A stretch of 64,000 nucleotides of DNA from Stratiformator vulcanicus. GTDB taxonomy: Bacteria > Planctomycetota > Planctomycetia > Planctomycetales > Planctomycetaceae. The first letter of the stretch is position 1, and every line of letters begins with the position of its first letter. The DNA is taken from NCBI RefSeq assembly GCF_007744515.1, contig NZ_CP036268.1, positions 1,837,712-1,901,711 on the forward strand. Direction: 5' to 3'. The notes under the pieces were generated by a model, which saw only the letters and a program-made list of their open reading frames with translations, had not been told where the DNA came from and ran no database searches. Position numbers and translations under genes: made by a program. Positions 1 to 64,000 of the stretch are shown here, one piece after another.

Positions 1-61
1 GCTCGAACCCGTCGGTGACGAGGATCGCGATTCGTTTACCAGTGAGCGTATCCATTGACAT
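1..61 (-). CDS. DJ-1/PfpI family protein, N-terminal fragment
   Basis: Only the first 20 or so codons lie in the window; the gene runs off the left edge. The reverse strand reads MSMDTLTGKRIAILVTDGFE, the typical beginning of the DJ-1/PfpI (class I glutamine amidotransferase-like) fold, whose members include protease/deglycase-type stress proteins. The ATG at 61 is preceded by GAGGA with about 7 bases spacing; a second in-frame ATG is at 55. The catalytic Cys region lies outside the window, so activity cannot be judged. Confidence 0.6.
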   Translation of the reverse strand, partial: MSMDTLTGKRIAILVTDGFE

Positions 62-268
62 CAGACATCCTCATTTCGTTCGCTATTTTGTGAACAGCAC
101 ACAGAGGAGCAGGTCTCATGCCAACGGCGAAATGTCAAGAATTTCAATGAAATTAGAGAGTTTCGCGGCAGTTGCGGGGCGCAATTGGTGCATGACCCGT
201 CAAGCTGCGGCGAAGCCCATCAATTATTCTCCGAATGGCATTTCAGGCCGCTTTGCCTGCGAGAATCG

Positions 269-3043
269 CTAACCCGTTGTTCGTAGGCCCGCCGCGACAC
301 CTTGAATCGACAGCCGCACCAGTTCGCGCAGCCGCTCTCGTTCGTCTTCCGAGGCATCATCCTCTTCGGCGTCGAGAACGCGGAGGCGTTTGATCAATTC
401 GATCTGAATCAGATTGAGCGGGTCGACATACGGATTGCGTTCGGCGATGGAATCGCGAAGCCAGGGGACGCCGCCAAGGAGTTCGGATTGACCGGTGATG
501 GAAAGAACGGCATCGCGTGAGCGATTAAACTCCGCTTCGACCGCTTCCCAGACCTCAATCGCCTGATCGCCTTCGTCGAGCATCTCGGCGTAGCGGGCGG
601 CGATCCCCATGTCAGCTTTCGAAAGGGCGAGTTCGGCGTTGTCGATCAGCGCTCGGAACATCGGCCAGTCGGCATACATCGTTTTTAAGATGTCGCCGTC
701 GTGGTGCTGTTTAAAATCTTCGATCGCCGCACCAAGGCCGTACCAAGCCGGCAGAAAGTGCCTCGACTGCGTCCAAGAGAACGTCCAGGGAATCGCCCGC
801 AAATCGGCCAGCGATTTCCTTTCGCGTCGACGGGCCGGACGAGAACCGATAGGCAGATTCTCGATCTCCGAGATCGGCGTCGCACGGTCGAAGTAGTTGA
901 GAAATCGAGGATGTTCGATCAGATCGCGATACGCTTTGAGCGACGTATCGCGAAGTTGATTCATCGTGTCGATCCAGGCGGGATCGACCTCGCGGTCCTG
1001 CTCGACCGAAACGAGCAGGGTGGCCCAGCCGACCTGCTCGAGGTGGCGGTGCGCGATCTGCGGATCATCGTAGCGGTCGGCGAGGACTTCTCCCTGTTCT
1101 GTGATTCGAAGGTGCCCGCCGACGGAGTTCGGTGGCAACGACATGATCGCCCGGGCGGCCGGCCCTCCACCGCGACCGAGTCCGCCGCCCCGGCCGTGAA
1201 AGATCACCAACTCGACATCGTTCTTTTGGGCAACCCGGGCCAGTTGTTCCTGGGCCTGATGGAGCCCCCAACCAGCGGCGAGATATCCGCCGTCTTTGGT
1301 GCTGTCGGAATAGCCGACCATCACGGTTTGAAGCGTGCGTCCTTTGATTTCGACGTAGCTGCGGTATTCAGGAATGGCGAAGAGTTCGTCGAGAATCGTC
1401 GCGCCGTTGTTAAGGTCGTCGATCGTTTCGAACAGCGGTTGAATCGGCAGTTGCGGGAGCGGCTCGCCTTCCTGCTCGCCGGTCGTCTTCCACGCCCAGT
1501 TCCAAAACCAGAGGACGGCGAGAATATCACTGACGTGATGCGTCATACTGATCACGTGCCCGCCGAGCGGCTCCAACCCGTGCGATCGGACGGTGTCGGC
1601 GAGAAGGCGGAACAGTGACAGCGTCTCGCGGGTCATACCTTCGAAATCGGTCACGAAGATCGTCGGGGGAGCATCCATCGTTTCGAGCAGCAACTTGCGC
1701 CGGCCCGCTTCGTCCAATTCGAGGTAGGACTCGCAAAGCTCGGTCGATCGCAGAACTTCGTCGAGGACCTCGTTGTGCACGCGGGAGTCCTGCCGGACGT
1801 CGAGTGAGGCAAAGTGCAGACCGAATGTGCGAATCTGCGTGAGCCAGTCCTCGAGATAGACATCGGCAATACGGTCACCGCCGTTTTCACGCAGGCAGGA
1901 CTCGATCAGCCGGACATCGCGTTCCAGTTCGGCCGCCGAACCGTATGCGGCGCGACGACTTCGGTCATAAACCTCGGCCTCGAGAGATTGCTCAAGCCGA
2001 AACTCGATGACGCGGATCCAGCGGCGGTACACTTCGTTGGGCGACATTTCGTCGAGGAGCGCCCGAATTGCCGGCCAGCGGTCATAAGCCTCGGCGACGG
2101 CGTGACTCATCTCCTTGGGGATTTCGACTTTGCGATCGGAGATGACGAGCATGCGAAATAGCTCGTGGGCCGTTTCACGCTGTCGGGCAATCGCTGCCGA
2201 ACGCAGCACGCGGAGGGTGTTCCGCGTGACATCGGCAGTCACGAACGGATTACCGTCGCGGTCGCCGCCGATCCACGAACCGAATTTAATAAAGACGGGC
2301 GATTCCCAATCGCTCTCGATCGCTTCACCGTATGCGGCTTTCATCGCCCGACGAACTTCGCGATGAATCTCGGGCAGGATTTGCCAAATTTCCTTCACGA
2401 AGAATAAGCCCCGTTCGACCTCCTGCATGACGGTCGGTCGCGAGGGACGCGTCTGATCAATAAGCCACAAAATGGTGAGATTACTTTTGAGCCGCTCGGC
2501 GATCCGTTCCCGTTCACGAGGCATCAGGTCGTCGCGGTGCAATTCCTGAATGCCGGTTCGGATTTTTCGAATGACCCGGCGTGTCGTGCGGCGTTTCGCC
2601 TCGGTGGGGTGTGCCGTGAAGACGAGATCGACACAAAAGCGATCGAGCAACTCTTGTGTTTTATTGGCGTCGAAGCCTCGTCCTTTCAACGCGAAAACCG
2701 CGGCGCGAAGTGACTCGCCCCGCGGCTGATCTCCGGCGGTGCGACCTCGCTCGCGAAGAACACGGACCCGGTGGGTGTCTTCGGCGGTATTGGCAAGATC
2801 GAAAAAGATGCTCAGCGCCGGGATAGCGACGGCCATTTCGTCGGGCGTCATCGCGGCAACCCGAGCGATCAGTTTCTCTTCGGACGCCGCGTCGCCGCCG
2901 CGTCGGGCTTCGGCGAGTTGATGAATTTCCTCGACGAGTTTCAACGAACCGGCGCCGCGTTGTTCGGCGATCATCTCGTCGAGCAACTCGGTGAGGAAGC
3001 TGATGTCGTGGCGGAGATCGTCGGCGGTGATCGCTTCGGGCAT
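269..3043 (-). CDS. ppc: Phosphoenolpyruvate carboxylase
   Basis: Cytosolic anaplerotic enzyme that carboxylates PEP with bicarbonate to oxaloacetate. The 924-residue product has the usual length of bacterial PEPC and carries its signatures in order: VFTAHPTEAKRRT with the catalytic His near residue 145, GSWIGGDRDGNPF near 260, VMVGYSDSTKDGGYLAAGW, and the glycine-rich FHGRGGGLGRGGGP loop in the C-terminal half. The C-terminus ends GVAAGLRTTG, close to the family's usual xxxGxRNTG end. I chose ATG 3043 (MPEAIT); a TTG 12 bases upstream (3055) is in frame. No ribosome binding site is obvious. It is followed on the same strand, across a 207-base gap, by the DJ-1/PfpI gene at the window edge. 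Confidence 0.97.
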   Translation of the reverse strand: MPEAITADDLRHDISFLTELLDEMIAEQRGAGSLKLVEEIHQLAEARRGGDAASEEKLIARVAAMTPDEMAVAIPALSIFFDLANTAEDTHRVRVLRERGRTAGDQPRGESLRAAVFALKGRGFDANKTQELLDRFCVDLVFTAHPTEAKRRTTRRVIRKIRTGIQELHRDDLMPRERERIAERLKSNLTILWLIDQTRPSRPTVMQEVERGLFFVKEIWQILPEIHREVRRAMKAAYGEAIESDWESPVFIKFGSWIGGDRDGNPFVTADVTRNTLRVLRSAAIARQRETAHELFRMLVISDRKVEIPKEMSHAVAEAYDRWPAIRALLDEMSPNEVYRRWIRVIEFRLEQSLEAEVYDRSRRAAYGSAAELERDVRLIESCLRENGGDRIADVYLEDWLTQIRTFGLHFASLDVRQDSRVHNEVLDEVLRSTELCESYLELDEAGRRKLLLETMDAPPTIFVTDFEGMTRETLSLFRLLADTVRSHGLEPLGGHVISMTHHVSDILAVLWFWNWAWKTTGEQEGEPLPQLPIQPLFETIDDLNNGATILDELFAIPEYRSYVEIKGRTLQTVMVGYSDSTKDGGYLAAGWGLHQAQEQLARVAQKNDVELVIFHGRGGGLGRGGGPAARAIMSLPPNSVGGHLRITEQGEVLADRYDDPQIAHRHLEQVGWATLLVSVEQDREVDPAWIDTMNQLRDTSLKAYRDLIEHPRFLNYFDRATPISEIENLPIGSRPARRRERKSLADLRAIPWTFSWTQSRHFLPAWYGLGAAIEDFKQHHDGDILKTMYADWPMFRALIDNAELALSKADMGIAARYAEMLDEGDQAIEVWEAVEAEFNRSRDAVLSITGQSELLGGVPWLRDSIAERNPYVDPLNLIQIELIKRLRVLDAEEDDASEDERERLRELVRLSIQGVAAGLRTTG

Positions 3044-3198
3044 GGTAAATCGCAAATCAGGAGTGACCGCTCAGCCGACGAGCTTGGCTGAGCCACGATG
3101 TTCGGTGGTGCGTTGCTGGTTTCGGACAATCAAGATGTCGCAAAATTGATCGGGATCGATCGCACCAGCGATTGTTGGCAGGTTGACTCCGTCCGATC

Positions 3199-5913
<2,715 letters not shown>

Positions 5914-6173
5914 TGATGTCCGTCAGCGTAAGCCGTCAACGCTCGCGTGCCGGCGCGGGCTCGGCGGTTTTGCTCGTTGTCGATGACTCTTGAGAAATGC
6001 AACGCCCGTTCGAATCTCATCGGCGCCAGCGAGATTCGGATATTCGAAGGCGACAGTCTATGCCCGAAGCGGCGGCGCCACCACCTTCGGCGGAACTGAT
6101 CCACTGATCTGCATATCGGCCGGTGTCGATCAATGCGGTCGCGTGAAAATCCGATCGACGAGAAAGACGATCA

Positions 6174-7862
6174 TCAGTGATTGGTCGTTGCGTCGGAAGG
6201 GCGGTGATCGTCGTCGATTCGCGGCCAGCTCAAATTAAATCGCGCCCCGCGCCCCACCTTGGTTTCGATATGAATATCGCCACCGTGCTCCCGCAGAATT
6301 TTGCGACTGACCGCCAGCCCAAGACCCGTGCCACGCGAGCCCTTCGTCGATTCGAAAATCTGAAACACGGTGTCGATCATGTCGTCCGGAATTCCGGGTC
6401 CGTTGTCGACGACGCTGATGTAAACGGCGTCTTGTGACTCCGAGTATCCCGTCTCGATTCGCACGGCTCCTTTCTCAGAGCCCTCAACCGCGTCGATCGC
6501 GTTCGTGGCGATATTCAGAATCGCGCGGTGGATGCCTTCCGAGTCGAACATCGCTGGCGGCAGGTCTTCATCGAGCTTGATGCCGAGCCGGACCCCGACT
6601 TCGTCGGCGCGTGCCTTCATCAGTTCCGCCGCTTCGCGGACGACTTCGTTGACCTGCCCGATTTGCATCGAGGGTGTCCGCTCCTTGCTGAACGTCAACA
6701 TGTCCATCACAAGGTTGTAGATGCGGTCCTGGTTTCGCTCGACGATTCCCCAGCCTTTGCGGATATTGTCTTCGTCGTGCTGATCGAGGCCCATCTCGAT
6801 CAGATAGCTGCCGCCGCGGACGCCTTGCAGGATATTCTTGATATGGTGGCTGATCAGCGCAATCGTCTGCCCCATCGCGGCGAGACGTTCGGCTTTCACG
6901 AGCGCCTCTTGATAGCGATTGTTTTCGACCGCCATCGCACTTTGGCGGCCGATGGTCAGCAGCAAATGCAGCTGCTCATCGCTGAATCGCGTTTCGGTAC
7001 CTTCGGAGGCGAGCGTTGCCGCGTTGCTCAAAGTGTCGACATACAGCACGCCGCACAATTCGTAGCGACCCTGCATCGGCACGCACAGCGCCTCGCGAAT
7101 CCCCGATTTGACGATGCTCTGGCCGGCGTCGAACCGATCATCCTGGCTGGCGTCGGTCGTTCGGACCCCCCGTCCATTATGGTGGACGTAATCGACGATA
7201 CTGCGAGAGACCGGGGTGATGGAGTCATCCGACGACGTCGGCAACTGCACTGCCTGGGGAACAAGGCCGCCGCTTTCCGGATTGCGAAGCAGAATGCAAC
7301 CGCGATCCGCCCCGACCACCTTGACCGTCAGATCGAGGATGCGGTCGAGCACGGCCTCCATGGACCGACCTTGGCTGACGGCTTCTTCTGAGATTTGATA
7401 CAGCGTTTCCAGGTCGGCTCGATACTCGGCGACGACGCTGTCAACGCCCTTGGAAATTTGTGTCCCGGTCAGCGCCTTCGGAGTCCGGCTGACGATCCGC
7501 GACCGGTCAGGGGCTCCCTGATCGAGCAGGTCGACGAGTTCGACCATCGGCCGCGAATCAACGTCGGACGGGGATTGCGAGAACAGAATGACGCTTCGTC
7601 CGACGCGAATCCTGTCGCCGTTGACCAACTGATGCGATTCGACCTTCGATCCGTTGACGAAGGTGCCGTTCGAACTCTTCAGGTCGGCGATGCGATAACT
7701 GTCGTCATCGAATTCGACCATCGCATGACGACGGGAAACCTCCGAGTCAAGAACTCGAATTTCGTTTCTTCCGCCGCGACCAATATGCATCAGCCGACCG
7801 TCACATTCGTAACGGGCGCCTTGGTCGGCTCCGGAAATGACGAGCAGCGTCGCCGTGCTCAC
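6174..7862 (-). CDS. FHA-GAF sensor histidine kinase
   Basis: Soluble hybrid sensor, 562 residues from GTG 7862. Order of parts: an FHA phosphopeptide-binding domain in the first 90 residues (GADQGARYECDG, MHIGRGGRNEIRVLD, SRRHAMVEF, SSNGTFVNGSKV), a GAF domain around 160-310 (GADRGCILLRNPESG, REALCVPMQGR), a dimerisation/phosphoacceptor helix LISHHIKNILQG with tandem His, then a HATPase_c domain with the N-box NIATNAIDAVE, DNGPGIPDD and GTGLGLAVSRKI. There are no membrane segments. A longer reading from GTG 7943 would add 27 poorly conserved residues; FHA starts right after VSTATLLVISG, so 7862 is preferred. The receiver-like gene at 8110-8472 lies directly upstream on the same strand. Confidence 0.9.
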   Translation of the reverse strand: MSTATLLVISGADQGARYECDGRLMHIGRGGRNEIRVLDSEVSRRHAMVEFDDDSYRIADLKSSNGTFVNGSKVESHQLVNGDRIRVGRSVILFSQSPSDVDSRPMVELVDLLDQGAPDRSRIVSRTPKALTGTQISKGVDSVVAEYRADLETLYQISEEAVSQGRSMEAVLDRILDLTVKVVGADRGCILLRNPESGGLVPQAVQLPTSSDDSITPVSRSIVDYVHHNGRGVRTTDASQDDRFDAGQSIVKSGIREALCVPMQGRYELCGVLYVDTLSNAATLASEGTETRFSDEQLHLLLTIGRQSAMAVENNRYQEALVKAERLAAMGQTIALISHHIKNILQGVRGGSYLIEMGLDQHDEDNIRKGWGIVERNQDRIYNLVMDMLTFSKERTPSMQIGQVNEVVREAAELMKARADEVGVRLGIKLDEDLPPAMFDSEGIHRAILNIATNAIDAVEGSEKGAVRIETGYSESQDAVYISVVDNGPGIPDDMIDTVFQIFESTKGSRGTGLGLAVSRKILREHGGDIHIETKVGRGARFNLSWPRIDDDHRPSDATTNH

Positions 7863-8109
7863 GATGTATTCTGCCCAAGAAGGACGTCGACAGGACGAAA
7901 CCGACGAATCTGCCCGATGGGGAGGCAATCCGTCATCGTCCACTCAACACAGAATATACGCGATCCGACCGCTGCAATTAAGCGAATCGATGCGAAGCGA
8001 AGAATCCGGAAAGACGTGAACCGCGCCGCAGACCTTTTGTCAATAACGACTTACGGTCGCGTTCGGCCCGAAGGAAAGACCGAGAAAATCGTGCGGTCTG
8101 AAGACGATC

Positions 8110-8472
8110 TCATGCGGCCCGGGCTGGCGATTCCGATTGCGACTCTGCCAAGCAGCGATGCACCGCACCAATTAGGTCGCGATAGTCGAAAGGCTCAGCC
8201 AGTTCACTCGCCCCTACGGAGGGGCACGCGGTCGGGTCGGAATGATTCACTCGACCGACCACGATCCGTGAATTTGTGTCGGCTCCGCCACTTGCGTCTC
8301 TCACACCGGAATCGTGATAGATCACGACGTCGGCATCGTTTTGAAGCCGACTCGGCAGTTCGTAGCTTCGCATCCGCGTGACGCGGCTACCGCTCGACTT
8401 CAGCACCGCCCGAACGACTTCGGCGGTTTCTTCGAGGCCATCGATCAGCAGAACGTGAGAAGTGTCTGGCAC
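8110..8472 (-). CDS. Degenerate response-regulator receiver-like protein
   Basis: About 120 residues from GTG 8472 (VPDTSHVLLIDGLEETAEVV), with GGAAGGA a few bases upstream. The beta-alpha pattern resembles a stand-alone CheY-like receiver, ending with EPFDYRDLIGAVHRCL where receivers carry the K-P-F motif. The acidic pair is reduced to DG, and the phosphoacceptor position in DADVVIYHDSG aligns with His, with an Asp one residue later. The switch Lys also appears replaced (AEPF rather than KPF). It may therefore be a non-phosphorylated receiver or another flavodoxin-like fold. It lies 247 bases upstream of the FHA-GAF kinase, same strand, which suggests but does not prove a partnership. Confidence 0.55.
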   Translation of the reverse strand: MPDTSHVLLIDGLEETAEVVRAVLKSSGSRVTRMRSYELPSRLQNDADVVIYHDSGVRDASGGADTNSRIVVGRVNHSDPTACPSVGASELAEPFDYRDLIGAVHRCLAESQSESPARAA

Positions 8473-8576
8473 AGCGGGATCCTTCCCGGGAGGGGCCTTG
8501 GCTCGCAACCTTGGGGGAAGGCCGCACAGGCCGCTTTTGTGGCGGGGCGGGACTGTAGTTGCGCCGATACTTCGTG

Positions 8577-8909
8577 TCAAAAGGAAATCGCGGCCGGGGC
8601 GGGCGGCGGTTCAATTTTGAAATTTTTGCCCTGCGTTCCGTTCGGTTTCATGATGCCTCGCGGTGGAGCAGGGGCGACCGGTACGGTGAAATCAGCTGGC
8701 TCGACGATCTCAGGAGCGTACGCCGGGTCAGCCGCAATGCGCAAACTGCGATCGAACGACGCGCTGTATCCCTTTGGCAATTGATAGGGCTTCAGCGGAT
8801 CAATGCCGAACCCGCAGCACTTGCAACAACAGCATCCGGCGGTCGCAACGGTCAAGCCGACCGCAGCCACAGCAATTGTTAACTGTCGAAGCGCAAATGG
8901 GCGGGTCAC
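8577..8909 (-). CDS. Small Cys-rich lipoprotein, unknown function
   Basis: A 110-residue exported protein from GTG 8909. A positively charged N-terminus and hydrophobic stretch lead to the lipobox VATAGC. The lipid-modified Cys is followed at once by a cluster, CCCCKCC, then a Pro-rich tail (PVAPAPPRGIMKP, IEPPPAPAAISF). The Cys cluster next to the lipidation site could bind metal, but nothing in sequence proves it. I know of no named family. It precedes the receiver-like gene on the same strand, separated by 104 bases. Confidence 0.6.
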   Translation of the reverse strand: MTRPFALRQLTIAVAAVGLTVATAGCCCCKCCGFGIDPLKPYQLPKGYSASFDRSLRIAADPAYAPEIVEPADFTVPVAPAPPRGIMKPNGTQGKNFKIEPPPAPAAISF

Positions 8910-8989
8910 CGATGATTTGATCGTTGGAGGAATCGACTGTGCCTGTCGTTCCTCATCGGCTGACCCACAGAGCTCGGCTCAACGACAAA

Positions 8990-9017
8990 GGCGGAGACGC
9001 GTTACCGCGTCTCCGCC
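8990..9017 (-). terminator. Hairpin terminator downstream of superoxide dismutase gene
   Basis: A perfect 12-bp stem, GGCGGAGACGCG / CGCGTCTCCGCC, with a TTAC loop. On the minus strand it is followed by TTTG, so it is a moderate intrinsic terminator about 90 bases after the sod stop codon. Confidence 0.6.
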
Positions 9018-9109
9018 CATTCGATTCGTCCGTCACTGATCCCGCAGCTTCACTACAATAACAGGGTCGCGTTGCCTGCCGGGACCGCAAAGCGAAGGCT
9101 TCTCTATCC

Positions 9110-9718
9110 TTACTTCGCGTCGGCGTACCGTTTCGAGACCTCTCCCCAATTCACGACGTTCCAGAACGCGGACACATAGTCTGGTCGGCGGTTCTGATAA
9201 TTGAGGTAGTAGGCGTGTTCCCACACATCGAGACCGAGGATCGGCGTGCGACCTTCAGAAAGCGGAGTGTCCTGATTGGGAGTGCTTTCGACGGTGAGCT
9301 GACCATTGTCGACTGACAGCCACGCCCAACCGCTGCCGAACCGCGTTGCCGCCGCGGTGTCGAACTTCGACTTCATTTCGTCGAGACTTCCGAACGTTTG
9401 ATTGATCGCATCGGCCAATTCGCCGTCCGGATTGCCACCCCCGTCGGGGCTCATCACCGTCCAAAACAGCTTATGGTTGGCATGTCCGCCGCCGTTGTTG
9501 CGAACGGCGGTGCGGATCTCTTCAGGAACCGTCGAAAGGCCGGCCATCAAGACTTCAATCGGCTTACCCGCGAGCTCTGCGTGGCCTTCAAGCGCGGCGT
9601 TGACCTTGTTGATGTAAGCCTGATGGTGCTTCGTGTGGTGAATTTCCATCGTCCGTGCATCGATATGCGGCTCGAGCGCGGAATAGTCGTAGGGAAGGTC
9701 GGGTAGATCGTAAGGCAT
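9110..9718 (-). CDS. sodA: Superoxide dismutase, Fe/Mn family
   Basis: Converts superoxide to hydrogen peroxide and oxygen; 202 residues, normal family length, no export signal. Metal ligands are visible: His in [15 protein letters not shown], His in [13 protein letters not shown], and Asp/His in the signature DVWEHAYYL. The GGGHANH context and the [12 protein letters not shown] segment resemble Mn-type more than Fe-type enzymes, but metal use is an inference. The start ATG 9718 ([10 protein letters not shown]) is supported by GAGGAG 9 bases upstream; 16 extra codons to 9766 are unlikely. The gene diverges from the glycosyltransferase at 10084. Confidence 0.97.
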
Positions 9719-10083
9719 CGCTTCAAACTCCTCAGGGGGGTTATGGAAATTCTCTTTAAGCGGCAACTCTTGAAAGCTGCTGCTTGCAGGAACTGTTATA
9801 GAGGGCTGGCGCCCGCAGTTCTAATCATTGCGGAATGGATCGGTTGTGAAAGCGTGCGATCGCCCTCCTCGGAGCTAATGGGGAAAACCCCCGCCCGCCG
9901 AGCTGACGCCCTGCCGCAGTCGCGGGCTACACTGCTTAGGGCAATTTGACCGATGCCCCAACCGGCTTAGAATCTCCAACCTCAAAGAAACCGCCCTTTG
10001 TGGTTGATCGTAAGCACCCCGGGCCGCGCGTCGGAAGTCGCACGATGAGACGATCGATCACAGTAACCTGCACGACGAGCGAT
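9719..10083. other. Divergent intergenic region
   Basis: 365 bases between the sod and glycosyltransferase starts. It carries a sigma70-like promoter facing the glycosyltransferase (listed separately). I see no convincing small gene or RNA. Confidence 0.5.
9946..9973 (+). promoter_or_regulatory. Putative sigma70-type promoter
   Basis: TTGACC at 9946-9951 and TAGAAT at 9968-9973 with a 16-base spacer, pointing at the glycosyltransferase whose ATG is at 10084. This would give a leader of roughly 100 bases. The assignment rests on sequence match alone. Confidence 0.45.
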
Positions 10084-10866
10084 ATGAGCGAAAGCCAACC
10101 CTGCCGAGACCACTTTCCGCGTCGTGTGTTGACCGCTTTACCGGTCTATAACGAGCAGCAACACATCCCCGTCGTCCTGCGCGAAGTGCAGCGAAACTCA
10201 TGCGATGTGCTAGTCATTGATGACGGTTCGACCGACGGCACCGAGGAACTGCTGAAGTCTCATCCGGGAATTCGCGTTGTCCGGCACGAGCAGAACAGCG
10301 GCTACGGCGCGGCACTCTCAACCGCGTTTCGATACGCGGCGGACGAGGGATACGACACGCTCGTGACCATCGATTGCGACGGTCAGCACGAGCCGAAATT
10401 GATTCCGGAACTGGCAAATGCGGTGTGGCGGACCGAATCGGGGAAGCCGTTCGATATGATTTCCGGAAGTCGATATTTGCACGCCTTCGAAGGCGACAGT
10501 GCGCCGCCCGTAGAACGGCGTGACATCAATCGCAAGATCACCTGCGTGTTGAATGAGCATCTCGGACTCGGCCTCACGGATGCCTTTTGCGGATTCAAAG
10601 CCTACCGGGTCGAAGCGCTCGCCTCCCTTGACATCGACGATCCGGGCTATGCAATGCCCTTGCAGGTATGGGTGCAGGCGGCTGCCGCGAAATGGCGGAT
10701 TCGCGAGTTCGCCGTGCCGCTCATTTACCTCGATGAGAAGCGTTCTTTCGGTGGAAACCTGGATGACGGTCGGCAGCGATTCGCACACTATCTCAGTGTT
10801 CTCGACGCTGCCCTTGCCGACAGCGGGTTGCCCTCACTCGCGCTTGAGAAATTGCCTTGCGGCTGA
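10084..10866 (+). CDS. Family 2 glycosyltransferase
   Basis: GT-A fold transferase of about 260 residues, with LTALPVYNEQQHIPVVL at the N-terminus, the nucleotide-binding VLVIDDGSTDGT, and the DxD-like TIDCDGQHEP. It resembles dolichyl-phosphate mannose synthase/DPM1-type GT2 proteins but lacks C-terminal membrane helices, so it is probably cytosolic or peripheral. Sugar and acceptor are not predictable. ATG 10084 (MSESQPCRDHFPRR) is preferred over an in-frame TTG at 9946, which lies within the promoter-like region. The next gene starts 48 bases downstream on the same strand. Confidence 0.88.
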   Translation: MSESQPCRDHFPRRVLTALPVYNEQQHIPVVLREVQRNSCDVLVIDDGSTDGTEELLKSHPGIRVVRHEQNSGYGAALSTAFRYAADEGYDTLVTIDCDGQHEPKLIPELANAVWRTESGKPFDMISGSRYLHAFEGDSAPPVERRDINRKITCVLNEHLGLGLTDAFCGFKAYRVEALASLDIDDPGYAMPLQVWVQAAAAKWRIREFAVPLIYLDEKRSFGGNLDDGRQRFAHYLSVLDAALADSGLPSLALEKLPCG

Positions 10867-10914
10867 CCGCGGAGGTTTCTGCGCCGGAATAACTTCGAAG
10901 AAGAGTCGATTCCG

Positions 10915-12552
10915 GTGAAAGTTCCTCGAGAAAACTTGGCGAGGCTTTGCTCTCCCCCGCCCGAGCAGATCGGTGCTGCCGTTGACTCCAACGTACGGCT
11001 GACGCGCGAACAGCGATTTCAAATTGATGGGCGATCGTCTGAGGAGCTGCGAACGCAACTCCTCTCGATGCTGCCCGAGATGTCGGCCGAATACGACCGG
11101 CAACTCTTGTCTCCGGATCAAAACACACAAACAAAAGCGGCGTTCGACCGGCCGCTAATTGTCGGCGGCCATCAACCCGAACTGTTTCATCCCGGCGTGT
11201 GGGCTAAGAACTTCGCTCTTCGGGCGTTCGCGAAACAAGTGGGCGGGGCCGCCCTGCATATCGTGATCGACAACGATGTGCCGCTGAAACGTTCCGTCGA
11301 AGTGCCCGTCGGGAATCGCGAGCACCCTCGGACCATCGGCGTGCCTTTCGACAGATCGGTCGGTCAGCAGCCATGGGAATGTCTGCCCGTCACTGATCGA
11401 TCAATTTTCGATCGATTTGCTCAGAGTGTTGAGCAACAGATGTCGCCGTGGAAGGTTTCATCACTTATCGAGCAACACTGGCACGCGGCCGTTAGGGTCG
11501 CCGAGCGAAGCGGCACATTGGCTGACGCTTTCACCGCGGTTCGAAGGCACATTGAACGAGGCTGGGGGCTCGATAACCTCGAGGTGAGACTGAGCGATCT
11601 GTGCGAAACCGAAGTGTTCCGCCATTTTGTCGTCGATGTCTTCCGGCGGCTCAACGAATTTCGACAGTCGCACAACAAGGCACTCGCCGAGCACCGCACG
11701 GCTATGGGAATCGGCGATGAGACTCGACCAGTCCCTGATTTAAGTATCGAAGGCGAGTGGGTCGAGACACCCTTTTGGGTTTGGCATGAAGATCGACCGC
11801 AGCGGCAACGCCTGTTCGCCCGACGCGATCGGGGGCAGTTAGAGTTGTCCGACTCGAACCGCCCGATTGCGAAATTCGCGGAAGCCGATTGGTCAACCGA
11901 TCACTTCTCGATTCTGGGCGCGCGCGGATACAAAATTCGGAGTCGGGCCCTAACGACAACACTCTTTTTGCGGATGTTCTTGGCCGACCTGTTCGTCCAC
12001 GGGATCGGGGGCGCGATCTATGACGAGGTGACCGATCGGCTGATCCGTTCGTTTTACCGCGTCGACCCCCCTCAATTCGCGACCGTCTCGGCGACACTGT
12101 GGCTGCCGATTGCGAAGCCGTTTGAAGTGACTCCGGAAGACGCCCGCCGGTTGGAGCGACACCACCGACGATTGCACTACTCCCCGGAAGACTTCCTCGG
12201 CGAAAGTAAAAGTAGAGAAGTCGAACAATTGCTCGCTCGCAAGCGATCCCTCCTCGGCGATCAACGCAAGGCCGAGAAGCGAACCGGTTTGTCCCGCTCT
12301 GAACGCCGCGCGCTGCGACCGGAGAATGCCAAGCGTTATCGACGACTGCACGAGGTCAACAATGACCTTTCCGCGAGGTTGTCAGTAGAAAAGCAAGAGG
12401 CAGTGCGTCATCTCAGAGGAGTTCAACTCGAACTTGAAGCGAACGCCGTTCTCAAACGTCGCGAGTTTTCGTTCGCGCTTTTTCCTGAAGCGGAGCTTCG
12501 CTCGTTTCTGACCGGACTGTTTTCTGCCGATCCCTTGATTGCGTCAACTTGA
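10915..12552 (+). CDS. Conserved hypothetical protein with faint BshC-like motif
   Basis: A 545-residue soluble protein from GTG 10915. The segment IVGGHQPELFHPGVWAKNFAL resembles the GQQPGLxxGPLYTxYKA region of BshC, the putative cysteine-adding enzyme of bacillithiol synthesis, and overall length matches BshC (about 540). A Lys/Arg-rich helical stretch (ARKRSLLGDQRKAEKR) precedes a C-terminal region that may be a coiled coil, as in BshC. This is an impression from motifs; it may only be a planctomycete family of unknown role. No bshA or bshB is in the window. It converges with the DUF481 gene, 6 bases apart. Confidence 0.55.
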   Translation: MKVPRENLARLCSPPPEQIGAAVDSNVRLTREQRFQIDGRSSEELRTQLLSMLPEMSAEYDRQLLSPDQNTQTKAAFDRPLIVGGHQPELFHPGVWAKNFALRAFAKQVGGAALHIVIDNDVPLKRSVEVPVGNREHPRTIGVPFDRSVGQQPWECLPVTDRSIFDRFAQSVEQQMSPWKVSSLIEQHWHAAVRVAERSGTLADAFTAVRRHIERGWGLDNLEVRLSDLCETEVFRHFVVDVFRRLNEFRQSHNKALAEHRTAMGIGDETRPVPDLSIEGEWVETPFWVWHEDRPQRQRLFARRDRGQLELSDSNRPIAKFAEADWSTDHFSILGARGYKIRSRALTTTLFLRMFLADLFVHGIGGAIYDEVTDRLIRSFYRVDPPQFATVSATLWLPIAKPFEVTPEDARRLERHHRRLHYSPEDFLGESKSREVEQLLARKRSLLGDQRKAEKRTGLSRSERRALRPENAKRYRRLHEVNNDLSARLSVEKQEAVRHLRGVQLELEANAVLKRREFSFALFPEAELRSFLTGLFSADPLIAST

Positions 12553-12558
12553 GGTTGC

Positions 12559-13761
12559 TCACCTTGGTCTGAACTTCACCCGCGAGGCCCCCTGCCGGTG
12601 GAATACGAGTTGGAGTGTCATCGTGAAATCGTTCTCGCCACGGCCTTCGTTCGGGTCCGAATTGTATTCGTGCCGGGCGGCGACCCGCAGCGCCCAAAGC
12701 CGTTCTTCATCGAGATCGATGTTCAAACTCGAGAGGTTGGTCGCCCGCAGGATGCCAATATCATCGAAACTCTGGTTGATCGTCGATTTATGATCGAACG
12801 AGGTCCGCCACAGAATCGGATAGCGAAACTCAAGTTCGCCGAACATATCGGGCGTTTGGCGGGCCCCCAGCGGATCTTCGAAATACTCAAGCGTCAGGCC
12901 GGGACCGGCTCGCAGGATCAACCTCTTTTCTTTGTTATTGATAAAACGGTAACCGAGACCACCCGCGTATGATCCGCGGTAGAGCAGGTCTTCAAATTCG
13001 TCGTATTCGTGGCGCGCGGTCACGAACACAATCCAGTTGTCGTCTTTCTCGAAGTCGAGCGTCCCGTTCGCCCACCAGCGGTTCTCGACCGCTTCACTTT
13101 CGGCAGTTTTATATTGCCCCGACCATTCCAAGTCGGCCGTCATCTGCCGATATTCCCGCTCGAATTCCCCGCCGAATGAAAGCGTACTGGTGCGCGTATT
13201 CCCCTCGGTCCAATAGCCGCCGAGGCGAATCTCTTTGGTCCACTCTCCCGCTTCGTCAAACAGCGAATCGGACGCGTCGGCCAATGCTTCCTTGACCCGC
13301 CACCAGAACGAGAGCCGCAGCGGCTCGGTCAGATATTGGGTCGGCATCACCGCGATGTCATCCAATTCGGCCACCGGTGGTGGGACTTCCATGACACGCA
13401 GTGCCCGATCAAAAGCGGACAACTCATCGTCCAGAGTGTCCGATTCCCCCGGGGGAGGCGCCGGAGCGGGCGGGACGACCGAAGGCACCGCAGCCTCGAA
13501 GCTTTTGACGAGGTTGATCGGGATTTCGACCGTTCCTCCTTGCCGCAGCACCCACGTCATGACGCCGTTTTCGATGCGGCGGCACTGTCCGTCGAGTCGT
13601 TCCCCGTTGTCGAAAACGATCACACCGGCTGGATCACTCGCTGCGCAGACGCCGATCACTCCGACGGCAAGCAGAAATGCCGCGAGTCGTGTACTCGGAA
13701 GAATTACGGCTTCGAATCGTGTCAGGGTGTCAGGCCCGCAAATCGGGGTGTGTTCAAACAC
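12559..13761 (-). CDS. DUF481 outer-membrane beta-barrel protein
   Basis: A 400-residue exported protein (GTG start; hydrophobic segment RLAAFLLAVGVIGVCAASDP near residue 25). The N-terminal part has a small VIVFDNGERLDGQCRRIENG beta domain followed by a Pro-rich linker (PSVVPPAPAPPPGES). The C-terminal 230 residues alternate aromatic and polar residues as in a beta-barrel, including IRLGGYWTEGNTRTSTLSFG and GSYAGGLGYRFI, which match the DUF481 (YdiY-like, salt-induced outer-membrane protein) pattern. It probably sits in the outer membrane; its function is unknown. Confidence 0.75.
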   Translation of the reverse strand: MFEHTPICGPDTLTRFEAVILPSTRLAAFLLAVGVIGVCAASDPAGVIVFDNGERLDGQCRRIENGVMTWVLRQGGTVEIPINLVKSFEAAVPSVVPPAPAPPPGESDTLDDELSAFDRALRVMEVPPPVAELDDIAVMPTQYLTEPLRLSFWWRVKEALADASDSLFDEAGEWTKEIRLGGYWTEGNTRTSTLSFGGEFEREYRQMTADLEWSGQYKTAESEAVENRWWANGTLDFEKDDNWIVFVTARHEYDEFEDLLYRGSYAGGLGYRFINNKEKRLILRAGPGLTLEYFEDPLGARQTPDMFGELEFRYPILWRTSFDHKSTINQSFDDIGILRATNLSSLNIDLDEERLWALRVAARHEYNSDPNEGRGENDFTMTLQLVFHRQGASRVKFRPR

Positions 13762-14102
13762 CTACCGTCGTTTCACAGTCAACGGACCGAAGTTAGAAAA
13801 CCGGCTGATCTGCGAACAGACCGATCGAAACGAGGCGCTGCCGCGTATCGACAGGTCCGTACAATCCGCACAGGCGGACCGATCGATCGTTTCGGCCCCC
13901 CCGGCTTGCCGAGACGGGGTTCTTGCCGGGTCGGATGGTCCGCTGCGTGGCGTATGTTTCGGGAAGACGACAGCGATGCCAAACGTGTTCATTTGCTTCG
14001 TTGCCGAATTGACGCGGCTACGAGACTTCTGACGGGCAACCGGTTTCGGCCGGTATCCCGTCGCCACATGCAACTGACGGCCCGGATTGCCGACGACCCC
14101 CG
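13762..14102. other. Divergent intergenic region
   Basis: 341 bases between the DUF481 and coiled-coil protein starts. Open frames here lack domain character. I see no clear promoter, hairpin or RNA. Confidence 0.4.
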
Positions 14103-15119
14103 ATGAGTGATCAAACCGACGAACTCGAAGGCCTGCTTCGCGAGAAGGAAGAACTCGTGGAGGCGCTCACCCAGCGCCTTGAGCAGGCCGCCGAACAATT
14201 GGATCGCATGCAGCGGTCCGGCGCCGATCGTCCCGGTTCGGGCGGCAGCCGCGGCGGTGGCGTTCCGGGCGAACTCGTCGAGAAACAGTCCGAACTGTGC
14301 GAGCAGCTCTCCGGGGCGGTCTCCCAATGGGAAGACATGCAATGTGCCCCGACGCTGGGCCGAATCGAATCGCAAATCATCGAACTGCGTGACCTGATCA
14401 CGACCGCTACGACTCAGGGCGGTCTAATCGCCGGCTCCGCTTCCGGAGGCCAATCGCAAAGCGTTGAGACCTCACCGCCTTCGCCTGCGAATATCGAGGC
14501 GGGGGACGAGAATGCGTCCGTGACGGCCGGCTGGGAAGCGATGAAGGCCAGCCTGATGGGATCGAATCCCGATTCTCAGGCTCCTCGCGCACCGAACGTT
14601 CCTGATCATCCACTTGACGATTTCGACGACCCGTTTGCTTCGCCACCGCAATCAATCGGCGAGCAGGATTCTCCCAGCCCGCCCGAAGACTTCGAAAGCC
14701 CTCAACCGATCGACGTCGAACAGGCGACGGTCGAGCAACTTCGGACGGCGGTGCATCAGCGTGACGAATTCATTGCCGTCATCCTGCGGCGATACCGCTC
14801 ACTGGAGCAATCCCGACGACCGAGCGATGACTGGAAGCAACTCGAGGCCGCCCCGGACGACATGATCCGGCGATTGCAGGAACTCGAAGCGCGACTCGAT
14901 GAAGCCTGTCGATTGGCCGAAGTGGAACTCTCCGTCGAACGTGCTCGACTGGGCCGCGAAGAAAACCGGCTCCGACAGCTCGAAGCCAACGCTCAAAAAG
15001 CGCTCGAGCGTCTCGGCCTGGCCGAGGCAGACGGCCTGACCGTTCCGGAAGGGGACTCCGGCAGCGATTCCGAACGCCGCTGGTTGAGGATGCTCGGCAT
15101 CAAATCGGAAGCGGACTGA
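14103..15119 (+). CDS. Coiled-coil protein of unknown function
   Basis: A 338-residue soluble protein, ATG 14103. It has two long charged helical parts predicted as coiled coils: residues 1-40 (LREKEELVEALTQRLEQAAE) and about 215-320 (ELEARLDEACRLAEVELSVE). They are joined by an acidic, Pro/Ser-rich low-complexity linker with PSPPEDFESPQP. There is no signal peptide or catalytic motif. It could be a scaffold or cell-structure protein; the family is not recognised. It converges with the lipoprotein gene 17 bases downstream. Confidence 0.65.
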   Translation: MSDQTDELEGLLREKEELVEALTQRLEQAAEQLDRMQRSGADRPGSGGSRGGGVPGELVEKQSELCEQLSGAVSQWEDMQCAPTLGRIESQIIELRDLITTATTQGGLIAGSASGGQSQSVETSPPSPANIEAGDENASVTAGWEAMKASLMGSNPDSQAPRAPNVPDHPLDDFDDPFASPPQSIGEQDSPSPPEDFESPQPIDVEQATVEQLRTAVHQRDEFIAVILRRYRSLEQSRRPSDDWKQLEAAPDDMIRRLQELEARLDEACRLAEVELSVERARLGREENRLRQLEANAQKALERLGLAEADGLTVPEGDSGSDSERRWLRMLGIKSEAD

Positions 15120-15136
15120 GACGTCTGCGGTCTCGA

Positions 15137-16192
15137 TCAGCGTCGTTCCGCTTCGTCCAGTCTCACTCTGACGGCTGCGGACTGCGCCGGGAACGCGCGA
15201 ACCGACGTCACTATTTCTTTCACCTGGTCGATTTGCCGGCCATCGGCGACGGTGATTCGCATCCGGATATGCCGGTGCAATTCCGATTCGAGCGGCAAGC
15301 CTGTCTCGCGATCAATTCGGCAAAGTCCGTACGAGCGACCGCCTCGAATTTCGACCGAAACGTCACCCCGCATGTCGTCGTTGGCAACATAGGATTTCGA
15401 CGGACTGACCTGCCCGGCGACGGTGATCTCGGCGATCCGGTCATCAAGTCGTGTCAGCTCATTCTCCTCAGCCAGAAAGATGCGAACGGGTCGCACGAGC
15501 CGCCGTTCCCGACGCCATTTGTCACCGATTTCGACCGTTGCCCCCAAGTGCTTGCGGTAGGGCATCAGCCCGATGCTGTCATCGACGAAATTCGCGATGA
15601 ACTCGTCGCCGGTCGTTTGCGCAAGCCGCGTTAGCAACTTTTCACGGGCCGACTCCGCCACTTGTGAAACACACTTGGTGGCGAATTCTTCGTATCCGAC
15701 CGTCTCGATGATCTGATTGTCGGGTCCGATCCAAAATTGAAATCCGGTCCCGGTCATCCCGGCGTACACGGCCACTTCCGGCGGAAGGCGTGATGGTGCC
15801 GGCTCGTCGCTGTCGTACGAAAACGCATGTCCGCCCATTTTCTGGGTGTACTGGATGCGGTCGTATTTCACTCCGAGTAAAATCCGACCGTCTTCGACAA
15901 CATCTTCGACCGTAATCGCCATGACGACTCGGAGTTCTGATGTCGCAGACGGTTCCACGGTCGAATGACCCTGGATCAGATTCTGCTTCACCGTTTTCAG
16001 CAGCGGGAAGCGATCCCCTTTTCGCAGGTTCAGCTCAAGCCGCTGTTCCGGCGGTGCCGGTGCCTCTGTCGGTATCGCAACCGTCGGCGGCGGGGCCGAT
16101 TCGGCCCCAAAAAAGGGCAATTTGTCACATCCGACCATCGAAGCGGCCAACGTCAGCGACCCGATGCCGATCAGCGCAAGTCCAATTCTCAC
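15137..16192 (-). CDS. Lipoprotein, DUF6263-like
   Basis: About 351 residues starting at GTG 16192, giving a compact signal sequence VRIGLALIGIGSLTLAASM with lipobox MVGC. AGGGAAG lies about 6 bases upstream. An ATG at 16279 would add 29 residues in front of the signal and is less likely. The mature part has the LRKGDRFPLLKTVKQNL opening and long beta-rich body seen in DUF6263-type planctomycete lipoproteins; that family name is from memory of similar sequences. It is probably anchored in the periplasm; function unknown. It diverges from the redoxin/cytochrome gene. Confidence 0.65.
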   Translation of the reverse strand: MRIGLALIGIGSLTLAASMVGCDKLPFFGAESAPPPTVAIPTEAPAPPEQRLELNLRKGDRFPLLKTVKQNLIQGHSTVEPSATSELRVVMAITVEDVVEDGRILLGVKYDRIQYTQKMGGHAFSYDSDEPAPSRLPPEVAVYAGMTGTGFQFWIGPDNQIIETVGYEEFATKCVSQVAESAREKLLTRLAQTTGDEFIANFVDDSIGLMPYRKHLGATVEIGDKWRRERRLVRPVRIFLAEENELTRLDDRIAEITVAGQVSPSKSYVANDDMRGDVSVEIRGGRSYGLCRIDRETGLPLESELHRHIRMRITVADGRQIDQVKEIVTSVRAFPAQSAAVRVRLDEAERR

Positions 16193-16347
16193 GGGAGCTT
16201 CCCTGCCATGCGACAAAAACGTCAATTTCACCGGCGCGAAAACTAGCACTTGCGTCGCCACGCTCAAAGGGCGGTTCATCGCGCTCTGCCAAACGCGGCC
16301 GAAACTCGTGGCGTGAAACGGGGTTCTGTAGCAAGGAGTATGTTCCG

Positions 16348-18354
16348 GTGACGACCAAACTCGAATTGAAGCAAAATACGATGCCGAGTCTGAAACTTCT
16401 TGCAGCGTTCGCTCTTCTCTCAGCGACCGTCTCGTCGGCCGCCGCTGCCGAACCGACCCAAGTCGGACAAAAGTGCGCTGATTTCTCGCTGATTGATCAC
16501 CGCGGCAAAACCCACACGCTGAACGAGCATGCCGAAGCCAAGGTCATCGTGCTCGCATTTCTGGGAGCGGAGTGCCCGCTCGCCAAGCTTTACAGCGTCC
16601 GCCTGCAATCGCTGAGCGAACGATTTGCCGACGACGGCGTCGTGGTGCTGGGCATCAACTCCAATAGTCAGGATTCGCTGGCCGAGCTCGCGGCGTTCGT
16701 CACGCGTCACGAAATCAGCTTTCCCGTGCTCAAGGATGCCGGAAATCGAATCGCTGATCGCCTCAAGGCGACGCGAACGCCCGAAGTCTTTGTCCTCGAT
16801 CAGGATAGGGTCGTCCGATACTGGGGGCGGATCGACGACCAATACGGTATCGGCTATATCCGCGACTCGGTCGCCAAGCCCTACGTGGAATGGGCGGTGA
16901 CCGATCTATTGGCTGGAAAGTCACCGCGAGTCGCGTCGGTCGAACCGGTCGGATGCCATATCGGCCGCGTACAGACGGAATCGGGCGATACCACAGTCAC
17001 CTACTTCAAACATGTGGCGCCAATCCTGCACGAGCACTGCGTCGGATGTCATCGCCAAGGCGAGATTGCACCGTTCGCCCTCACCGATCCCGACGAGGTC
17101 CGGCCGTGGGCCCCGATGATCGCCGAAGTCGTCTCGGAAGGGCGAATGCCGCCTTGGCACGCGACGGCTCCGTCCGGCGAAGTCAGCGACTCCGACGGCT
17201 CGAAGCTCGAGTTCCATGAAGGTGTCACCTACAAAAATGATCGGCGGATGACGAACTCCGAGATCAATCAGCTCATCGATTGGGCCGCCGCCGCCGCGCC
17301 GCTCGGCGAGCCGCAACCGCTGGAAGAACTGCCGCCGCGCAAGACGGAGTGGGCCCTGCCGCGCAAACCCGATTTCGTCGCACAGATGCGATCGGAGCCG
17401 TTTACCGTTCCGGCAGAAGGAACGGTACGCTACCAGTATTTTCGCGTCGATCCGAAATTTACGGAGGACAAATGGATTCGCGCCGCCGAAGCTCTCCCCG
17501 GTGATCGCGAGGTCGTTCACCATATCCTCGTCATTGTTCGGCCACCTGCGAAGTCCGACAGTCCCGCGGCCGGCGGCGGCAAATTTCTGGTCGGATACGT
17601 ACCCGGTTTGGAGCCGATGATTCTCCGAGACAACAGGGCGAAATTCGTTCCGGCCGGATCGCAATTAATTTTTCAAATGCATTACACGCCCGTCGGAGAA
17701 ACCCGGAGCGATATGAGCAAGGTCGGCTTTGTCTTCGCTGAGCCTGATGATGTTCAATATGTCGTCGAAACCAGAAGCGCCGCGCATCGTCGAATCAAAA
17801 TCGCGCCTAATGAATCGAAACAGTACTTTACGGCGACGTCGACAATCCCCTACGAGAACGCTGAATTAATGGGGATGATGCCGCACATGCACTTGCGCGG
17901 TGAAGCATTTCGCTATCGCTTAATCGACCCGAAGTCAGGAGTCGATCAAGTGCTGCTCGATGTTCCCGCTTATGACTTTAATTGGCAAACCGGCTATCGA
18001 CTTAAGTCACCAATCCCACTTGAGAAAGGCCAGCAGATATTCTGCGAAGCGTGGTACGATAATACGAAACGAAATCTCGCCAATCCCGACCCTGATGCGA
18101 CGGTGACCTGGGGCGACCAGACTTGGGATGAAATGCTGATCGGCTACTATGACGTCGCAGTTCCCCGCACGGAATTCGACAGCCAGCCCGAAATGACCCG
18201 ACTCGACCGCTTATTCGCTCGGCTCGATACCAATGACGACGGCGTGATTGAACGGAGCGAAGTGCCGAAGAGGCTCGAAGCGATCTTTAAGAAGGTCGAC
18301 CGTGATGGGGATGGAAGATTGGTTAAGGATGATCTGAAGCTCTTCAGGCAGTGA
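16348..18354 (+). CDS. Redoxin - cytochrome c - copper monooxygenase-like - EF-hand fusion protein
   Basis: A 668-residue exported multidomain protein. GTG 16348 has AAGGAG 8 bases upstream and gives a signal peptide MPSLKLLAAFALLSATVSSAAAA. Domains in order: a peroxiredoxin-like fold (VGQKCADFSLIDHRGKTH, FLGAECPLAKLY) at about 35-170; one haem c site HCVGCHRQGEIAPF near 235; a type II copper ascorbate-dependent monooxygenase-like region with EVVHHILVIV, QMHYTPVG and MPHMHLRGEAF as possible copper ligands; and two C-terminal EF-hand loops, DTNDDGVIERSE and DRDGDGRLVKDD. Known planctomycete proteins share parts of this layout; the reaction is unknown. It probably acts in the periplasm. Confidence 0.85.
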   Translation: MTTKLELKQNTMPSLKLLAAFALLSATVSSAAAAEPTQVGQKCADFSLIDHRGKTHTLNEHAEAKVIVLAFLGAECPLAKLYSVRLQSLSERFADDGVVVLGINSNSQDSLAELAAFVTRHEISFPVLKDAGNRIADRLKATRTPEVFVLDQDRVVRYWGRIDDQYGIGYIRDSVAKPYVEWAVTDLLAGKSPRVASVEPVGCHIGRVQTESGDTTVTYFKHVAPILHEHCVGCHRQGEIAPFALTDPDEVRPWAPMIAEVVSEGRMPPWHATAPSGEVSDSDGSKLEFHEGVTYKNDRRMTNSEINQLIDWAAAAAPLGEPQPLEELPPRKTEWALPRKPDFVAQMRSEPFTVPAEGTVRYQYFRVDPKFTEDKWIRAAEALPGDREVVHHILVIVRPPAKSDSPAAGGGKFLVGYVPGLEPMILRDNRAKFVPAGSQLIFQMHYTPVGETRSDMSKVGFVFAEPDDVQYVVETRSAAHRRIKIAPNESKQYFTATSTIPYENAELMGMMPHMHLRGEAFRYRLIDPKSGVDQVLLDVPAYDFNWQTGYRLKSPIPLEKGQQIFCEAWYDNTKRNLANPDPDATVTWGDQTWDEMLIGYYDVAVPRTEFDSQPEMTRLDRLFARLDTNDDGVIERSEVPKRLEAIFKKVDRDGDGRLVKDDLKLFRQ

Positions 18355-18566
18355 ATGTCACCGCATCAATTCTGTCGCCGGAAAAATTATGATCACCTCT
18401 TCTTGGCTATCAATTTAGGTCACAAGTCTTTTAAGATCGTTTATTTGGTTTAATAGTCAAGCCCGAGGCGCCAGCCGTCGGGAGAATCGCTGGTTGACTG
18501 AACATCGGCTTGCACCTCTGGCTGGTATTGAGATCGTTTTTATTCTCTTGCTAAAGAAGACTCATC

Positions 18567-19112
18567 TTGCCCACTCCGACCCTTCTACTTATCGATATTC
18601 AAAATGACTATTTCCCGGGAGGAAAATGGACGCTCGACGGGATGGAAGCCGCAGCATCGAATGCCGCGAAGCTCTTATCAGCGGCGCGAAGAGCCGGCAC
18701 GCCGGTGATTCATGTGCGGCATGAGTTCCCTTCCGAAGAGGCACCGTTCTTCATTGCCGGTTCCGAAGGCGCAAAAATTTATGAGCAGGTCGCTCCAGCC
18801 AATGACGAATCGGTCGTCTTAAAGCACCACGTCAATGCGTTTCGCGAAACGAATCTCAAGGACGTCCTCGACGAAATCGGGACCGAGCGGCTCACCATCT
18901 GCGGGGCGATGAGTCACATGTGCGTCGACGCGGGAACCCGTGCGGCGGCTGACTTGGGATACGATTTGACCGTCGTACATGACGCGTGCGCGACCCGCGA
19001 CCAGGAGTTTGGAGGCACTTTCGTGCCTGCCGCGCAGGTGCATGCGTCATTCATGGCGGCACTTGGGTTCGCGTACGCGAACGTCGTGTCGACCAACGAC
19101 TACCTCGCGTGA
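18567..19112 (+). CDS. Isochorismatase-family cysteine hydrolase
   Basis: A 181-residue cytosolic hydrolase, normal length for the family. The catalytic triad is visible: Asp10 in LLLIDIQNDYF, Lys86 in VVLKHHVNAF and Cys119 in GAMSHMCVDAGTR, preceded by the usual cis-peptide-type GAMS segment. The family includes nicotinamidases, N-carbamoyl hydrolases and isochorismatases; the closest match by motif is the general cysteine hydrolase group, substrate unknown. The start is TTG 18567; no other in-frame start lies near the N-terminal LLLIDIQ strand. It follows a 212-base AT-richer gap. Confidence 0.88.
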   Translation: MPTPTLLLIDIQNDYFPGGKWTLDGMEAAASNAAKLLSAARRAGTPVIHVRHEFPSEEAPFFIAGSEGAKIYEQVAPANDESVVLKHHVNAFRETNLKDVLDEIGTERLTICGAMSHMCVDAGTRAAADLGYDLTVVHDACATRDQEFGGTFVPAAQVHASFMAALGFAYANVVSTNDYLA

Positions 19113-19227
19113 GATCGACTCGTCTTATTGACAGGAAGATTATCGACAGAAAGAGATTGAGTATGAAATCGCCGGTCTAGACCGGCGCGGCGCTGCGGGT
19201 TTGCGTCCGGGACCCGTGAACAATTAA

Positions 19228-19914
19228 TTAATCGACAATCCGAGATTTATCGCCATAGCGAGGCCATTGATCGAGGTCGATGATGCGGCTTAGGGTCGCA
19301 CCGGAGTAGTCGGGACCGGCATCGGTGCTGCTCTTTGTCATTAAGACGACGTTTGCATTGAGCACCTTCCACTCGTGTTTGCTCATTCGCTTGTCGGTGG
19401 GAATGAGCATTACCCAGCGATCGCCTTGGATGTGATAAAGGCCGCCGATAACGCCACCGGTTCGGAAGCTGACAACATTCGGCGTGACTTGATAAACAAA
19501 CACCGGTCGTTCGTAATCGGCAGCCAAGGTCATCAGCCACATACCGTGGAATCCGCGAAGATTGGCCTCACGTGGATCGGGCAAAATCATCTTATATCGA
19601 ACCTTGCTGACGTCTCCGCGCAAATTCCAGCCGTCGGGGTCCTGGTCTTCCTTTAGTTCCTTAAGGACGACTTCGAGCCGTTCTTTCTCCCAATCGGAAA
19701 ACACTTCGGCAGGAAGTTTTCCCTGCCACTCCGGTCGATCTCCCTGACGCGCCATGACGGCGTTCTTGACCTGTTCGAACAGCCGCTCGGCGGTTCGTGA
19801 TTCCGGAATCGCATCGGCCAGGTCTTCTGAATAGAGCTGCGTGTCGCTCCCAATCGCGACGACGGTCGCCCCGACTGCGATCGAGGTAACAAGGTGGCGG
19901 AACGTGTTCGGCAT
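19228..19914 (-). CDS. Exported hypothetical protein
   Basis: A 228-residue protein, ATG 19914, with an N-terminal hydrophobic segment RHLVTSIAVGATVVAIGSDTQ that could be a signal peptide. The rest has a charged helical part (ERLEVVLKELKEDQDPDG) followed by a beta-rich C-terminal half (VVSFRTGGVIGGLYHIQGDRW). It loosely recalls planctomycete TIGR03067-like proteins, but I cannot assign a family. It diverges from the HerA-like ATPase gene. Confidence 0.6.
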   Translation of the reverse strand: MPNTFRHLVTSIAVGATVVAIGSDTQLYSEDLADAIPESRTAERLFEQVKNAVMARQGDRPEWQGKLPAEVFSDWEKERLEVVLKELKEDQDPDGWNLRGDVSKVRYKMILPDPREANLRGFHGMWLMTLAADYERPVFVYQVTPNVVSFRTGGVIGGLYHIQGDRWVMLIPTDKRMSKHEWKVLNANVVLMTKSSTDAGPDYSGATLSRIIDLDQWPRYGDKSRIVD

Positions 19915-20099
19915 GACTGTTCCTTCGTCATGAGTTGTGGACTAGCGATCACAGTCAGCAACTTCGCATCGAGCGGTCAGAGTTTCAATGCGCGGCGGAT
20001 TGCACATCGCCCGACCGTTGAGTGTTCCGTCTCGGGGGTCAATACTCTGAAGGAAACACACGATGCGACATCAGCGCCCACCGCGGTCGAGGCGAAGTA

Positions 20100-22526
20100 A
20101 TGAATTATGAGAAACTGGGCGCGTTCTACCTCGGCAAGCGATACGACCTCGCCGAGCGTGAGGTGACGGACGAGTTGTATCTGTACGACTCGAAGGACCT
20201 CACGACGCATGCGCTTTGCGTCGGCATGACCGGCAGCGGGAAGACGGGGCTGTGCCTGTCGCTCATCGAAGAGGCGGCAATCGATCACGTGCCGGTCATC
20301 GCGATCGATCCGAAGGGCGATCTCGGCAATTTGATGCTGACGTTTCCCGATCTCAAAGCGGATGATTTCCGACCTTGGGTCGACGAACGTGCGGCGCTCA
20401 ACAAAGGCCGCACCGCCGATCAGGCCGCGGCTGATGCGGCAAAGCTTTGGAAGCAGGGGCTCGCGGCGTGGGATCAGACTCCCGAGCGGATCGCGAAATT
20501 CAAGGAGTCCGCCGAGGTCTCGATCTACACGCCCGGCAGCAACGCGGGAATCCCGTTGACGGTGCTAAAGTCGTTTTCAGCGCCCGCTCAGGAAGTCATC
20601 GACGATGCCGAGACGTTTCGCGAGCGGGTGTCGTCCTCCACGTCGGGTCTTCTCTCGCTCCTGGGGATCAAGGCCGACCCGGTCCGAAGTCGAGAGCATA
20701 TTCTGCTGTCAAACATTCTCGACACGTCTTGGCGTGCGGGGACCGACCTTTCGATCGGCGGCCTAATTCATGCGATCCAGGAGCCCCCATTTGAAAAGGT
20801 CGGCGTTCTCGATTTAGAGACATTTTACCCGCTCAAAGATCGGACCGAGTTGGCGATGACGGTCAATAACTTGCTCGCCTCACCGACGTTTGCCGGCTGG
20901 ATGGAGGGGGAGCCGCTCGATGTGCAATCACTGATGTTTACGTCCGAGGGCCAACCTCGCATTTCGATTCTGTCGATCGCCCATTTGAGTGAGGACGAGC
21001 GAATGTTTTTCGTCACGATCCTACTGGGGGAAATCTTATCCTGGACGCGGTCTCAGGCCGGCACATCGTCACTGCGGGCGATTCTCTACATGGACGAGGT
21101 TTACGGTTTCTTCCCTCCGGTCGCGAATCCTCCGTCAAAGCAGCCCATGTTGACGTTGCTGAAGCAGGCCCGGGCGTACGGACTCGGCTGCGTTCTCGCC
21201 ACGCAGAACCCGGTCGATCTCGACTACAAGGGGCTATCAAATATCGGAACATGGTTTCTCGGCCGCTTGCAGACCGAACGTGATAAGGCCCGCGTTCTGG
21301 AAGGCCTCGAAGGAGCCTCAACTCAGGCCGGCACGACGTTTGATCGCGCGGAGATGGAAGCCACGCTCGCGGCTCTGGGCGGTCGAGTGTTCTTGGCGAA
21401 TAACGTCCACGAAGACAAACCGGTGATCTTCCAGACGCGGTGGGCCCTGTCATACCTGCGAGGCCCGCTGACTCGTCGGCAGATTGAAACGCTGATGGCT
21501 GATCAGAAAGCGGAGGCCATCGCGACCGCCGATGAAGAACATTCGCCGGAGGAATTGAAGTCTGATGAGGCGGGCGCGAAGCCGGTCGTCCCAAAACAGA
21601 TTCGCCAATACGTCCTTCCGGTCCGCGGCGAAATCTCGGGCGTCATTGTATACCGCCCGGCACTTCTCGGGCGGGCGCGGATGCATTTCGCCCGCGTTAG
21701 CTACGGCGTCGACGTGACCCGCGATATCGCGATGCTTGTACCGATCCGTAACTCGGTCCCCGTTCACGTGTGGGACGAAACGCTTTCCATCGATCCCGCA
21801 GAACTTGGGGACATCGTCAACGCATTGCCCGATGCAAGTTTCAGCGAACCGGCACCAGCACTGCTGCGACCGAAGAGTTATGAGACCTGGGAAAAGAAGC
21901 TGAAAGATCACCTTTACCGCTCGGAGCGGGTCATCGTACTGAAGAGCAAGTCGCCCAAGCTTTACTCAGAGGCGGACGAAACCGAGGGGGCGTTCCGCGC
22001 CCGCTTGTCGCATTTGCTGCGTGAAGAGCGAGACCTTGAGAAAGAGAAGCTTCGCAATACGTATGCTCGCAAAGCAAACACAATTAATGGTCGCCTCGAA
22101 TCAGCGCGTGCGGCCGTCGATCGCGAGCGTGATCAGGCGAATCGAGCCACGATGTCGGCAGCAATGTCGTTCGGGTCGACGATTCTGGGAGCGCTGTTCG
22201 GTCGCAAACTCGCCAGTCGCTCGAATGTGACCAAAGCGACATCGTCGATGAAAAGTGTCGGTCGCGCCGCCGACCAACGGGCCGATATCGGAGAGGCTCA
22301 GAAGAAAGTGGAACGTTACGAAGCCGAACTTCAAGAACTCGACGCCGAACTCAGAGCGGAACTGGAGGCGATCGAAGAAGAGTTCGACCCAAATGCAATT
22401 GAATTCGAAGAGTTAACCGTCAAGCCGAAGAAGACCGACATCGAATGTGTCCCGGTCGCACTCGTCTGGACACCGTGGGTGCGCGACGCCGACGGAATGG
22501 TCGAACCCGCATTCGATTCGGAATGA
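20100..22526 (+). CDS. HerA-like ATPase (DUF87 / TraG-like AAA protein)
   Basis: An 808-residue cytosolic P-loop ATPase. Walker A GMTGSGKTGLCLSL is near residue 45, followed by AIDPKGDLGNLMLTFPDL, and Walker B LYMDEVYGFFPP lies near 330, with ATQNPVDLDYKGLSNIGTWF as a sensor-like segment. This is the FtsK/HerA superfamily layout found in VirB4/TraG-like and HerA DNA translocases. A long charged coiled coil (EERDLEKEKLRNTYARKANT onward) and a small alanine/serine-rich segment occupy the C-terminal third. ATG 20100 is preceded by GAGGCGAAGTA. No NurA nuclease or Sir2-type partner gene is adjacent, so its role in DNA processing or defence is open. Confidence 0.75.
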   Translation: MNYEKLGAFYLGKRYDLAEREVTDELYLYDSKDLTTHALCVGMTGSGKTGLCLSLIEEAAIDHVPVIAIDPKGDLGNLMLTFPDLKADDFRPWVDERAALNKGRTADQAAADAAKLWKQGLAAWDQTPERIAKFKESAEVSIYTPGSNAGIPLTVLKSFSAPAQEVIDDAETFRERVSSSTSGLLSLLGIKADPVRSREHILLSNILDTSWRAGTDLSIGGLIHAIQEPPFEKVGVLDLETFYPLKDRTELAMTVNNLLASPTFAGWMEGEPLDVQSLMFTSEGQPRISILSIAHLSEDERMFFVTILLGEILSWTRSQAGTSSLRAILYMDEVYGFFPPVANPPSKQPMLTLLKQARAYGLGCVLATQNPVDLDYKGLSNIGTWFLGRLQTERDKARVLEGLEGASTQAGTTFDRAEMEATLAALGGRVFLANNVHEDKPVIFQTRWALSYLRGPLTRRQIETLMADQKAEAIATADEEHSPEELKSDEAGAKPVVPKQIRQYVLPVRGEISGVIVYRPALLGRARMHFARVSYGVDVTRDIAMLVPIRNSVPVHVWDETLSIDPAELGDIVNALPDASFSEPAPALLRPKSYETWEKKLKDHLYRSERVIVLKSKSPKLYSEADETEGAFRARLSHLLREERDLEKEKLRNTYARKANTINGRLESARAAVDRERDQANRATMSAAMSFGSTILGALFGRKLASRSNVTKATSSMKSVGRAADQRADIGEAQKKVERYEAELQELDAELRAELEAIEEEFDPNAIEFEELTVKPKKTDIECVPVALVWTPWVRDADGMVEPAFDSE

Positions 22527-22569
22527 GTTCGACGAGGGCGCTTCGCGTCGTCGTCCGGGTCGAAGTTCG

Positions 22570-23757
22570 CTACGTCGTGGGTTTCTGATCGCAGACGCCG
22601 GCGTCGATCGCGAGCAATGACCCAATCACTTGCGAGACGCCCTTCAAGATCGGATCGATCAGGACGTAATCGGGCTCGTTGTGATTTTTCTTTCCCTGAC
22701 TAATTCCGAGCGTGACGGCGGGAATTCCGCGGGAGATAAATTCGCTGAGCTCCGAGGGACTGTGACCTTGGTCGGGGCGAATCTCGAGCGCCTCCATTAC
22801 GTCGAGTGTCGATTTCACGAGCGGATGAGAGAACGGCAATCCCCCCGCCTGGCGACGGAAGAAGACATCGAGCCGGGCATCGACGGCGTGCCTCGCTCCC
22901 AATTCGGCGACGATGTCCTGAATCTGGCTTTCGATTCGCTCGATCATAAAGTCGGAGTGGCTGTTGACCTCGAATCCGAGCATCGCGTGCTCCGGTTCGA
23001 CGTCGTAGCTGATTCCGGCGAAGACTTGCGCCAGTCGGATTTTTGTGAACGGACGGGTCGGTACTTCGATCCGCAAGATTCGATTGATGATGTAGTTTAG
23101 CACGACGATCGCGCTCTCGGACCCGTAACTTCGCGACTCGATCGGCCGCACGTTACAGGTTACGTCGCCCCGAATGGTTCCGATCGAGAAGAAATTCAGT
23201 CGGCCCAGTTCGACGCCTTCGACGCAGATTCCGTGGTCGAACGGGCGTGGCGAATTGTCGAGGAAGAAGCGGAGGCCGCCGTGGTTGCCGCGATTGAGCG
23301 AACCGACCGATCCGATCAGATAAAGGTTGCAGTCGAGTTCAATTCCCAGTTTCTGCAGCAGGGTCGGCAGCATCGTCACGACGGCCGCACCGAGCGCATT
23401 ATCGCTCACGCCCGGTCCCACGATGCGTTTGGACTCGATCGTCAAGTTGTGATCGATGTTGTGCGCGACGATCGTATCGAGGTGGGCCGTGACGATGACC
23501 GTCTTCGCACCGGTGCGACCGGGTTGGAACCCGATTGCATTGCCGAATTCATCGGGTCCGGCTTCCGGTACTCCCTGTTCGGCGAAGCGATCAAGCATGT
23601 AACGAACGCGTTCGTGCTCCTCGCCGCCGATCGCCGGAATCTGTCCGAGCATCACCACATTGGCCAGAATCTCTTCCCGGAGCGGGGCGAGTTCCTCCGG
23701 CAATTGGGCAATGCGGCTGAGGTCGTAGTCGTTGACCAGAACCGAACTCACGCGCAT
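22570..23757 (-). CDS. M20-family metallopeptidase
   Basis: A cytosolic Zn-peptidase/deacylase-like protein, about 395 residues. Metal-ligand motifs: VTAHLDTIV (His/Asp), GVSDNALGAAVV (bridging Asp) and the late GHSPSELSEFISRGIPAVTLG, with KNHNEPDYVLID supplying a possible C-terminal ligand. The first catalytic Glu appears replaced within SVGSLNRGNHGG, where M20 enzymes usually have EE, so activity is not certain. ATG 23757 (MRVSSVLVNDYD) is preferred; the frame is open to 23802. Substrate unknown. Confidence 0.75.
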   Translation of the reverse strand: MRVSSVLVNDYDLSRIAQLPEELAPLREEILANVVMLGQIPAIGGEEHERVRYMLDRFAEQGVPEAGPDEFGNAIGFQPGRTGAKTVIVTAHLDTIVAHNIDHNLTIESKRIVGPGVSDNALGAAVVTMLPTLLQKLGIELDCNLYLIGSVGSLNRGNHGGLRFFLDNSPRPFDHGICVEGVELGRLNFFSIGTIRGDVTCNVRPIESRSYGSESAIVVLNYIINRILRIEVPTRPFTKIRLAQVFAGISYDVEPEHAMLGFEVNSHSDFMIERIESQIQDIVAELGARHAVDARLDVFFRRQAGGLPFSHPLVKSTLDVMEALEIRPDQGHSPSELSEFISRGIPAVTLGISQGKKNHNEPDYVLIDPILKGVSQVIGSLLAIDAGVCDQKPTT

Positions 23758-23853
23758 ATCCTTTTGAAGGCAAAACAATCGTTCCGCCTCAGGATACCGC
23801 AAGTCAGGCGATGGAGCGAGCCGCGCCGCCGGTTGCAGAGAGATCGAACAACG

Positions 23854-24396
23854 TCAATCTTCGACCGAACTGCCCGCTTCCGGGTCTTCGATCGAAAAGA
23901 TTTCGATCTCCTCGCCGCCGTCCGGTGCAAAGCTGGGCACGGACGAGGCGCCGTCGGTTACCGGACGGATCGGGCCCGCCGGTTGGGCTTCGTCGCCGAT
24001 CACGAATAACGGTGACTCTGAAAACGAATCGGCAGGACGCTCTGCTATCGCTGGCGGCTGAGGCACTCGCGGCTGAAGCACTGTCGCGGGTGCCGATTCC
24101 GTTGATTCGGTTGTCGCAAACTCCTGAGTCGTGGCAAGCGGGGCCGGAGCATCCGACTCCGTCGGTCGATCAGTCGGAATGACCAGAGCAATCGCGACGG
24201 CTGCCAGACCGGCCACCGCGGAAACAATCACGCGAACGGACTTCGTCCGTCGGCGGACCGCGAGACGTCGCTGATCGAAGTTCACGCCATCCGCGATTTC
24301 GCGGGGAATTTCCCGGCGAAAAAAGTCGCGCAACATCGAGTCGATTTGCGCTTCCTCCGGCGGCAAATGGTGATTGTCGTGATCTTGAACGCTCAT
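23854..24396 (-). CDS. Putative membrane anti-sigma factor
   Basis: A 180-residue protein lying 60 bases downstream of an ECF sigma gene on the same strand. Its first 60 residues are charged and helical (LPPEEAQIDSMLRDFFRREI), followed by one membrane helix, VRVIVSAVAGLAAVAIALVI, and a Pro/Thr/Glu-rich, probably periplasmic tail. This arrangement fits a membrane anti-sigma factor, although no zinc-binding HxxxCxxC motif is present. The assignment rests mainly on position. ATG 24396 (MSVQDHDNHH) is chosen; an upstream start at 24438 is possible. Confidence 0.55.
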   Translation of the reverse strand: MSVQDHDNHHLPPEEAQIDSMLRDFFRREIPREIADGVNFDQRRLAVRRRTKSVRVIVSAVAGLAAVAIALVIPTDRPTESDAPAPLATTQEFATTESTESAPATVLQPRVPQPPAIAERPADSFSESPLFVIGDEAQPAGPIRPVTDGASSVPSFAPDGGEEIEIFSIEDPEAGSSVED

Positions 24397-24456
24397 AGTC
24401 TTCAATTTTCCAACGCAAGGTCGATTCACGACGGGCATCCGTGATCGACCGCGAGA

Positions 24457-24999
24457 TTACTCTGACGTTCTGTCCGTAGACCGATTCGGGTTGTTCGATT
24501 CCAGAAGTTCAGCCAGCCTGCGGCGAGCACGCGATAACCGCATGTCGACCGCCGTCACCGCCACGCCGAGTGTGGAGGCGATTCGTGCCGATGACCAATC
24601 CAAGGCATACTTTAAGACGAGTACCTCGCGATCCTCTAACTTCAATCTTTTGATGGCCTCACGGACTTCGTCTCGCAGTTCGGCGGAAAGTGGCCCCTCA
24701 TCAGGGCCATCGCGTCCGTCCGGCACGTGACTAAGTGATTCGACCGACTTCGCCGCCCGCCGCTTCCGCCTGCCCCGATCGCGTAGCCAATTCGTGCCCA
24801 CTCGGATGAGCCAGGCTCGGGAATCCTTCAGATCAGAGGGTCTCTTGGAGTGAAACCGCCAAAATGCCTCCTGCACCGCGTCAGCGGCGAGTTCTCGGTC
24901 GCTGCATCTCGAGTAAAACAGCGCCCACAATTCTCGGGCGTAGGCCGCGTAGACCGCTTCCAAATCGTCCGGATCGGGCTGCGTCTCACGCTCGGCCAT
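24457..24999 (-). CDS. ECF-type RNA polymerase sigma factor
   Basis: A 180-residue group 4 sigma70 factor with region 2 (YAAYARELWALFYSRC, AADAVQEAFWRFH) and region 4 (LEDREVLVLKYALDWSSARI, helix-turn-helix ASTLGVAVTAVDMRLSRARR). Region 3 is absent, as in ECF factors. It directs polymerase to alternative promoters, probably including its own. The membrane protein downstream is a likely anti-sigma partner. ATG 24999. Confidence 0.92.
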   Translation of the reverse strand: MAERETQPDPDDLEAVYAAYARELWALFYSRCSDRELAADAVQEAFWRFHSKRPSDLKDSRAWLIRVGTNWLRDRGRRKRRAAKSVESLSHVPDGRDGPDEGPLSAELRDEVREAIKRLKLEDREVLVLKYALDWSSARIASTLGVAVTAVDMRLSRARRRLAELLESNNPNRSTDRTSE

Positions 25000-25340
25000 T
25001 GCCTGACAAAATTTTCATATAGTCGCACGAAACGTCCGCGGGCTCCGGAAACACCTCGTACGCCCGAACCGGACGATCGTGAGAGGCACACCTAACATCC
25101 GCAACGGATCAATTGCAGGAATCGCCAATTTTCCTGTTATTGCAGGCGCTGGAAGCCGAAGACCAGACGTGACTTCCCACTGCCCATCGAATTTGGCAAT
25201 CGAATCCGGCAATCGAACTGCGAATTTTCGGCCAACTTTCCAGAAGCATTCACCGTCCGATCCCGAAGTGCTTGTGTGATTCTCGCTCGATTTTATACTC
25301 GGCAACCGCAGAGAAATGATTCGAAGCAGGCGTAGGCGTC
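25000..25340. other. Divergent intergenic region
   Basis: 341 bases between the sigma factor and ROK kinase starts. It must hold both promoters; I cannot single out an ECF-type AAC/CGT pair or a clear sigma70 promoter. No RNA or gene seen. Confidence 0.4.
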
Positions 25341-26372
25341 ATGAAGGACAGCGGGTCAGCGGACACGACATCGGGACCGTACTTCCTCGGAATTGATGTC
25401 GGGGGCACCAACATCAAGTGCGGGGTCGTTTCGGGCGAGGGAACGCCGTTGTCGAAAACTTCAGTCAAAACGGAGACCGAAGCCGGCCCCGACGTGGGCC
25501 TTGCCAATCTGGAGCAAGGAGCCCGGCAGGCCGTTGAGCAGGCGAAACTGTCGATCGACGATATCGTCGCTGTCGGACTCGTGACGCCGGGCCCGATGGA
25601 CATCCCCGAAGGTCGGCTCCTCACACCCGCCAACATGCCCGAGTGGCATGACCTGCCCGTGCGCGATCTCGTCTCTGAGCGACTGGGAAAGCCGACCGCA
25701 TTTCAAAACGACGCGAACGCGGCAGCGTACGGCGAGTTTTGGGCCGGTCAGGCCAAGGATGTCGACAGTCTGGTGTATTGGACGTTGGGGACCGGCATCG
25801 GCTGCGGGATCATCGTCAACGACATGATTATCCAAGGGGCCCACTCGCACGGCTCCGAATGCGGGCACATTATCGTCGACATGGACGGCGATCGACAGCA
25901 CCCCGGCACCGGGCAGCGAGGCACGCTCGAAGCCTATGCGGCTGCCCGAGCTCTGGTCACTCGATGCCGCGAGGCACTTGCTGCAGGTCGTGCCAGCAGC
26001 ATTCGCTCGGCCATCAAGGTCGGGGCCGAACTCACTCCCAAGCTGATCGCCGATCACGCCGAGCGGGGGGACCGGCTCTGTGACCAACTCGTGATGGACA
26101 CCGCGATGTATCTCGGGGTCGGCACCGTCACGCTGATGCACACGATCGACCCCGAAATGATCCTGTTCGGCGGTGCTATGACCTTCGGCCGCAACGATGC
26201 CCCGCTCGGCCAGAGATTTCTCCACAAGATCAAGGGCGTCGTGCAGGAGAGGGCGTTCCCGACCTGCGCCGAGAAGACCGAGATCGATTACGCCACGCTC
26301 GGCGGCGATGCCGGCTTCATCGGAGCCGCCGGCTGTGCCAAACAAGCCCACGGCGGCACGTCGTTGAGTTAA
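25341..26372 (+). CDS. ROK-family sugar kinase, glucokinase-like, without zinc motif
   Basis: A 343-residue cytosolic kinase that probably phosphorylates glucose or a related sugar. The N-terminal ATP-binding motif FLGIDVGGTNIKCGVV, the catalytic Asp in FQNDANAAAYGEFWAG and the sugar-binding Glu/His of SHGSECGHIIVDMDG are present. The family's usual zinc site CxCGxxGCxE is replaced by HPGTGQRGTLEAYA, so the cysteines are missing although the His upstream is kept. Later, LGVGTVTLMHTIDPEMILFGG is standard for ROK proteins. ATG 25341. It converges with the methyltransferase gene. Confidence 0.9.
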   Translation: MKDSGSADTTSGPYFLGIDVGGTNIKCGVVSGEGTPLSKTSVKTETEAGPDVGLANLEQGARQAVEQAKLSIDDIVAVGLVTPGPMDIPEGRLLTPANMPEWHDLPVRDLVSERLGKPTAFQNDANAAAYGEFWAGQAKDVDSLVYWTLGTGIGCGIIVNDMIIQGAHSHGSECGHIIVDMDGDRQHPGTGQRGTLEAYAAARALVTRCREALAAGRASSIRSAIKVGAELTPKLIADHAERGDRLCDQLVMDTAMYLGVGTVTLMHTIDPEMILFGGAMTFGRNDAPLGQRFLHKIKGVVQERAFPTCAEKTEIDYATLGGDAGFIGAAGCAKQAHGGTSLS

Positions 26373-26398
26373 TCAACTTGGTCGACCGAGGTCGCACT

Positions 26399-27193
26399 TT
26401 ATGCGGCGTGCGCGGAGCGAATCCACTCGGTATCGCGGAGCGCTTCGGCCAATTGCTCTCGCGACCACAGTGCTAATTGCCGGGGCGGAAAGCCTTCGAT
26501 CCAGTCATCCATCATGTGGATCGGTTGCGGGAAGAAAAATGGCGCCCGTTCGAGGTTGAGCAGCCGAAACGACCCGGTCACGATATCGCGATTCGAGGTT
26601 GCCTCGTGATGGGTGGTTGTCAGAAGAAAGGTGACGCCGCTCTCCAGAAAATTCGTCAACGTCCGGCAAATATCAGCGTTCGACAGGTGAAACAAGCAGT
26701 CCCGGCACAGCCACAGATCGGCCGTCGGCAGCGGGTCTTCGATGATGTTGAGCGTGCGAAAGTTCACGTTTTCTCCGGCGTGCCGGATGTAGTTTCGCTC
26801 GATCAACGGAGCAACGATATCCCCGCCGAGGTATTCAATCTCTGATTCCCAATTAATCGCGCGGAACCAGTTGTAATCGCCGCAGGGGGCATCAAGGATC
26901 GTCTTGACGCCCAACTCTTGCACGAGCTTCGGCAATTCTCGCCGGATATTCGCGGTATATTCGAGGGTCGAGCCCGGACCGGACGCGCTCTCAGCGTCCC
27001 CCCAGTCATTGGTTGCATAGTGATCGGTGAAGACCTCGGCAGCCGACTTCGCCTCAGCCAACAGCTTCCGCTTTCGACGCCGACGCGAGATCTCGCGCCC
27101 GCCCGGGAGCAGAGCGAGAAGCCGTGAAGCAATCGAGGAATTCTCAGTCGCGCTCGAAGTCGATACGGGCGAAGTCGACGAGGGTGAAGTCAT
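26399..27193 (-). CDS. SAM-dependent methyltransferase
   Basis: A 264-residue soluble class I methyltransferase. Motif I is TILDAPCGDYNWF around residue 110; the acidic residue after strand 2 is in EYLGGDIVAPLIERN, and motif IV-like DLWLCRDCLFHLSN follows. The first 50 residues are Ser/Thr-rich then Arg-rich (ISRRRRKRKLLAEAK). Substrate unknown; proteins of this type often act on sugars or lipids near glycan genes, but nothing here fixes that. It diverges from the reverse-transcriptase locus at 27.3 kb. Confidence 0.8.
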   Translation of the reverse strand: MTSPSSTSPVSTSSATENSSIASRLLALLPGGREISRRRRKRKLLAEAKSAAEVFTDHYATNDWGDAESASGPGSTLEYTANIRRELPKLVQELGVKTILDAPCGDYNWFRAINWESEIEYLGGDIVAPLIERNYIRHAGENVNFRTLNIIEDPLPTADLWLCRDCLFHLSNADICRTLTNFLESGVTFLLTTTHHEATSNRDIVTGSFRLLNLERAPFFFPQPIHMMDDWIEGFPPRQLALWSREQLAEALRDTEWIRSAHAA

Positions 27194-27318
27194 GGCGAAG
27201 CTCCCGGCAATTGGCGATTGCGAGGGACGATAGTTTTTCGAAAGAATTGCGTCGACTCCGAATTCGCGTTTCGACCACGCGCATGATTCCTCATTGTGGG
27301 CAACTGAACGGCAGTGTA

Positions 27319-27472
27319 ACCTCGATGGGCCGGGGCACCTCGGCTATTGGCTCGTCACGAACGAGTCGCCACGGGGTTACCCCGCGGCTTAATTCGCAAC
27401 GACGCATTTCGGGGCACGACGGATGATCCGCTACCACGGATAATTCGTCGCGCATCACGCTGCTGGCGAGGT
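27319..27472 (+). ncRNA. Candidate retron msr-msd RNA
   Basis: The 294 bases before the reverse-transcriptase ATG hold a run of stem-loops on its strand: GCCGGG-GCAC-CTCGGC (27329-27344), CTCGT-CACGA-ACGAG (27351-27365), CGGGG-TTA-CCCCG (27372-27384), and a longer hairpin at 27417-27450 (CGACGGATGATCCG / CGGATAATTCGTCG, loop CTACCA, one wobble and one mismatch). A short outer complement, ACCTCG at 27319-27324 and CGAGGT at 27467-27472, could be the a1/a2 repeat. This order (small msr loops, long msd hairpin, a2, RT) matches retron architecture. No branching-G consensus is clear and the a1/a2 match is short, so boundaries are tentative. Confidence 0.4.
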
Positions 27473-27487
27473 GCTCCGGTACTTTTT

Positions 27488-28816
27488 ATGCACGACTTCG
27501 AGGACGAATTTCCGACCCCCGACGCAGAATCGGTCGCCCGAGTTTTTTTGGCCGGGGCGTTCTCGCCTGAATCATGCACTGCTCGGCTGACCGTCGTTTT
27601 CGGGCGGGTGCATCACCGCCGGATCGAGCGGTTGGTCCGCCTCGTGTTTGCAGTCTTCCCACCTCATTCCGCGGTGCCGACCCTTCGGCGGCTGACCCTC
27701 TTTCTGCTTCGGTTTGAATCGTACTTCCCCGATCAATTCCGGATATCGCCCCCGCGCGACCTCACGGGGCATCGCACCATTCCGGCAGAGGCGATCACGG
27801 GCTCGCTCCCGATTCTGAATAACATCCGCGAGCTCGCCGAATTTCTTGATCTCACTCCGGAGCGGATGCTCTGGCTCGCCGACCCGCATGGATTCGAAAC
27901 CAAAAGACCGCGCGAGCGGCAACGTCATTATCGATATCGCTGGGTTGAGCGTACCGGTCGAACGCCCCGGCCCTTGGAGATACCGAAACAGCGACTGAAA
28001 GCGATCCAAAAAAAGATACTAGCGGAGATACTCAATAAGCTCCGTCCACACCCAGCCGCATGTGCTTTTCGCAAAGGGCAATCAGTTCGAGACTTTGCCA
28101 AGCCTCACGTCGGACGCCGAGTCGTAATTCGCTTCGATATTGCGAACTTCTTTCCATCAATTCTGCAACCCCGCGTGCAAGCGACTTTTCGCGCTGTCGG
28201 CTATGTCGAGGAAGTCGCTTTTTTGCTGTCTGCCCTCACAACGAATCGCCTGCCGACCGATCAGTTGCACGCCGAAGCGACCGGTTCGGGCGCGCGGCAT
28301 TTGCGACAACATTTACTGTCGGCTCACCTCCCGCAGGGGGCACCGACCTCCCCTGCGTTGGCGAACCTGTGCGCCTTCCATCTTGACCGCCGACTTACGG
28401 GCTTGGCCGCGCGATTCAGCCTGTCGTACACCCGCTATGCCGATGACTTGTTGTTCTCCGGCAATTTGAGCGACGCGGAGATTTACCGCTTTAGGATTCG
28501 CGCACTCGCGATCTTAATCGACGAAGGCTTCGAAGCCCGTTCTTCGAAGTCGGCTGTTTTGAGGAAGGGAAGTCGACAACAGGCTTGCGGAGTGATTTTA
28601 AATACCCGATTGAACATCGCCCGCGAAGACTACGACGCACTAAAGGCAACTCTTCACAACTGCATCCGCCACGGCCCGGAATTGCAAAATCACGAGGGTG
28701 TCGCGGATTTTCGCAGTGTGCTGCGAGGTCGAATCGCCTGGGTTCACAGCTTAAACGTCGCCAAGGGCGAAAAACTATTAGCAATGTTCGAACAGATTCA
28801 CTGGAACACGAGCTAA
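27488..28816 (+). CDS. Retron-type reverse transcriptase with N-terminal extension
   Basis: A 442-residue RT from ATG 27488, 15 bases after the putative a2 repeat; a TTG 47 codons upstream would run through the structured RNA and is disfavoured. Core motifs align block by block with retron RTs: HYRYRWVERTGRTPRPLEIP (147-166), QRLKAIQKKIL, AFRKGQSVRDFAKPHVG (193-209), FDIANFFPSI with catalytic D217, LPQGAPTSPALANL (281-294), YTRYADD with D319/D320, and QQACGVILN (364-372). The retron-specific NAxxH and VTG motifs appear as FAKPH and ACG. The first 130 residues are a helical extension with no recognised domain, a size recalling the longer myxobacterial retron RTs. No maturase, HNH or integrase domain is present. 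Confidence 0.9.
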   Translation: MHDFEDEFPTPDAESVARVFLAGAFSPESCTARLTVVFGRVHHRRIERLVRLVFAVFPPHSAVPTLRRLTLFLLRFESYFPDQFRISPPRDLTGHRTIPAEAITGSLPILNNIRELAEFLDLTPERMLWLADPHGFETKRPRERQRHYRYRWVERTGRTPRPLEIPKQRLKAIQKKILAEILNKLRPHPAACAFRKGQSVRDFAKPHVGRRVVIRFDIANFFPSILQPRVQATFRAVGYVEEVAFLLSALTTNRLPTDQLHAEATGSGARHLRQHLLSAHLPQGAPTSPALANLCAFHLDRRLTGLAARFSLSYTRYADDLLFSGNLSDAEIYRFRIRALAILIDEGFEARSSKSAVLRKGSRQQACGVILNTRLNIAREDYDALKATLHNCIRHGPELQNHEGVADFRSVLRGRIAWVHSLNVAKGEKLLAMFEQIHWNTS

Positions 28817-28933
28817 ATATAAAATCAAAGAGCAATGAAGTCGTCACAAGCCCGCCGCGCAAGCAAGGGATATCGCTCTTGCGGCACACGATATAAGAAT
28901 GAGGGTTATGACGGCCGCAGTATCCGGCGTACC

Positions 28934-29377
28934 TCAGGCACTCACTTCATCCCCCGTTGAAACAGCATAAATAGTAATCACGAGCGCCGCATCCACGTCC
29001 GCGACCCGTTGCAGTGTTTCCGGTTGCAACGACCACTGCAAATTCCGGGGATGGAGACCACTGTCAAAGCCGAGATTAAATTCTTTTTTCGACGCCAGCA
29101 CCCAGACGGAGAGCGCATCACCCGTCAACGCCGCGATAGCATCGCAAAACTCAAGGACCATCTGCTCCGCATTAAACTCGGTCCCGGCCCGCTTTTCCGG
29201 CTCAGTGAGTTCATAGCTCGCCAGATACTGGCCGTCGCTGGCCGTTTCATGCAAGGGGTAAGCGATGCCATCCAGCGACTTTGTAAGCGGAGCGGTCGGC
29301 CGAGTTGAAACTACGTCGAGATCGACATTTAAGAACTTGATGCTTAACTCATAGTCTCGTTCACTCGACTCACCCAC
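28934..29377 (-). CDS. Hypothetical protein coupled to pepA
   Basis: A soluble protein of about 147 residues. GTG 29377 overlaps the pepA stop codon by 8 bases, which suggests translational coupling; the frame is open to 29407. The sequence (IKFLNVDLDVVSTRPTAPLT, LVITIYAVSTGDEVSA) looks like an alpha/beta fold of about 140 residues, with no motif I can name. Its coupling to pepA argues against it being a retron effector despite lying next to the RT. Confidence 0.6.
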   Translation of the reverse strand: MGESSERDYELSIKFLNVDLDVVSTRPTAPLTKSLDGIAYPLHETASDGQYLASYELTEPEKRAGTEFNAEQMVLEFCDAIAALTGDALSVWVLASKKEFNLGFDSGLHPRNLQWSLQPETLQRVADVDAALVITIYAVSTGDEVSA

Positions 29378-30875
29378 GATTGGCCCCGTACTCAGCCGCG
29401 AGTTCAATTAAGCTGCGGACCATCGCCCCCGTCCCGCCGCCTTCCTGATCGCCGCGGCTGCTTTGGGCATAGGCGGGGCCGGCGATGTCAAGGTGGACCC
29501 AAGGGGTTTCGTCGACGAACTGCTCCAAAAACTTCGCGGCGGTGATTGCGCCGCCCCAGCGGGGGCCGACGTTCTTGCAGTCGGCGACATCGCTCTTTAA
29601 GAGTTCGGCGAAGTGCTCGTGCATCGGCAGTTCCCACACATGCTCGCCGGTCAGATGGGCGGCTGCGCGGACTTCGTTGCACCAAACCTCGTTGTTCGTG
29701 AAGGCTCCGACAACTTCATCACCCAGCGCGACCACGCAGGCCCCGGTCAACGTGGCGAGATCGATGAGGTGGTCGCAACCTTTTTCGACGGCGTAATCGA
29801 GGACGTCGGCGAGGACGAGCCGGCCTTCTGCATCCGTATTAAGAACTTCGATCGTGATGCCGCTGCGGGATTTTAAGACGTCACCCAGTTTATAGCTGTT
29901 GCCGCTGACCATGTTTTCGACGAGGCCGACGTAGCCGATGAGATTAACGGGCAGTTTCAGTCGCGCCGCCGCGGCTATCACTCCGATGACCGTCGCACCG
30001 CCAGCCATATCACACTTCATGTCCTTCATGCCTTCGGACGGCTTCATGCTCAGCCCGCCGCTATCGAACGTGACCCCTTTGCCGACGAGGGCCAACGTGG
30101 GGGCGTCCGGTTTCGTCGCACCGTTGTGTTTCATCACGACCACTCGCGGCGGTTTGTCGCTGCCTTGTGCGACCGCGAGCAGCGAACCCATCTGCTCCCG
30201 TTGCAGACTCTCCAACTCGAGCACTTCGACTTCAAAGCTGACGTGCTCCGCCAGTTCGCGGACGCGTTCGGCCACTGATTCGGGATAGATGTCGGCCGCC
30301 GGTCGGTTGACGAGTTCGCGGGTCAAATTGATCGACTCCCCGATCACATGTCCCCGCTGCAGGCCATCCGCGGCGGCTGTGGCTACTGCTTCGGTTTCGA
30401 CGAGGACCGTGATCGACTCGAACGGAAACCGCTTCGGTTCGTTCTGGTACAGTCCCTGACCGACGCTGCCGACGATCGCTTCGGCCGTCACGGTGCAGAT
30501 GGCGGTGTCCAATTCCAATTTGTCGACGGCGGCCTGTGGGCAATCGAAGGCGACCCGTTCGGTCTTTTTCTCCGAGATCAGGCGGGCCGCGGTGCGAATC
30601 GCTTTGCCAAGTTTGCCGCGGGTCAGCTCTTTCGGATCGCCGATGCCGACGAACAGCAGTCGTTTCGCTGCGATTTCCGGCACGTCTCGCAACGCGAGCG
30701 TCTCACCCAGCTTGCCGGTCAGGTCACCGGATTCGCGTAATCGGGCAATCCGCTCGCGAAGCGACATGTCGAACGCCGACTTCCCCGGCCCGGCCTCTCC
30801 CTCGCTGGGCACGCCCACGACGAGCCAGTCGGCGGCGATTTTGTTCCAATCCGTCGATGCGACTTCACACTTCAT
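29370..30875 (-). CDS. pepA: Leucyl aminopeptidase (M17)
   Basis: A cytosolic dizinc/dimanganese exopeptidase removing N-terminal residues, 501 residues, typical length. The C-terminal catalytic domain has GKGVTFDSGGLSMKPSEGMKDMKCDMAGGA-type metal ligands (visible as VTFDSGGLSMKPSEGMKDMK) and the family signature NTDAEGRLVLADVL. The N-terminal domain is the usual macrodomain-like part. ATG 30875 has GGAGGG about 9 bases upstream; an upstream start at 30953 is unlikely. A small downstream gene overlaps its stop. Confidence 0.95.
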   Translation of the reverse strand: MKCEVASTDWNKIAADWLVVGVPSEGEAGPGKSAFDMSLRERIARLRESGDLTGKLGETLALRDVPEIAAKRLLFVGIGDPKELTRGKLGKAIRTAARLISEKKTERVAFDCPQAAVDKLELDTAICTVTAEAIVGSVGQGLYQNEPKRFPFESITVLVETEAVATAAADGLQRGHVIGESINLTRELVNRPAADIYPESVAERVRELAEHVSFEVEVLELESLQREQMGSLLAVAQGSDKPPRVVVMKHNGATKPDAPTLALVGKGVTFDSGGLSMKPSEGMKDMKCDMAGGATVIGVIAAAARLKLPVNLIGYVGLVENMVSGNSYKLGDVLKSRSGITIEVLNTDAEGRLVLADVLDYAVEKGCDHLIDLATLTGACVVALGDEVVGAFTNNEVWCNEVRAAAHLTGEHVWELPMHEHFAELLKSDVADCKNVGPRWGGAITAAKFLEQFVDETPWVHLDIAGPAYAQSSRGDQEGGGTGAMVRSLIELAAEYGANRG

Positions 30876-31059
30876 CCGATTTTCCCTCCAAGATGGGCCG
30901 TCCGTGTACGAATCGCGCACCGGTGCGGGTTGAACTTCGACCTGAAACGCCATTCAATCCGGGGGCGGATTGAACGGCAAGCAAGGGGCGGCTGTGGCGG
31001 CACACGAGACGGCGTTCGAAACAGGGCCCCGTGAGCGATTACCGGACGAAATCGGTTTA

Positions 31060-31506
31060 ATGAGCCAGGAAAACGAACAGGCGAAGCAACGCAGCGACGA
31101 GCGCCGGCTCGGGCGGATGAAAACGATTGCGCGCCTGATGGACGACGCCGTCGGAATCCCCGGAACGAATCACAGAATCGGATGGGACGGCCTGATCGGT
31201 TTGATTCCGTTCGGAGGGGATGTCGTCACGTGTGTCATCGCATTGTGGCTCGTCTACGACGCCTTCAAGCTGGGGGCGTCCAGCGGCACGCTCAGCAGGA
31301 TGATCGCCAACGTGACGTTGGACCTGATCGTCGGACTCGTTCCCGCACTCGGCGACGTACTCGACTTCGTCTTCAAGGCGAATCGTCGCAATATGGAACT
31401 GCTCGAAGCCGACCTAGAGCGGCAGGCTGCGGAATCTGGCGGCAACGGGGTGATCAATGGCGACGCCGAAGTGCTCAAGACCGAACGGATCGACCGCGAT
31501 GGATGA
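31060..31506 (+). CDS. DUF4112 membrane protein
   Basis: A protein of about 148 residues with two hydrophobic segments, GLIPFGGDVVTCVIALWLVY and TLDLIVGLVPALGDVLDFVF. The repeated G-L-I-P-x-x-G-D-x pattern is typical of DUF4112. It probably sits in the inner membrane; function unknown. ATG 31060 gives MSQENEQAKQR; GTG/ATG codons further upstream (to 30970) are possible. Its last 8 bases overlap the GNAT start, so the two are probably co-translated. Confidence 0.75.
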   Translation: MSQENEQAKQRSDERRLGRMKTIARLMDDAVGIPGTNHRIGWDGLIGLIPFGGDVVTCVIALWLVYDAFKLGASSGTLSRMIANVTLDLIVGLVPALGDVLDFVFKANRRNMELLEADLERQAAESGGNGVINGDAEVLKTERIDRDG

Positions 31507-32002
31507 TCCTCCTGCGGTCGAGATTCGGATAGCGACGCCCGACGACCTCGACATTCTGCTTGCAGGCGTCCGAGCGCTCGCCGAGTACGAATTGCTCAGC
31601 CATCAAGTCACCGCGACGGAAGAAGACTACCGCCGCGAATTCTTCGGAGCGCATGCGGTCGCGGAAGGCTGGATCGCGTGGGTCGCGGAGGAGCCGGCGG
31701 GAATTGCCATCACGTATCGCAATTTCTCGACGTTCGCCGGCCGGGCTGGGGTTCATTTGGAAGACCTTTACGTCTGGCCAGAGTTTCGGGATCGCGGCGT
31801 GGGTTTCTCACTCGTCCGCCGAGTGGCCGCACGGGCGGAAGAGCTCGGGGCCTCTAAGCTCGTATGGCAGGTACTCGACTGGAACGCGCCGGCGATCGCG
31901 TTCTACGAGCAACTCGGGGCGAACTTTCCCTCGCAATGGCGGGAATGTGCCCTGACCGCACAGCAAATCACGCGGCTGAGCGATTCGCCCGACGCTTCGT
32001 AA
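31499..32002 (+). CDS. GNAT-family N-acetyltransferase
   Basis: A 167-residue acetyl-CoA-dependent acyltransferase. Strand beta4 and the acetyl-CoA loop are visible in VHLEDLYVWPEFRDRGVGFSLVRRV, followed by LVWQVLDWNAPAIAFYEQLGA, the pattern of diamine/spermidine-type acetyltransferases (the DWNxxAxxFYxxLGA motif). Substrate uncertain; a polyamine or small amine is possible. ATG 31499 overlaps the DUF4112 stop. Confidence 0.88.
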   Translation: MDDPPAVEIRIATPDDLDILLAGVRALAEYELLSHQVTATEEDYRREFFGAHAVAEGWIAWVAEEPAGIAITYRNFSTFAGRAGVHLEDLYVWPEFRDRGVGFSLVRRVAARAEELGASKLVWQVLDWNAPAIAFYEQLGANFPSQWRECALTAQQITRLSDSPDAS

Positions 32003-32043
32003 TCAAGTCGGCGGATCGACTTCAATGGGACGGAGGATGCTCA

Positions 32044-35025
32044 TCAGTGAGTCAGGAACGGTTTCGACAGCACCACTTCTTTAATGAGTGTTTCAAATCG
32101 ATAGTCGTCTGAGCGGGCGGCATCGACAATCTTTGGGATTGCGTCTTTATCATCAAATGTGAGAGTCCGGCCCAAGGCGTAAAGCATTAGCTTCTCGCTA
32201 AGCCCGCGCGCGAACTCTTCGCGGCGGGTCACCAGTTCTTTACGGACGCCCTCGGGGCCATTAATTTTTCGTCCGTCGGGCAAAACAGTCGTTAATTCAG
32301 ACGCCGGGATATCCCGCGAGCCGCCGATGCCGTCGAAGCGTTCCATGGGCAGGCCCCAGTAGTCGATCTTCTCATGACAGGACGCGCAACTCGGATTTGC
32401 ACGGTGGGCTTCGATCTGGGCCCGGACGCTCGTCGGATTCTTAATCGCCTGCTCTTCGTCGATAGGCGGGACATTCGCAGGGGGATTCGGTGGCGGCCGA
32501 TTAAAGAGCTTCTCAACGATGAACACACCGCGCTTGACGGGAGCGGACCGGGTCGGCTGCGCTCCCAACGCCAAGATACCCGCCGTTGTCGTCAGGCCGC
32601 CCCGTTGGGGGGTCGAAGTCAAACTCACTTGCCGGAATTCGCCGCCGCGGACACCATCAATTCCGTAATGACGCGCGAGTCGCTGATTAAGGAACGTCTC
32701 GTCGGAATTAAGGAATTCCACGATGCTGCCGTTCTCGCGGAGGACGTGGCGGACGAGATGTTCCAACTCCCCCTTCATCGCCTCGCGCAGGGCATCGTCC
32801 CATTCCGGAAAAACGGCCGGGTCTGGGGCGAGGTCATTAATGCGTCGGATGCCGATCCACTGCGAGGCAAAGTTCTGGACGAGCGCTTCAGACTTCGCAT
32901 CGGCCAGCATCCGCTCGACCTGCTGCCGAAGTTCGGCGTCGTCGCGCAATCGGCCATCGGCAGCCAGCGAGAGCAGTTCCTCGTCGGGCATCGTGCTCCA
33001 TAAGAAATAGGAAAGTCGTGAAGCAATTTCGTAGTCATTTAAACTATCGTCGGGACGCGACTCCTCGACCATGAAAAGAAACGACGGTGAGACAAGAACA
33101 GCCTGCAAGGCGACTTCCATCGCTGCTCGATGGTCGCTCCCGGCCGAGATTTCCAACTCGTAAATGCCGACATACTGACGGACCTCATCCGATGTGGCCG
33201 GACGACGGAATGCCCGTGTAGCGAATCGTTCGATGATCTGTTCGATCGGAGCGTTCGGATCATCTCCGACGATGGCACGGTGACTGGCCGGCGGCCACTG
33301 ATCGAAAAGCGGACCGATGAGTTGCGTCTCACAGATGACGAGACTCGGTACCTTCTTTAACTGCTTTTCGGAAACTTGCGAGTATGCACCGACGGTGACC
33401 TTCGGCTTCTGCCGATCAGTCGAAAACTCGAACTCATACCACCGCGGCTGATCGTCGAGGGGAATCGGTTCGACAGCCGTCTTGACGTCATTGAGAAAGA
33501 AGCCGAGGTAAACGACATCGGCAACTTCTTCGTTGGGAATCACATTGCCTCGGCCGTCGACGGCTTCGCTGTAAGCCTGAACGCGAAGTCGATAGGTCGC
33601 AAATTCGAGGTCATTCTCGAATGGCATATCACCCCGGCGAGAGATGTCACCACTCGGCGGGAGCACGACTTCGTAACCGTGTGCCCCTTTCCCCTCTCGC
33701 ACGGCAGACCAACCGCCATTCTTGGGCGGACTGCCCGATCCCCAGTCGAGCCGCAGGAACCGAAGTTCGCCCGGCGGCTGCCGCCACACATCGTGCTTCT
33801 TGGCCAGTTCTTGGAGCTTCAAAGGACTGTCTTTGATCGTTCCCGGATTCTTATGGTGATCACGATGTAGCGGGAAGTAACGATAGCTGAACGGCGTCGG
33901 CTCTTTTTCATCGACAAGCGCCAGTCGAAGCCCCTCGGCCGCTGAATCGAGATATTTCTCAAGCGTCGTTGGCGCAAGAGTCTGCACGTCGACGACGTTG
34001 TCGAAACCTTCGAGGCCGAGGTCCTGCGGAAAGCTGTCGGCCGGGGAATAGTCGATGAGCAGCAAATCGCGCATCGTGTTGTCGTACTCGGCCCGATTCA
34101 ACCGGCGCGTCCATCGGCCGGCGTTGCCTGTCGCTTCGGCCAGACGTTGCTTTAAGTAGTCGACCATCGCCTCATACTCAGCGATCGATGGTCGATCCTG
34201 CCCCGGTTCATCGGGAGGCATATCCTGCGCAATCAGCCGTTCGACGATCGGTTGCCATTCGGCCGGAGCATGCATGAGCGCGCCCGCAGAGAGCATCTCA
34301 TTCATTGCGAAATTACCCGCCGGGTCGGCGGCATCGTGGCAGTCGATGCAAAACTTCGCGAGGAACTCCCGCTCCCTGCGGCTGTCCTCTTCGGTCTCTT
34401 GCGAGACCGTCACCACCGGCACGTCGTTGGTCAGCACGGCCGGGCGCGTCAGTTCAGCCGGTTCGGTAAGCGGTGGTTTTGAGTCGAGAGCAACAGTCGG
34501 TGTTTCATCATCCGCGGTCGTCGTTGTCGGCTGCGTTAACGTGACGGGAGGCGCTGGGGTTGAGTCGCTCGTACCCTCAGCCGCGTCTGCGATCTGGTGA
34601 GGTAGCTGTGGAGATTCGTTGGATTGGAGCGACCATGCCAGAACGCCGACACCGACGAGCAGTAATGTGGCGATACCTGATAACCCGGCAAGCAGTGGCA
34701 GTTTTGAATTGGTCGAGTCCTTCGCGCTTCTCTTTGGAGTCGATCGCGAACCGCGAGTCGGCATTGAAGGACGAGTCTTTGGCGCGGAAGCGGTCGGAGA
34801 GCGACGGCGTTTCGGCGTTGCTGGCACTGGTGACCGAGCGGACGACTCGCTCGCATGCGGCCGTCGACGGACTTTTCCCACCGGCGCGGGCTGTTCAATT
34901 CGAACCGCCGCCTTGCAGCGCGGGCAGGCTACTTTGCGACCGACCAGCGTGGGCTTACGGACCTTCAGCGAAGCCTCACATTGAGAGCAGCGCACGGAAA
35001 ATGGTTCGAACGTGGCGGAAGACAT
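32044..35025 (-). CDS. DUF1592/DUF1588/DUF1587-type planctomycete cytochrome protein with N-terminal zinc ribbon
   Basis: A 993-residue membrane-anchored protein from ATG 35025. The first 45 residues hold a CSQC...CPRC zinc-ribbon-like unit; a basic, Pro/Ser-rich linker and one membrane helix (LLAGLSGIATLLLVGVGVLAW) follow. The exported part starts with a haem c site FCIDCHDAADPAGNF, then the planctomycete set DUF1587, DUF1595, DUF1592, DUF1588 (with PSCASCHEKIDYWGLPMERFDG, a second CxxCH) and DUF1585. Such proteins pair with DUF1552 proteins, and that gene is 49 bases upstream. They are thought to act in periplasmic redox or polymer degradation; the substrate is unknown. Confidence 0.88.
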   Translation of the reverse strand: MSSATFEPFSVRCSQCEASLKVRKPTLVGRKVACPRCKAAVRIEQPAPVGKVRRRPHASESSARSPVPATPKRRRSPTASAPKTRPSMPTRGSRSTPKRSAKDSTNSKLPLLAGLSGIATLLLVGVGVLAWSLQSNESPQLPHQIADAAEGTSDSTPAPPVTLTQPTTTTADDETPTVALDSKPPLTEPAELTRPAVLTNDVPVVTVSQETEEDSRREREFLAKFCIDCHDAADPAGNFAMNEMLSAGALMHAPAEWQPIVERLIAQDMPPDEPGQDRPSIAEYEAMVDYLKQRLAEATGNAGRWTRRLNRAEYDNTMRDLLLIDYSPADSFPQDLGLEGFDNVVDVQTLAPTTLEKYLDSAAEGLRLALVDEKEPTPFSYRYFPLHRDHHKNPGTIKDSPLKLQELAKKHDVWRQPPGELRFLRLDWGSGSPPKNGGWSAVREGKGAHGYEVVLPPSGDISRRGDMPFENDLEFATYRLRVQAYSEAVDGRGNVIPNEEVADVVYLGFFLNDVKTAVEPIPLDDQPRWYEFEFSTDRQKPKVTVGAYSQVSEKQLKKVPSLVICETQLIGPLFDQWPPASHRAIVGDDPNAPIEQIIERFATRAFRRPATSDEVRQYVGIYELEISAGSDHRAAMEVALQAVLVSPSFLFMVEESRPDDSLNDYEIASRLSYFLWSTMPDEELLSLAADGRLRDDAELRQQVERMLADAKSEALVQNFASQWIGIRRINDLAPDPAVFPEWDDALREAMKGELEHLVRHVLRENGSIVEFLNSDETFLNQRLARHYGIDGVRGGEFRQVSLTSTPQRGGLTTTAGILALGAQPTRSAPVKRGVFIVEKLFNRPPPNPPANVPPIDEEQAIKNPTSVRAQIEAHRANPSCASCHEKIDYWGLPMERFDGIGGSRDIPASELTTVLPDGRKINGPEGVRKELVTRREEFARGLSEKLMLYALGRTLTFDDKDAIPKIVDAARSDDYRFETLIKEVVLSKPFLTH

Positions 35026-35074
35026 ACCTGATCTACCTGAGCGCAGTGGGAATACTGATCGGCAATTCGACGAC

Positions 35075-36556
35075 TTACGCCAGACCGCTGAGCGGACCGT
35101 TGCTGTCGGCGAAGTTCTCGTCGGGCATGCCCATCGATTCCATAACGTTGACGTACAAATTCGATAGCGGAGTGCCGTCGTCGAAAGTGACATGTCGACC
35201 GGTCGACAAGTTGCCGCCCGCCTTGCCCGCCATCAGGATCGGACAGTTCTGCTGCCCATGAGCGTCGTAAGTCACTTCTTTTCGTCCACGACGACCATTG
35301 GGACCGTTCGTCAAACCGGCCCCGTAAAAGACGAGTGAGTTGTCGAGCACCGAGCCGCTGGACTCCTGAATGCCGTCCAACTTTTGCAAGAAGTAGGACA
35401 GTTGCTCGATGTGCATGCGGTCGATCGCCCGCGCTCCGGCGAACTTCTTCGGGTCACCACCATTGTGGGCATAGACGCCGTGCGGGTCTTCGGGGAAGCC
35501 GAGAAACTTGAAGCTTCCGAAGTAACCGCCGAGCCGAAGCGTCACGATGCGAGTCACGTCGGTCTGCAGGGCCAAGGCGACTAAATCGAGCATCAGCCGC
35601 ATCTCTTCCACTCGTCCCGCTCCGTCGCCGCCATAACCGCCACGGCCTTTGCTCGGCTCCGGTCGCTTCGTCCCCTTGGGCAGGTCAATCGGCACGTTCT
35701 CCCACTCTTTCTGCCGGGCGACCCGTTTTTCAATCTCTCGAATCGAAGTCGCGTATTCGTCGAGCTTTCGGCGGTCTTCAGGCGCGACTTTGGACCCCAA
35801 TCTGTTGAGGTCTTGCCTGAGGCTGTCGAGGATGCTGCGTCGCTTACGGCGATTCGCCTCGCGTTCGGCCTGTTGCTCGGCATTGCCGTCTGTAAAGAGG
35901 CGATCGAATAGCGCGGCCGGGTCACCTTCGACGGGGCAGACGTTTCCATCGGCGTCATAGCTCAGGAAACCCATGTAGCCGAGTCCGGTCGCCTCGCGGG
36001 TGTTGTAGCTTCCCCCACCGACGACAACTTCGAGCGAGGAGTAGCGGGTCCGATCGCCGATCTTGCTCGCCATATACTGGTCGAGCGACATGCGATTTTT
36101 CAGCGACACGCCCGGCGTGCCCGAAATATTTGCTCCAGTCAGCAGAGTTCCGAGGTCCTGCCCGTGGCCGTTGACGACACTGTTCGGAATGCCGTCGTTG
36201 GCGTGCTTAAGCCCGCTAAGCACGAGCAGCCGATCCTTGACCGGAGCCAGCGGCTCGAGAGTCGACGTCAGCCGGAAGTCGGGACCGGTATCGGCGACGA
36301 AGCCGCCCGGCAGGATGCCGTTCTTGCCCCACTTGTTCGCCCGTTCGACGTTCTCACCGTCGCGATAAGGGAAGAATCCGTCCTCGCCCGTCCAGATACC
36401 GCCCTCGACGCCGATGAAAACGCTGCGCACCGGATCGCCGCCGGACTGTCCCGCCGCGACCGCCGTGATTGGCGTCATGGCCTCCAACATCGGCAGGGCT
36501 AGCGTTCCGCCGACACCACGAAGGACCGCGCGTCGTGAGAGAGGGGAGTGCAGCAT
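35075..36556 (-). CDS. DUF1552 secreted protein
   Basis: A 493-residue protein from ATG 36556, starting [21 protein letters not shown], a twin-arginine-type export signal (SRRAVLRG). The body belongs to the DUF1552 family, a sulfatase/alkaline-phosphatase-like fold; conserved stretches include [33 protein letters not shown] and [15 protein letters not shown]. It is partnered with the DUF1592 protein encoded 49 bases downstream, and the pair is probably one operon acting in the periplasm. Enzyme activity has not been established. Confidence 0.92.
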
Positions 36557-36886
36557 GAGAGCGTCCCGTTGCTGTAATTCGTTTCAATAACAGTCTCAGA
36601 TATGTTACCCGATAGCAGTATCGGAAGTCACGTTTTCAACCGAGCAGGTTCTTGACGTAACCGGAACGGGAGTTGAATTGACACCAAGAGTCCAAACAAC
36701 AAGTCTCGAAGAGCCATGAAGAGCACCGGGCGTTTTTCGGCGAATCCGTCCCGGCTGGAACTGATTTAAATGCCAGCTAAGATCAGGATCAATAGCCAGC
36801 CTTGTCGTCGTTTCATTCCTTTTCACCGGAGTGGCGACTCGACAGTATCGGATGTTGATCCCCTCCTGCGTTATCGGAGCCAGGTC
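36557..36886. other. Divergent intergenic region
   Basis: 330 bases between DUF1552 and the phosphodiesterase gene. It contains one small palindrome, CCGATA-gcag-TATCGG at 36609-36624, close to the DUF1552 start, which could be an operator. No convincing gene. Confidence 0.4.
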
Positions 36887-37753
36887 TTGAAAAATATCAC
36901 TTGCGCTTTCGCCATCTTTCTGCTGGCCCCTTGCTTCTGCTCGGCCGCACCTCCGGCTACCACCGCGGTCAGCTTTAATATCCGGGTGGGAGCCGCACGC
37001 GATGGTGAGAATAGTTGGAAATTTCGTAAGGATAATCTCGTCAAGTCGATCAAGACGCTCTCACCGGACCTCTTGGGGACTCAGGAAACGCTCCCGTTCC
37101 AGCGGGACTTCCTCGCCCAACAACTCCCTGAGTACAGCGTGTTCGGCGTCGGTCGTGAAGACGGCCGGGAGAAGGGCGAGATTATGGCGATCTTTTGGCG
37201 AACGGAACGGTTTGAGAAACTCGATGGCGGTCACTTCTGGTTAAGCGAAACCCCAGAAGACGCCGGTAGTAAAAGCTGGGACAGTTCCCTTCCGCGTATG
37301 GCGACCTGGGTCCAACTTCGAGATCGGCTCGATGAAGACGCGCAACCGATCTATTTCATCAATACGCATTTCGACCACCGCGGTCCGGACGCACGCTTGC
37401 AAAGTGCGAACCTCATTCGCAAGCGCATCGGCGAACTGGGAAGAGGCTGCTCCGTCATTTTGACCGGCGACTTTAATGCGAACGAGGGAAGCCCCCCATA
37501 CCGCGCCATGTTTGCTGAGCGAGCGAAAGTAAAATCACCTTTGGTCGATACCTTTCGCACCGTCCACTCGCTACGTGGTGACAACGAGGGGACATGGAGC
37601 GCCTTTAAGGCAGATCACAAGTCTTCCCGGCGAATCGACTGGATCGGCTGTTCCCGCGACTGGACGATTAAGAAAGCCGGCATCGATCGGAAAGGCTACG
37701 AGGGGCGATACCCTTCAGACCACTACGCCGTGTTCGCAGTTTTGACGCGATAG
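36887..37753 (+). CDS. Secreted endonuclease/exonuclease/phosphatase-family protein
   Basis: An exported protein of about 288 residues. TTG 36887 has GGAG 7 bases upstream and gives a signal peptide LKNITCAFAIFLLAPCFCSA. The EEP fold motifs are present: VSFNIRVG (Asn), LLGTQETL (catalytic Glu), YFINTHFDHRGPDAR (His), ILTGDFNANEGSPPYRAM (Asp/Asn) and RRIDWIGCS...YPSDHYAVFA (Asp-His). It is probably a metal-dependent phosphodiesterase or phosphatase in the periplasm; the nearest secreted groups act on nucleic acids, phosphoesters or sphingomyelin. An upstream start at 36770 would lack a signal at the N-terminus. Confidence 0.85.
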   Translation: MKNITCAFAIFLLAPCFCSAAPPATTAVSFNIRVGAARDGENSWKFRKDNLVKSIKTLSPDLLGTQETLPFQRDFLAQQLPEYSVFGVGREDGREKGEIMAIFWRTERFEKLDGGHFWLSETPEDAGSKSWDSSLPRMATWVQLRDRLDEDAQPIYFINTHFDHRGPDARLQSANLIRKRIGELGRGCSVILTGDFNANEGSPPYRAMFAERAKVKSPLVDTFRTVHSLRGDNEGTWSAFKADHKSSRRIDWIGCSRDWTIKKAGIDRKGYEGRYPSDHYAVFAVLTR

Positions 37754-38063
37754 GTGGTCTTTAAAGTTCATCTCATCGCTGTGCCTTCGGGCGTCTTCAA
37801 CAGCGACTGACGTTCATGCAACGGCATATCAGATTTTGTCTTGATTATTGATGTTTGGGCCGCCGACCGAGATTTTGTCCGGGAAGTAACAACAATGAAT
37901 TTGATCTGACGTGATTTTCTAAAAACTAGAGCAGATTCCTGCTGTCTGTGGCGGCTCTCGTGCGCGTGACGCCTGCAAATTCTTACGAATCGCCGCCGGA
38001 AACCGCTACACTTATGTGAGATTCGCTCTAGCGAGCTCGATTGGTTGCGCTTACTCAACAGAG
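37754..38063. other. Intergenic region without recognised gene
   Basis: 310 bases, AT-richer in the middle (around 37840-37930), between the phosphodiesterase stop and the tRNA-Arg 3' end. No clear terminator hairpin with a T-run. Confidence 0.4.
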
Positions 38064-38137
38064 CGTCCCCGAGAGGATTCGAACCTCTAACCTTCGGCTT
38101 CGGAGGCCGACGCTCTATCCAGTTGAGCTACGGGGAC
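38064..38137 (-). tRNA. tRNA-Arg (anticodon CCG)
   Basis: A 74-base cloverleaf read on the minus strand: acceptor GTCCCCG / CGGGGAC, D arm GTAGCTCAACTGGATAGAGC, anticodon stem TCGGC / GCCGA around loop CTCCGAA (anticodon CCG, reads CGG), and T arm AGAGGTTCGAATCCTCT. CCA is not encoded. Confidence 0.95.
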
Positions 38138-38244
38138 GTATTAGCGGGCGAACGGCGCCTCGTCGGCAGACGAAACTCGCCTCGCTCAGCGGCGGATCGA
38201 AAAGTGTAGTGCCCTTCGATGGACCGGTCAAACCGGGCGAAGGT

Positions 38245-38943
38245 TCACCCGTTACCATTGCCGGGCCGAAACCGATATCCGATGCCTCGGACGGTCTCGA
38301 CGTAATCGGCCTTCTGGTTCAGTTTCTGCCGCAAAGAACGGATGTGGACGTCGATCGTGCGTTCGAGGGCGTTGGCGTCTTCGCCTCGGCACGTATCCAT
38401 CAATTCGTTGCGGCTGAATGGCCGACCGGGCTGCCGAATCAGCGTCCACAGCAATCGGAATTCCGTCGGGGTGAGACCGACCTCTTTGCCGTCAATCGTA
38501 CACATGTGATTGACACGATCGATGGTGACGCCGCCGGAGGCGAGTTGATCAGACTGTTGCCCGTTCGCCGGGGTCCGTCGCAGCAATGCCTTGATGCGAT
38601 GAATCAGAGGTTTCGTCTTGAACGGTTTCAGAACGTAGTCGTCGGCGCCCATGCTGAAACCGACGATTTCGTCGACCTCCTCCCCACGGGCAGTCAGCAT
38701 CAAGATTCGCAGATGCTGTGTGCGCGGATCGCTCCGCAGCTCTCGGCAAACCTCCAAGCCGTCAAACACCGGCAGCATCAGATCGAGAATGATGAGATCG
38801 GGCAGGAGCGACTGGGCCCGCCGGAGCCCGTCCTGACCATCGGCACAATGGACGACGTCAAAGCCTTCCCTCTCCAGATTGTACTGAAGAATCTCGGCCA
38901 GATCGCGTTCGTCCTCGACCAAGAGGATATTGGGCTTTTTCAT
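38245..38943 (-). CDS. phoB: Phosphate regulon response regulator PhoB-like
   Basis: A 232-residue OmpR-family regulator. The N-terminal receiver has ILLVEDERDLAEIL, phosphoacceptor Asp in LIILDLMLPVFDGLEVC, the Thr/Ser switch in ILMLTARG and Lys in DDYVLKPF. The C-terminal winged helix includes LTPTEFRLLWTLIRQPGRPF and TIDVHIRSLRQKLNQKADYV with RGIGYRF. The PhoB assignment follows from the PhoU and PhoR genes upstream on the same strand. It probably binds Pho boxes after phosphorylation by PhoR. Confidence 0.93.
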   Translation of the reverse strand: MKKPNILLVEDERDLAEILQYNLEREGFDVVHCADGQDGLRRAQSLLPDLIILDLMLPVFDGLEVCRELRSDPRTQHLRILMLTARGEEVDEIVGFSMGADDYVLKPFKTKPLIHRIKALLRRTPANGQQSDQLASGGVTIDRVNHMCTIDGKEVGLTPTEFRLLWTLIRQPGRPFSRNELMDTCRGEDANALERTIDVHIRSLRQKLNQKADYVETVRGIGYRFRPGNGNG

Positions 38944-39005
38944 TTTGCCTTCGCGGCTGCACCTGTCCGCGTCGAAATGGGAGTTTAAATAGGCCCCGAG
39001 CGGAA

Positions 39006-39737
39006 TTATAGGCCCGGGCTGGTCGGTTCCGCCATGTCCGGCGGCACATTGATTTCTTCGCCCGGAGCCCGATCGGGAAACTTCTTGCGGTGCCGGATAA
39101 TGGCCCCCTCGACCATGTAGACCGCTTCTTCCGCAATGTTGGTTGCGTGGTCAGCCACGCGTTCCAAGTGACGACTGGCGGAGAACAGATGCAGCGCCGG
39201 GTCGACCTGCGTCGGTGAGGACTTCATCACCTCGGTCAGTTCTCCGATAATCTCGCGATTCAGTTCATCGACGATATCATCGTCGTTGCACACGGCCCGT
39301 GCTTTCTCAGTGTCGAGTTCGACATACGCGTCGATACTGCGACGGAGCATATCGAGGGCGAAACGCGCCATCTGCGGGAGTCGCCGCGGCACTTTCACCT
39401 TCATCTCGGCATCGACGAGACCGGCAGTCCGTTCGGCAATATGGACGCCGAGGTCTGCACAGCGTTCGAGTTCTTTACTAATCTTCAAGACCGTCACGAT
39501 GCGACGCAAATCGATCGCGACCGGTTGGTGCAGGGCGAGAATCTTCAGGCATTTCTCTTCGATCTGCACATCGTACCAGTCGATCCTGCGGTCCTCTTCG
39601 GCCAGCTTCGCCACGAGTGATTCGTCGGGCCTATCGATTTCGTCGATCGCTCGACCGAGAAGTTCCTCCGTCATCGCGCACATCGTGAGGATGTCGCGAT
39701 GCAGCGTCTCGAGATCTCGGATCAGGTGAATCGACAT
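39006..39737 (-). CDS. phoU: Phosphate signalling protein PhoU
   Basis: A 243-residue all-helical cytosolic protein with two PhoU repeats (LETLHRDILTMCAMTEELLG and, in the second half, MARFALDMLRRSIDAYVELD), each carrying the acidic metal-cluster residues. PhoU normally links the Pst transporter to PhoR and dampens the Pho response. Here it lies between phoR and phoB on the same strand; no pst genes are in the window. ATG 39737 (MSIHLIRDLETL) is preferred to an upstream start at 39818. Confidence 0.93.
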   Translation of the reverse strand: MSIHLIRDLETLHRDILTMCAMTEELLGRAIDEIDRPDESLVAKLAEEDRRIDWYDVQIEEKCLKILALHQPVAIDLRRIVTVLKISKELERCADLGVHIAERTAGLVDAEMKVKVPRRLPQMARFALDMLRRSIDAYVELDTEKARAVCNDDDIVDELNREIIGELTEVMKSSPTQVDPALHLFSASRHLERVADHATNIAEEAVYMVEGAIIRHRKKFPDRAPGEEINVPPDMAEPTSPGL

Positions 39738-40052
39738 GAAAAAAGGCCCGCCATTCCGTGAGCAACTCGGCTCTTCATTCAGACGCTCGTGCCGGTGGCC
39801 ATTCCATTTCCGGCTCAAATGAAGTCGCCCGACGTGGAGAAGTCGTCTCCTCCACGAATCAACCTTCTAACAGTAGCACCTATCAAATCACCGATTGTCA
39901 AAATTGGTGATAAGTACCATTAAGATATCGTGAATTCTCCATAAATGCTTCCTATGCTTTCAGATAGCGGGAATCAAATTGTGGTGACTGGGCGGTCCTT
40001 CGACCATTTGAAGCGACAGCAACTCGATCCTGTCGGCCCGCGTCGATGTGGT
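39738..40052. other. Intergenic region between phoR and phoU with inverted repeats
   Basis: 315 bases. Two stem-loops are visible: CGTGGAG / CTCCACG at 39833-39856, and ATCACCGATT / AATTGGTGAT with loop GTCAA at 39887-39911 (one wobble). Either could be an attenuator or operator before phoU. No small gene is convincing. Confidence 0.45.
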
Positions 40053-41831
40053 TCAGGCCTGCGGGAGATGCACCGTGAAGGTGCTGCCCTCGTCGACAAC
40101 GCTCGCGACTTCGATCCGTCCGCGAAAGACCTGCACGAGGTGCTTTACGATCGCCAAACCGAGTCCGGTTCCGCCGGCGGCCCGTGACCGTGCCGCGTCG
40201 ACCCGGTGAAATCTTTCGAAGACTCGGGCGAGGTGTTCCTCGGGGATTCCGATTCCGGAATCACGAACTTCGATGTGTGCCTCCCCATTTTCGCTGAGCC
40301 AACGGAGCCACACCCTTCCGCCGCAGGGGGTGTAATTAATCGCGTTGTCGACGAGATTGTCGAGAATCGTCCGCATCCCTTCGCGATCGACCTCGACGCG
40401 GACCGCATCGACGCTTGGAATGATTTCCAACCGAACGTCTTTCGCACTGGCGACCTCGGAATGCTCTCGCACACAGTCTTCAACCAACTTCGCGACGTCG
40501 AGTTTTGCCATGTCGAAGACATCGAGCCCCGACTCAATCCGCGCCAGCCTGAGCAGGTCGCCGATCAAATTGCTGAGCCGGTCGGTTTGATCCGACACCC
40601 GTTGCAGGAACCTCTCCAGATCGTTCGGATTATCCTTCGCCCCATCGAGAATTGTCTCGACGCAGGCACTGATGACGGCGAGCGGCGTCTTGAGTTCGTG
40701 ATGCACGTTGGACACGAATTCGTTACGTAGTCGTTCCAGGCGACGCAGTTCCGTCACGTCGTGCAGGACGATCGCGACACCCGGGCAGGGTGTTCCGGGT
40801 AGGCGTCCCGCACGGAGGGCCACAATCTTGGACTGTTTCGACATTTCGATTTCCTGCGTGGCCGACGGTTCGCCGTTGAGCGCGCTTTGCGCCACCTTTT
40901 GAATCGAGTTATTGCGAACCACCTCCCACAACGGCCGGCCCAGCAGGTCGCCGGGAGGCAAGTCGAGCATCCGTACCGACGCGGCATTCGTTAGCAAGAT
41001 GCGTTCGGCGGGATCAACGGCGAGGACGCCTTCGGTCATGCCTTCGAGGACGGCCGCCGACCGTTCACCACGCTGTTTCAAGGATTGATTTTCGTCTTTC
41101 AGCCCGGAGATGATCTCGGCTTGAGCTTCATCCATCCGCCGTAGTGCCTGCTGCAATCGCGACAGTTCGTCACCCCCGCCCGAGTTGGGAAGGCGGATTC
41201 CGGACCCTTCCCGCGCGGCGACATCAGCAGCTTTCGTCAGTTCTCCGATCGGACTGGAAACACGCTGCGAAACCCAGGCGGCGATGCAAAACCCGACCAA
41301 GCCAAGGATTCCCGACCAAAGTCCAATCGAGACGCGGAAATTGCTCACCTCTTCGTCGATCGTGCTCATGGGCACCGATGTTCTCACGAAACCACGAAGC
41401 CCATCGGGCGGACCGATCCGGCGGGCCGCATAGAAAATTCGTCCCTGCGTTTCGTCGAATCGAATATCGGTGCCGAATCCGACGTTCTGTGCTCGCAGCA
41501 ATTCGACGTTTCGCAGTTGATTTGGTAGTTCCGGAACTTGCTCACTACTGTCAGCCAAGACGGTCCCGTCCGCTCGAATGATCGTGATCCGAGTCCCGGT
41601 CGCGGCCGCCACCCGTTCAACTCTACTTTGAAGTTTCGCGTCGGTGGAACGATCGAAATCCTCAACGAGGCCGGCGGCGACGACGAGATCGGCACCGTTA
41701 AGCCGGATTGCCAATTGCTGCAGGAGTGATGCCTGCAACTGATTCCCACAGACCCACGCCAGACAGAACGCAGCGGAAGCGGCGAGAACGAAGTACGGCA
41801 GAAGAAATTTCCAAAACAGGCGGTACCTCAT
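40053..41831 (-). CDS. phoR: Phosphate regulon sensor kinase PhoR-like
   Basis: A 592-residue membrane sensor kinase. One membrane helix at the N-terminus (FLLPYFVLAASAAFCLAWV), a periplasmic sensor region of about 140 residues, a second helix (LWSGILGLVGFCIAAWV), HAMP (RVSSPIGELTKAADVAAREG), PAS (VLEGMTEGVLAVDPAERILL), HisKA with the H-box FVSNVHHELKTPLAVI, and HATPase_c with NLVDNAINYTPCGG, DSGIGIPEEHL and GGTGLGLAIVKHLV. The order is that of PhoR/WalK-type kinases; PhoR is chosen because phoU and phoB follow on the same strand. It would phosphorylate PhoB under phosphate limitation. Confidence 0.93.
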   Translation of the reverse strand: MRYRLFWKFLLPYFVLAASAAFCLAWVCGNQLQASLLQQLAIRLNGADLVVAAGLVEDFDRSTDAKLQSRVERVAAATGTRITIIRADGTVLADSSEQVPELPNQLRNVELLRAQNVGFGTDIRFDETQGRIFYAARRIGPPDGLRGFVRTSVPMSTIDEEVSNFRVSIGLWSGILGLVGFCIAAWVSQRVSSPIGELTKAADVAAREGSGIRLPNSGGGDELSRLQQALRRMDEAQAEIISGLKDENQSLKQRGERSAAVLEGMTEGVLAVDPAERILLTNAASVRMLDLPPGDLLGRPLWEVVRNNSIQKVAQSALNGEPSATQEIEMSKQSKIVALRAGRLPGTPCPGVAIVLHDVTELRRLERLRNEFVSNVHHELKTPLAVISACVETILDGAKDNPNDLERFLQRVSDQTDRLSNLIGDLLRLARIESGLDVFDMAKLDVAKLVEDCVREHSEVASAKDVRLEIIPSVDAVRVEVDREGMRTILDNLVDNAINYTPCGGRVWLRWLSENGEAHIEVRDSGIGIPEEHLARVFERFHRVDAARSRAAGGTGLGLAIVKHLVQVFRGRIEVASVVDEGSTFTVHLPQA

Positions 41832-42199
41832 GCCCCGTACGTGCTCCGTCGTCCCGATTGGTGCTGTTAATTGCAGGGCATCACGAAATCGACTGGCTGC
41901 TGACCAGAAGTAGCCTTCGCGATAGATGGCGGACTGGCTCGAAATTTGAAACCTGAATCAGAGAGGTTAGCCGGTTCGCACACGATGATCGCCGCGCAAT
42001 TTGACTAATCCGAAAACTCGATCCGCCGATCCTGACGAGCCTAGCGGAGGTTCATGACTATTTCGTGAAAACCGACCACGAATCTCGTGATCCAACTACC
42101 GAAGGTCAATCGTTGCTGTCATAACGGTGTTGGTGTGCGGAAGTCCGCTTGAGCACTAAATCACCAAAGAACTACACAACCTGGGACGGAGAAGAGTCA
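41832..42199. other. Divergent intergenic region upstream of phoR and a lipoprotein
   Basis: 368 bases. CTGTCATAA at 42116-42124 matches one half of the E. coli Pho-box consensus, facing the lipoprotein gene, but the second half is poor. No RNA or gene seen. Confidence 0.4.
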
Positions 42200-42367
42200 G
42201 TGAAAAAGTCGATCGTTGCGTTGCTGATGTTTGCCGGAACTGTCGGATTCAGCCTTGGTTGCGAACCCCCCGCTCCTGAAACAGGGTCGAAAACCGTCCC
42301 GACGGAAGGGACTGTCGATACGACCGAAGCCGGCAGCGCCGTCGAGAGCGGATCAGCTATCGAATAG
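42200..42367 (+). CDS. Small lipoprotein, 55 residues
   Basis: GTG 42200 follows GGAGAAGAG and gives a clear signal, VKKSIVALLMFAGTVGFSLGC, with lipobox FSLGC. The mature part is only about 35 residues, acidic and Thr/Ser/Ala-rich (TVPTEGTVDTTEAGSAVESG), with no fold motif. It diverges from phoR and ends before a strong terminator. Function unknown. Confidence 0.65.
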   Translation: MKKSIVALLMFAGTVGFSLGCEPPAPETGSKTVPTEGTVDTTEAGSAVESGSAIE

Positions 42368-42460
42368 TGGCGTCGCGAGAATCGTCGATTGAGGGCTGTA
42401 CTCGTCGAAATTCTTTGGCTGACGGCATTCCGGCACGAACGATCTCGCAGGCAGGAATTG

Positions 42461-42493
42461 AAAAAGGCGACCGGTGATCCGGTCGCCTTTTTC
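42461..42493. terminator. Strong bidirectional intrinsic terminator
   Basis: Perfect 9-bp stem GGCGACCGG / CCGGTCGCC with loop TGAT, flanked by AAAAA on the left and TTTTT on the right. It can stop the small lipoprotein transcript (+) and the tRNA-Met transcript (-). Confidence 0.85.
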
Positions 42494-42550
42494 TGTGTCA
42501 AACTCCGCCGAATCCAAAGCAGAGACATCACCGTCAAAATGGGTAAAAAG

Positions 42551-42624
42551 TAGCGGCGGAGGGACTCGAACCCCCGACACGCGGATTATGATTCCGCTGC
42601 TCTAACCGACTGAGCTACGCCGCC
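42551..42624 (-). tRNA. tRNA-Met (anticodon CAT)
   Basis: A 74-base cloverleaf on the minus strand: acceptor GGCGGCG / CGCCGCT (first pair wobble), D arm GTAGCTCAGTCGGTTAGAGC, anticodon stem GCGGA / TCCGC with loop ATCATAA, and T arm GGGGGTTCGAGTCCCTC. The first pair is not the C-A mismatch of an initiator. Elongator Met is likeliest; a lysidine-modified Ile (CAT) tRNA cannot be excluded. Confidence 0.9.
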
Positions 42625-43020
42625 TTGAGTATGTAGTATATTCGGTCGTCGCTCGGATTGAAGTGTAACGGCGACGGAACCGGCAATTCGAGTTTCTCAG
42701 ATCCGTCGAGGCGGGACGCGACAGAACACATTCGCGCCTCACAACCGGACGCAGAACCTGCCGAAGCCACGGATTTGCATTTTTCTCGACGAGGGAAGTC
42801 GGAACGAATGCCGATAGATTCCTTCGCGCCCCAACCTTCGGGCTGAGAGCCGGCTCGCTACGACTTCACCCGCATCAGACAGGATCTTGCGCGGAGAAGT
42901 TCGCGGTGAATCGTCCGGAGAGACTTTTCAAGTTGATTCTGGCACCGGGCCAACCTTCCCGTAAAATAATGTGGCGTTCAACGGCATGGACGAACCGACG
43001 GTGACCAGAACGGCGCTTTC
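42625..43020. other. Intergenic region
   Basis: 396 bases between tRNA-Met and the GNAT gene. Open frames of up to 62 codons lack domain or codon support. No hairpin of note. Confidence 0.4.
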
Positions 43021-43584
43021 ATGAAATACATTCGTCGATTTCGTATGGAAGTCCGCTGTGATGCGGTGTCCGGTACCTCAGAACTGCCGGATGGCTACCG
43101 GTGGGTGCGCTGGACTCCGGAACTGGCTCGACGACATGCCCGGGTCAAATTCCTCAGCTTTCGGTCGGAAATCGATACGCGATTGTTCAGTTGTTTCGAG
43201 ACGTATCGCGGCTGCCTGAAGCTGATGAACGACATCTGCCGCCAGTCTTCTTTTTTTCCCGACTCGACCTGGCTGATCGCGAAGCAATCGTTCGTCGACC
43301 TCTCGACACTCGATTGCGGCACAATTCAAGGGATGCGTGTCGCCGAGAAGCTCGGTGCGATTCAAAATGTCGGTATTATTCGCGATGCCCGAGGGCTGGG
43401 ACTCGGACGTGCCCTCGTCGTAAAAGCGATTGAAGGCTTTCGCGAAACGGGAGCCCAGCGGGTCTATCTTGAAGTCACAGCCGACAACCGCCCGGCCGTC
43501 GCGCTGTACGAATCGCTCGGTTTTCGGGTGACCCGCACAATGTTCAAGGCCGCTCGACGTTTTTCAGCGCCGGTTCGCGTCTGA
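43021..43584 (+). CDS. GNAT-family N-acetyltransferase
   Basis: A 187-residue acyltransferase. The acetyl-CoA-binding loop is IIRDARGLGLGRALVVKAIE (R-G-L-G-x-G-R-A pattern), followed by VYLEVTADNRPAVALYESLGF, typical of RimI-like GNAT proteins. The N-terminal 100 residues differ from common GNAT proteins (WVRWTPELARRHARVKFLSF). Substrate unknown. ATG 43021; it converges with the GT39 gene downstream. Confidence 0.82.
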   Translation: MKYIRRFRMEVRCDAVSGTSELPDGYRWVRWTPELARRHARVKFLSFRSEIDTRLFSCFETYRGCLKLMNDICRQSSFFPDSTWLIAKQSFVDLSTLDCGTIQGMRVAEKLGAIQNVGIIRDARGLGLGRALVVKAIEGFRETGAQRVYLEVTADNRPAVALYESLGFRVTRTMFKAARRFSAPVRV

Positions 43585-43617
43585 TGCGACGCTCGCTGCA
43601 AATGCAGCGGTGCGAAA

Positions 43618-45351
43618 TCATTTTCGGGCGTCGATGATCGCCGGAAGGATGGCCGTTTGCGTCGGCGAATCGCTGAGTTTGCGGCAGACGGTGACGAGAA
43701 CTTCTTCATCTTGGTGATCTCGACCCTCCCGGAAGCGATCGATCTGCACTTCCCCGATGACCTCGTATTCGAAGGGGATCTCTTCTTCCGGCAGCAAGTT
43801 CCAGACGGCGAAGATCGGTCCGACGAGTTCAGGGTTCTCAGCCGCGTCGGCCGGCTTGATCATTGGAATGTGTCGGTCGAAGTGAAATACGAACTGATGC
43901 GGCAATGGCCCTACACTGGTCAGAGGAGCGTTCCCGATCATTGTGTCTCGGGCAACGGCCACGTTGGCAGCCGCGTCAATCTGCACGTTGACGCGGGTGT
44001 TGAGCATGAACCCGGTGAAGGTCAGGCCGAGGACGCAGCCTATGCACGTGACGGCCAATCGGATTTCATTGGCCCGTGCCCGCCGATGCAGTGAAAGCAG
44101 GATTGCGGCGGCGGCCAGGCAGACCAGGCAGAACAGCGATACGAAAGCGGGCGGCTGCTGTAGCCGAACCAAGACGCCCCACGGCTGGAGAGCAATGGCG
44201 ACGACAGCCGCGGCGAGCCCGACCGACGCCACCGCAGAGCCTCTCAGAGTCATCGGCCACCAATGAGCCAACCACCCCGTGCGTTTCGGATCGGTCGCGA
44301 ATTCACAAGCGGCACCGATCATCACCGCGAGCAGTGGATAGAGCGGCATGAAGTAGCGTGGAACGGCATCGGCGGCAAACCAAATCGACGGGAACGTCAC
44401 GGCCGCAGCCAATAGGTGAAACTGCGAAAGTCCTCGAAGATCGACACGTTCACGCCAAAAAGACTTTGTCGCGAGTGGGATCAATCCGATCGACCACGGC
44501 ATCATGCAACCGAAGACTTCCAGCGGGAACGTCAGCAGGTGCTTGATGAGCCGGGAGTAGTTCGTGGTGCTGTGGAAGTTATTTGTCGCGAGCTTAAACC
44601 ATACGCCGTATGCGTTGCGCGGTCCGGCCTCAAGCAAATACGGGATTTGCCAGGCTCCGACGATTCCGACGAAACTGAGTCCGCCAACAACATGTGCGGC
44701 TGAGAAAAGCGTTTTCCAGTCACGTCGCCAAAGCAGGAATGCGACGACGGGAGCCCCGAAATACACCGGCCCCTGCGGACCTTTGGCGAGGGCGGCGAGC
44801 GCCGCAAGGCTGTAGCCGGCCGTCCAAAAAATCCAAGGTGAGATGCCCTTCGAATAGCCAAAGTGCCATACCATCAGCGATGAGGCGAGTAGTAACGTGA
44901 AGACCGCTTCGGTCTCCGCCGTCCACCCGATATCCATCACCTGCGCCATCGTCGCGAAGGCGACCGCCGCGACAAACGACGCAGCTCGACTGAGGTATTG
45001 CGTGCTGTAGAAGTAGATGACGAGTGTTGTCAGCAGAATCGCGATCACCGAGGGCAACCGGGCCGCAACGACGTCAACCCCGCCGCGGGCCGCGCCGGCA
45101 ATGGCGATCAGCCAATTCCCGAGCGGAGGCCGGCTGTGATAGAACTCGCCCTGCTGACGAGGCACGATCCAATCCCCGGACCGCAACATCTCGACGGCAA
45201 CCTCGGCGCGGCGTGTCTCTTCGCCACGCAGATGCAAGGTTGTAAGCCGCCCGGCGTAAATGCCAACGACCAAGAGCGTAAGGATCGCGACATCGACGAT
45301 CCACTTGCGATCCGCGAAAAGACGCCGCTCTCCCGCCGGTTCGTTCATCAT
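43618..45351 (-). CDS. GT39/ArnT-like membrane glycosyltransferase
   Basis: A protein of about 577 residues with roughly ten or more membrane helices. The first periplasmic loop carries LHLRGEETRRAEVAVEMLRS and IVPRQQGEFYHSRPPLGNWL, the acidic and R-P-P-L pattern of polyprenyl-phosphate-dependent GT-C transferases (ArnT/PMT superfamily). It probably moves a sugar from a polyprenyl carrier onto lipid or protein at the periplasmic face. ATG 45351 has AAGGA 6 bases upstream. Part of a block with a PAP2 gene upstream on the same strand and a second GT39 gene divergent. Confidence 0.85.
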   Translation of the reverse strand: MMNEPAGERRLFADRKWIVDVAILTLLVVGIYAGRLTTLHLRGEETRRAEVAVEMLRSGDWIVPRQQGEFYHSRPPLGNWLIAIAGAARGGVDVVAARLPSVIAILLTTLVIYFYSTQYLSRAASFVAAVAFATMAQVMDIGWTAETEAVFTLLLASSLMVWHFGYSKGISPWIFWTAGYSLAALAALAKGPQGPVYFGAPVVAFLLWRRDWKTLFSAAHVVGGLSFVGIVGAWQIPYLLEAGPRNAYGVWFKLATNNFHSTTNYSRLIKHLLTFPLEVFGCMMPWSIGLIPLATKSFWRERVDLRGLSQFHLLAAAVTFPSIWFAADAVPRYFMPLYPLLAVMIGAACEFATDPKRTGWLAHWWPMTLRGSAVASVGLAAAVVAIALQPWGVLVRLQQPPAFVSLFCLVCLAAAAILLSLHRRARANEIRLAVTCIGCVLGLTFTGFMLNTRVNVQIDAAANVAVARDTMIGNAPLTSVGPLPHQFVFHFDRHIPMIKPADAAENPELVGPIFAVWNLLPEEEIPFEYEVIGEVQIDRFREGRDHQDEEVLVTVCRKLSDSPTQTAILPAIIDARK

Positions 45352-45491
45352 TCCCAATCCTTGGGAGTCGCTGGTTAGATCAGGGGGATCGCGGTCGGCT
45401 CTAGCCTGATAAGCCGCGATGAATCACCGACGAATCGAGCATCGGCGGCACATGTCGAGCATTTCTCAATGTCTCGACCCGCCACCGGGTT

Positions 45492-46196
45492 TTAGCTCTT
45501 TGGCTCAAAACGCGGAATAAGAATCTTCGTGCACAGAGTGCCGAATAACAGCCCGACACTCAGGCCGACCAGAACGTCGCTTGGAAAGTGTGCACCGGAA
45601 TTGATGCGGTGTCCGACAACCAGCACTGTGAACAAGGCGAACAGGCCGCGGCCCTTCGGGTAGTAATACGTCAGGATGACAGCCAACCCGGCGGCGGTCG
45701 CCGAATGGGCCGAGGGGAAGCTGTGGGGAGCGCCGCCGGAGGCGATTCCCGGTAACCAATCGACAAACGTTGAACTCGTCGAGAGGTTGGCGAAGTCGTA
45801 GTTACGCGGACGAATTCGACCGACGAACAATTTCAGAATGTCGGCGGAAATCCCCGCTCCGGCCGCCGTGGAAAGTACGGCCCATGCTTTGAACAGCCGC
45901 TGTTTTGTCGGAAGTGCTTCGAGCGCAAATACGACTAAAGCGATCGCAACGACACCGACTCCGTGACCGAACGGTTCGATATTGTTGAGAATTGTTCGCA
46001 GCAGCCCGATATGAGCGGCTTCCTGCTTAAAAAGCAGATTCGAAAGCACGACGTCGTACGGTGCGACAACGACCGCAGCGACAAGCAGTGCCGATGGCAA
46101 TCCCCACCACGGCAACGTCGCAGCCGATGCGCCTTCTTCGGCTTTTGATACCGAGGGACGGGACTCGATTCGAGCGAGCGGCTCGGCCGCGGACAT
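45492..46196 (-). CDS. PAP2-family membrane phosphatase
   Basis: A 234-residue inner-membrane protein with about five helices. The three PAP2 motifs are present: KLFVGRIRPRNYDF, SFPSAHSATAAGL and GHRINSGAHFPSDVLVG, supplying the Lys/Arg, Ser/His and Arg/His/Asp phosphatase residues. It may act on phosphatidic acid, undecaprenyl pyrophosphate or lipid A. ATG 46196 (MSAAEPLARIE) is chosen; the frame stays open to 46433. It lies upstream of the GT39 gene on the same strand. Confidence 0.88.
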   Translation of the reverse strand: MSAAEPLARIESRPSVSKAEEGASAATLPWWGLPSALLVAAVVVAPYDVVLSNLLFKQEAAHIGLLRTILNNIEPFGHGVGVVAIALVVFALEALPTKQRLFKAWAVLSTAAGAGISADILKLFVGRIRPRNYDFANLSTSSTFVDWLPGIASGGAPHSFPSAHSATAAGLAVILTYYYPKGRGLFALFTVLVVGHRINSGAHFPSDVLVGLSVGLLFGTLCTKILIPRFEPKS

Positions 46197-46420
46197 GGCG
46201 GTCGCCGTTGTTAGTGGAGACAAGTTATTCGCTTTCGGCGCGGAACCGTAGCAGGGAGTTGGAGATTCCGGAAGCCGGATTCGTGCCACGGTTTCGAGAT
46301 GCGATATCGACGCTCCGATTCGGCGTTGTCTGATGACGGTACTTTTCACTACGTTTCGCCGCCCGACGCGATCACGTGTCGGCAAGCAATAACCTGCAAT
46401 GACCGCTGTGGATTGTCCGA

Positions 46421-48250
46421 ATGTCGCGCGCAACTGTCCGTCGTGATCTGCTTCTGTTGTCGCTATTAGCCGGTACGGTCTTCTTTTTCGACCTCGGCGG
46501 AGCCGACCTGTTTGACGACGACGAGCCGAAGAATGCGGGCTGCGCGGCGGAAATGTATGCCCGCGGCGACTGGTTGGTGCCGACGTTCAACGGCGAACTC
46601 CGGTTGCACAAACCGATCCTGCTCTACTGGTTCATGCTGACCTCGTATCACATGTTCGGCGTAACGGAATTTGCGGCGCGATTCTTTTCCGCATTTTTCG
46701 CTGTCGGCACGGTCCTGTTGACCTACGACATCGGCCGTCGGCTCTTCGACCGTTCCGCCGGGCTCTGGTCGGCAGTCGCGCTGGCTACGTCACCGATGTT
46801 TGTGGTTGTGGCCAGGGCCGCCAATCCCGATTCGGTTTTGATCTTTCCGATCACCCTCGCTTTCTGGGCATATCTTCGGCTGATTCTCAGACAGAACGGA
46901 GGCGTACTGCCGGACGGTCAGACGTTGAAGACCGGTGATCCATCGGACTCGCAAGACGCCTGGAAGCAACTGATTCCCCGCGGCTGGACGATGTTGCTGC
47001 CGTATTCGGCGATGGCGGTCGCCGTGCTGGCCAAAGGGCCGATCGGTTTCGTGATGCCTTGCGGCGTCCTCGGCCTGTTTATCTATCTGCGTTCGTTGGG
47101 ACCGCAGACAACGTCGACCGAGTCGTCCTTCTGGTCTGCAGTGCTATCGACCATCCAGCACTATATTCGCCCTGTTCAACTGGTCCGTGTCGCGCTGGCG
47201 ATGCGACCGGACCTATTAATTCTTGCCCTGCTTGTTATCGCTTCACCGTGGTACATCGCGGTAGGAATTGCGACCGAAGGCGAATGGCTCGCCGGATTCC
47301 TTGGGCGTCACAATGTCGGGCGATTCTTAAAGCCGATGGAAGGCCACGGCGGCTCGCCGCTCTATTATGTGGTCGCGATCATCGCTGGCACGTTCCCCTG
47401 GTCGGTCCTGCCGTTCCCGATCGCCTGGCAAGTCGCACGGGACTTTAAAGCGGGAGATCGATCTCGAACGTCTCACACGTTGGTCCTCTGCTGGGTCGGC
47501 GTCTTCGTCGTATTCTTTACCTTAGCACGCACAAAGCTGCCGAACTATGTCCTGCCGTGCTATCCCGCGGTTGCGTTGGTGATCGGCCGATTCTTTTCGA
47601 TTTGGTTGACTGAAGCGACTTCGTTGCCGGTTTGGACGCGTCGAGCCGCCAGTGTGATTCTCGTGACAGCGGGGGTCGGCATGGCTGTCGTGCTGCCGAT
47701 CGTCGCCGTTTATGTATTGCCGGGACAGGAGTATCTCGGATTAATCGGGCTGATTCCAATCGCCTCGGGCATCGTGTTCTATCGATTGTCAGAGGCCGGA
47801 CGATTTAACACCGCAAAGCAAAGCTTCGCCGTTTCATGCGTGGTGTTCGTTACCGCAATATTCTGGTTGGCTGCGCCGGGAGTCAGTCGGCAACAAATCT
47901 CACGTCGATTTGTCGAACAGATCGCGGCAGATCGGGCTGATCTGCCGCCAATCACGGTATTCGCCTTCTGGCGACCGAACCTCGTGTTTTATTCCCGGGG
48001 ACTCGTGCCGGGCTTCGATAGCTCGGAGGCGCTTGACGAGTATCTCGCCGAAAACCATACCGCCCGAATTCTGGTGCGTTCCACCGACCTCGAACGAATC
48101 GATCGGGAAATCACCGATCGCTATCGGGTCACCGACCGCACGCAGGGCTTCCTCAGACAGGACGATGTCCTTCTGCTGGAGCCCGCGAATGATCTCAGCG
48201 AACAAGAATTAAGATTGGCCACGTTGCCTGCTGCTTCAGGGCTTCACTGA
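46421..48250 (+). CDS. GT39/ArnT-like membrane glycosyltransferase
   Basis: A 609-residue multi-spanning protein. After the first helix (LLLLSLLAGTVFFFDLGGAD) the periplasmic loop has DLFDDDEPKNAGCAAEMYAR, GDWLVPTFNGEL and LHKPILLYWF, close to ArnT (lipid A 4-amino-arabinose transferase) and related GT83/GT39 enzymes. The C-terminal part is a small soluble periplasmic domain. It heads a plus-strand run with the LptF/G-like permease and a second PAP2 protein, which supports a role in lipid A or envelope-glycan decoration. ATG 46421. Confidence 0.87.
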   Translation: MSRATVRRDLLLLSLLAGTVFFFDLGGADLFDDDEPKNAGCAAEMYARGDWLVPTFNGELRLHKPILLYWFMLTSYHMFGVTEFAARFFSAFFAVGTVLLTYDIGRRLFDRSAGLWSAVALATSPMFVVVARAANPDSVLIFPITLAFWAYLRLILRQNGGVLPDGQTLKTGDPSDSQDAWKQLIPRGWTMLLPYSAMAVAVLAKGPIGFVMPCGVLGLFIYLRSLGPQTTSTESSFWSAVLSTIQHYIRPVQLVRVALAMRPDLLILALLVIASPWYIAVGIATEGEWLAGFLGRHNVGRFLKPMEGHGGSPLYYVVAIIAGTFPWSVLPFPIAWQVARDFKAGDRSRTSHTLVLCWVGVFVVFFTLARTKLPNYVLPCYPAVALVIGRFFSIWLTEATSLPVWTRRAASVILVTAGVGMAVVLPIVAVYVLPGQEYLGLIGLIPIASGIVFYRLSEAGRFNTAKQSFAVSCVVFVTAIFWLAAPGVSRQQISRRFVEQIAADRADLPPITVFAFWRPNLVFYSRGLVPGFDSSEALDEYLAENHTARILVRSTDLERIDREITDRYRVTDRTQGFLRQDDVLLLEPANDLSEQELRLATLPAASGLH

Positions 48251-48345
48251 TTCAACCGTCCGTTCCCGCTAATCCCATCCTCTTCTCCCGTCTAAATGCG
48301 TCCCGCCAACTCCGGCACCTTCCACACTTAATATTGCTACCACGT

Positions 48346-49467
48346 ATGATCGGCACCTGCTTCGATCGCTATCTCATCGCCCGCTATATCCACGTGTTCG
48401 TGATCTTCACGATCGGAACGCTGGGTTTGGTGTCGGTGATCGACTTGCTCGACAACGTCGACGATTTCACGTCGCGCTGTGACACAACGCAGGAACTACT
48501 GCTTAGCATTGCGAAGTATTATTTCTTCCTGTCGCTTGCCGCGTTCGAAGTCATGGGCGGTCCCGTCGCATTACTCGCTTTGTGCGTAGTCTTATGGACG
48601 CTGCAGCGAAATAGGGAATTGCCGGTGATGTTGGCGGCCGGCGTCCCGACGGTGCGGATCGCCATCCCGCTCGTCGGCTGCGTGGGTTTTGCCATTCTGC
48701 TTGTCATCGCCGATCAAGAACTTGTTATCCCCCAGATCGCCCACCAGCTCAGTGAGTCCCGCGGTGCTAAAGAAGCGACCGGGCATAAGGCGGAAGCAGT
48801 CTATGACCGCTCCAGCGGCATCTTAATTCAGGGCCGAAACGTTTTTCTTAAGACCAAGACGTTAAGTTTCGCGGAGTTCGTGCTGCCGGCCCCATCACTG
48901 GTCGACAATCTTTCCCGCATAACCGCGGAGAAAGCCCGCTACGTCGAGCCGACGGGTGATCGGCCCGGAGGTTGGTGGCTGAAGAACCCATCGCCCTCAT
49001 ACGAGGAACTAGCATTGACCGACGCCGGTCAATCGGTCGTCCGCAAGGTGGCCGGAGAGTCCGACATCTTCGTGATTAGCGCCGTCACCTGCACGCTGTT
49101 GCATAAGCGAGATTCGAGCTTCACTCGGATGTCGATTGCCGAACAGTTCGGGCTTCTTAAAAGCGGGGCGATCGCTGAGTCGACTTGTCGGCGAATTCGG
49201 GCCCACCTCCACCAACGGATGACGCTTCTTCCTACTTATCTGGCCGCCGCCTGCCTCGTGGTGCCATTAATGATTCGCCGCGAAGCCAGTGATGGTCCAC
49301 TGGCATTTGCTCGCTCAATTCTTGCGGCGGGAGTCGCCTTCGGGATTCTCCAGGGTTGCGGATTTCTCGCGCACGCGGGAATCGTACCCGGCGAAGCTGC
49401 CGCATGGACTCCCATCTGTTTCTGCGCGTCTGCAGCCACCTGGTTCCTAAAGGATATCGCGACGTGA
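48346..49467 (+). CDS. LptF/LptG-family permease (YjgP/YjgQ)
   Basis: A 373-residue inner-membrane protein with three N-terminal helices (FVIFTIGTLGLVSVIDLLDN onward), a periplasmic beta-jellyroll-like region around 130-270, and three C-terminal helices, the LptF/LptG layout. These proteins form the LptB2FG exporter that moves lipopolysaccharide to the outer membrane. Only one such gene is seen here; lptB and the partner are not in the window. ATG 48346 (MIGTCFDRYL) is preferred to TTG 48334. Its stop overlaps the PAP2 start by 4 bases. Confidence 0.88.
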   Translation: MIGTCFDRYLIARYIHVFVIFTIGTLGLVSVIDLLDNVDDFTSRCDTTQELLLSIAKYYFFLSLAAFEVMGGPVALLALCVVLWTLQRNRELPVMLAAGVPTVRIAIPLVGCVGFAILLVIADQELVIPQIAHQLSESRGAKEATGHKAEAVYDRSSGILIQGRNVFLKTKTLSFAEFVLPAPSLVDNLSRITAEKARYVEPTGDRPGGWWLKNPSPSYEELALTDAGQSVVRKVAGESDIFVISAVTCTLLHKRDSSFTRMSIAEQFGLLKSGAIAESTCRRIRAHLHQRMTLLPTYLAAACLVVPLMIRREASDGPLAFARSILAAGVAFGILQGCGFLAHAGIVPGEAAAWTPICFCASAATWFLKDIAT

Positions 49468-50354
49468 ACAAGACACTCGACGAAGCAATTTCCGAAGAAC
49501 CGGCGTCCCACGAAGTGCGAGAAGACCGTTCGGGTTTTCGCCCGCCGCACGGCTGGGATGTCGGTAAAGTGGCCGACTTTCCTCTGCTATGGCCGCTCAG
49601 TCTGGTCATCGGGGCCTCAATCCTGGTCGTTGTGACGGGAGCTGATCTCGCGATTACACGATCCTTTTACCAATTCGCAGACCCTTCAACGCATTTGCAA
49701 CCGGGATGGATTCACGCGGATAAGCAGCCTTGGCGGTGGATCGATGAGCAACCCGTTCGTCTTGTCATTGCGATGGTGGCCGCATCAATCGCGGGAATGG
49801 TCATCGGATATTTCTCACCATCTCGCAGGCGCTGGATGGTAGCCGGGATGTTCATTCTCGCGGTGATGGCGATCGCTCCCGGACTAATGGTTAATGGGAT
49901 ATTTAAAGGGGCATGGGGCCGTCCCCGTCCGACACATGTCGCTGAGTTCGGAGGCCAAGCCGAGTATCAGCCGTTCTGGCAAATCGGAAACGATCCGATT
50001 AATCACAAGGGCTTTCCCTCAGGCCACGGTACGATGGCTTTCACGCTCATGGTGCCGGCATTCCTATTCGGCACTCGCCACCGAAAATATGCCCTGCTGT
50101 GGCTCACCGGCGCGATCTGCGTCGCCTCCGCTGTCGGACTCGCGCGGATCGCCCAAGGAGCGCACTTCACATCAGATATTTTGATGTCAGGGGCGCTGGT
50201 TTATGCGGTGGCGATCGGCTTTCGACCGCTATTCTTCGAGGTCGACCGGAGTGGCGGAAGCGTTATTGATCGTCTGCGCTGCGGGCGGCAATCGAAAGAA
50301 GACTTAAATGACCAAGATCAGGGCAAAACTATTGCGATTCAGAAAGCCGCTTAG
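49464..50354 (+). CDS. PAP2-family membrane phosphatase (LpxE-like context)
   Basis: A 296-residue membrane protein from GTG 49464, with AAGGA 9 bases upstream and a GTGA overlap with the preceding permease stop, showing translational coupling. PAP2 motifs: GIFKGAWGRPRPTH, KGFPSGHGTMAF and ARIAQGAHFTSDILMS. Its coupling to an LptF/G-like gene suggests a lipid A phosphatase, but undecaprenyl-pyrophosphate phosphatase is also possible. The C-terminal tail is charged and cytosolic. Confidence 0.88.
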   Translation: MNKTLDEAISEEPASHEVREDRSGFRPPHGWDVGKVADFPLLWPLSLVIGASILVVVTGADLAITRSFYQFADPSTHLQPGWIHADKQPWRWIDEQPVRLVIAMVAASIAGMVIGYFSPSRRRWMVAGMFILAVMAIAPGLMVNGIFKGAWGRPRPTHVAEFGGQAEYQPFWQIGNDPINHKGFPSGHGTMAFTLMVPAFLFGTRHRKYALLWLTGAICVASAVGLARIAQGAHFTSDILMSGALVYAVAIGFRPLFFEVDRSGGSVIDRLRCGRQSKEDLNDQDQGKTIAIQKAA

Positions 50355-50439
50355 GCATTAAATAGCATCACGCGTTAGCGGAATTATTATTTTCGCGATT
50401 GCTGGCGAAATTCCCCTGCCAACGCAGCTCCGATGCAGT

Positions 50440-51972
50440 CTAATTAATTGCAGCACCTCCGCCGGTGGCCGCTTCCATAATCGCTTGTTCGGTGAATTCG
50501 CCACGGGTGAATTTGCCAGTGAGGCGGCCTTCGCACAGTATCAGAATACGATCACAGAGGGTCATTAATTCCGGCAACTCGCTCGAAGTCACGATCACCG
50601 CCATCCCCTGCCGGGCCAGCTTATTGATGATCTGATAGATGTCTGCCTTCGCCCCGACGTCGACGCCGCGGGTTGGGTCGTCGAGCAACAGCACCTGCGG
50701 GTTCGTCCGCAGCCAACGGGCGATGATGCACTTTTGCTGGTTGCCGCCGGAAAGGCTCATCACGTTCGCCTCCGTCCCAGCGGTCTTAATTCCCAGTGAT
50801 GCCACCGATTCGCGTGCCGCTTGACGTTCTTTCTTAAGAGAAACAACGCCTCGGCGTGCCACTTGATTGAGCGTGCATTGCGTCACGTTCTCGCGGACTG
50901 TCATTAATGAGAACAGCCCGAGCCGTTTGCGGTCCTCGGTTACGAGTGCGATCCCGGCCTTCATCGCTTGATGCGGGGCGTCAAAATGAACGGCCCGACC
51001 ATTGAGTTCGATCAGACCTTGCGGCCGCTCCGGACTGGTGCCGAACAGGCACTCCAATAGTTCAGTGCGTCCCGCCCCCATTAGGCCGGCGAAACCGAGC
51101 ACTTCTCCCGCTCTCAAATCAAAGTGAATGTCCTCCAGTCGCCACTGCTTCGCATGACCGGGCCGGGGTAATTTAAGACTATGGATACTGAGCACGACAT
51201 CGCCAAGAGTACGGTCGCCTACAAGATCAGCATTCTCGATCTCGCGTCCGACCATCTGGTGAGTCACTTCACGCGGCGATGTCTCTGATCGATCGAGCGT
51301 CGTCACGTGGCGGCCATCGCGGAGGACCGTAATGCGATCGGCAAGACGGAAAACCTCGTCCATTTTGTGCGAAATATAGAGGATCGTTGTGCCCCGCTCG
51401 CGAAGTGTGGCGATGACGCGATAAAGGCGTTCGACTTCGCCCTCCGTCAGCGCGCTTGTCGGCTCGTCCATAATTAGGACGTCACTCTTCAGCGAAAGGG
51501 CTTTGGCGATTTCGACGAGCTGCTGATCTCCAATTCTTAATTCGGATACGGGTCGCGCCGGCGCAATGTCGGTTTCTAAGTCCTTAAAGAGCGAACGAGC
51601 CTCCTCATTCATCTGGCGTTCGTTGAGTAGTCCGAACCTTGTCGTCCGTTCTCGTCCCAAGAACACGTTCGCTGCCGCGGAGAGTTCTTCGACGAGATTG
51701 AGTTCCTGGTGAATAATGCTGATCCCGGCGGCCTCGGCATCTTGGGTGCCGGTGAAGCGGACCGGTCGGCCCCGCACGGCGAGCTCGCCTTCGTAGTCGG
51801 TCAACACGCCCGAAAGAATCTTCATCAGGGTGCTTTTGCCGGCACCGTTCTCACCGCAAATCGCGTGCAGTTCACCGTCGGCCACGTCGAAAGAAACGTC
51901 TTCTAAAGCGGTGATGCCGCCGAAGCGTTTACCGATGCCGCGAATTGAGACGGCAGTTGTTGCTACATTCAC
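50440..51972 (-). CDS. Sugar ABC transporter ATPase, duplicated NBD (RbsA/MglA-like)
   Basis: A 510-residue cytosolic ATPase with two nucleotide-binding domains. The first has Walker A GENGAGKSTLMKIL, signature-like LRIGDQQLVEIAKAL and Walker B VLIMDEPTSAL; the second has the usual degenerate Walker A GLMGAGRTELLECL, signature LSGGNQQKCIIARWL and LLLDDPTRGVD. This is the monosaccharide-importer type. No permease or binding-protein gene is adjacent; instead it overlaps the upstream Uma2 gene by 4 bases (GTGA). The partner genes must be elsewhere or absent. Confidence 0.93.
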   Translation of the reverse strand: MNVATTAVSIRGIGKRFGGITALEDVSFDVADGELHAICGENGAGKSTLMKILSGVLTDYEGELAVRGRPVRFTGTQDAEAAGISIIHQELNLVEELSAAANVFLGRERTTRFGLLNERQMNEEARSLFKDLETDIAPARPVSELRIGDQQLVEIAKALSLKSDVLIMDEPTSALTEGEVERLYRVIATLRERGTTILYISHKMDEVFRLADRITVLRDGRHVTTLDRSETSPREVTHQMVGREIENADLVGDRTLGDVVLSIHSLKLPRPGHAKQWRLEDIHFDLRAGEVLGFAGLMGAGRTELLECLFGTSPERPQGLIELNGRAVHFDAPHQAMKAGIALVTEDRKRLGLFSLMTVRENVTQCTLNQVARRGVVSLKKERQAARESVASLGIKTAGTEANVMSLSGGNQQKCIIARWLRTNPQVLLLDDPTRGVDVGAKADIYQIINKLARQGMAVIVTSSELPELMTLCDRILILCEGRLTGKFTRGEFTEQAIMEAATGGGAAIN

Positions 51973-52664
51973 CCGTCTTCCCTGCGAATCAGACGATACC
52001 GATTGTATCCGGCAGGGTTAAGGGACCGCTCCAGTCGAAACGCAGCATCTAGCACGTCTGAGCGCAGAAAACCGTTCTCGTCGGGTTGCCGCTCGACATA
52101 TTGAGAAGATTCGGGATCACGCGTGAGTAGGTCGAACTGCAACGCTTCTTCACGGGCATCGACGAGCCAATATTCAGCCACGCCCGCTTCAAAATACGCG
52201 GTCCGCAACTTTTCCTTATCTTTGAATACGGAACTGTCGCTGACGATTTCGACCACTAAAGCGACCGGACCCTCGACGAGCGTGAATTTCCCCGGCCTGT
52301 TATTCGATGGCGGATGAAGTTTGACATCGCCGTTTCGAATTGACTCGTAAGTCACGACGAGGATATCCGGCTCAGCCGACAGGTTACCTGGTACCGACTT
52401 TAATCGCGCGTCCGATATGTAAACCTCGCCCAAGTCCAACTCGACGGTCCGAAGTGTGATTTCAACTGCAATATGCGTTTTGGGGCCGCCATGATCGGCG
52501 AGTTCCTCCGCATTCATATCGATCTCAATATCACCATCGATGTAATCGATACGTCCCCGCAGGGGAAAATGATCAGACCGTGCCCAAGCGGTGAAATTTT
52601 CCAATGACTCGGCTGCGCCGAGCGGAATTTGGACGTCGGGGTCATGAAAAATGACGGTCGACAT
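51969..52664 (-). CDS. Uma2-family (DUF820) PD-(D/E)XK nuclease-fold protein
   Basis: A 231-residue cytosolic protein of the restriction-endonuclease-like fold, a family expanded in Planctomycetes and Cyanobacteria. Visible core: RGRIDYIDGDIEID, AEPDILVVTYE and the active-site-like strand VALVVEIVSDSSVFKDKEK. Biological role is not established for the family. ATG 52664 has GAGAGG upstream. Its stop overlaps the ABC ATPase start, so the two are co-translated. Confidence 0.88.
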   Translation of the reverse strand: MSTVIFHDPDVQIPLGAAESLENFTAWARSDHFPLRGRIDYIDGDIEIDMNAEELADHGGPKTHIAVEITLRTVELDLGEVYISDARLKSVPGNLSAEPDILVVTYESIRNGDVKLHPPSNNRPGKFTLVEGPVALVVEIVSDSSVFKDKEKLRTAYFEAGVAEYWLVDAREEALQFDLLTRDPESSQYVERQPDENGFLRSDVLDAAFRLERSLNPAGYNRYRLIRREDG

Positions 52665-52913
52665 GGCCGGTTTCCTCTCTCGGCGCCGGAACACTATTCA
52701 CCATTATCTCAATGGCTCTTTCCGACGCAATCGCTAATTGCGGTTGATCGCTATCGTGTCTGGAAGCGAAGAGCATCGAAACTAACCGGCGACTGATCCG
52801 CGGTTCGTAGTGTCGACGGGCGTTTCCCCGATCGAATCATTTAATATCCAGATCCCTTGCTTGCGCTGCGGGCTTGTTCGATGACTTCGTCTGTTTTTAA
52901 TTGTTTCTTACAC

Positions 52914-54689
52914 CTATCGCTTGGGCCGATAGTAGTGTGTGGCTTGTCCGCCGACGCCTTCGCCCGATTCCATGAGTGTTTCCGACAGCGTCGGGTGGGC
53001 GTGAATCGTCGCGGCAAGGTCCTCAGCGACGGCTCCCATTTCGACGGCGAGCGTGCCTTCGGCGATCAATTCGCCCGCGTTCGCACCGACGATTCCAACC
53101 CCGAGGATGCGGTCGGTTTCGGGGTCACAAACCAATTTGGTCAGTCCATCAATCCGATCAATCGTCTGGGCGCGTCCGCTCGCCGCCCACGGGAATTTCG
53201 ACACCTTTACCTTACGGCCCGCGGCTTTTGCTTCGGCTTCGGTGATCCCGACCCAGGCGAGTTCGGGGTCGGTAAAGACCACGGCGGGGATGCCGACGTT
53301 ATCGAACTCGGTGCTATGACCCAGCAGCGTCTCAACGGCAATCCGAGCTTCTCGCGTGGCTTTGTGGGCGAGCATCGGTTCGCCCGCGACGTCGCCAATC
53401 GCGAGGATATTCGGATCGCTGGTTCGCATGGCCTTATCGACCACGGCGAAGCCCTTGTCATCGGTCTCGACGCGCGTGTTTTCGAGGCCGATGCCCTTAC
53501 TCGTCGGGCGGCGACCGATCGCGATTAAAACGCGATCGAAGACCTGCTCTGCATCAGCTCCCTTGTCGACAGCTTCACCGGAGAAGGTCGCTTTAATGCC
53601 GTCTTTCGTCGCTTCAAGCGACTCGACTTTCGTGTTTAAATTAATCGCCGCGAATTCCTTCGCGAGCTTCTGTTGTAATGGCTTGACGAGATCGCGATCG
53701 GCGCCGGGCAGCAGTCCGTCGGTCATTTCGACCACCGATACTTCCGACCCCAGGGCTCCGTAAACGCTTCCCATCTCGAGGCCGATGTAACCACCACCAA
53801 CAACGAGGAGCTTCGCTGGAACATCCTTTAGCTCCAGCGCCCCGGTCGAGTTCATGACTCGTTCGTCGCCGATGTCAAAGAACGACGGCATCGCGGGGAC
53901 ACTGCCGGTCGCGAGAATGCACTTCTTGAATTTGAGTGTCTCGTTGGAGCCGTCCGGTTTGGTCAGGCTGAGCGTGTTCGAATCGACAAAGGTGCCGCGG
54001 GCCTGAATAATCTCGACGCCCCGTCCTTTGCCGAGCTGACTAATGCCGCCGGTCAGTTGATCGACGACGCCCGTTTTGAAGCCGCGGAGCCGGTCGAGAT
54101 CGATCTTCGGCTCGCCGAAGGTCAGGCCCCACTGCTTCGCTTCTTCGGCTTCGTGGATCAGCTTGGCGACGTGCAGCAACGTCTTCGAAGGGATACAGCC
54201 GACGCGGAGGCAGGTGCCGCCCGGTTGGATGTTTTCATCGACCATAACCACCTTCAGCCCGTGGTCGGCGGCATCAAAGGCAGCCGGATATCCTCCGGGA
54301 CCGCCTCCCAGCACGACGAGGTCGACGGCATCTGAATCAACTTCGGTTTCCGATGACGGCTGCGGTGCGGGTTTCTGTCCCGACTTTGATTCGGCCTGTG
54401 CTTGCCCGCTCGTATCGGCCGATGAATCTCCGCCATCCTCTGATTCACCTTCGCCACCTTCGACGGTGATGAGGACGTCGCCGACCTTGACGGTGTCACC
54501 TTCACTGACATGAATTTTCGAGATCGTCCCTCCGAAAGGGCACTCGACCGGGGCGACCGCTTTTTCGGTCTCGACCTCCATGATCGTCTGCTCGGGACTG
54601 ATGGTGTCCCCCTCGGCGACCATGATTTCGGAGATGTCCGCTTCTTCGACACCTTCGGAGACCTGCGGTAACTTGAACTCCTGAGCCAT
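52914..54689 (-). CDS. lpdA: Dihydrolipoyl dehydrogenase with N-terminal lipoyl domain
   Basis: A 591-residue FAD enzyme that re-oxidises dihydrolipoamide with NAD+, the E3 of 2-oxoacid dehydrogenases. A lipoyl domain (about 1-80) carries the lipoylated Lys in [13 protein letters not shown] and is joined by an acidic Ser/Gly/Gln-rich linker to the flavoprotein. There follow FAD-binding [20 protein letters not shown], redox Cys pair [19 protein letters not shown]-binding [17 protein letters not shown] and the C-terminal His/Glu [16 protein letters not shown] 54689 has GGAAGG 9 bases upstream. E1/E2 genes are not nearby. Confidence 0.95.
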
Positions 54690-54825
54690 CTTCAAAACCT
54701 TCCGCCCATCCGGGGGTTTGTGCCTCCGGCAGGGATGCCTTGCTGGATCGTACGGTGGTTGCGCTTTTTACAGTGCAATCATAAAGGTGCGCGTTTCGGA
54801 ACCATAGTGAGCACGAAGGACGCAG

Positions 54826-55065
54826 ATGAACGACCATTCGCCGGGTGGGGAACTTCCCGATTCGAAAGCCCGCCTCGCCGAGGTCGAGTCGCTCCTGATG
54901 CACACGCAGCACGAGTTGGAACAGCTCGGCGAGGTCCTGCTGAAGCAAATGAGACAGCTCGAGACGATCGAGCGAAAACTCAACAAATTTGAGAATCGCG
55001 TCGAAAAGCTGGAGGACGACCCTGAAAATCGCGACCCGACCGCTGAGAAGCCGCCGCACTATTGA
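54826..55065 (+). CDS. slyX: SlyX-family protein
   Basis: A 79-residue coiled-coil protein. It matches SlyX in size, in the helical opening DSKARLAEVESLLMHTQHEL, and in the Pro-rich end that finishes PPHY, a hallmark of the family. Function is not well established in any organism. ATG 54826; it diverges from lpdA. Confidence 0.75.
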   Translation: MNDHSPGGELPDSKARLAEVESLLMHTQHELEQLGEVLLKQMRQLETIERKLNKFENRVEKLEDDPENRDPTAEKPPHY

Positions 55066-55120
55066 TACAGATTCACTGAGAGAATTCTGTGAATCACGCG
55101 ACGAGTCTCGGCAATCGCTC

Positions 55121-56794
55121 TCAGCGAATCGCGGTGTCGGTCCCAGCCGAGTCGGCGAACGTCTTTCGAAGCGGCGTCGCATCAGCCGGCAGCGTCGGGC
55201 CGTCTTCGGTGCCGTAGAGCCGAAATAGCTTGTAGTGGCGACTTTCGCCCGCTCCGAGCGGAACGTTGATTTCGCCAAGTTCACGCCAGGCGAGGGCATC
55301 ATCCATCAGATGTTGCCCCGGCCCGCTGACTGCGGGGGTAATGACGTAGGCACCGGTCCGCCCGATCTCCGCCGGGTCGGGCCACAGGTCGTACTGGCTG
55401 ATGATTCGGCCGGTCGGATTGTCGCAATCGACGAGCGGTTGGTCGGCGAGATAGAACGCGACGGGGCTCGCCGGCGTGCGATTCTCGGTGAAGATGACCG
55501 GGACCTCTCTTACCCGTTCATCGTCGGCCCATAATTGATCGATCGCTGCGGCGGTTTCCCGCCAACCGCGGAGTCGGATCGTCGGGTCGAGACCTGTTCC
55601 CGCAATGCCGGTGGCTGTTACAGCAAACGGAGTCGCATACGTGAGCAATGAGGCCGCGATGCCGGTCGCAATCGCAGCACGTCGCCACAGCATCTGACTG
55701 CCGAAGCGGTCCCAGACTTTCCACTCGGCTCCGACCTTCGAGCATAGGCAGGCTGCGACCAGAATCACCCCGGTCGCGTAAAACGGGGCCGGCCAGTTCG
55801 GTTGGACCCGCTGCAGCCAGCTCAAACCGAATACCCCAATCAACGGAACGATGCTGAAGGCGACGAGAAATCGTTCCCGTCGGCCCAACGATCGAAACGC
55901 CAGCAGGCAACCAATCCCGGCCGTCAGAAAGGTTCCGTACGTCACCGGCGACAGCACGCCGAACTGGCTGGCGAAGTATTCGAGTGCCCGAGCCATTCGC
56001 AGCGACAGTGGCGTCACTTCGGTCTTGGAGCCGAAATGCTCACTGGTATGTTGAAACGTGATCCAATCGTGCCGACTGTTCCACTCCAAGACCGGAAGCA
56101 GAAACAGCATCGCGACGATCGGCACAAGCCACGTCGAAGCGTGCCTGAGTTGCTTCCACTCGGACTTTGACGAAATGAGGAAAAGTCCCGTCAGCGGAAT
56201 CACTCCCAGCATCGTTTGCTTCGAGAGGACGCCGAGCCCGATCGCCAGCGTTGCGGCGATCGCCCAATAGTTTCTTTGCGGGCCGCCCTCGAGCATTCGC
56301 CACAGGGAATACACCGCCGCGCCCCAAAAGAACATCAGCGGGGCGTCGATGGTCATTAGCAGACTCATCACGACATTGCCGGGGCAGGCGGCCGCGAGCA
56401 GCGTCGCGAAGAACCCGGTGCGGGCATCGAACATTCGTCGCGACAACAGGAAGGCGAACACAAGCCCGCCAGTGCCCAGCAATACTGCTGGAAGCCGCAC
56501 CGCGAATGTCGTGTCGCCGAACAAGCCGGTCGAAGCCGCGATGATCCAGGCGATCATCGGTGGTTTGCTGTAATAACCCCAATCGAGGTGCCGCGACCAA
56601 TCCCAGTAGTAGGCCTCATCCGTCACCAAATCGAGCGGAACGACCGCCGCGTAGACGACGCGAACGACGGCCAGCCCGGCGATCAAGCCGAACGCGGCGC
56701 GCGTCCACACAAGCGTTTCAGAAGTGATGCCTGAATTCGGAGCTGATTCAGGCAACTGAGAACTGCTGCCGGTGGTCATCGCTGGCGCATCCAT
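55121..56794 (-). CDS. GT39/ArnT-like membrane glycosyltransferase
   Basis: A protein of about 557 residues with many membrane helices. The first periplasmic loop reads DEAYYWDWSRHLDWGYYSKPP, the canonical DE-xY-Y-W...G-Y-x-x-K-P-P motif of GT39/PMT-type transferases, followed by an extracytosolic C-terminal portion rich in charged and Gly/Pro residues. It probably uses polyprenyl-phosphate sugars; acceptor unknown. ATG 56794 (MDAPAM) has GGAG about 10 bases upstream. It converges with slyX. Confidence 0.87.
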   Translation of the reverse strand: MDAPAMTTGSSSQLPESAPNSGITSETLVWTRAAFGLIAGLAVVRVVYAAVVPLDLVTDEAYYWDWSRHLDWGYYSKPPMIAWIIAASTGLFGDTTFAVRLPAVLLGTGGLVFAFLLSRRMFDARTGFFATLLAAACPGNVVMSLLMTIDAPLMFFWGAAVYSLWRMLEGGPQRNYWAIAATLAIGLGVLSKQTMLGVIPLTGLFLISSKSEWKQLRHASTWLVPIVAMLFLLPVLEWNSRHDWITFQHTSEHFGSKTEVTPLSLRMARALEYFASQFGVLSPVTYGTFLTAGIGCLLAFRSLGRRERFLVAFSIVPLIGVFGLSWLQRVQPNWPAPFYATGVILVAACLCSKVGAEWKVWDRFGSQMLWRRAAIATGIAASLLTYATPFAVTATGIAGTGLDPTIRLRGWRETAAAIDQLWADDERVREVPVIFTENRTPASPVAFYLADQPLVDCDNPTGRIISQYDLWPDPAEIGRTGAYVITPAVSGPGQHLMDDALAWRELGEINVPLGAGESRHYKLFRLYGTEDGPTLPADATPLRKTFADSAGTDTAIR

Positions 56795-57195
56795 CTTGGC
56801 ACATCTCCGTCGCAAATCGGATCCCGATCCATCGGGCTACTCGACGGAAAGCTAGCAAAAGCCCCTACTGGGACGAAGATGAGTTCCGCGGGCGGGCTGC
56901 GCTCGCGGGTGAGAGTTTAGAGGCGAGAGGTGAGACATGTTTGATGGCGGGGTCCTGACCTGTTTGTCCCATAACTCTCAACCATTCGGATGCGGCTGCG
57001 CAACCGTCTCTGTTGGGGTAGAGGAACATACGGTGCGCACCGCCTCTGTTCGTCCCGCCGGTGGGGGTCGTTGAAAGACGGTCGTTCCCATGCGGCGGAT
57101 GTTGCCGCGGCAAAGCTGCGGACACGTGTCCGATTTTTTGAAGCTTTTAGCTGTCAACGTTTAGCTGTCAGCGAAAAAGAAAGAAGAACGGGCGG

Positions 57196-57215
57196 CCCGG
57201 CCGAGGTCGGCCGGG
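57196..57215. repeat. REP-like palindrome, copy 1
   Basis: CCCGGCCGA / TCGGCCGGG, a perfect 9-bp stem with loop GG. It shares the CCCGGCC...GGCCGGG frame with the element at 57315. Confidence 0.65.
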
Positions 57216-57314
57216 TGCCGTCAGGCACAAGACGTCTGTCGAGAATGTCACGAAAGAGCGGGAGGCCGACTACTTCAGCGAGAGTCTTTCGAAAGTCATC
57301 TTGTCGCTGCGCGA

Positions 57315-57334
57315 CCCGGCCAAAATTGGCCGGG
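57315..57334. repeat. REP-like palindrome, copy 2
   Basis: CCCGGCCAA / TTGGCCGGG, a perfect 9-bp stem with loop AA, 119 bases after copy 1 and with identical outer arms. Confidence 0.65.
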
Positions 57335-57343
57335 CTACCCGCT

Positions 57344-57568
57344 TCAAGAATTCCTGCCATGTGCGAGGATGATGAGAACTATCGCGACCGGTTGCGCGAT
57401 GAATAGAAGTAAAAACATGCCGGCAAGCGTCGCTTGCCACCAAGGAAGTGGGGCCACATTTCGCCCTGCTTGGGCAGGTGGCAGCATAGCAACCGCGATG
57501 GAACTACGAAGCATCCCTAGTAGCATCCATCGGACCGGTCGGCGTCGGCGAATCGATCTTAAAAACAC
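57344..57568 (-). CDS. Doubtful small membrane protein
   Basis: 74 codons, starting 17 bases after the ligA stop on the same strand. Residues 45-65 (WWQATLAGMFLLLFIAQPVAIVLI region) look like one or two membrane helices. The frame runs through the palindrome GGCAAGCG-T-CGCTTGCC at 57422-57438, and the N-terminal half is Arg-rich and atypical. It may be a chance frame in repeat-rich DNA. Confidence 0.3.
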   Translation of the reverse strand: MFLRSIRRRRPVRWMLLGMLRSSIAVAMLPPAQAGRNVAPLPWWQATLAGMFLLLFIAQPVAIVLIILAHGRNS

Positions 57569-57585
57569 CTTCGCAGGCCCTCTTT

Positions 57586-59790
<2,205 letters not shown>

Positions 59791-59838
59791 TCAGCGATTC
59801 GTTATAGTGCGGGCGGTTGGACCGACCGCAAAGCTCGA

Positions 59839-60306
59839 TTAGGCTTCCGGCGGTGCGGGGGCTTCTTCGGCTTCTTCTTCGACTTCCATCGGTTCCGGGC
59901 TGTAGCTCGGAGCCGAGGTCGTGTAGCTCACGCTGGAAGCGCAGCTGGTGCAGGTCGGTGCAGCTTCACCGCAGCTTGAGCAGGTCGGTTCCGGCTCGCA
60001 GCAAGTCGGGGTCGGCTCGCAGCAGGTCGGTTCCGGCTCACAGCAAGCAGGGGCCGGGCTGTGATAAACCGGAGCGCAGCTCACGTGCACTGGGGCACAT
60101 GTCGGTGCACAGGTTTCGACACAGCAGCTCGGCTCGTCCTTGCAGAATTTGCTGAACTTGCTGAACAGGCTGAACCCGCCGCAGGAACCGCATGACTTCG
60201 AGAAGAACGGCAGCGTTGCTTCGGCCTGCTTCGGCTGCATGGCGGTGCCAAGCAGGGCAAAACAGAAACCACTAGCGGCGACAAGCGCCAAAAACTTACG
60301 ACTCAT
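59839..60306 (-). CDS. Secreted Cys-rich repeat protein
   Basis: A 155-residue exported protein. ATG 60306 follows GGAG by 7 bases and gives the signal peptide MSRKFLALVAASGFCFALLG. The mature chain is rich in paired cysteines, with tandem units CCEPEPT, CCEPTPT, CCEPEPT and further CGSCGG, CAPTCAP and CTSC motifs, then an acidic, Ala/Pro-rich tail. Cysteine-rich wall or spore-coat-like proteins are a feature of Planctomycetes; this could be a disulfide-linked surface protein, but that is inference. Confidence 0.75.
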   Translation of the reverse strand: MSRKFLALVAASGFCFALLGTAMQPKQAEATLPFFSKSCGSCGGFSLFSKFSKFCKDEPSCCVETCAPTCAPVHVSCAPVYHSPAPACCEPEPTCCEPTPTCCEPEPTCSSCGEAAPTCTSCASSVSYTTSAPSYSPEPMEVEEEAEEAPAPPEA

Positions 60307-60544
60307 TGCATCTCCTTCAATGTTGTGTGCACATTCGTCCCAGCGACCCGGTGCGGGGGACGGCTCGCGCGGCACTTTAGGTAAACCACGCAGACAAGAG
60401 GTTTACGATTGTGAGAGCTATAGTCAATCACAATTGAAACGACTTTGTCGATTCTTCCGAATTGGAAACCCCCTTTGCTAACTTCTCCGGTGGACTCATA
60501 AGGGGACTTCCCCAGAGAATCCACTGATCAATCAGTATTTATCG

Positions 60545-61447
60545 ATGTGTTATCGAGTTATGCCCGGACCAATTACATCTCCCGTTCCATCACGTTGGTC
60601 GATCCGAAATGGGTCGCTCGAACTTGATTCTGCCCCGCTATTGATGGGGATTCTGAACGTCACTCCCGACAGTTTTTCGGATGGCGGCCGGTTTGACACA
60701 GAATCTCGGGCCGTCGATCACGCACTGCAACTCGTGGCGGACGGTGCCGCGATTCTTGACATCGGAGGCGAATCGACGCGTCCGGGGGCGGATGTGGTCG
60801 ATGTCAACGAAGAATTGAGTCGAGTGATTCCCGCAATTTCGTCGATCTCGGCGGCGACAGACGTTCCGATTTCAATCGACACGACCAAAGCGAGCGTCGC
60901 GAGCGAAGCCGTTGCCGCGGGGGCACGGATCGTCAACGACGTATCGGGGCTGACGTTCGATCCGCTGATGCCGGAGGTGTGCGCCGAACACAAAGTCGGT
61001 GTCGTCTGCATGCATATCAAAGGAACGCCGCAAACGATGCAGGATGATCCGCGCTACGACAATGTCGTGGCCGAGGTCGGCCAATTTTTGTCTGCGCGGA
61101 TCGCCGCACTGCGATCGGCTGGGATTGCGGAAAGCCATATTTGCATCGATCCGGGAATCGGATTCGGCAAAACGGCCCGCCATAATCTCGAGTTGCTCAG
61201 CAACATCGACGCCCTGCGACGACTCGGCCGACCCGTTCTGATCGGCCATTCCCGCAAGCGATTTCTCAAGCGATTGCTGGGCCGCGAGGTCGAAGAGCGA
61301 ACCGCAGGGACGATCGGTGTGTCGATCGCATTGGCGTCGCAAGGTGTCGACATTTTGCGCGTCCACGACGTCGGCGCGGTTCGCGACGCTCTGACCGCAT
61401 GGCGATGCGTGACCGAGCCGGGAGACCTCCTGCGGACGATCGATTGA
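60545..61447 (+). CDS. folP: Dihydropteroate synthase
   Basis: A TIM-barrel enzyme of folate synthesis that joins p-aminobenzoate to dihydropterin pyrophosphate; 300 residues from ATG 60545 (or ATG 60560). The signature segments are MGILNVTPDSFSDGG, ILDIGGESTRPGAD, VPISIDTTKASVA, IVNDVSG and VLIGHSRKRFL. Length and motifs are normal, so sulfonamide resistance is not suggested. No other fol gene is in the window. Confidence 0.96.
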   Translation: MCYRVMPGPITSPVPSRWSIRNGSLELDSAPLLMGILNVTPDSFSDGGRFDTESRAVDHALQLVADGAAILDIGGESTRPGADVVDVNEELSRVIPAISSISAATDVPISIDTTKASVASEAVAAGARIVNDVSGLTFDPLMPEVCAEHKVGVVCMHIKGTPQTMQDDPRYDNVVAEVGQFLSARIAALRSAGIAESHICIDPGIGFGKTARHNLELLSNIDALRRLGRPVLIGHSRKRFLKRLLGREVEERTAGTIGVSIALASQGVDILRVHDVGAVRDALTAWRCVTEPGDLLRTID

Positions 61448-61521
61448 GAATCGTCCGCTTCCATAGGCCGGACACCTTGAAGCGGAGGCGGCACTTGCGA
61501 TACAGTCCCGCCTCACACTGC

Positions 61522-61592
61522 TCCCCCGTAGTGTAATGGTAGCACAAGTGATTTTGGTTCACTTAGTCGAGGTTCGAGTCCTCGCGGGGGAT
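61522..61592 (+). tRNA. tRNA-Gln (anticodon TTG)
   Basis: A 71-base cloverleaf: acceptor TCCCCCG / CGGGGGA, D arm GTAGTGTAATGGTAGCAC, anticodon stem AGTGA / TCACT with loop TTTTGGT (anticodon TTG), and T arm CGAGGTTCGAGTCCTCG. CCA is not encoded. Confidence 0.93.
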
Positions 61593-61673
61593 TCGCCTCA
61601 GGCGAATTTATGCCTGCGGCAGCGTCGTCACGACGCGATGTGCCTGCGGCAGCTAAGCCGGAGGCATGCCTCC
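61591..61673. repeat. Cluster of short palindromes between tRNA genes
   Basis: Four elements in 83 bases: ATTCGCC-TCA-GGCGAAT (61591-61607), GCGTCGT-C-ACGACGC (61622-61636), the direct repeat TGCCTGCGGCAGC (61611-61623 and 61641-61653), and the perfect palindrome GGAGGCATGCCTCC (61660-61673). Confidence 0.7.
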
Positions 61674-61696
61674 AGGAATTTTTCGTAGCACAAAGT

Positions 61697-61738
61697 AAAC
61701 CCCCAAGCCGACGGCATGCCGTCGGCTTGGGGGTTTTT
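61697..61738. terminator. Long perfect palindrome, probable bidirectional terminator
   Basis: A 40-base perfect palindrome with centre ACGGCATGCCGT, C5/G5 arms and AAA / TTT ends (TTTTT on the right). It lies between convergent tRNA-Gln and tRNA-Phe and can stop transcripts from both sides. It shares the core GGCATGCC with the palindrome at 61660. Confidence 0.8.
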
Positions 61739-61754
61739 GATTCGCCTACCAAAA

Positions 61755-61827
<73 letters not shown>

Positions 61828-62063
61828 TCAGGTCGCCGATCGCAACGTCGCGATCAAGCGAGCAGCGGAGAATAGGGCAATCACCCGATCCATGCAACGG
61901 ATCGGCGCGAGGGAACGGGGGAAGTTTCGACCGCTGACCTTGCGACACGGCTTCGGCAACGGCGGTTCGGTGGCCAAGGGTGATCTTAACGGGCTGAGTC
62001 GCTACGCTCGCCCTGTTCTTTTGGCGTCCTGCCTTCCTGATTTCAGCCGCTCGCGACTATTTC

Positions 62064-63686
62064 ATGTCTTCACCGACCGAAATACCGAAGCACGCTCGTC
62101 GCTGGCAGCTTGGGGCATTGGTGGCGTTTCTTGTCGTCCTCTTGTCGCCGTGGCCAGCCGATCTTCCCGATCCGGCAAGACGCTGCGCGGCGGTGACGGC
62201 TGCAATGGGTGTGCTGTGGATGACACAGGCGCTGCCGATTGCCGTGACGAGCTTGATCCCTCTCGTGGCATTCCCGTTGATGGCGATTGTGGGAGCCCGC
62301 GACATCAGTCGGGCCTACATGAGCAACAGTATCATGCTGTTTCTCGGCGGGATGGTCATCGCTCTCGGGATTGAGCGATGGAATCTGCATCGACGTATTG
62401 CTTTGCATGTCTGCCGCGCCGTTGGCGTCGGGCCGCGGCGAATTGTGCTGGGCTTCATGCTCGCGACGGCCTTCCTATCGATGTGGATATCGAATACCGC
62501 CACGACGCTGCTCATGCTGCCGATCGCGCTCGCCCTGCTTTCGACACTGACCGAGCTGCGCGGTGATGCCGCGGACGAAGGGGAAGGGCGGCGATTCGAC
62601 ACGGACATGGGCTTCGCCCTGCTGCTCGGTATTGCCTACGCGGCGAGCATCGGCGGCGTGACGACGTTGGTGGGGACGCCGACCAATCTGATTTACACGC
62701 AGACTTTCAGCGACCAATTTCCCGACGGCCCGGCGGTGTCGGCCGGGCAGTGGATCGTCAGTTTCCTGCCGGTCGGCGTCGTGCTGCTGGCGACGGCTTG
62801 GACGGTCCTGACCTGGCGCCTGCGGGAACCGCCCTCGGCGGAGTCGCTCGACGCCTCGTTCTTCACCGATCGCATTCGTGATCTCGGTAAGCCGACTCGG
62901 GCGGAATGGTTAATGACCGCCGTCTTTGCGGCGACTGCGGGGCTTTGGATCTTGCGGACGCCGCTCGACTTCGGATTCGGGCCGGTCACGTTCGGGTGGG
63001 GAGATGCGCTGGCCGATTTGCTCATTGCCGCGGGAATCGATGAGGGGCGGGCGCGGGGAGCCGTCGACGATTCGACGGTCGCCATCACGATGACCGTATT
63101 GATGTTCCTGATTCCCGCCTCCAAAGATGCCGACGGCGAGACGAACATGCTGATGGACTGGCCGACGGCGCGGAAGCTGCCGTGGGCGATTCTGCTACTG
63201 TTTGGAGGGGCCTTCGCACTAAAGAACGGCTTCGAAGCGTCAGGGCTGTCGCAGTACATCGGCGGCCAGTTCGTGGGACTCGCCGGACTGCCGATCTGGG
63301 TCGTCGTCGCGGTGACCTGCTTTGCGTTGACGTTTCTGACGGAGTTCAATCAGAACGTCGCGACCTGCGCGATCATCCTGCCGGTGCTTGCTGCCGCTTC
63401 GCCTCAACTGGGGATCGACCCGCGCCTGATTATGATCCCGGCGGCCGTCTCAGCCAGTTGTGCCTTCATGTTGCCGATCGCGACCGCTCCCAACGCGATC
63501 GCGTTTTCGTCCGGAAAAATTGATGCCGCAAAGATGGCCCGCACCGGCCTGTGGCTCAATCTGGCCGGGGTCGTCGTGATTACCGCAACCACACTGCTGT
63601 GGCTCAAGCCGCAGTTGGGGCTGTCGGCCACGCAGGTGCCTGACTGGGCCATCACCGCTCCAGCCGATGCCGCCTCAACCGATTGA
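62064..63686 (+). CDS. SLC13 (DASS) family anion/Na+ symporter
   Basis: A 540-residue inner-membrane transporter with about 11-12 helices. Features of the divalent anion:Na+ symporters are clear: SNTATTLLMLPIALAL (the SNT motif of the first Na+/substrate site), GVTTLVGTPTNLIY, the second SNT-like FLTEFNQNVATCAIILPVLA and PIATAPNAIAFSSG. It probably imports dicarboxylates or sulfate, energised by sodium. ATG 62064. It lies just before purM with a 66-base gap. Confidence 0.92.
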   Translation: MSSPTEIPKHARRWQLGALVAFLVVLLSPWPADLPDPARRCAAVTAAMGVLWMTQALPIAVTSLIPLVAFPLMAIVGARDISRAYMSNSIMLFLGGMVIALGIERWNLHRRIALHVCRAVGVGPRRIVLGFMLATAFLSMWISNTATTLLMLPIALALLSTLTELRGDAADEGEGRRFDTDMGFALLLGIAYAASIGGVTTLVGTPTNLIYTQTFSDQFPDGPAVSAGQWIVSFLPVGVVLLATAWTVLTWRLREPPSAESLDASFFTDRIRDLGKPTRAEWLMTAVFAATAGLWILRTPLDFGFGPVTFGWGDALADLLIAAGIDEGRARGAVDDSTVAITMTVLMFLIPASKDADGETNMLMDWPTARKLPWAILLLFGGAFALKNGFEASGLSQYIGGQFVGLAGLPIWVVVAVTCFALTFLTEFNQNVATCAIILPVLAAASPQLGIDPRLIMIPAAVSASCAFMLPIATAPNAIAFSSGKIDAAKMARTGLWLNLAGVVVITATTLLWLKPQLGLSATQVPDWAITAPADAASTD

Positions 63687-63752
63687 GGCTGCGTTGCCAA
63701 ATTCCCGGTCGAATCGATAATCGATCGAAAACTCCCTCTGAGCAGGAACGCG

Positions 63753-64000
63753 ATGCCCGACTCCGTTACCTACAAATCGGCCGGCGTCGATCTCGACGTC
63801 TACGCCGAGTCGATGCGGCGATTGCCCGAACTCGTCGCGCGGACGAAACGGCCCGGGATGATGGACTTGCCCGGCGGGTTTGCAGGGCTGTTCCGGCTGA
63901 TGGACGCGGGCAAGTTCGAAGACCCTGTTCTTGTCTCGGGCACCGACGGCGTCGGGACGAAGCTCAAAGTCGCGCAGGCTTGCGGGCGGTTTGATACGGT
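63753..64000 (+). CDS. purM: Phosphoribosylformylglycinamidine cyclo-ligase, N-terminal part
   Basis: The first 82 residues of AIR synthetase, the fifth step of purine synthesis; the gene runs off the right edge. [18 protein letters not shown] and [20 protein letters not shown] are characteristic PurM N-terminal motifs. ATG 63753 is preceded by AGGA 6 bases upstream. Confidence 0.93.

Follow-up and report, generated by a model that had tools for sequence, protein, structure and literature searches.

Lipid A remodeling in described systems

The closest described counterparts of the gene set analyzed here are the rhizobial and mesorhizobial GalA systems, in which lpxE and rgtF are described as acting at the C-1 end of lipid A and lpxF and rgtD at the C-4' end (PMC7663294; PMC7795004); sugars at both ends are also reported for the lipid A of Oligotropha, Aquifex and Caulobacter (PMC7663294). 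Enzymes of the LpxE type are reported to act on C55-PP as well (PMC6581854). Among planctomycetes, almost all of lpxABCDKL is reported to be essential in Planctopirus limnophila (PMC10632474). A literature search found no lipid A backbone structure from this phylum, whose outer-membrane chemistry is a long-standing gap. The sugar transferases considered here belong to GT39/PMT_2, in which a periplasmic D-E motif is catalytic; GT39 chemistry frees a polyprenyl monophosphate, and a pyrophosphatase is not needed.

Gene content and layout of the locus

The window, the whole stretch of DNA that was analyzed, comprises 64,000 nucleotides of Stratiformator vulcanicus, whose genome is a single contig of 5.23 Mb. 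The five open reading frames (ORFs) that a first-pass annotation had reported exist where it had placed them, and all five pass their Pfam cut-offs; it had missed GT3, which is the GT39 gene conserved with LptF/LptG and PAP2 genes in relatives. The features are as follows:

43618-45357, minus strand: GTm, PMT_2/GT39 (ORF and Pfam)
45492-46433, minus strand: PAPm ORF, PAP2, from its ATG 45492..46196 (ORF and Pfam PAP2, 1.2e-20)
46197..46420: intergenic region between the divergent PAPm and GTp, assuming the PAPm ATG start
46421-48250, plus strand: GTp, PMT_2/PMT, predicted ArnT-like GT39 polyprenyl-phosphate-sugar transferase (PMT_2, 3.6e-16)
48334-49467, plus strand: LptG-like LptF/LptG permease (LptF_LptG, 1.8e-24)
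49464-50354, plus strand: PAPp, predicted LpxF-like PAP2 phosphatase, GTG start (PAP2, 4.2e-24)
55121-56815, minus strand: GT3, GT39 transferase, outside the 43618-50354 interval (GT3 family profile A2, about 810 bits)

The reported 4-base overlap of the permease and PAP2 genes was confirmed; at 49464-49467, the GTG start of PAPp lies over the stop of the LptG-like gene. PAPm probably starts at the in-frame ATG 46196 rather than at TTG 46433, which leaves 224 bp between PAPm and GTp. A promoter and terminator scan gave matches no more numerous than in shuffled sequences. PhoB-, PhoU- and PhoR-like genes are located at 38-42 kb of the window; when the loci of relatives were checked for a link to these genes, no PhoU relative was labelled in them. 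Generic response-regulator and kinase matches occur in some relatives' loci, for example in one that carries a PAPm gene (L128).

The opposite strands carry two GT39 and two PAP2 genes, which had been read as mirror-image halves of a duplicated module and would suit one GT39-PAP2 unit duplicated in inverted orientation. The gene order is not mirrored: moving outward from the axis, one meets PAP2 and then GT39 on the left, but GT39, LptF/G and PAP2 on the right. GTm and GTp are 23% identical and fall into separate tree groups; PAPm and PAPp also group separately and align over only 115 residues around their motifs (E = 0.001). A repeat scan (at least 20 nt, 43000-51000) found short imperfect matches only, with no trace of duplication, and relatives place the members in two different conserved pairs. 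Inverted duplication is thus hardly credible and was discarded on the basis of trees, pairwise comparisons and the repeat scan. The comparison of synteny and phylogeny proposed in the first-pass annotation gave a divided answer, since synteny is conserved but the GT39 and PAP2 paralogues are not sisters. The pairing that it had suggested survives in altered form: conserved PAP2-GT39 pairs exist, but the partner of PAPm is GTp, that of PAPp is GT3, and GTm is excluded.

GTm is a member of the same broad family (PMT_2 54 bits; Pfam cut-off 26.1), in which it and its eight relatives have GEE at the position of the usual DE motif; it had no match among solved structures at E 0.1. Its strong orthologues in these eight relatives, two of them on short contigs or stretches, are never found beside PAP2, GT3 or Lpt genes, and for lack of such a conserved link GTm was rejected as a member of the system; the gene may have been added locally. 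In the relative L117, its orthologue lies next to another GT39 gene and to a polyprenyl-phosphate GT2-like gene.

The PAPm and GTp pair

PAPm and GTp occur together in 67 of the 218 genomes of the class, compared to three with GTp only and nine with PAPm only, three of the latter being fusions; the co-occurrence tests take genomes as independent and ignore phylogeny, and the alignment-based genome searches scored only the best first-look candidates, so that absences are less sure than presences. One GTp match (G209) was left out of the counts. The two genes are adjacent in 27 of the 67 genomes and non-adjacent in 40; one PAPm counted as adjacent (G230) is a fragment of 130 residues where a contig begins. 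Counted by locus, no more than 500 bp separate PAPm from GTp in 28/75 cases, and the divergent arrangement is found at 25/75 GTp loci. PAPm and a GTp-like domain share one reading frame in three genomes of family f4, and in one genome LptF, PAPm and GTp are consecutive.

PAPm contains the motifs K..R.RP, SFPSAH and R..H..SD. Its family profile (A4) finds Aquifex LpxE (6ebu) as the best solved structure (4.8e-11), YodM (5jki) ranks first and LpxE (6ebu) second as fold matches, and the NCBIfam score for LpxE (17 bits) falls behind those for UppP (21.5) and PgpB (17.6). The protein appears nearest to LpxE and YodM, below curated family cut-offs, and is predicted to be an LpxE/YodM-like PAP2 phosphatase. 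GTp (PMT_2 60 bits; cut-off 26.1) matches the solved ArnT structure 5ezm at 1.4e-19 in two segments of the residue range 12-415; D32, D34 and E35 are invariant in 13 aligned rows, and DE is present in 13/13. The NCBIfam ArnT model (NF009784, cut-off 567 bits) is not reached by GTp (114), GTm (71) or GT3 (36); from their sequences, GTp and GT3 would be ArnT-like. An ArnC-like gene is located within 1.3 kb of GTp in 10/75 loci; in the window genome, an ArnC-like gene lies beside another GT39 gene.

The PAPp and GT3 pair and the LptF/LptG permeases

Each of the 18 genomes with GT3 in the class draw also has PAPp, and GT3 is found within 2.5 kb of it in 17 of them; in the window the two are 4.8 kb apart. 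Viewed from PAPp, GT3 is this close in 18/28 loci. In relatives, GT3 family genes are flanked by LptG and PAPp or follow LptF2; the window GT3 is displaced and inverted. GT3 scores 110 bits for PMT_2 (cut-off 26.1), with the DE motif in 7/7 rows. The GT3 genes of L224 and L074 are identical, and the named and unnamed locus sets thus overlap; a second PAPp-like copy in one genome (G002, contig C27, with one internal stop) was left out of the counts.

PAPp fits the LpxF-type PAP2 catalytic motifs K..RP / PSGH / R..H..D, with K148, R155, P156, P185, S186, G187, H188, R228, H234 and D238 invariant in nine rows. NCBIfam LpxF (NF045633) ranked first for each of the six PAPp members tested, at scores under its 400-bit cut-off (84 in the window PAPp, 79-146 in the five relatives); the model covers residues 93-249 of 296 in the window protein. 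LpxF being the nearest family, PAPp is a predicted LpxF-like phosphatase.

In 27/28 loci, PAPp has an LptF/LptG gene no further than 2.5 kb away; profile comparison assigns 14 of these permeases to the LptG type and 13 to the LptF type, so that the association probably has more than one origin. NCBIfam models run on ten further permeases and that of the window ranked LptF and LptG as the profiles did in 10/10. The window permease matches Pfam LptF_LptG above the cut-off (86.9 bits, profile 1-352 of 353) and scores 83 bits for LptG, below the equivalog cut-off (TIGR04408, 240 bits), against 34 bits for LptF; its resemblance to the G chains of solved exporters is remote (best E 0.053). The second PF03739 gene of this genome scores 105 bits for LptF and 83 for LptG; with one gene of each type, the window LptG is probably the housekeeping copy. 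In families f5 and f11, all 12 PAPp-positive genomes hold three LptF/LptG genes, one of them beside PAPp, compared with two in each of the 12 PAPp-negative genomes tested; split matches were merged by eye and sub-cut-off matches (G185, G063) left out of these counts.

Neighbourhoods beyond the class

Proteobacteria and Verrucomicrobiota have clusters of a similar kind. A gammaproteobacterium (L249) has the order ArnC-GTp-PAP2-GT3-PAPp, an alphaproteobacterium (L244) an LptG above the NCBIfam cut-off followed by GT3 and PAPp; three loci (L237, L240, L251) have an LptF/LptG gene directly 5' of PAPp, and large parts of the gene set are present in L215, L228, L245 and L253. In a scan of named relatives that covered the best 80 of 142, 19/43 PAPp-family loci have a nearby GT39 or Lpt gene, compared with 1/37 loci of other PAP2 genes (Fisher 1.3e-5); the L237 permease, below the 30-bit threshold and confirmed by Pfam, would make this 20/43. 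The remaining 24 PAPp-family loci of this set (23 counting L237), some on short contigs, lack a labelled neighbour; every one of the six titled Geobacteraceae, Geobacter or Geomonas is among them. No other locus examined has the window's five genes in exactly this order. Titles and abstract openings of the papers listed by literature searches gave no account of an Lpt-PAP2-GT39 linkage. Plasmid annotations offered generic names and no gene labelled RgtF, RgtD or LpxF; a PAP2-GT2-GT39 cluster with a regulator-kinase pair beside the PAP2 gene was seen in Martelella, and a GT2-GT39 pair in Acidithiobacillus.

A proposed pathway and its alternatives

Given the observed genes, families, conserved motifs, linkage, co-inheritance and fusions, the region probably encodes two pairs of enzymes that would dephosphorylate and then glycosylate lipid A, placed around an LPS-export permease. 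The paired module for dephosphorylation and decoration that had been suggested earlier thus gains support, all of it from genome comparison: the neighbourhoods are conserved, the genes are inherited together, PAP2-GT39 fusions exist, and an Lpt permease is linked to the set; we infer lipid A as the substrate, the end served by each pair, the sugar, and any physical coupling to LptG. Lipid A would be made in the cytoplasm, with LpxK adding the 4'-phosphate, and flipped across the inner membrane to its periplasmic face; LpxK was found in 39/40 genomes tested (256 bits in the window genome), the PAPp-positive G016 (completeness 91%) giving no match. PAPm and PAPp would strip phosphates, in the simplest case from C-1 and C-4', respectively; ArnC/RgtE-like GT2 enzymes would make the polyprenyl-phosphate sugar donor, from which GTp and GT3, as ArnT/Rgt-like enzymes, would move the sugar onto the freed positions. 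Recapping at one or both ends would precede extraction of the modified lipid by LptB2FG, with the window LptG as a subunit.

An explanation by carrier recycling, with the PAP2 proteins acting as undecaprenyl-(pyro)phosphate phosphatases and the GT39 proteins glycosylating LPS core, O-antigen or envelope proteins, appears unlikely. PAPm and its relatives do match UppP, SepP and PgpB models weakly, YodM is the best fold match of PAPm, and C55-PP is also a reported substrate of LpxE enzymes (PMC6581854). However, LpxF was the best family for every PAPp member tested, an Lpt permease is close by at nearly every PAPp locus, and recycling alone explains two distinct PAP2-GT39 pairs poorly. Moreover, the polyprenyl monophosphate produced by GT39 enzymes requires no pyrophosphatase.

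Still less probable is that the Lpt permease, above all the extra LptF of f5 and f11, exports a different envelope lipid that the PAP2 and GT39 enzymes tailor. A third permease does exceed the normal LptF and LptG pair, and the distance of the window LptG from solved exporters would fit; yet the window genome has a probable housekeeping LptG with a single LptF-type partner, LpxK is present, and Alphaproteobacteria, one of them with a curated-level LptG, share the neighbourhood. That common envelope genes cluster here by chance, with no shared pathway, is very improbable: GT39 and PAP2 are large families and the window's gene order is not repeated elsewhere, but the recurrent Lpt neighbour of PAPp, the tight co-inheritance, the fusions and the excess over control PAP2 loci (best 80 of 142 relatives) all speak against it.

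Under the favored reading of two lipid A-modifying pairs, the gene sets predict a phosphate-poor, sugar-capped lipid A, modified at one end where PAPm and GTp are present and at both where PAPp and GT3 are added, which lipid A mass spectrometry can check directly. If correct, a lipid A free of phosphate would matter for membrane charge, phosphorus economy and resistance to cationic peptides. The recurrent union of an LpxF-like phosphatase with LptF or LptG, inside and outside the class, raises the general idea of a tie between the exporter and lipid A tailoring. We tentatively extend it, as a rather doubtful possibility, to a physical and evolutionary coupling in which LpxF-type phosphatase and GT39 act on LPS at or bound for LptF/LptG, the extra LptF of some planctomycetes exports or licenses the phosphate-free, sugar-capped form, and the outer membrane is built on neutral or uronic-acid lipid A without phosphate at one or both ends.

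Comparison with known systems

The window permease has a full-length LptF_LptG domain, and one LptG-like plus one LptF-like gene is what the LptB2FG heterodimer leads one to expect; in contrast to solved LptB2FG, its sequence is distant and its gene neighbors are predicted lipid A-modifying enzymes. PAPp shares the PAP2 catalytic motifs of LpxF (NF045633), at a score well under the cut-off, and LpxE 6ebu is the best solved structure for the PAPm profile, with YodM ahead as fold match. GTp shares with ArnT (5ezm) both the structural match and the DE motif; ArnT adds Ara4N onto lipid A phosphates, whereas the conserved partners of GTp and GT3 are phosphatases. The rhizobial and mesorhizobial GalA systems, with rgtE as donor synthase, likewise combine a PAP2 enzyme with a subsequent polyprenyl-phosphate-sugar transferase at each lipid A end; RgtF and RgtD are likened here to GTp and GT3 by description of role, not by sequence. 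Unlike lpxE/rgtF and lpxF/rgtD, the planctomycete pairs are associated with LptF/LptG genes and are fused in one family; the principle is known from the rhizobial genes.

Gene Content of the Window and Relationship of the Two Halves of the Envelope Block

The GT39 glycosyltransferase and PAP2 phosphatase genes of the window, together with an LptG-like permease gene, represent a real, conserved and interpretable envelope module, to which GTm is adjacent without belonging to the conserved pairs. The open reading frames are as follows:

43618-45357, minus strand: GTm, PMT_2 (GT39), Pfam above cut-off
45492-46196, or up to 46433, minus strand: PAPm, PAP2, Pfam above cut-off
46421-48250, plus strand: GTp, PMT_2 (GT39), Pfam above cut-off
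48334-49467, plus strand: LptG, LptF_LptG, Pfam above cut-off
49464-50354, plus strand: PAPp, PAP2, GTG start, Pfam above cut-off
55121-56815, minus strand: GT3, a further GT39, Pfam above cut-off

The coordinates of the first five agree with the first-pass annotation, and the Pfam cut-offs for PMT_2, PAP2 and LptF_LptG were passed; the LptG stop and the GTG start of PAPp overlap by 4 bases. The genome forms one contig of 5.23 Mb. A PhoB/PhoU/PhoR-like set, made up of a Trans_reg_C response regulator, PhoU and a PAS-histidine kinase, occupies 38245-41831 on the minus strand, ~2-5 kb away from the block, and is a candidate link through which lipid A dephosphorylation could be tied to phosphate starvation. 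A Uma2-family gene (putative restriction endonuclease; 51969-52694, minus strand) is flanked by an ABC transporter ATPase and a lipoyl-domain dihydrolipoamide-dehydrogenase-like gene.

The first-pass annotation had suggested a module for decoration and dephosphorylation of lipid A or a related lipid, a guess that genome comparison largely bears out, but also mirror-image halves of a duplicated GT39-PAP2 unit, which was wrong. Starting at the axis, PAP2 comes before GT39 on the left, and the right side runs GT39-permease-PAP2; the two sides are therefore not mirror images. Identity between GTm and GTp is 23%, and in a 68-row GT39 tree GTm, GTp and GT3 are each set apart by a single branch (supports 94, 70 and 100), although the deep joins of this tree are unsure because it was built with a "quick" method and has several long branches. 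PAPm and PAPp fall into separate groups of a 133-row PAP2 tree (FastTree; supports 93 and 90), and their alignment is confined to the surroundings of the catalytic motifs. Within the window's own genome, searches with PAPm or PAPp matched nothing but the query itself, the GTp query did not match GTm, and the GTm query did not match GTp. Given the unmirrored order, the low GTm/GTp identity, the separate tree groups and the PAP2 match at motifs only, a mirror-image duplication was rejected.

Distribution of PAPm and GTp in the Class

Across 218 genomes of the class, GTp (at least 400 bits) was found in 70 and PAPm (E of 1e-25 or lower) in 76, with both in 67 (Fisher 4e-42, a statistic that ignores phylogeny). 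In three of the nine genomes with PAPm only (G027, G032 and G036), PAPm shares one reading frame with a GTp-like domain; these PAP2-GT39 fusions of ~790-900 residues (L107:7132-9693, L108:6534-8918 and L109:6240-8951) belong to three genomes of planctomycete family f4, and Pfam confirmed PAP2 and PMT domains in the two tested, from G027 and G036. PAPm lies within 500 bp of GTp divergently in 25 of 75 GTp loci and in tandem in three; since the two are adjacent in 27 of the 67 genomes that have both, adjacency is common, not universal. Genome G044 carries LptF-PAPm-GTp on one strand, with a 4-base PAPm/GTp overlap, and G117 has an LptF/LptG gene upstream of GTp, 0.9 kb away.

In 10 of 75 class loci, an ArnC-like donor synthase is located no more than 1.3 kb from GTp; in the window's genome, such a gene adjoins another GT39 (locus L131). 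GTp-type GT39 tandem pairs adjoin ArnC-like genes in five loci of family f15 (L205, L206, L209, L210, L211), and a GTp tandem also occurs in L195 of family f18.

PAPp, GT3 and the Lpt Permease

The PAPp sample comprised 28 loci, from 25 of the 218 class genomes by PAPp profile and from G002, G016 and G021 of an earlier draw of 40 relatives. In 27 of the 28, PAPp has an LptF or LptG gene no further than 2.5 kb away, and in 18 it has GT3 within this distance. The exception to the former is G021, where PAPp sits with PAPm and GTp and an LptG-GT3 pair is found on a different contig. The order is LptG-GT3-PAPp in seven genomes of family f1, LptG-PAPp in six others and the window, PAPp-LptF-GT3 in 11 genomes of family f5, and LptF-PAPp in G099 (family f11); in G016 (f1), PAPp and an LptF-type gene are divergent. 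For ten of ten permeases checked, NCBIfam ranked LptF and LptG as the profiles did, and the curated cut-off was reached by that of locus L244 alone.

GT3 is delimited by a score gap: 18 of 218 genomes reach ~600 bits or more, and the next stands at 314. PAPp is present in all 18, and the two genes are within 2.5 kb in 17. The eighteenth is the window, where GT3 is inverted and 4.8 kb from PAPp, and the gene upstream of LptG is GTp; the window's arrangement is therefore a rearranged version of the conserved PAPp/GT3/Lpt cluster. Each of the 25 PAPp genomes of the 218-genome draw also carries GTp, and 24 of them carry PAPm; thus, within this draw, PAPp and GT3 occur only in addition to the PAPm-GTp pair or, once, to GTp. 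G023, a member of the window's family, has the same GT3 sequence as locus L224 (Planctomycetaceae), which identifies the window as planctomycete. The GT3 genes of two deltaproteobacterial loci (L215 and L219) group among planctomycete rows in the 68-row tree.

A PF03739 search of 40 genomes, with split matches merged by hand and two sub-cut-off matches left out, found two permease genes in the window's genome and in each of 12 PAPp-negative genomes, and three in each of 12 PAPp-positive f5/f11 genomes, one of the three adjoining PAPp; all f5 members of this set are PAPp-positive. The remaining PAPp-positive f1 genomes have two, except G002 and G214 with three.

Occurrence Outside the Class

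In one run of the named scan, covering the best 80 of 142 relatives as PAP2 loci, a GT39 or Lpt gene was found within ~6 kb in 19 of 43 PAPp-family loci (120 bits or more) vs. one of the 37 remaining PAP2 loci (Fisher 1.3e-5). In a gammaproteobacterial locus (L249), an ArnC-like GT2 is followed by GTp, then by a PAP2 that scores weakly as PAPm, then by GT3 and PAPp, and an LptF/LptG gene lies beyond them; large parts of the set recur in L215, L228, L245 and L253. In alphaproteobacterial locus L244, GT3 and PAPp come after an LptG that passes the NCBIfam cut-off (252 bits vs. 240); in L237, L240 and L251, PAPp is immediately preceded by an LptF/LptG gene. As evidence to the contrary, 24 of the 43 PAPp-family loci among the same best 80 of 142 relatives, L237 included, had no labelled neighbor; these 24 comprise all six loci from Geobacteraceae/Geobacter/Geomonas. 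The Martelella plasmid pMM593 has consecutive PAP2, GT2 and GT39 genes.

Enzyme Resemblance and Comparison With Known Systems

The LpxF model was the best match for all six PAPp members tested, at 79-146 bits, below its cut-off of 400; the predicted PAPp model (mean pLDDT 81.5) matched YodM first, weakly. Against solved structures, the PAPm profile found Aquifex LpxE best (4.8e-11); its predicted fold (mean pLDDT 82) ranked YodM over LpxE. GTp and the GT3 profile match ArnT 5ezm (1.4e-19 and 5.3e-10) and keep the DE motif, which, going by the ArnT literature, would hold the catalytic residue; GTm has GEE. GTm and eight strong relatives share an invariant GEE, then P/S/T and RR, instead of the usual motif. 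At L117:7769-12401 (minus strand), a GTm orthologue, a polyprenyl-phosphate GT2-like gene and another GT39 lie in an apparent operon, perhaps a third sugar-transfer system. Of 40 genomes, 39 have LpxK, the window's among them; no match was found in G016, which carries PAPp.

In Planctopirus limnophila, nearly every gene of lpxABCDKL is reported to be essential (PMC10632474). Earlier publications include fatty-acid work (Kerger 1988) and a paper on Gemmata LPS (Mahat 2015). A literature search, with subscription journals mostly outside its reach, found neither a planctomycete lipid A backbone structure nor a report of LpxF-Lpt linkage. We suggest that lipid A would lose its phosphates and receive new caps at the periplasmic face, immediately before it is extracted.

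Rhizobia place GalA onto C-1 by lpxE and rgtF and onto C-4' by lpxF and rgtD, with rgtE as donor synthase, and GalA occupies both lipid A ends in Oligotropha, Aquifex and Caulobacter (PMC7663294; PMC7795004). The planctomycete set similarly has an LpxE-like and an LpxF-like PAP2, each with its own GT39 partner, and probably belongs with these known lipid A phosphatase/glycosyltransferase systems; unlike in the rhizobial systems, an Lpt permease is the almost constant neighbor of the LpxF-like member, two families have an extra LptF, and PAP2 and GT39 occur as a fusion, and these three features are what is new.
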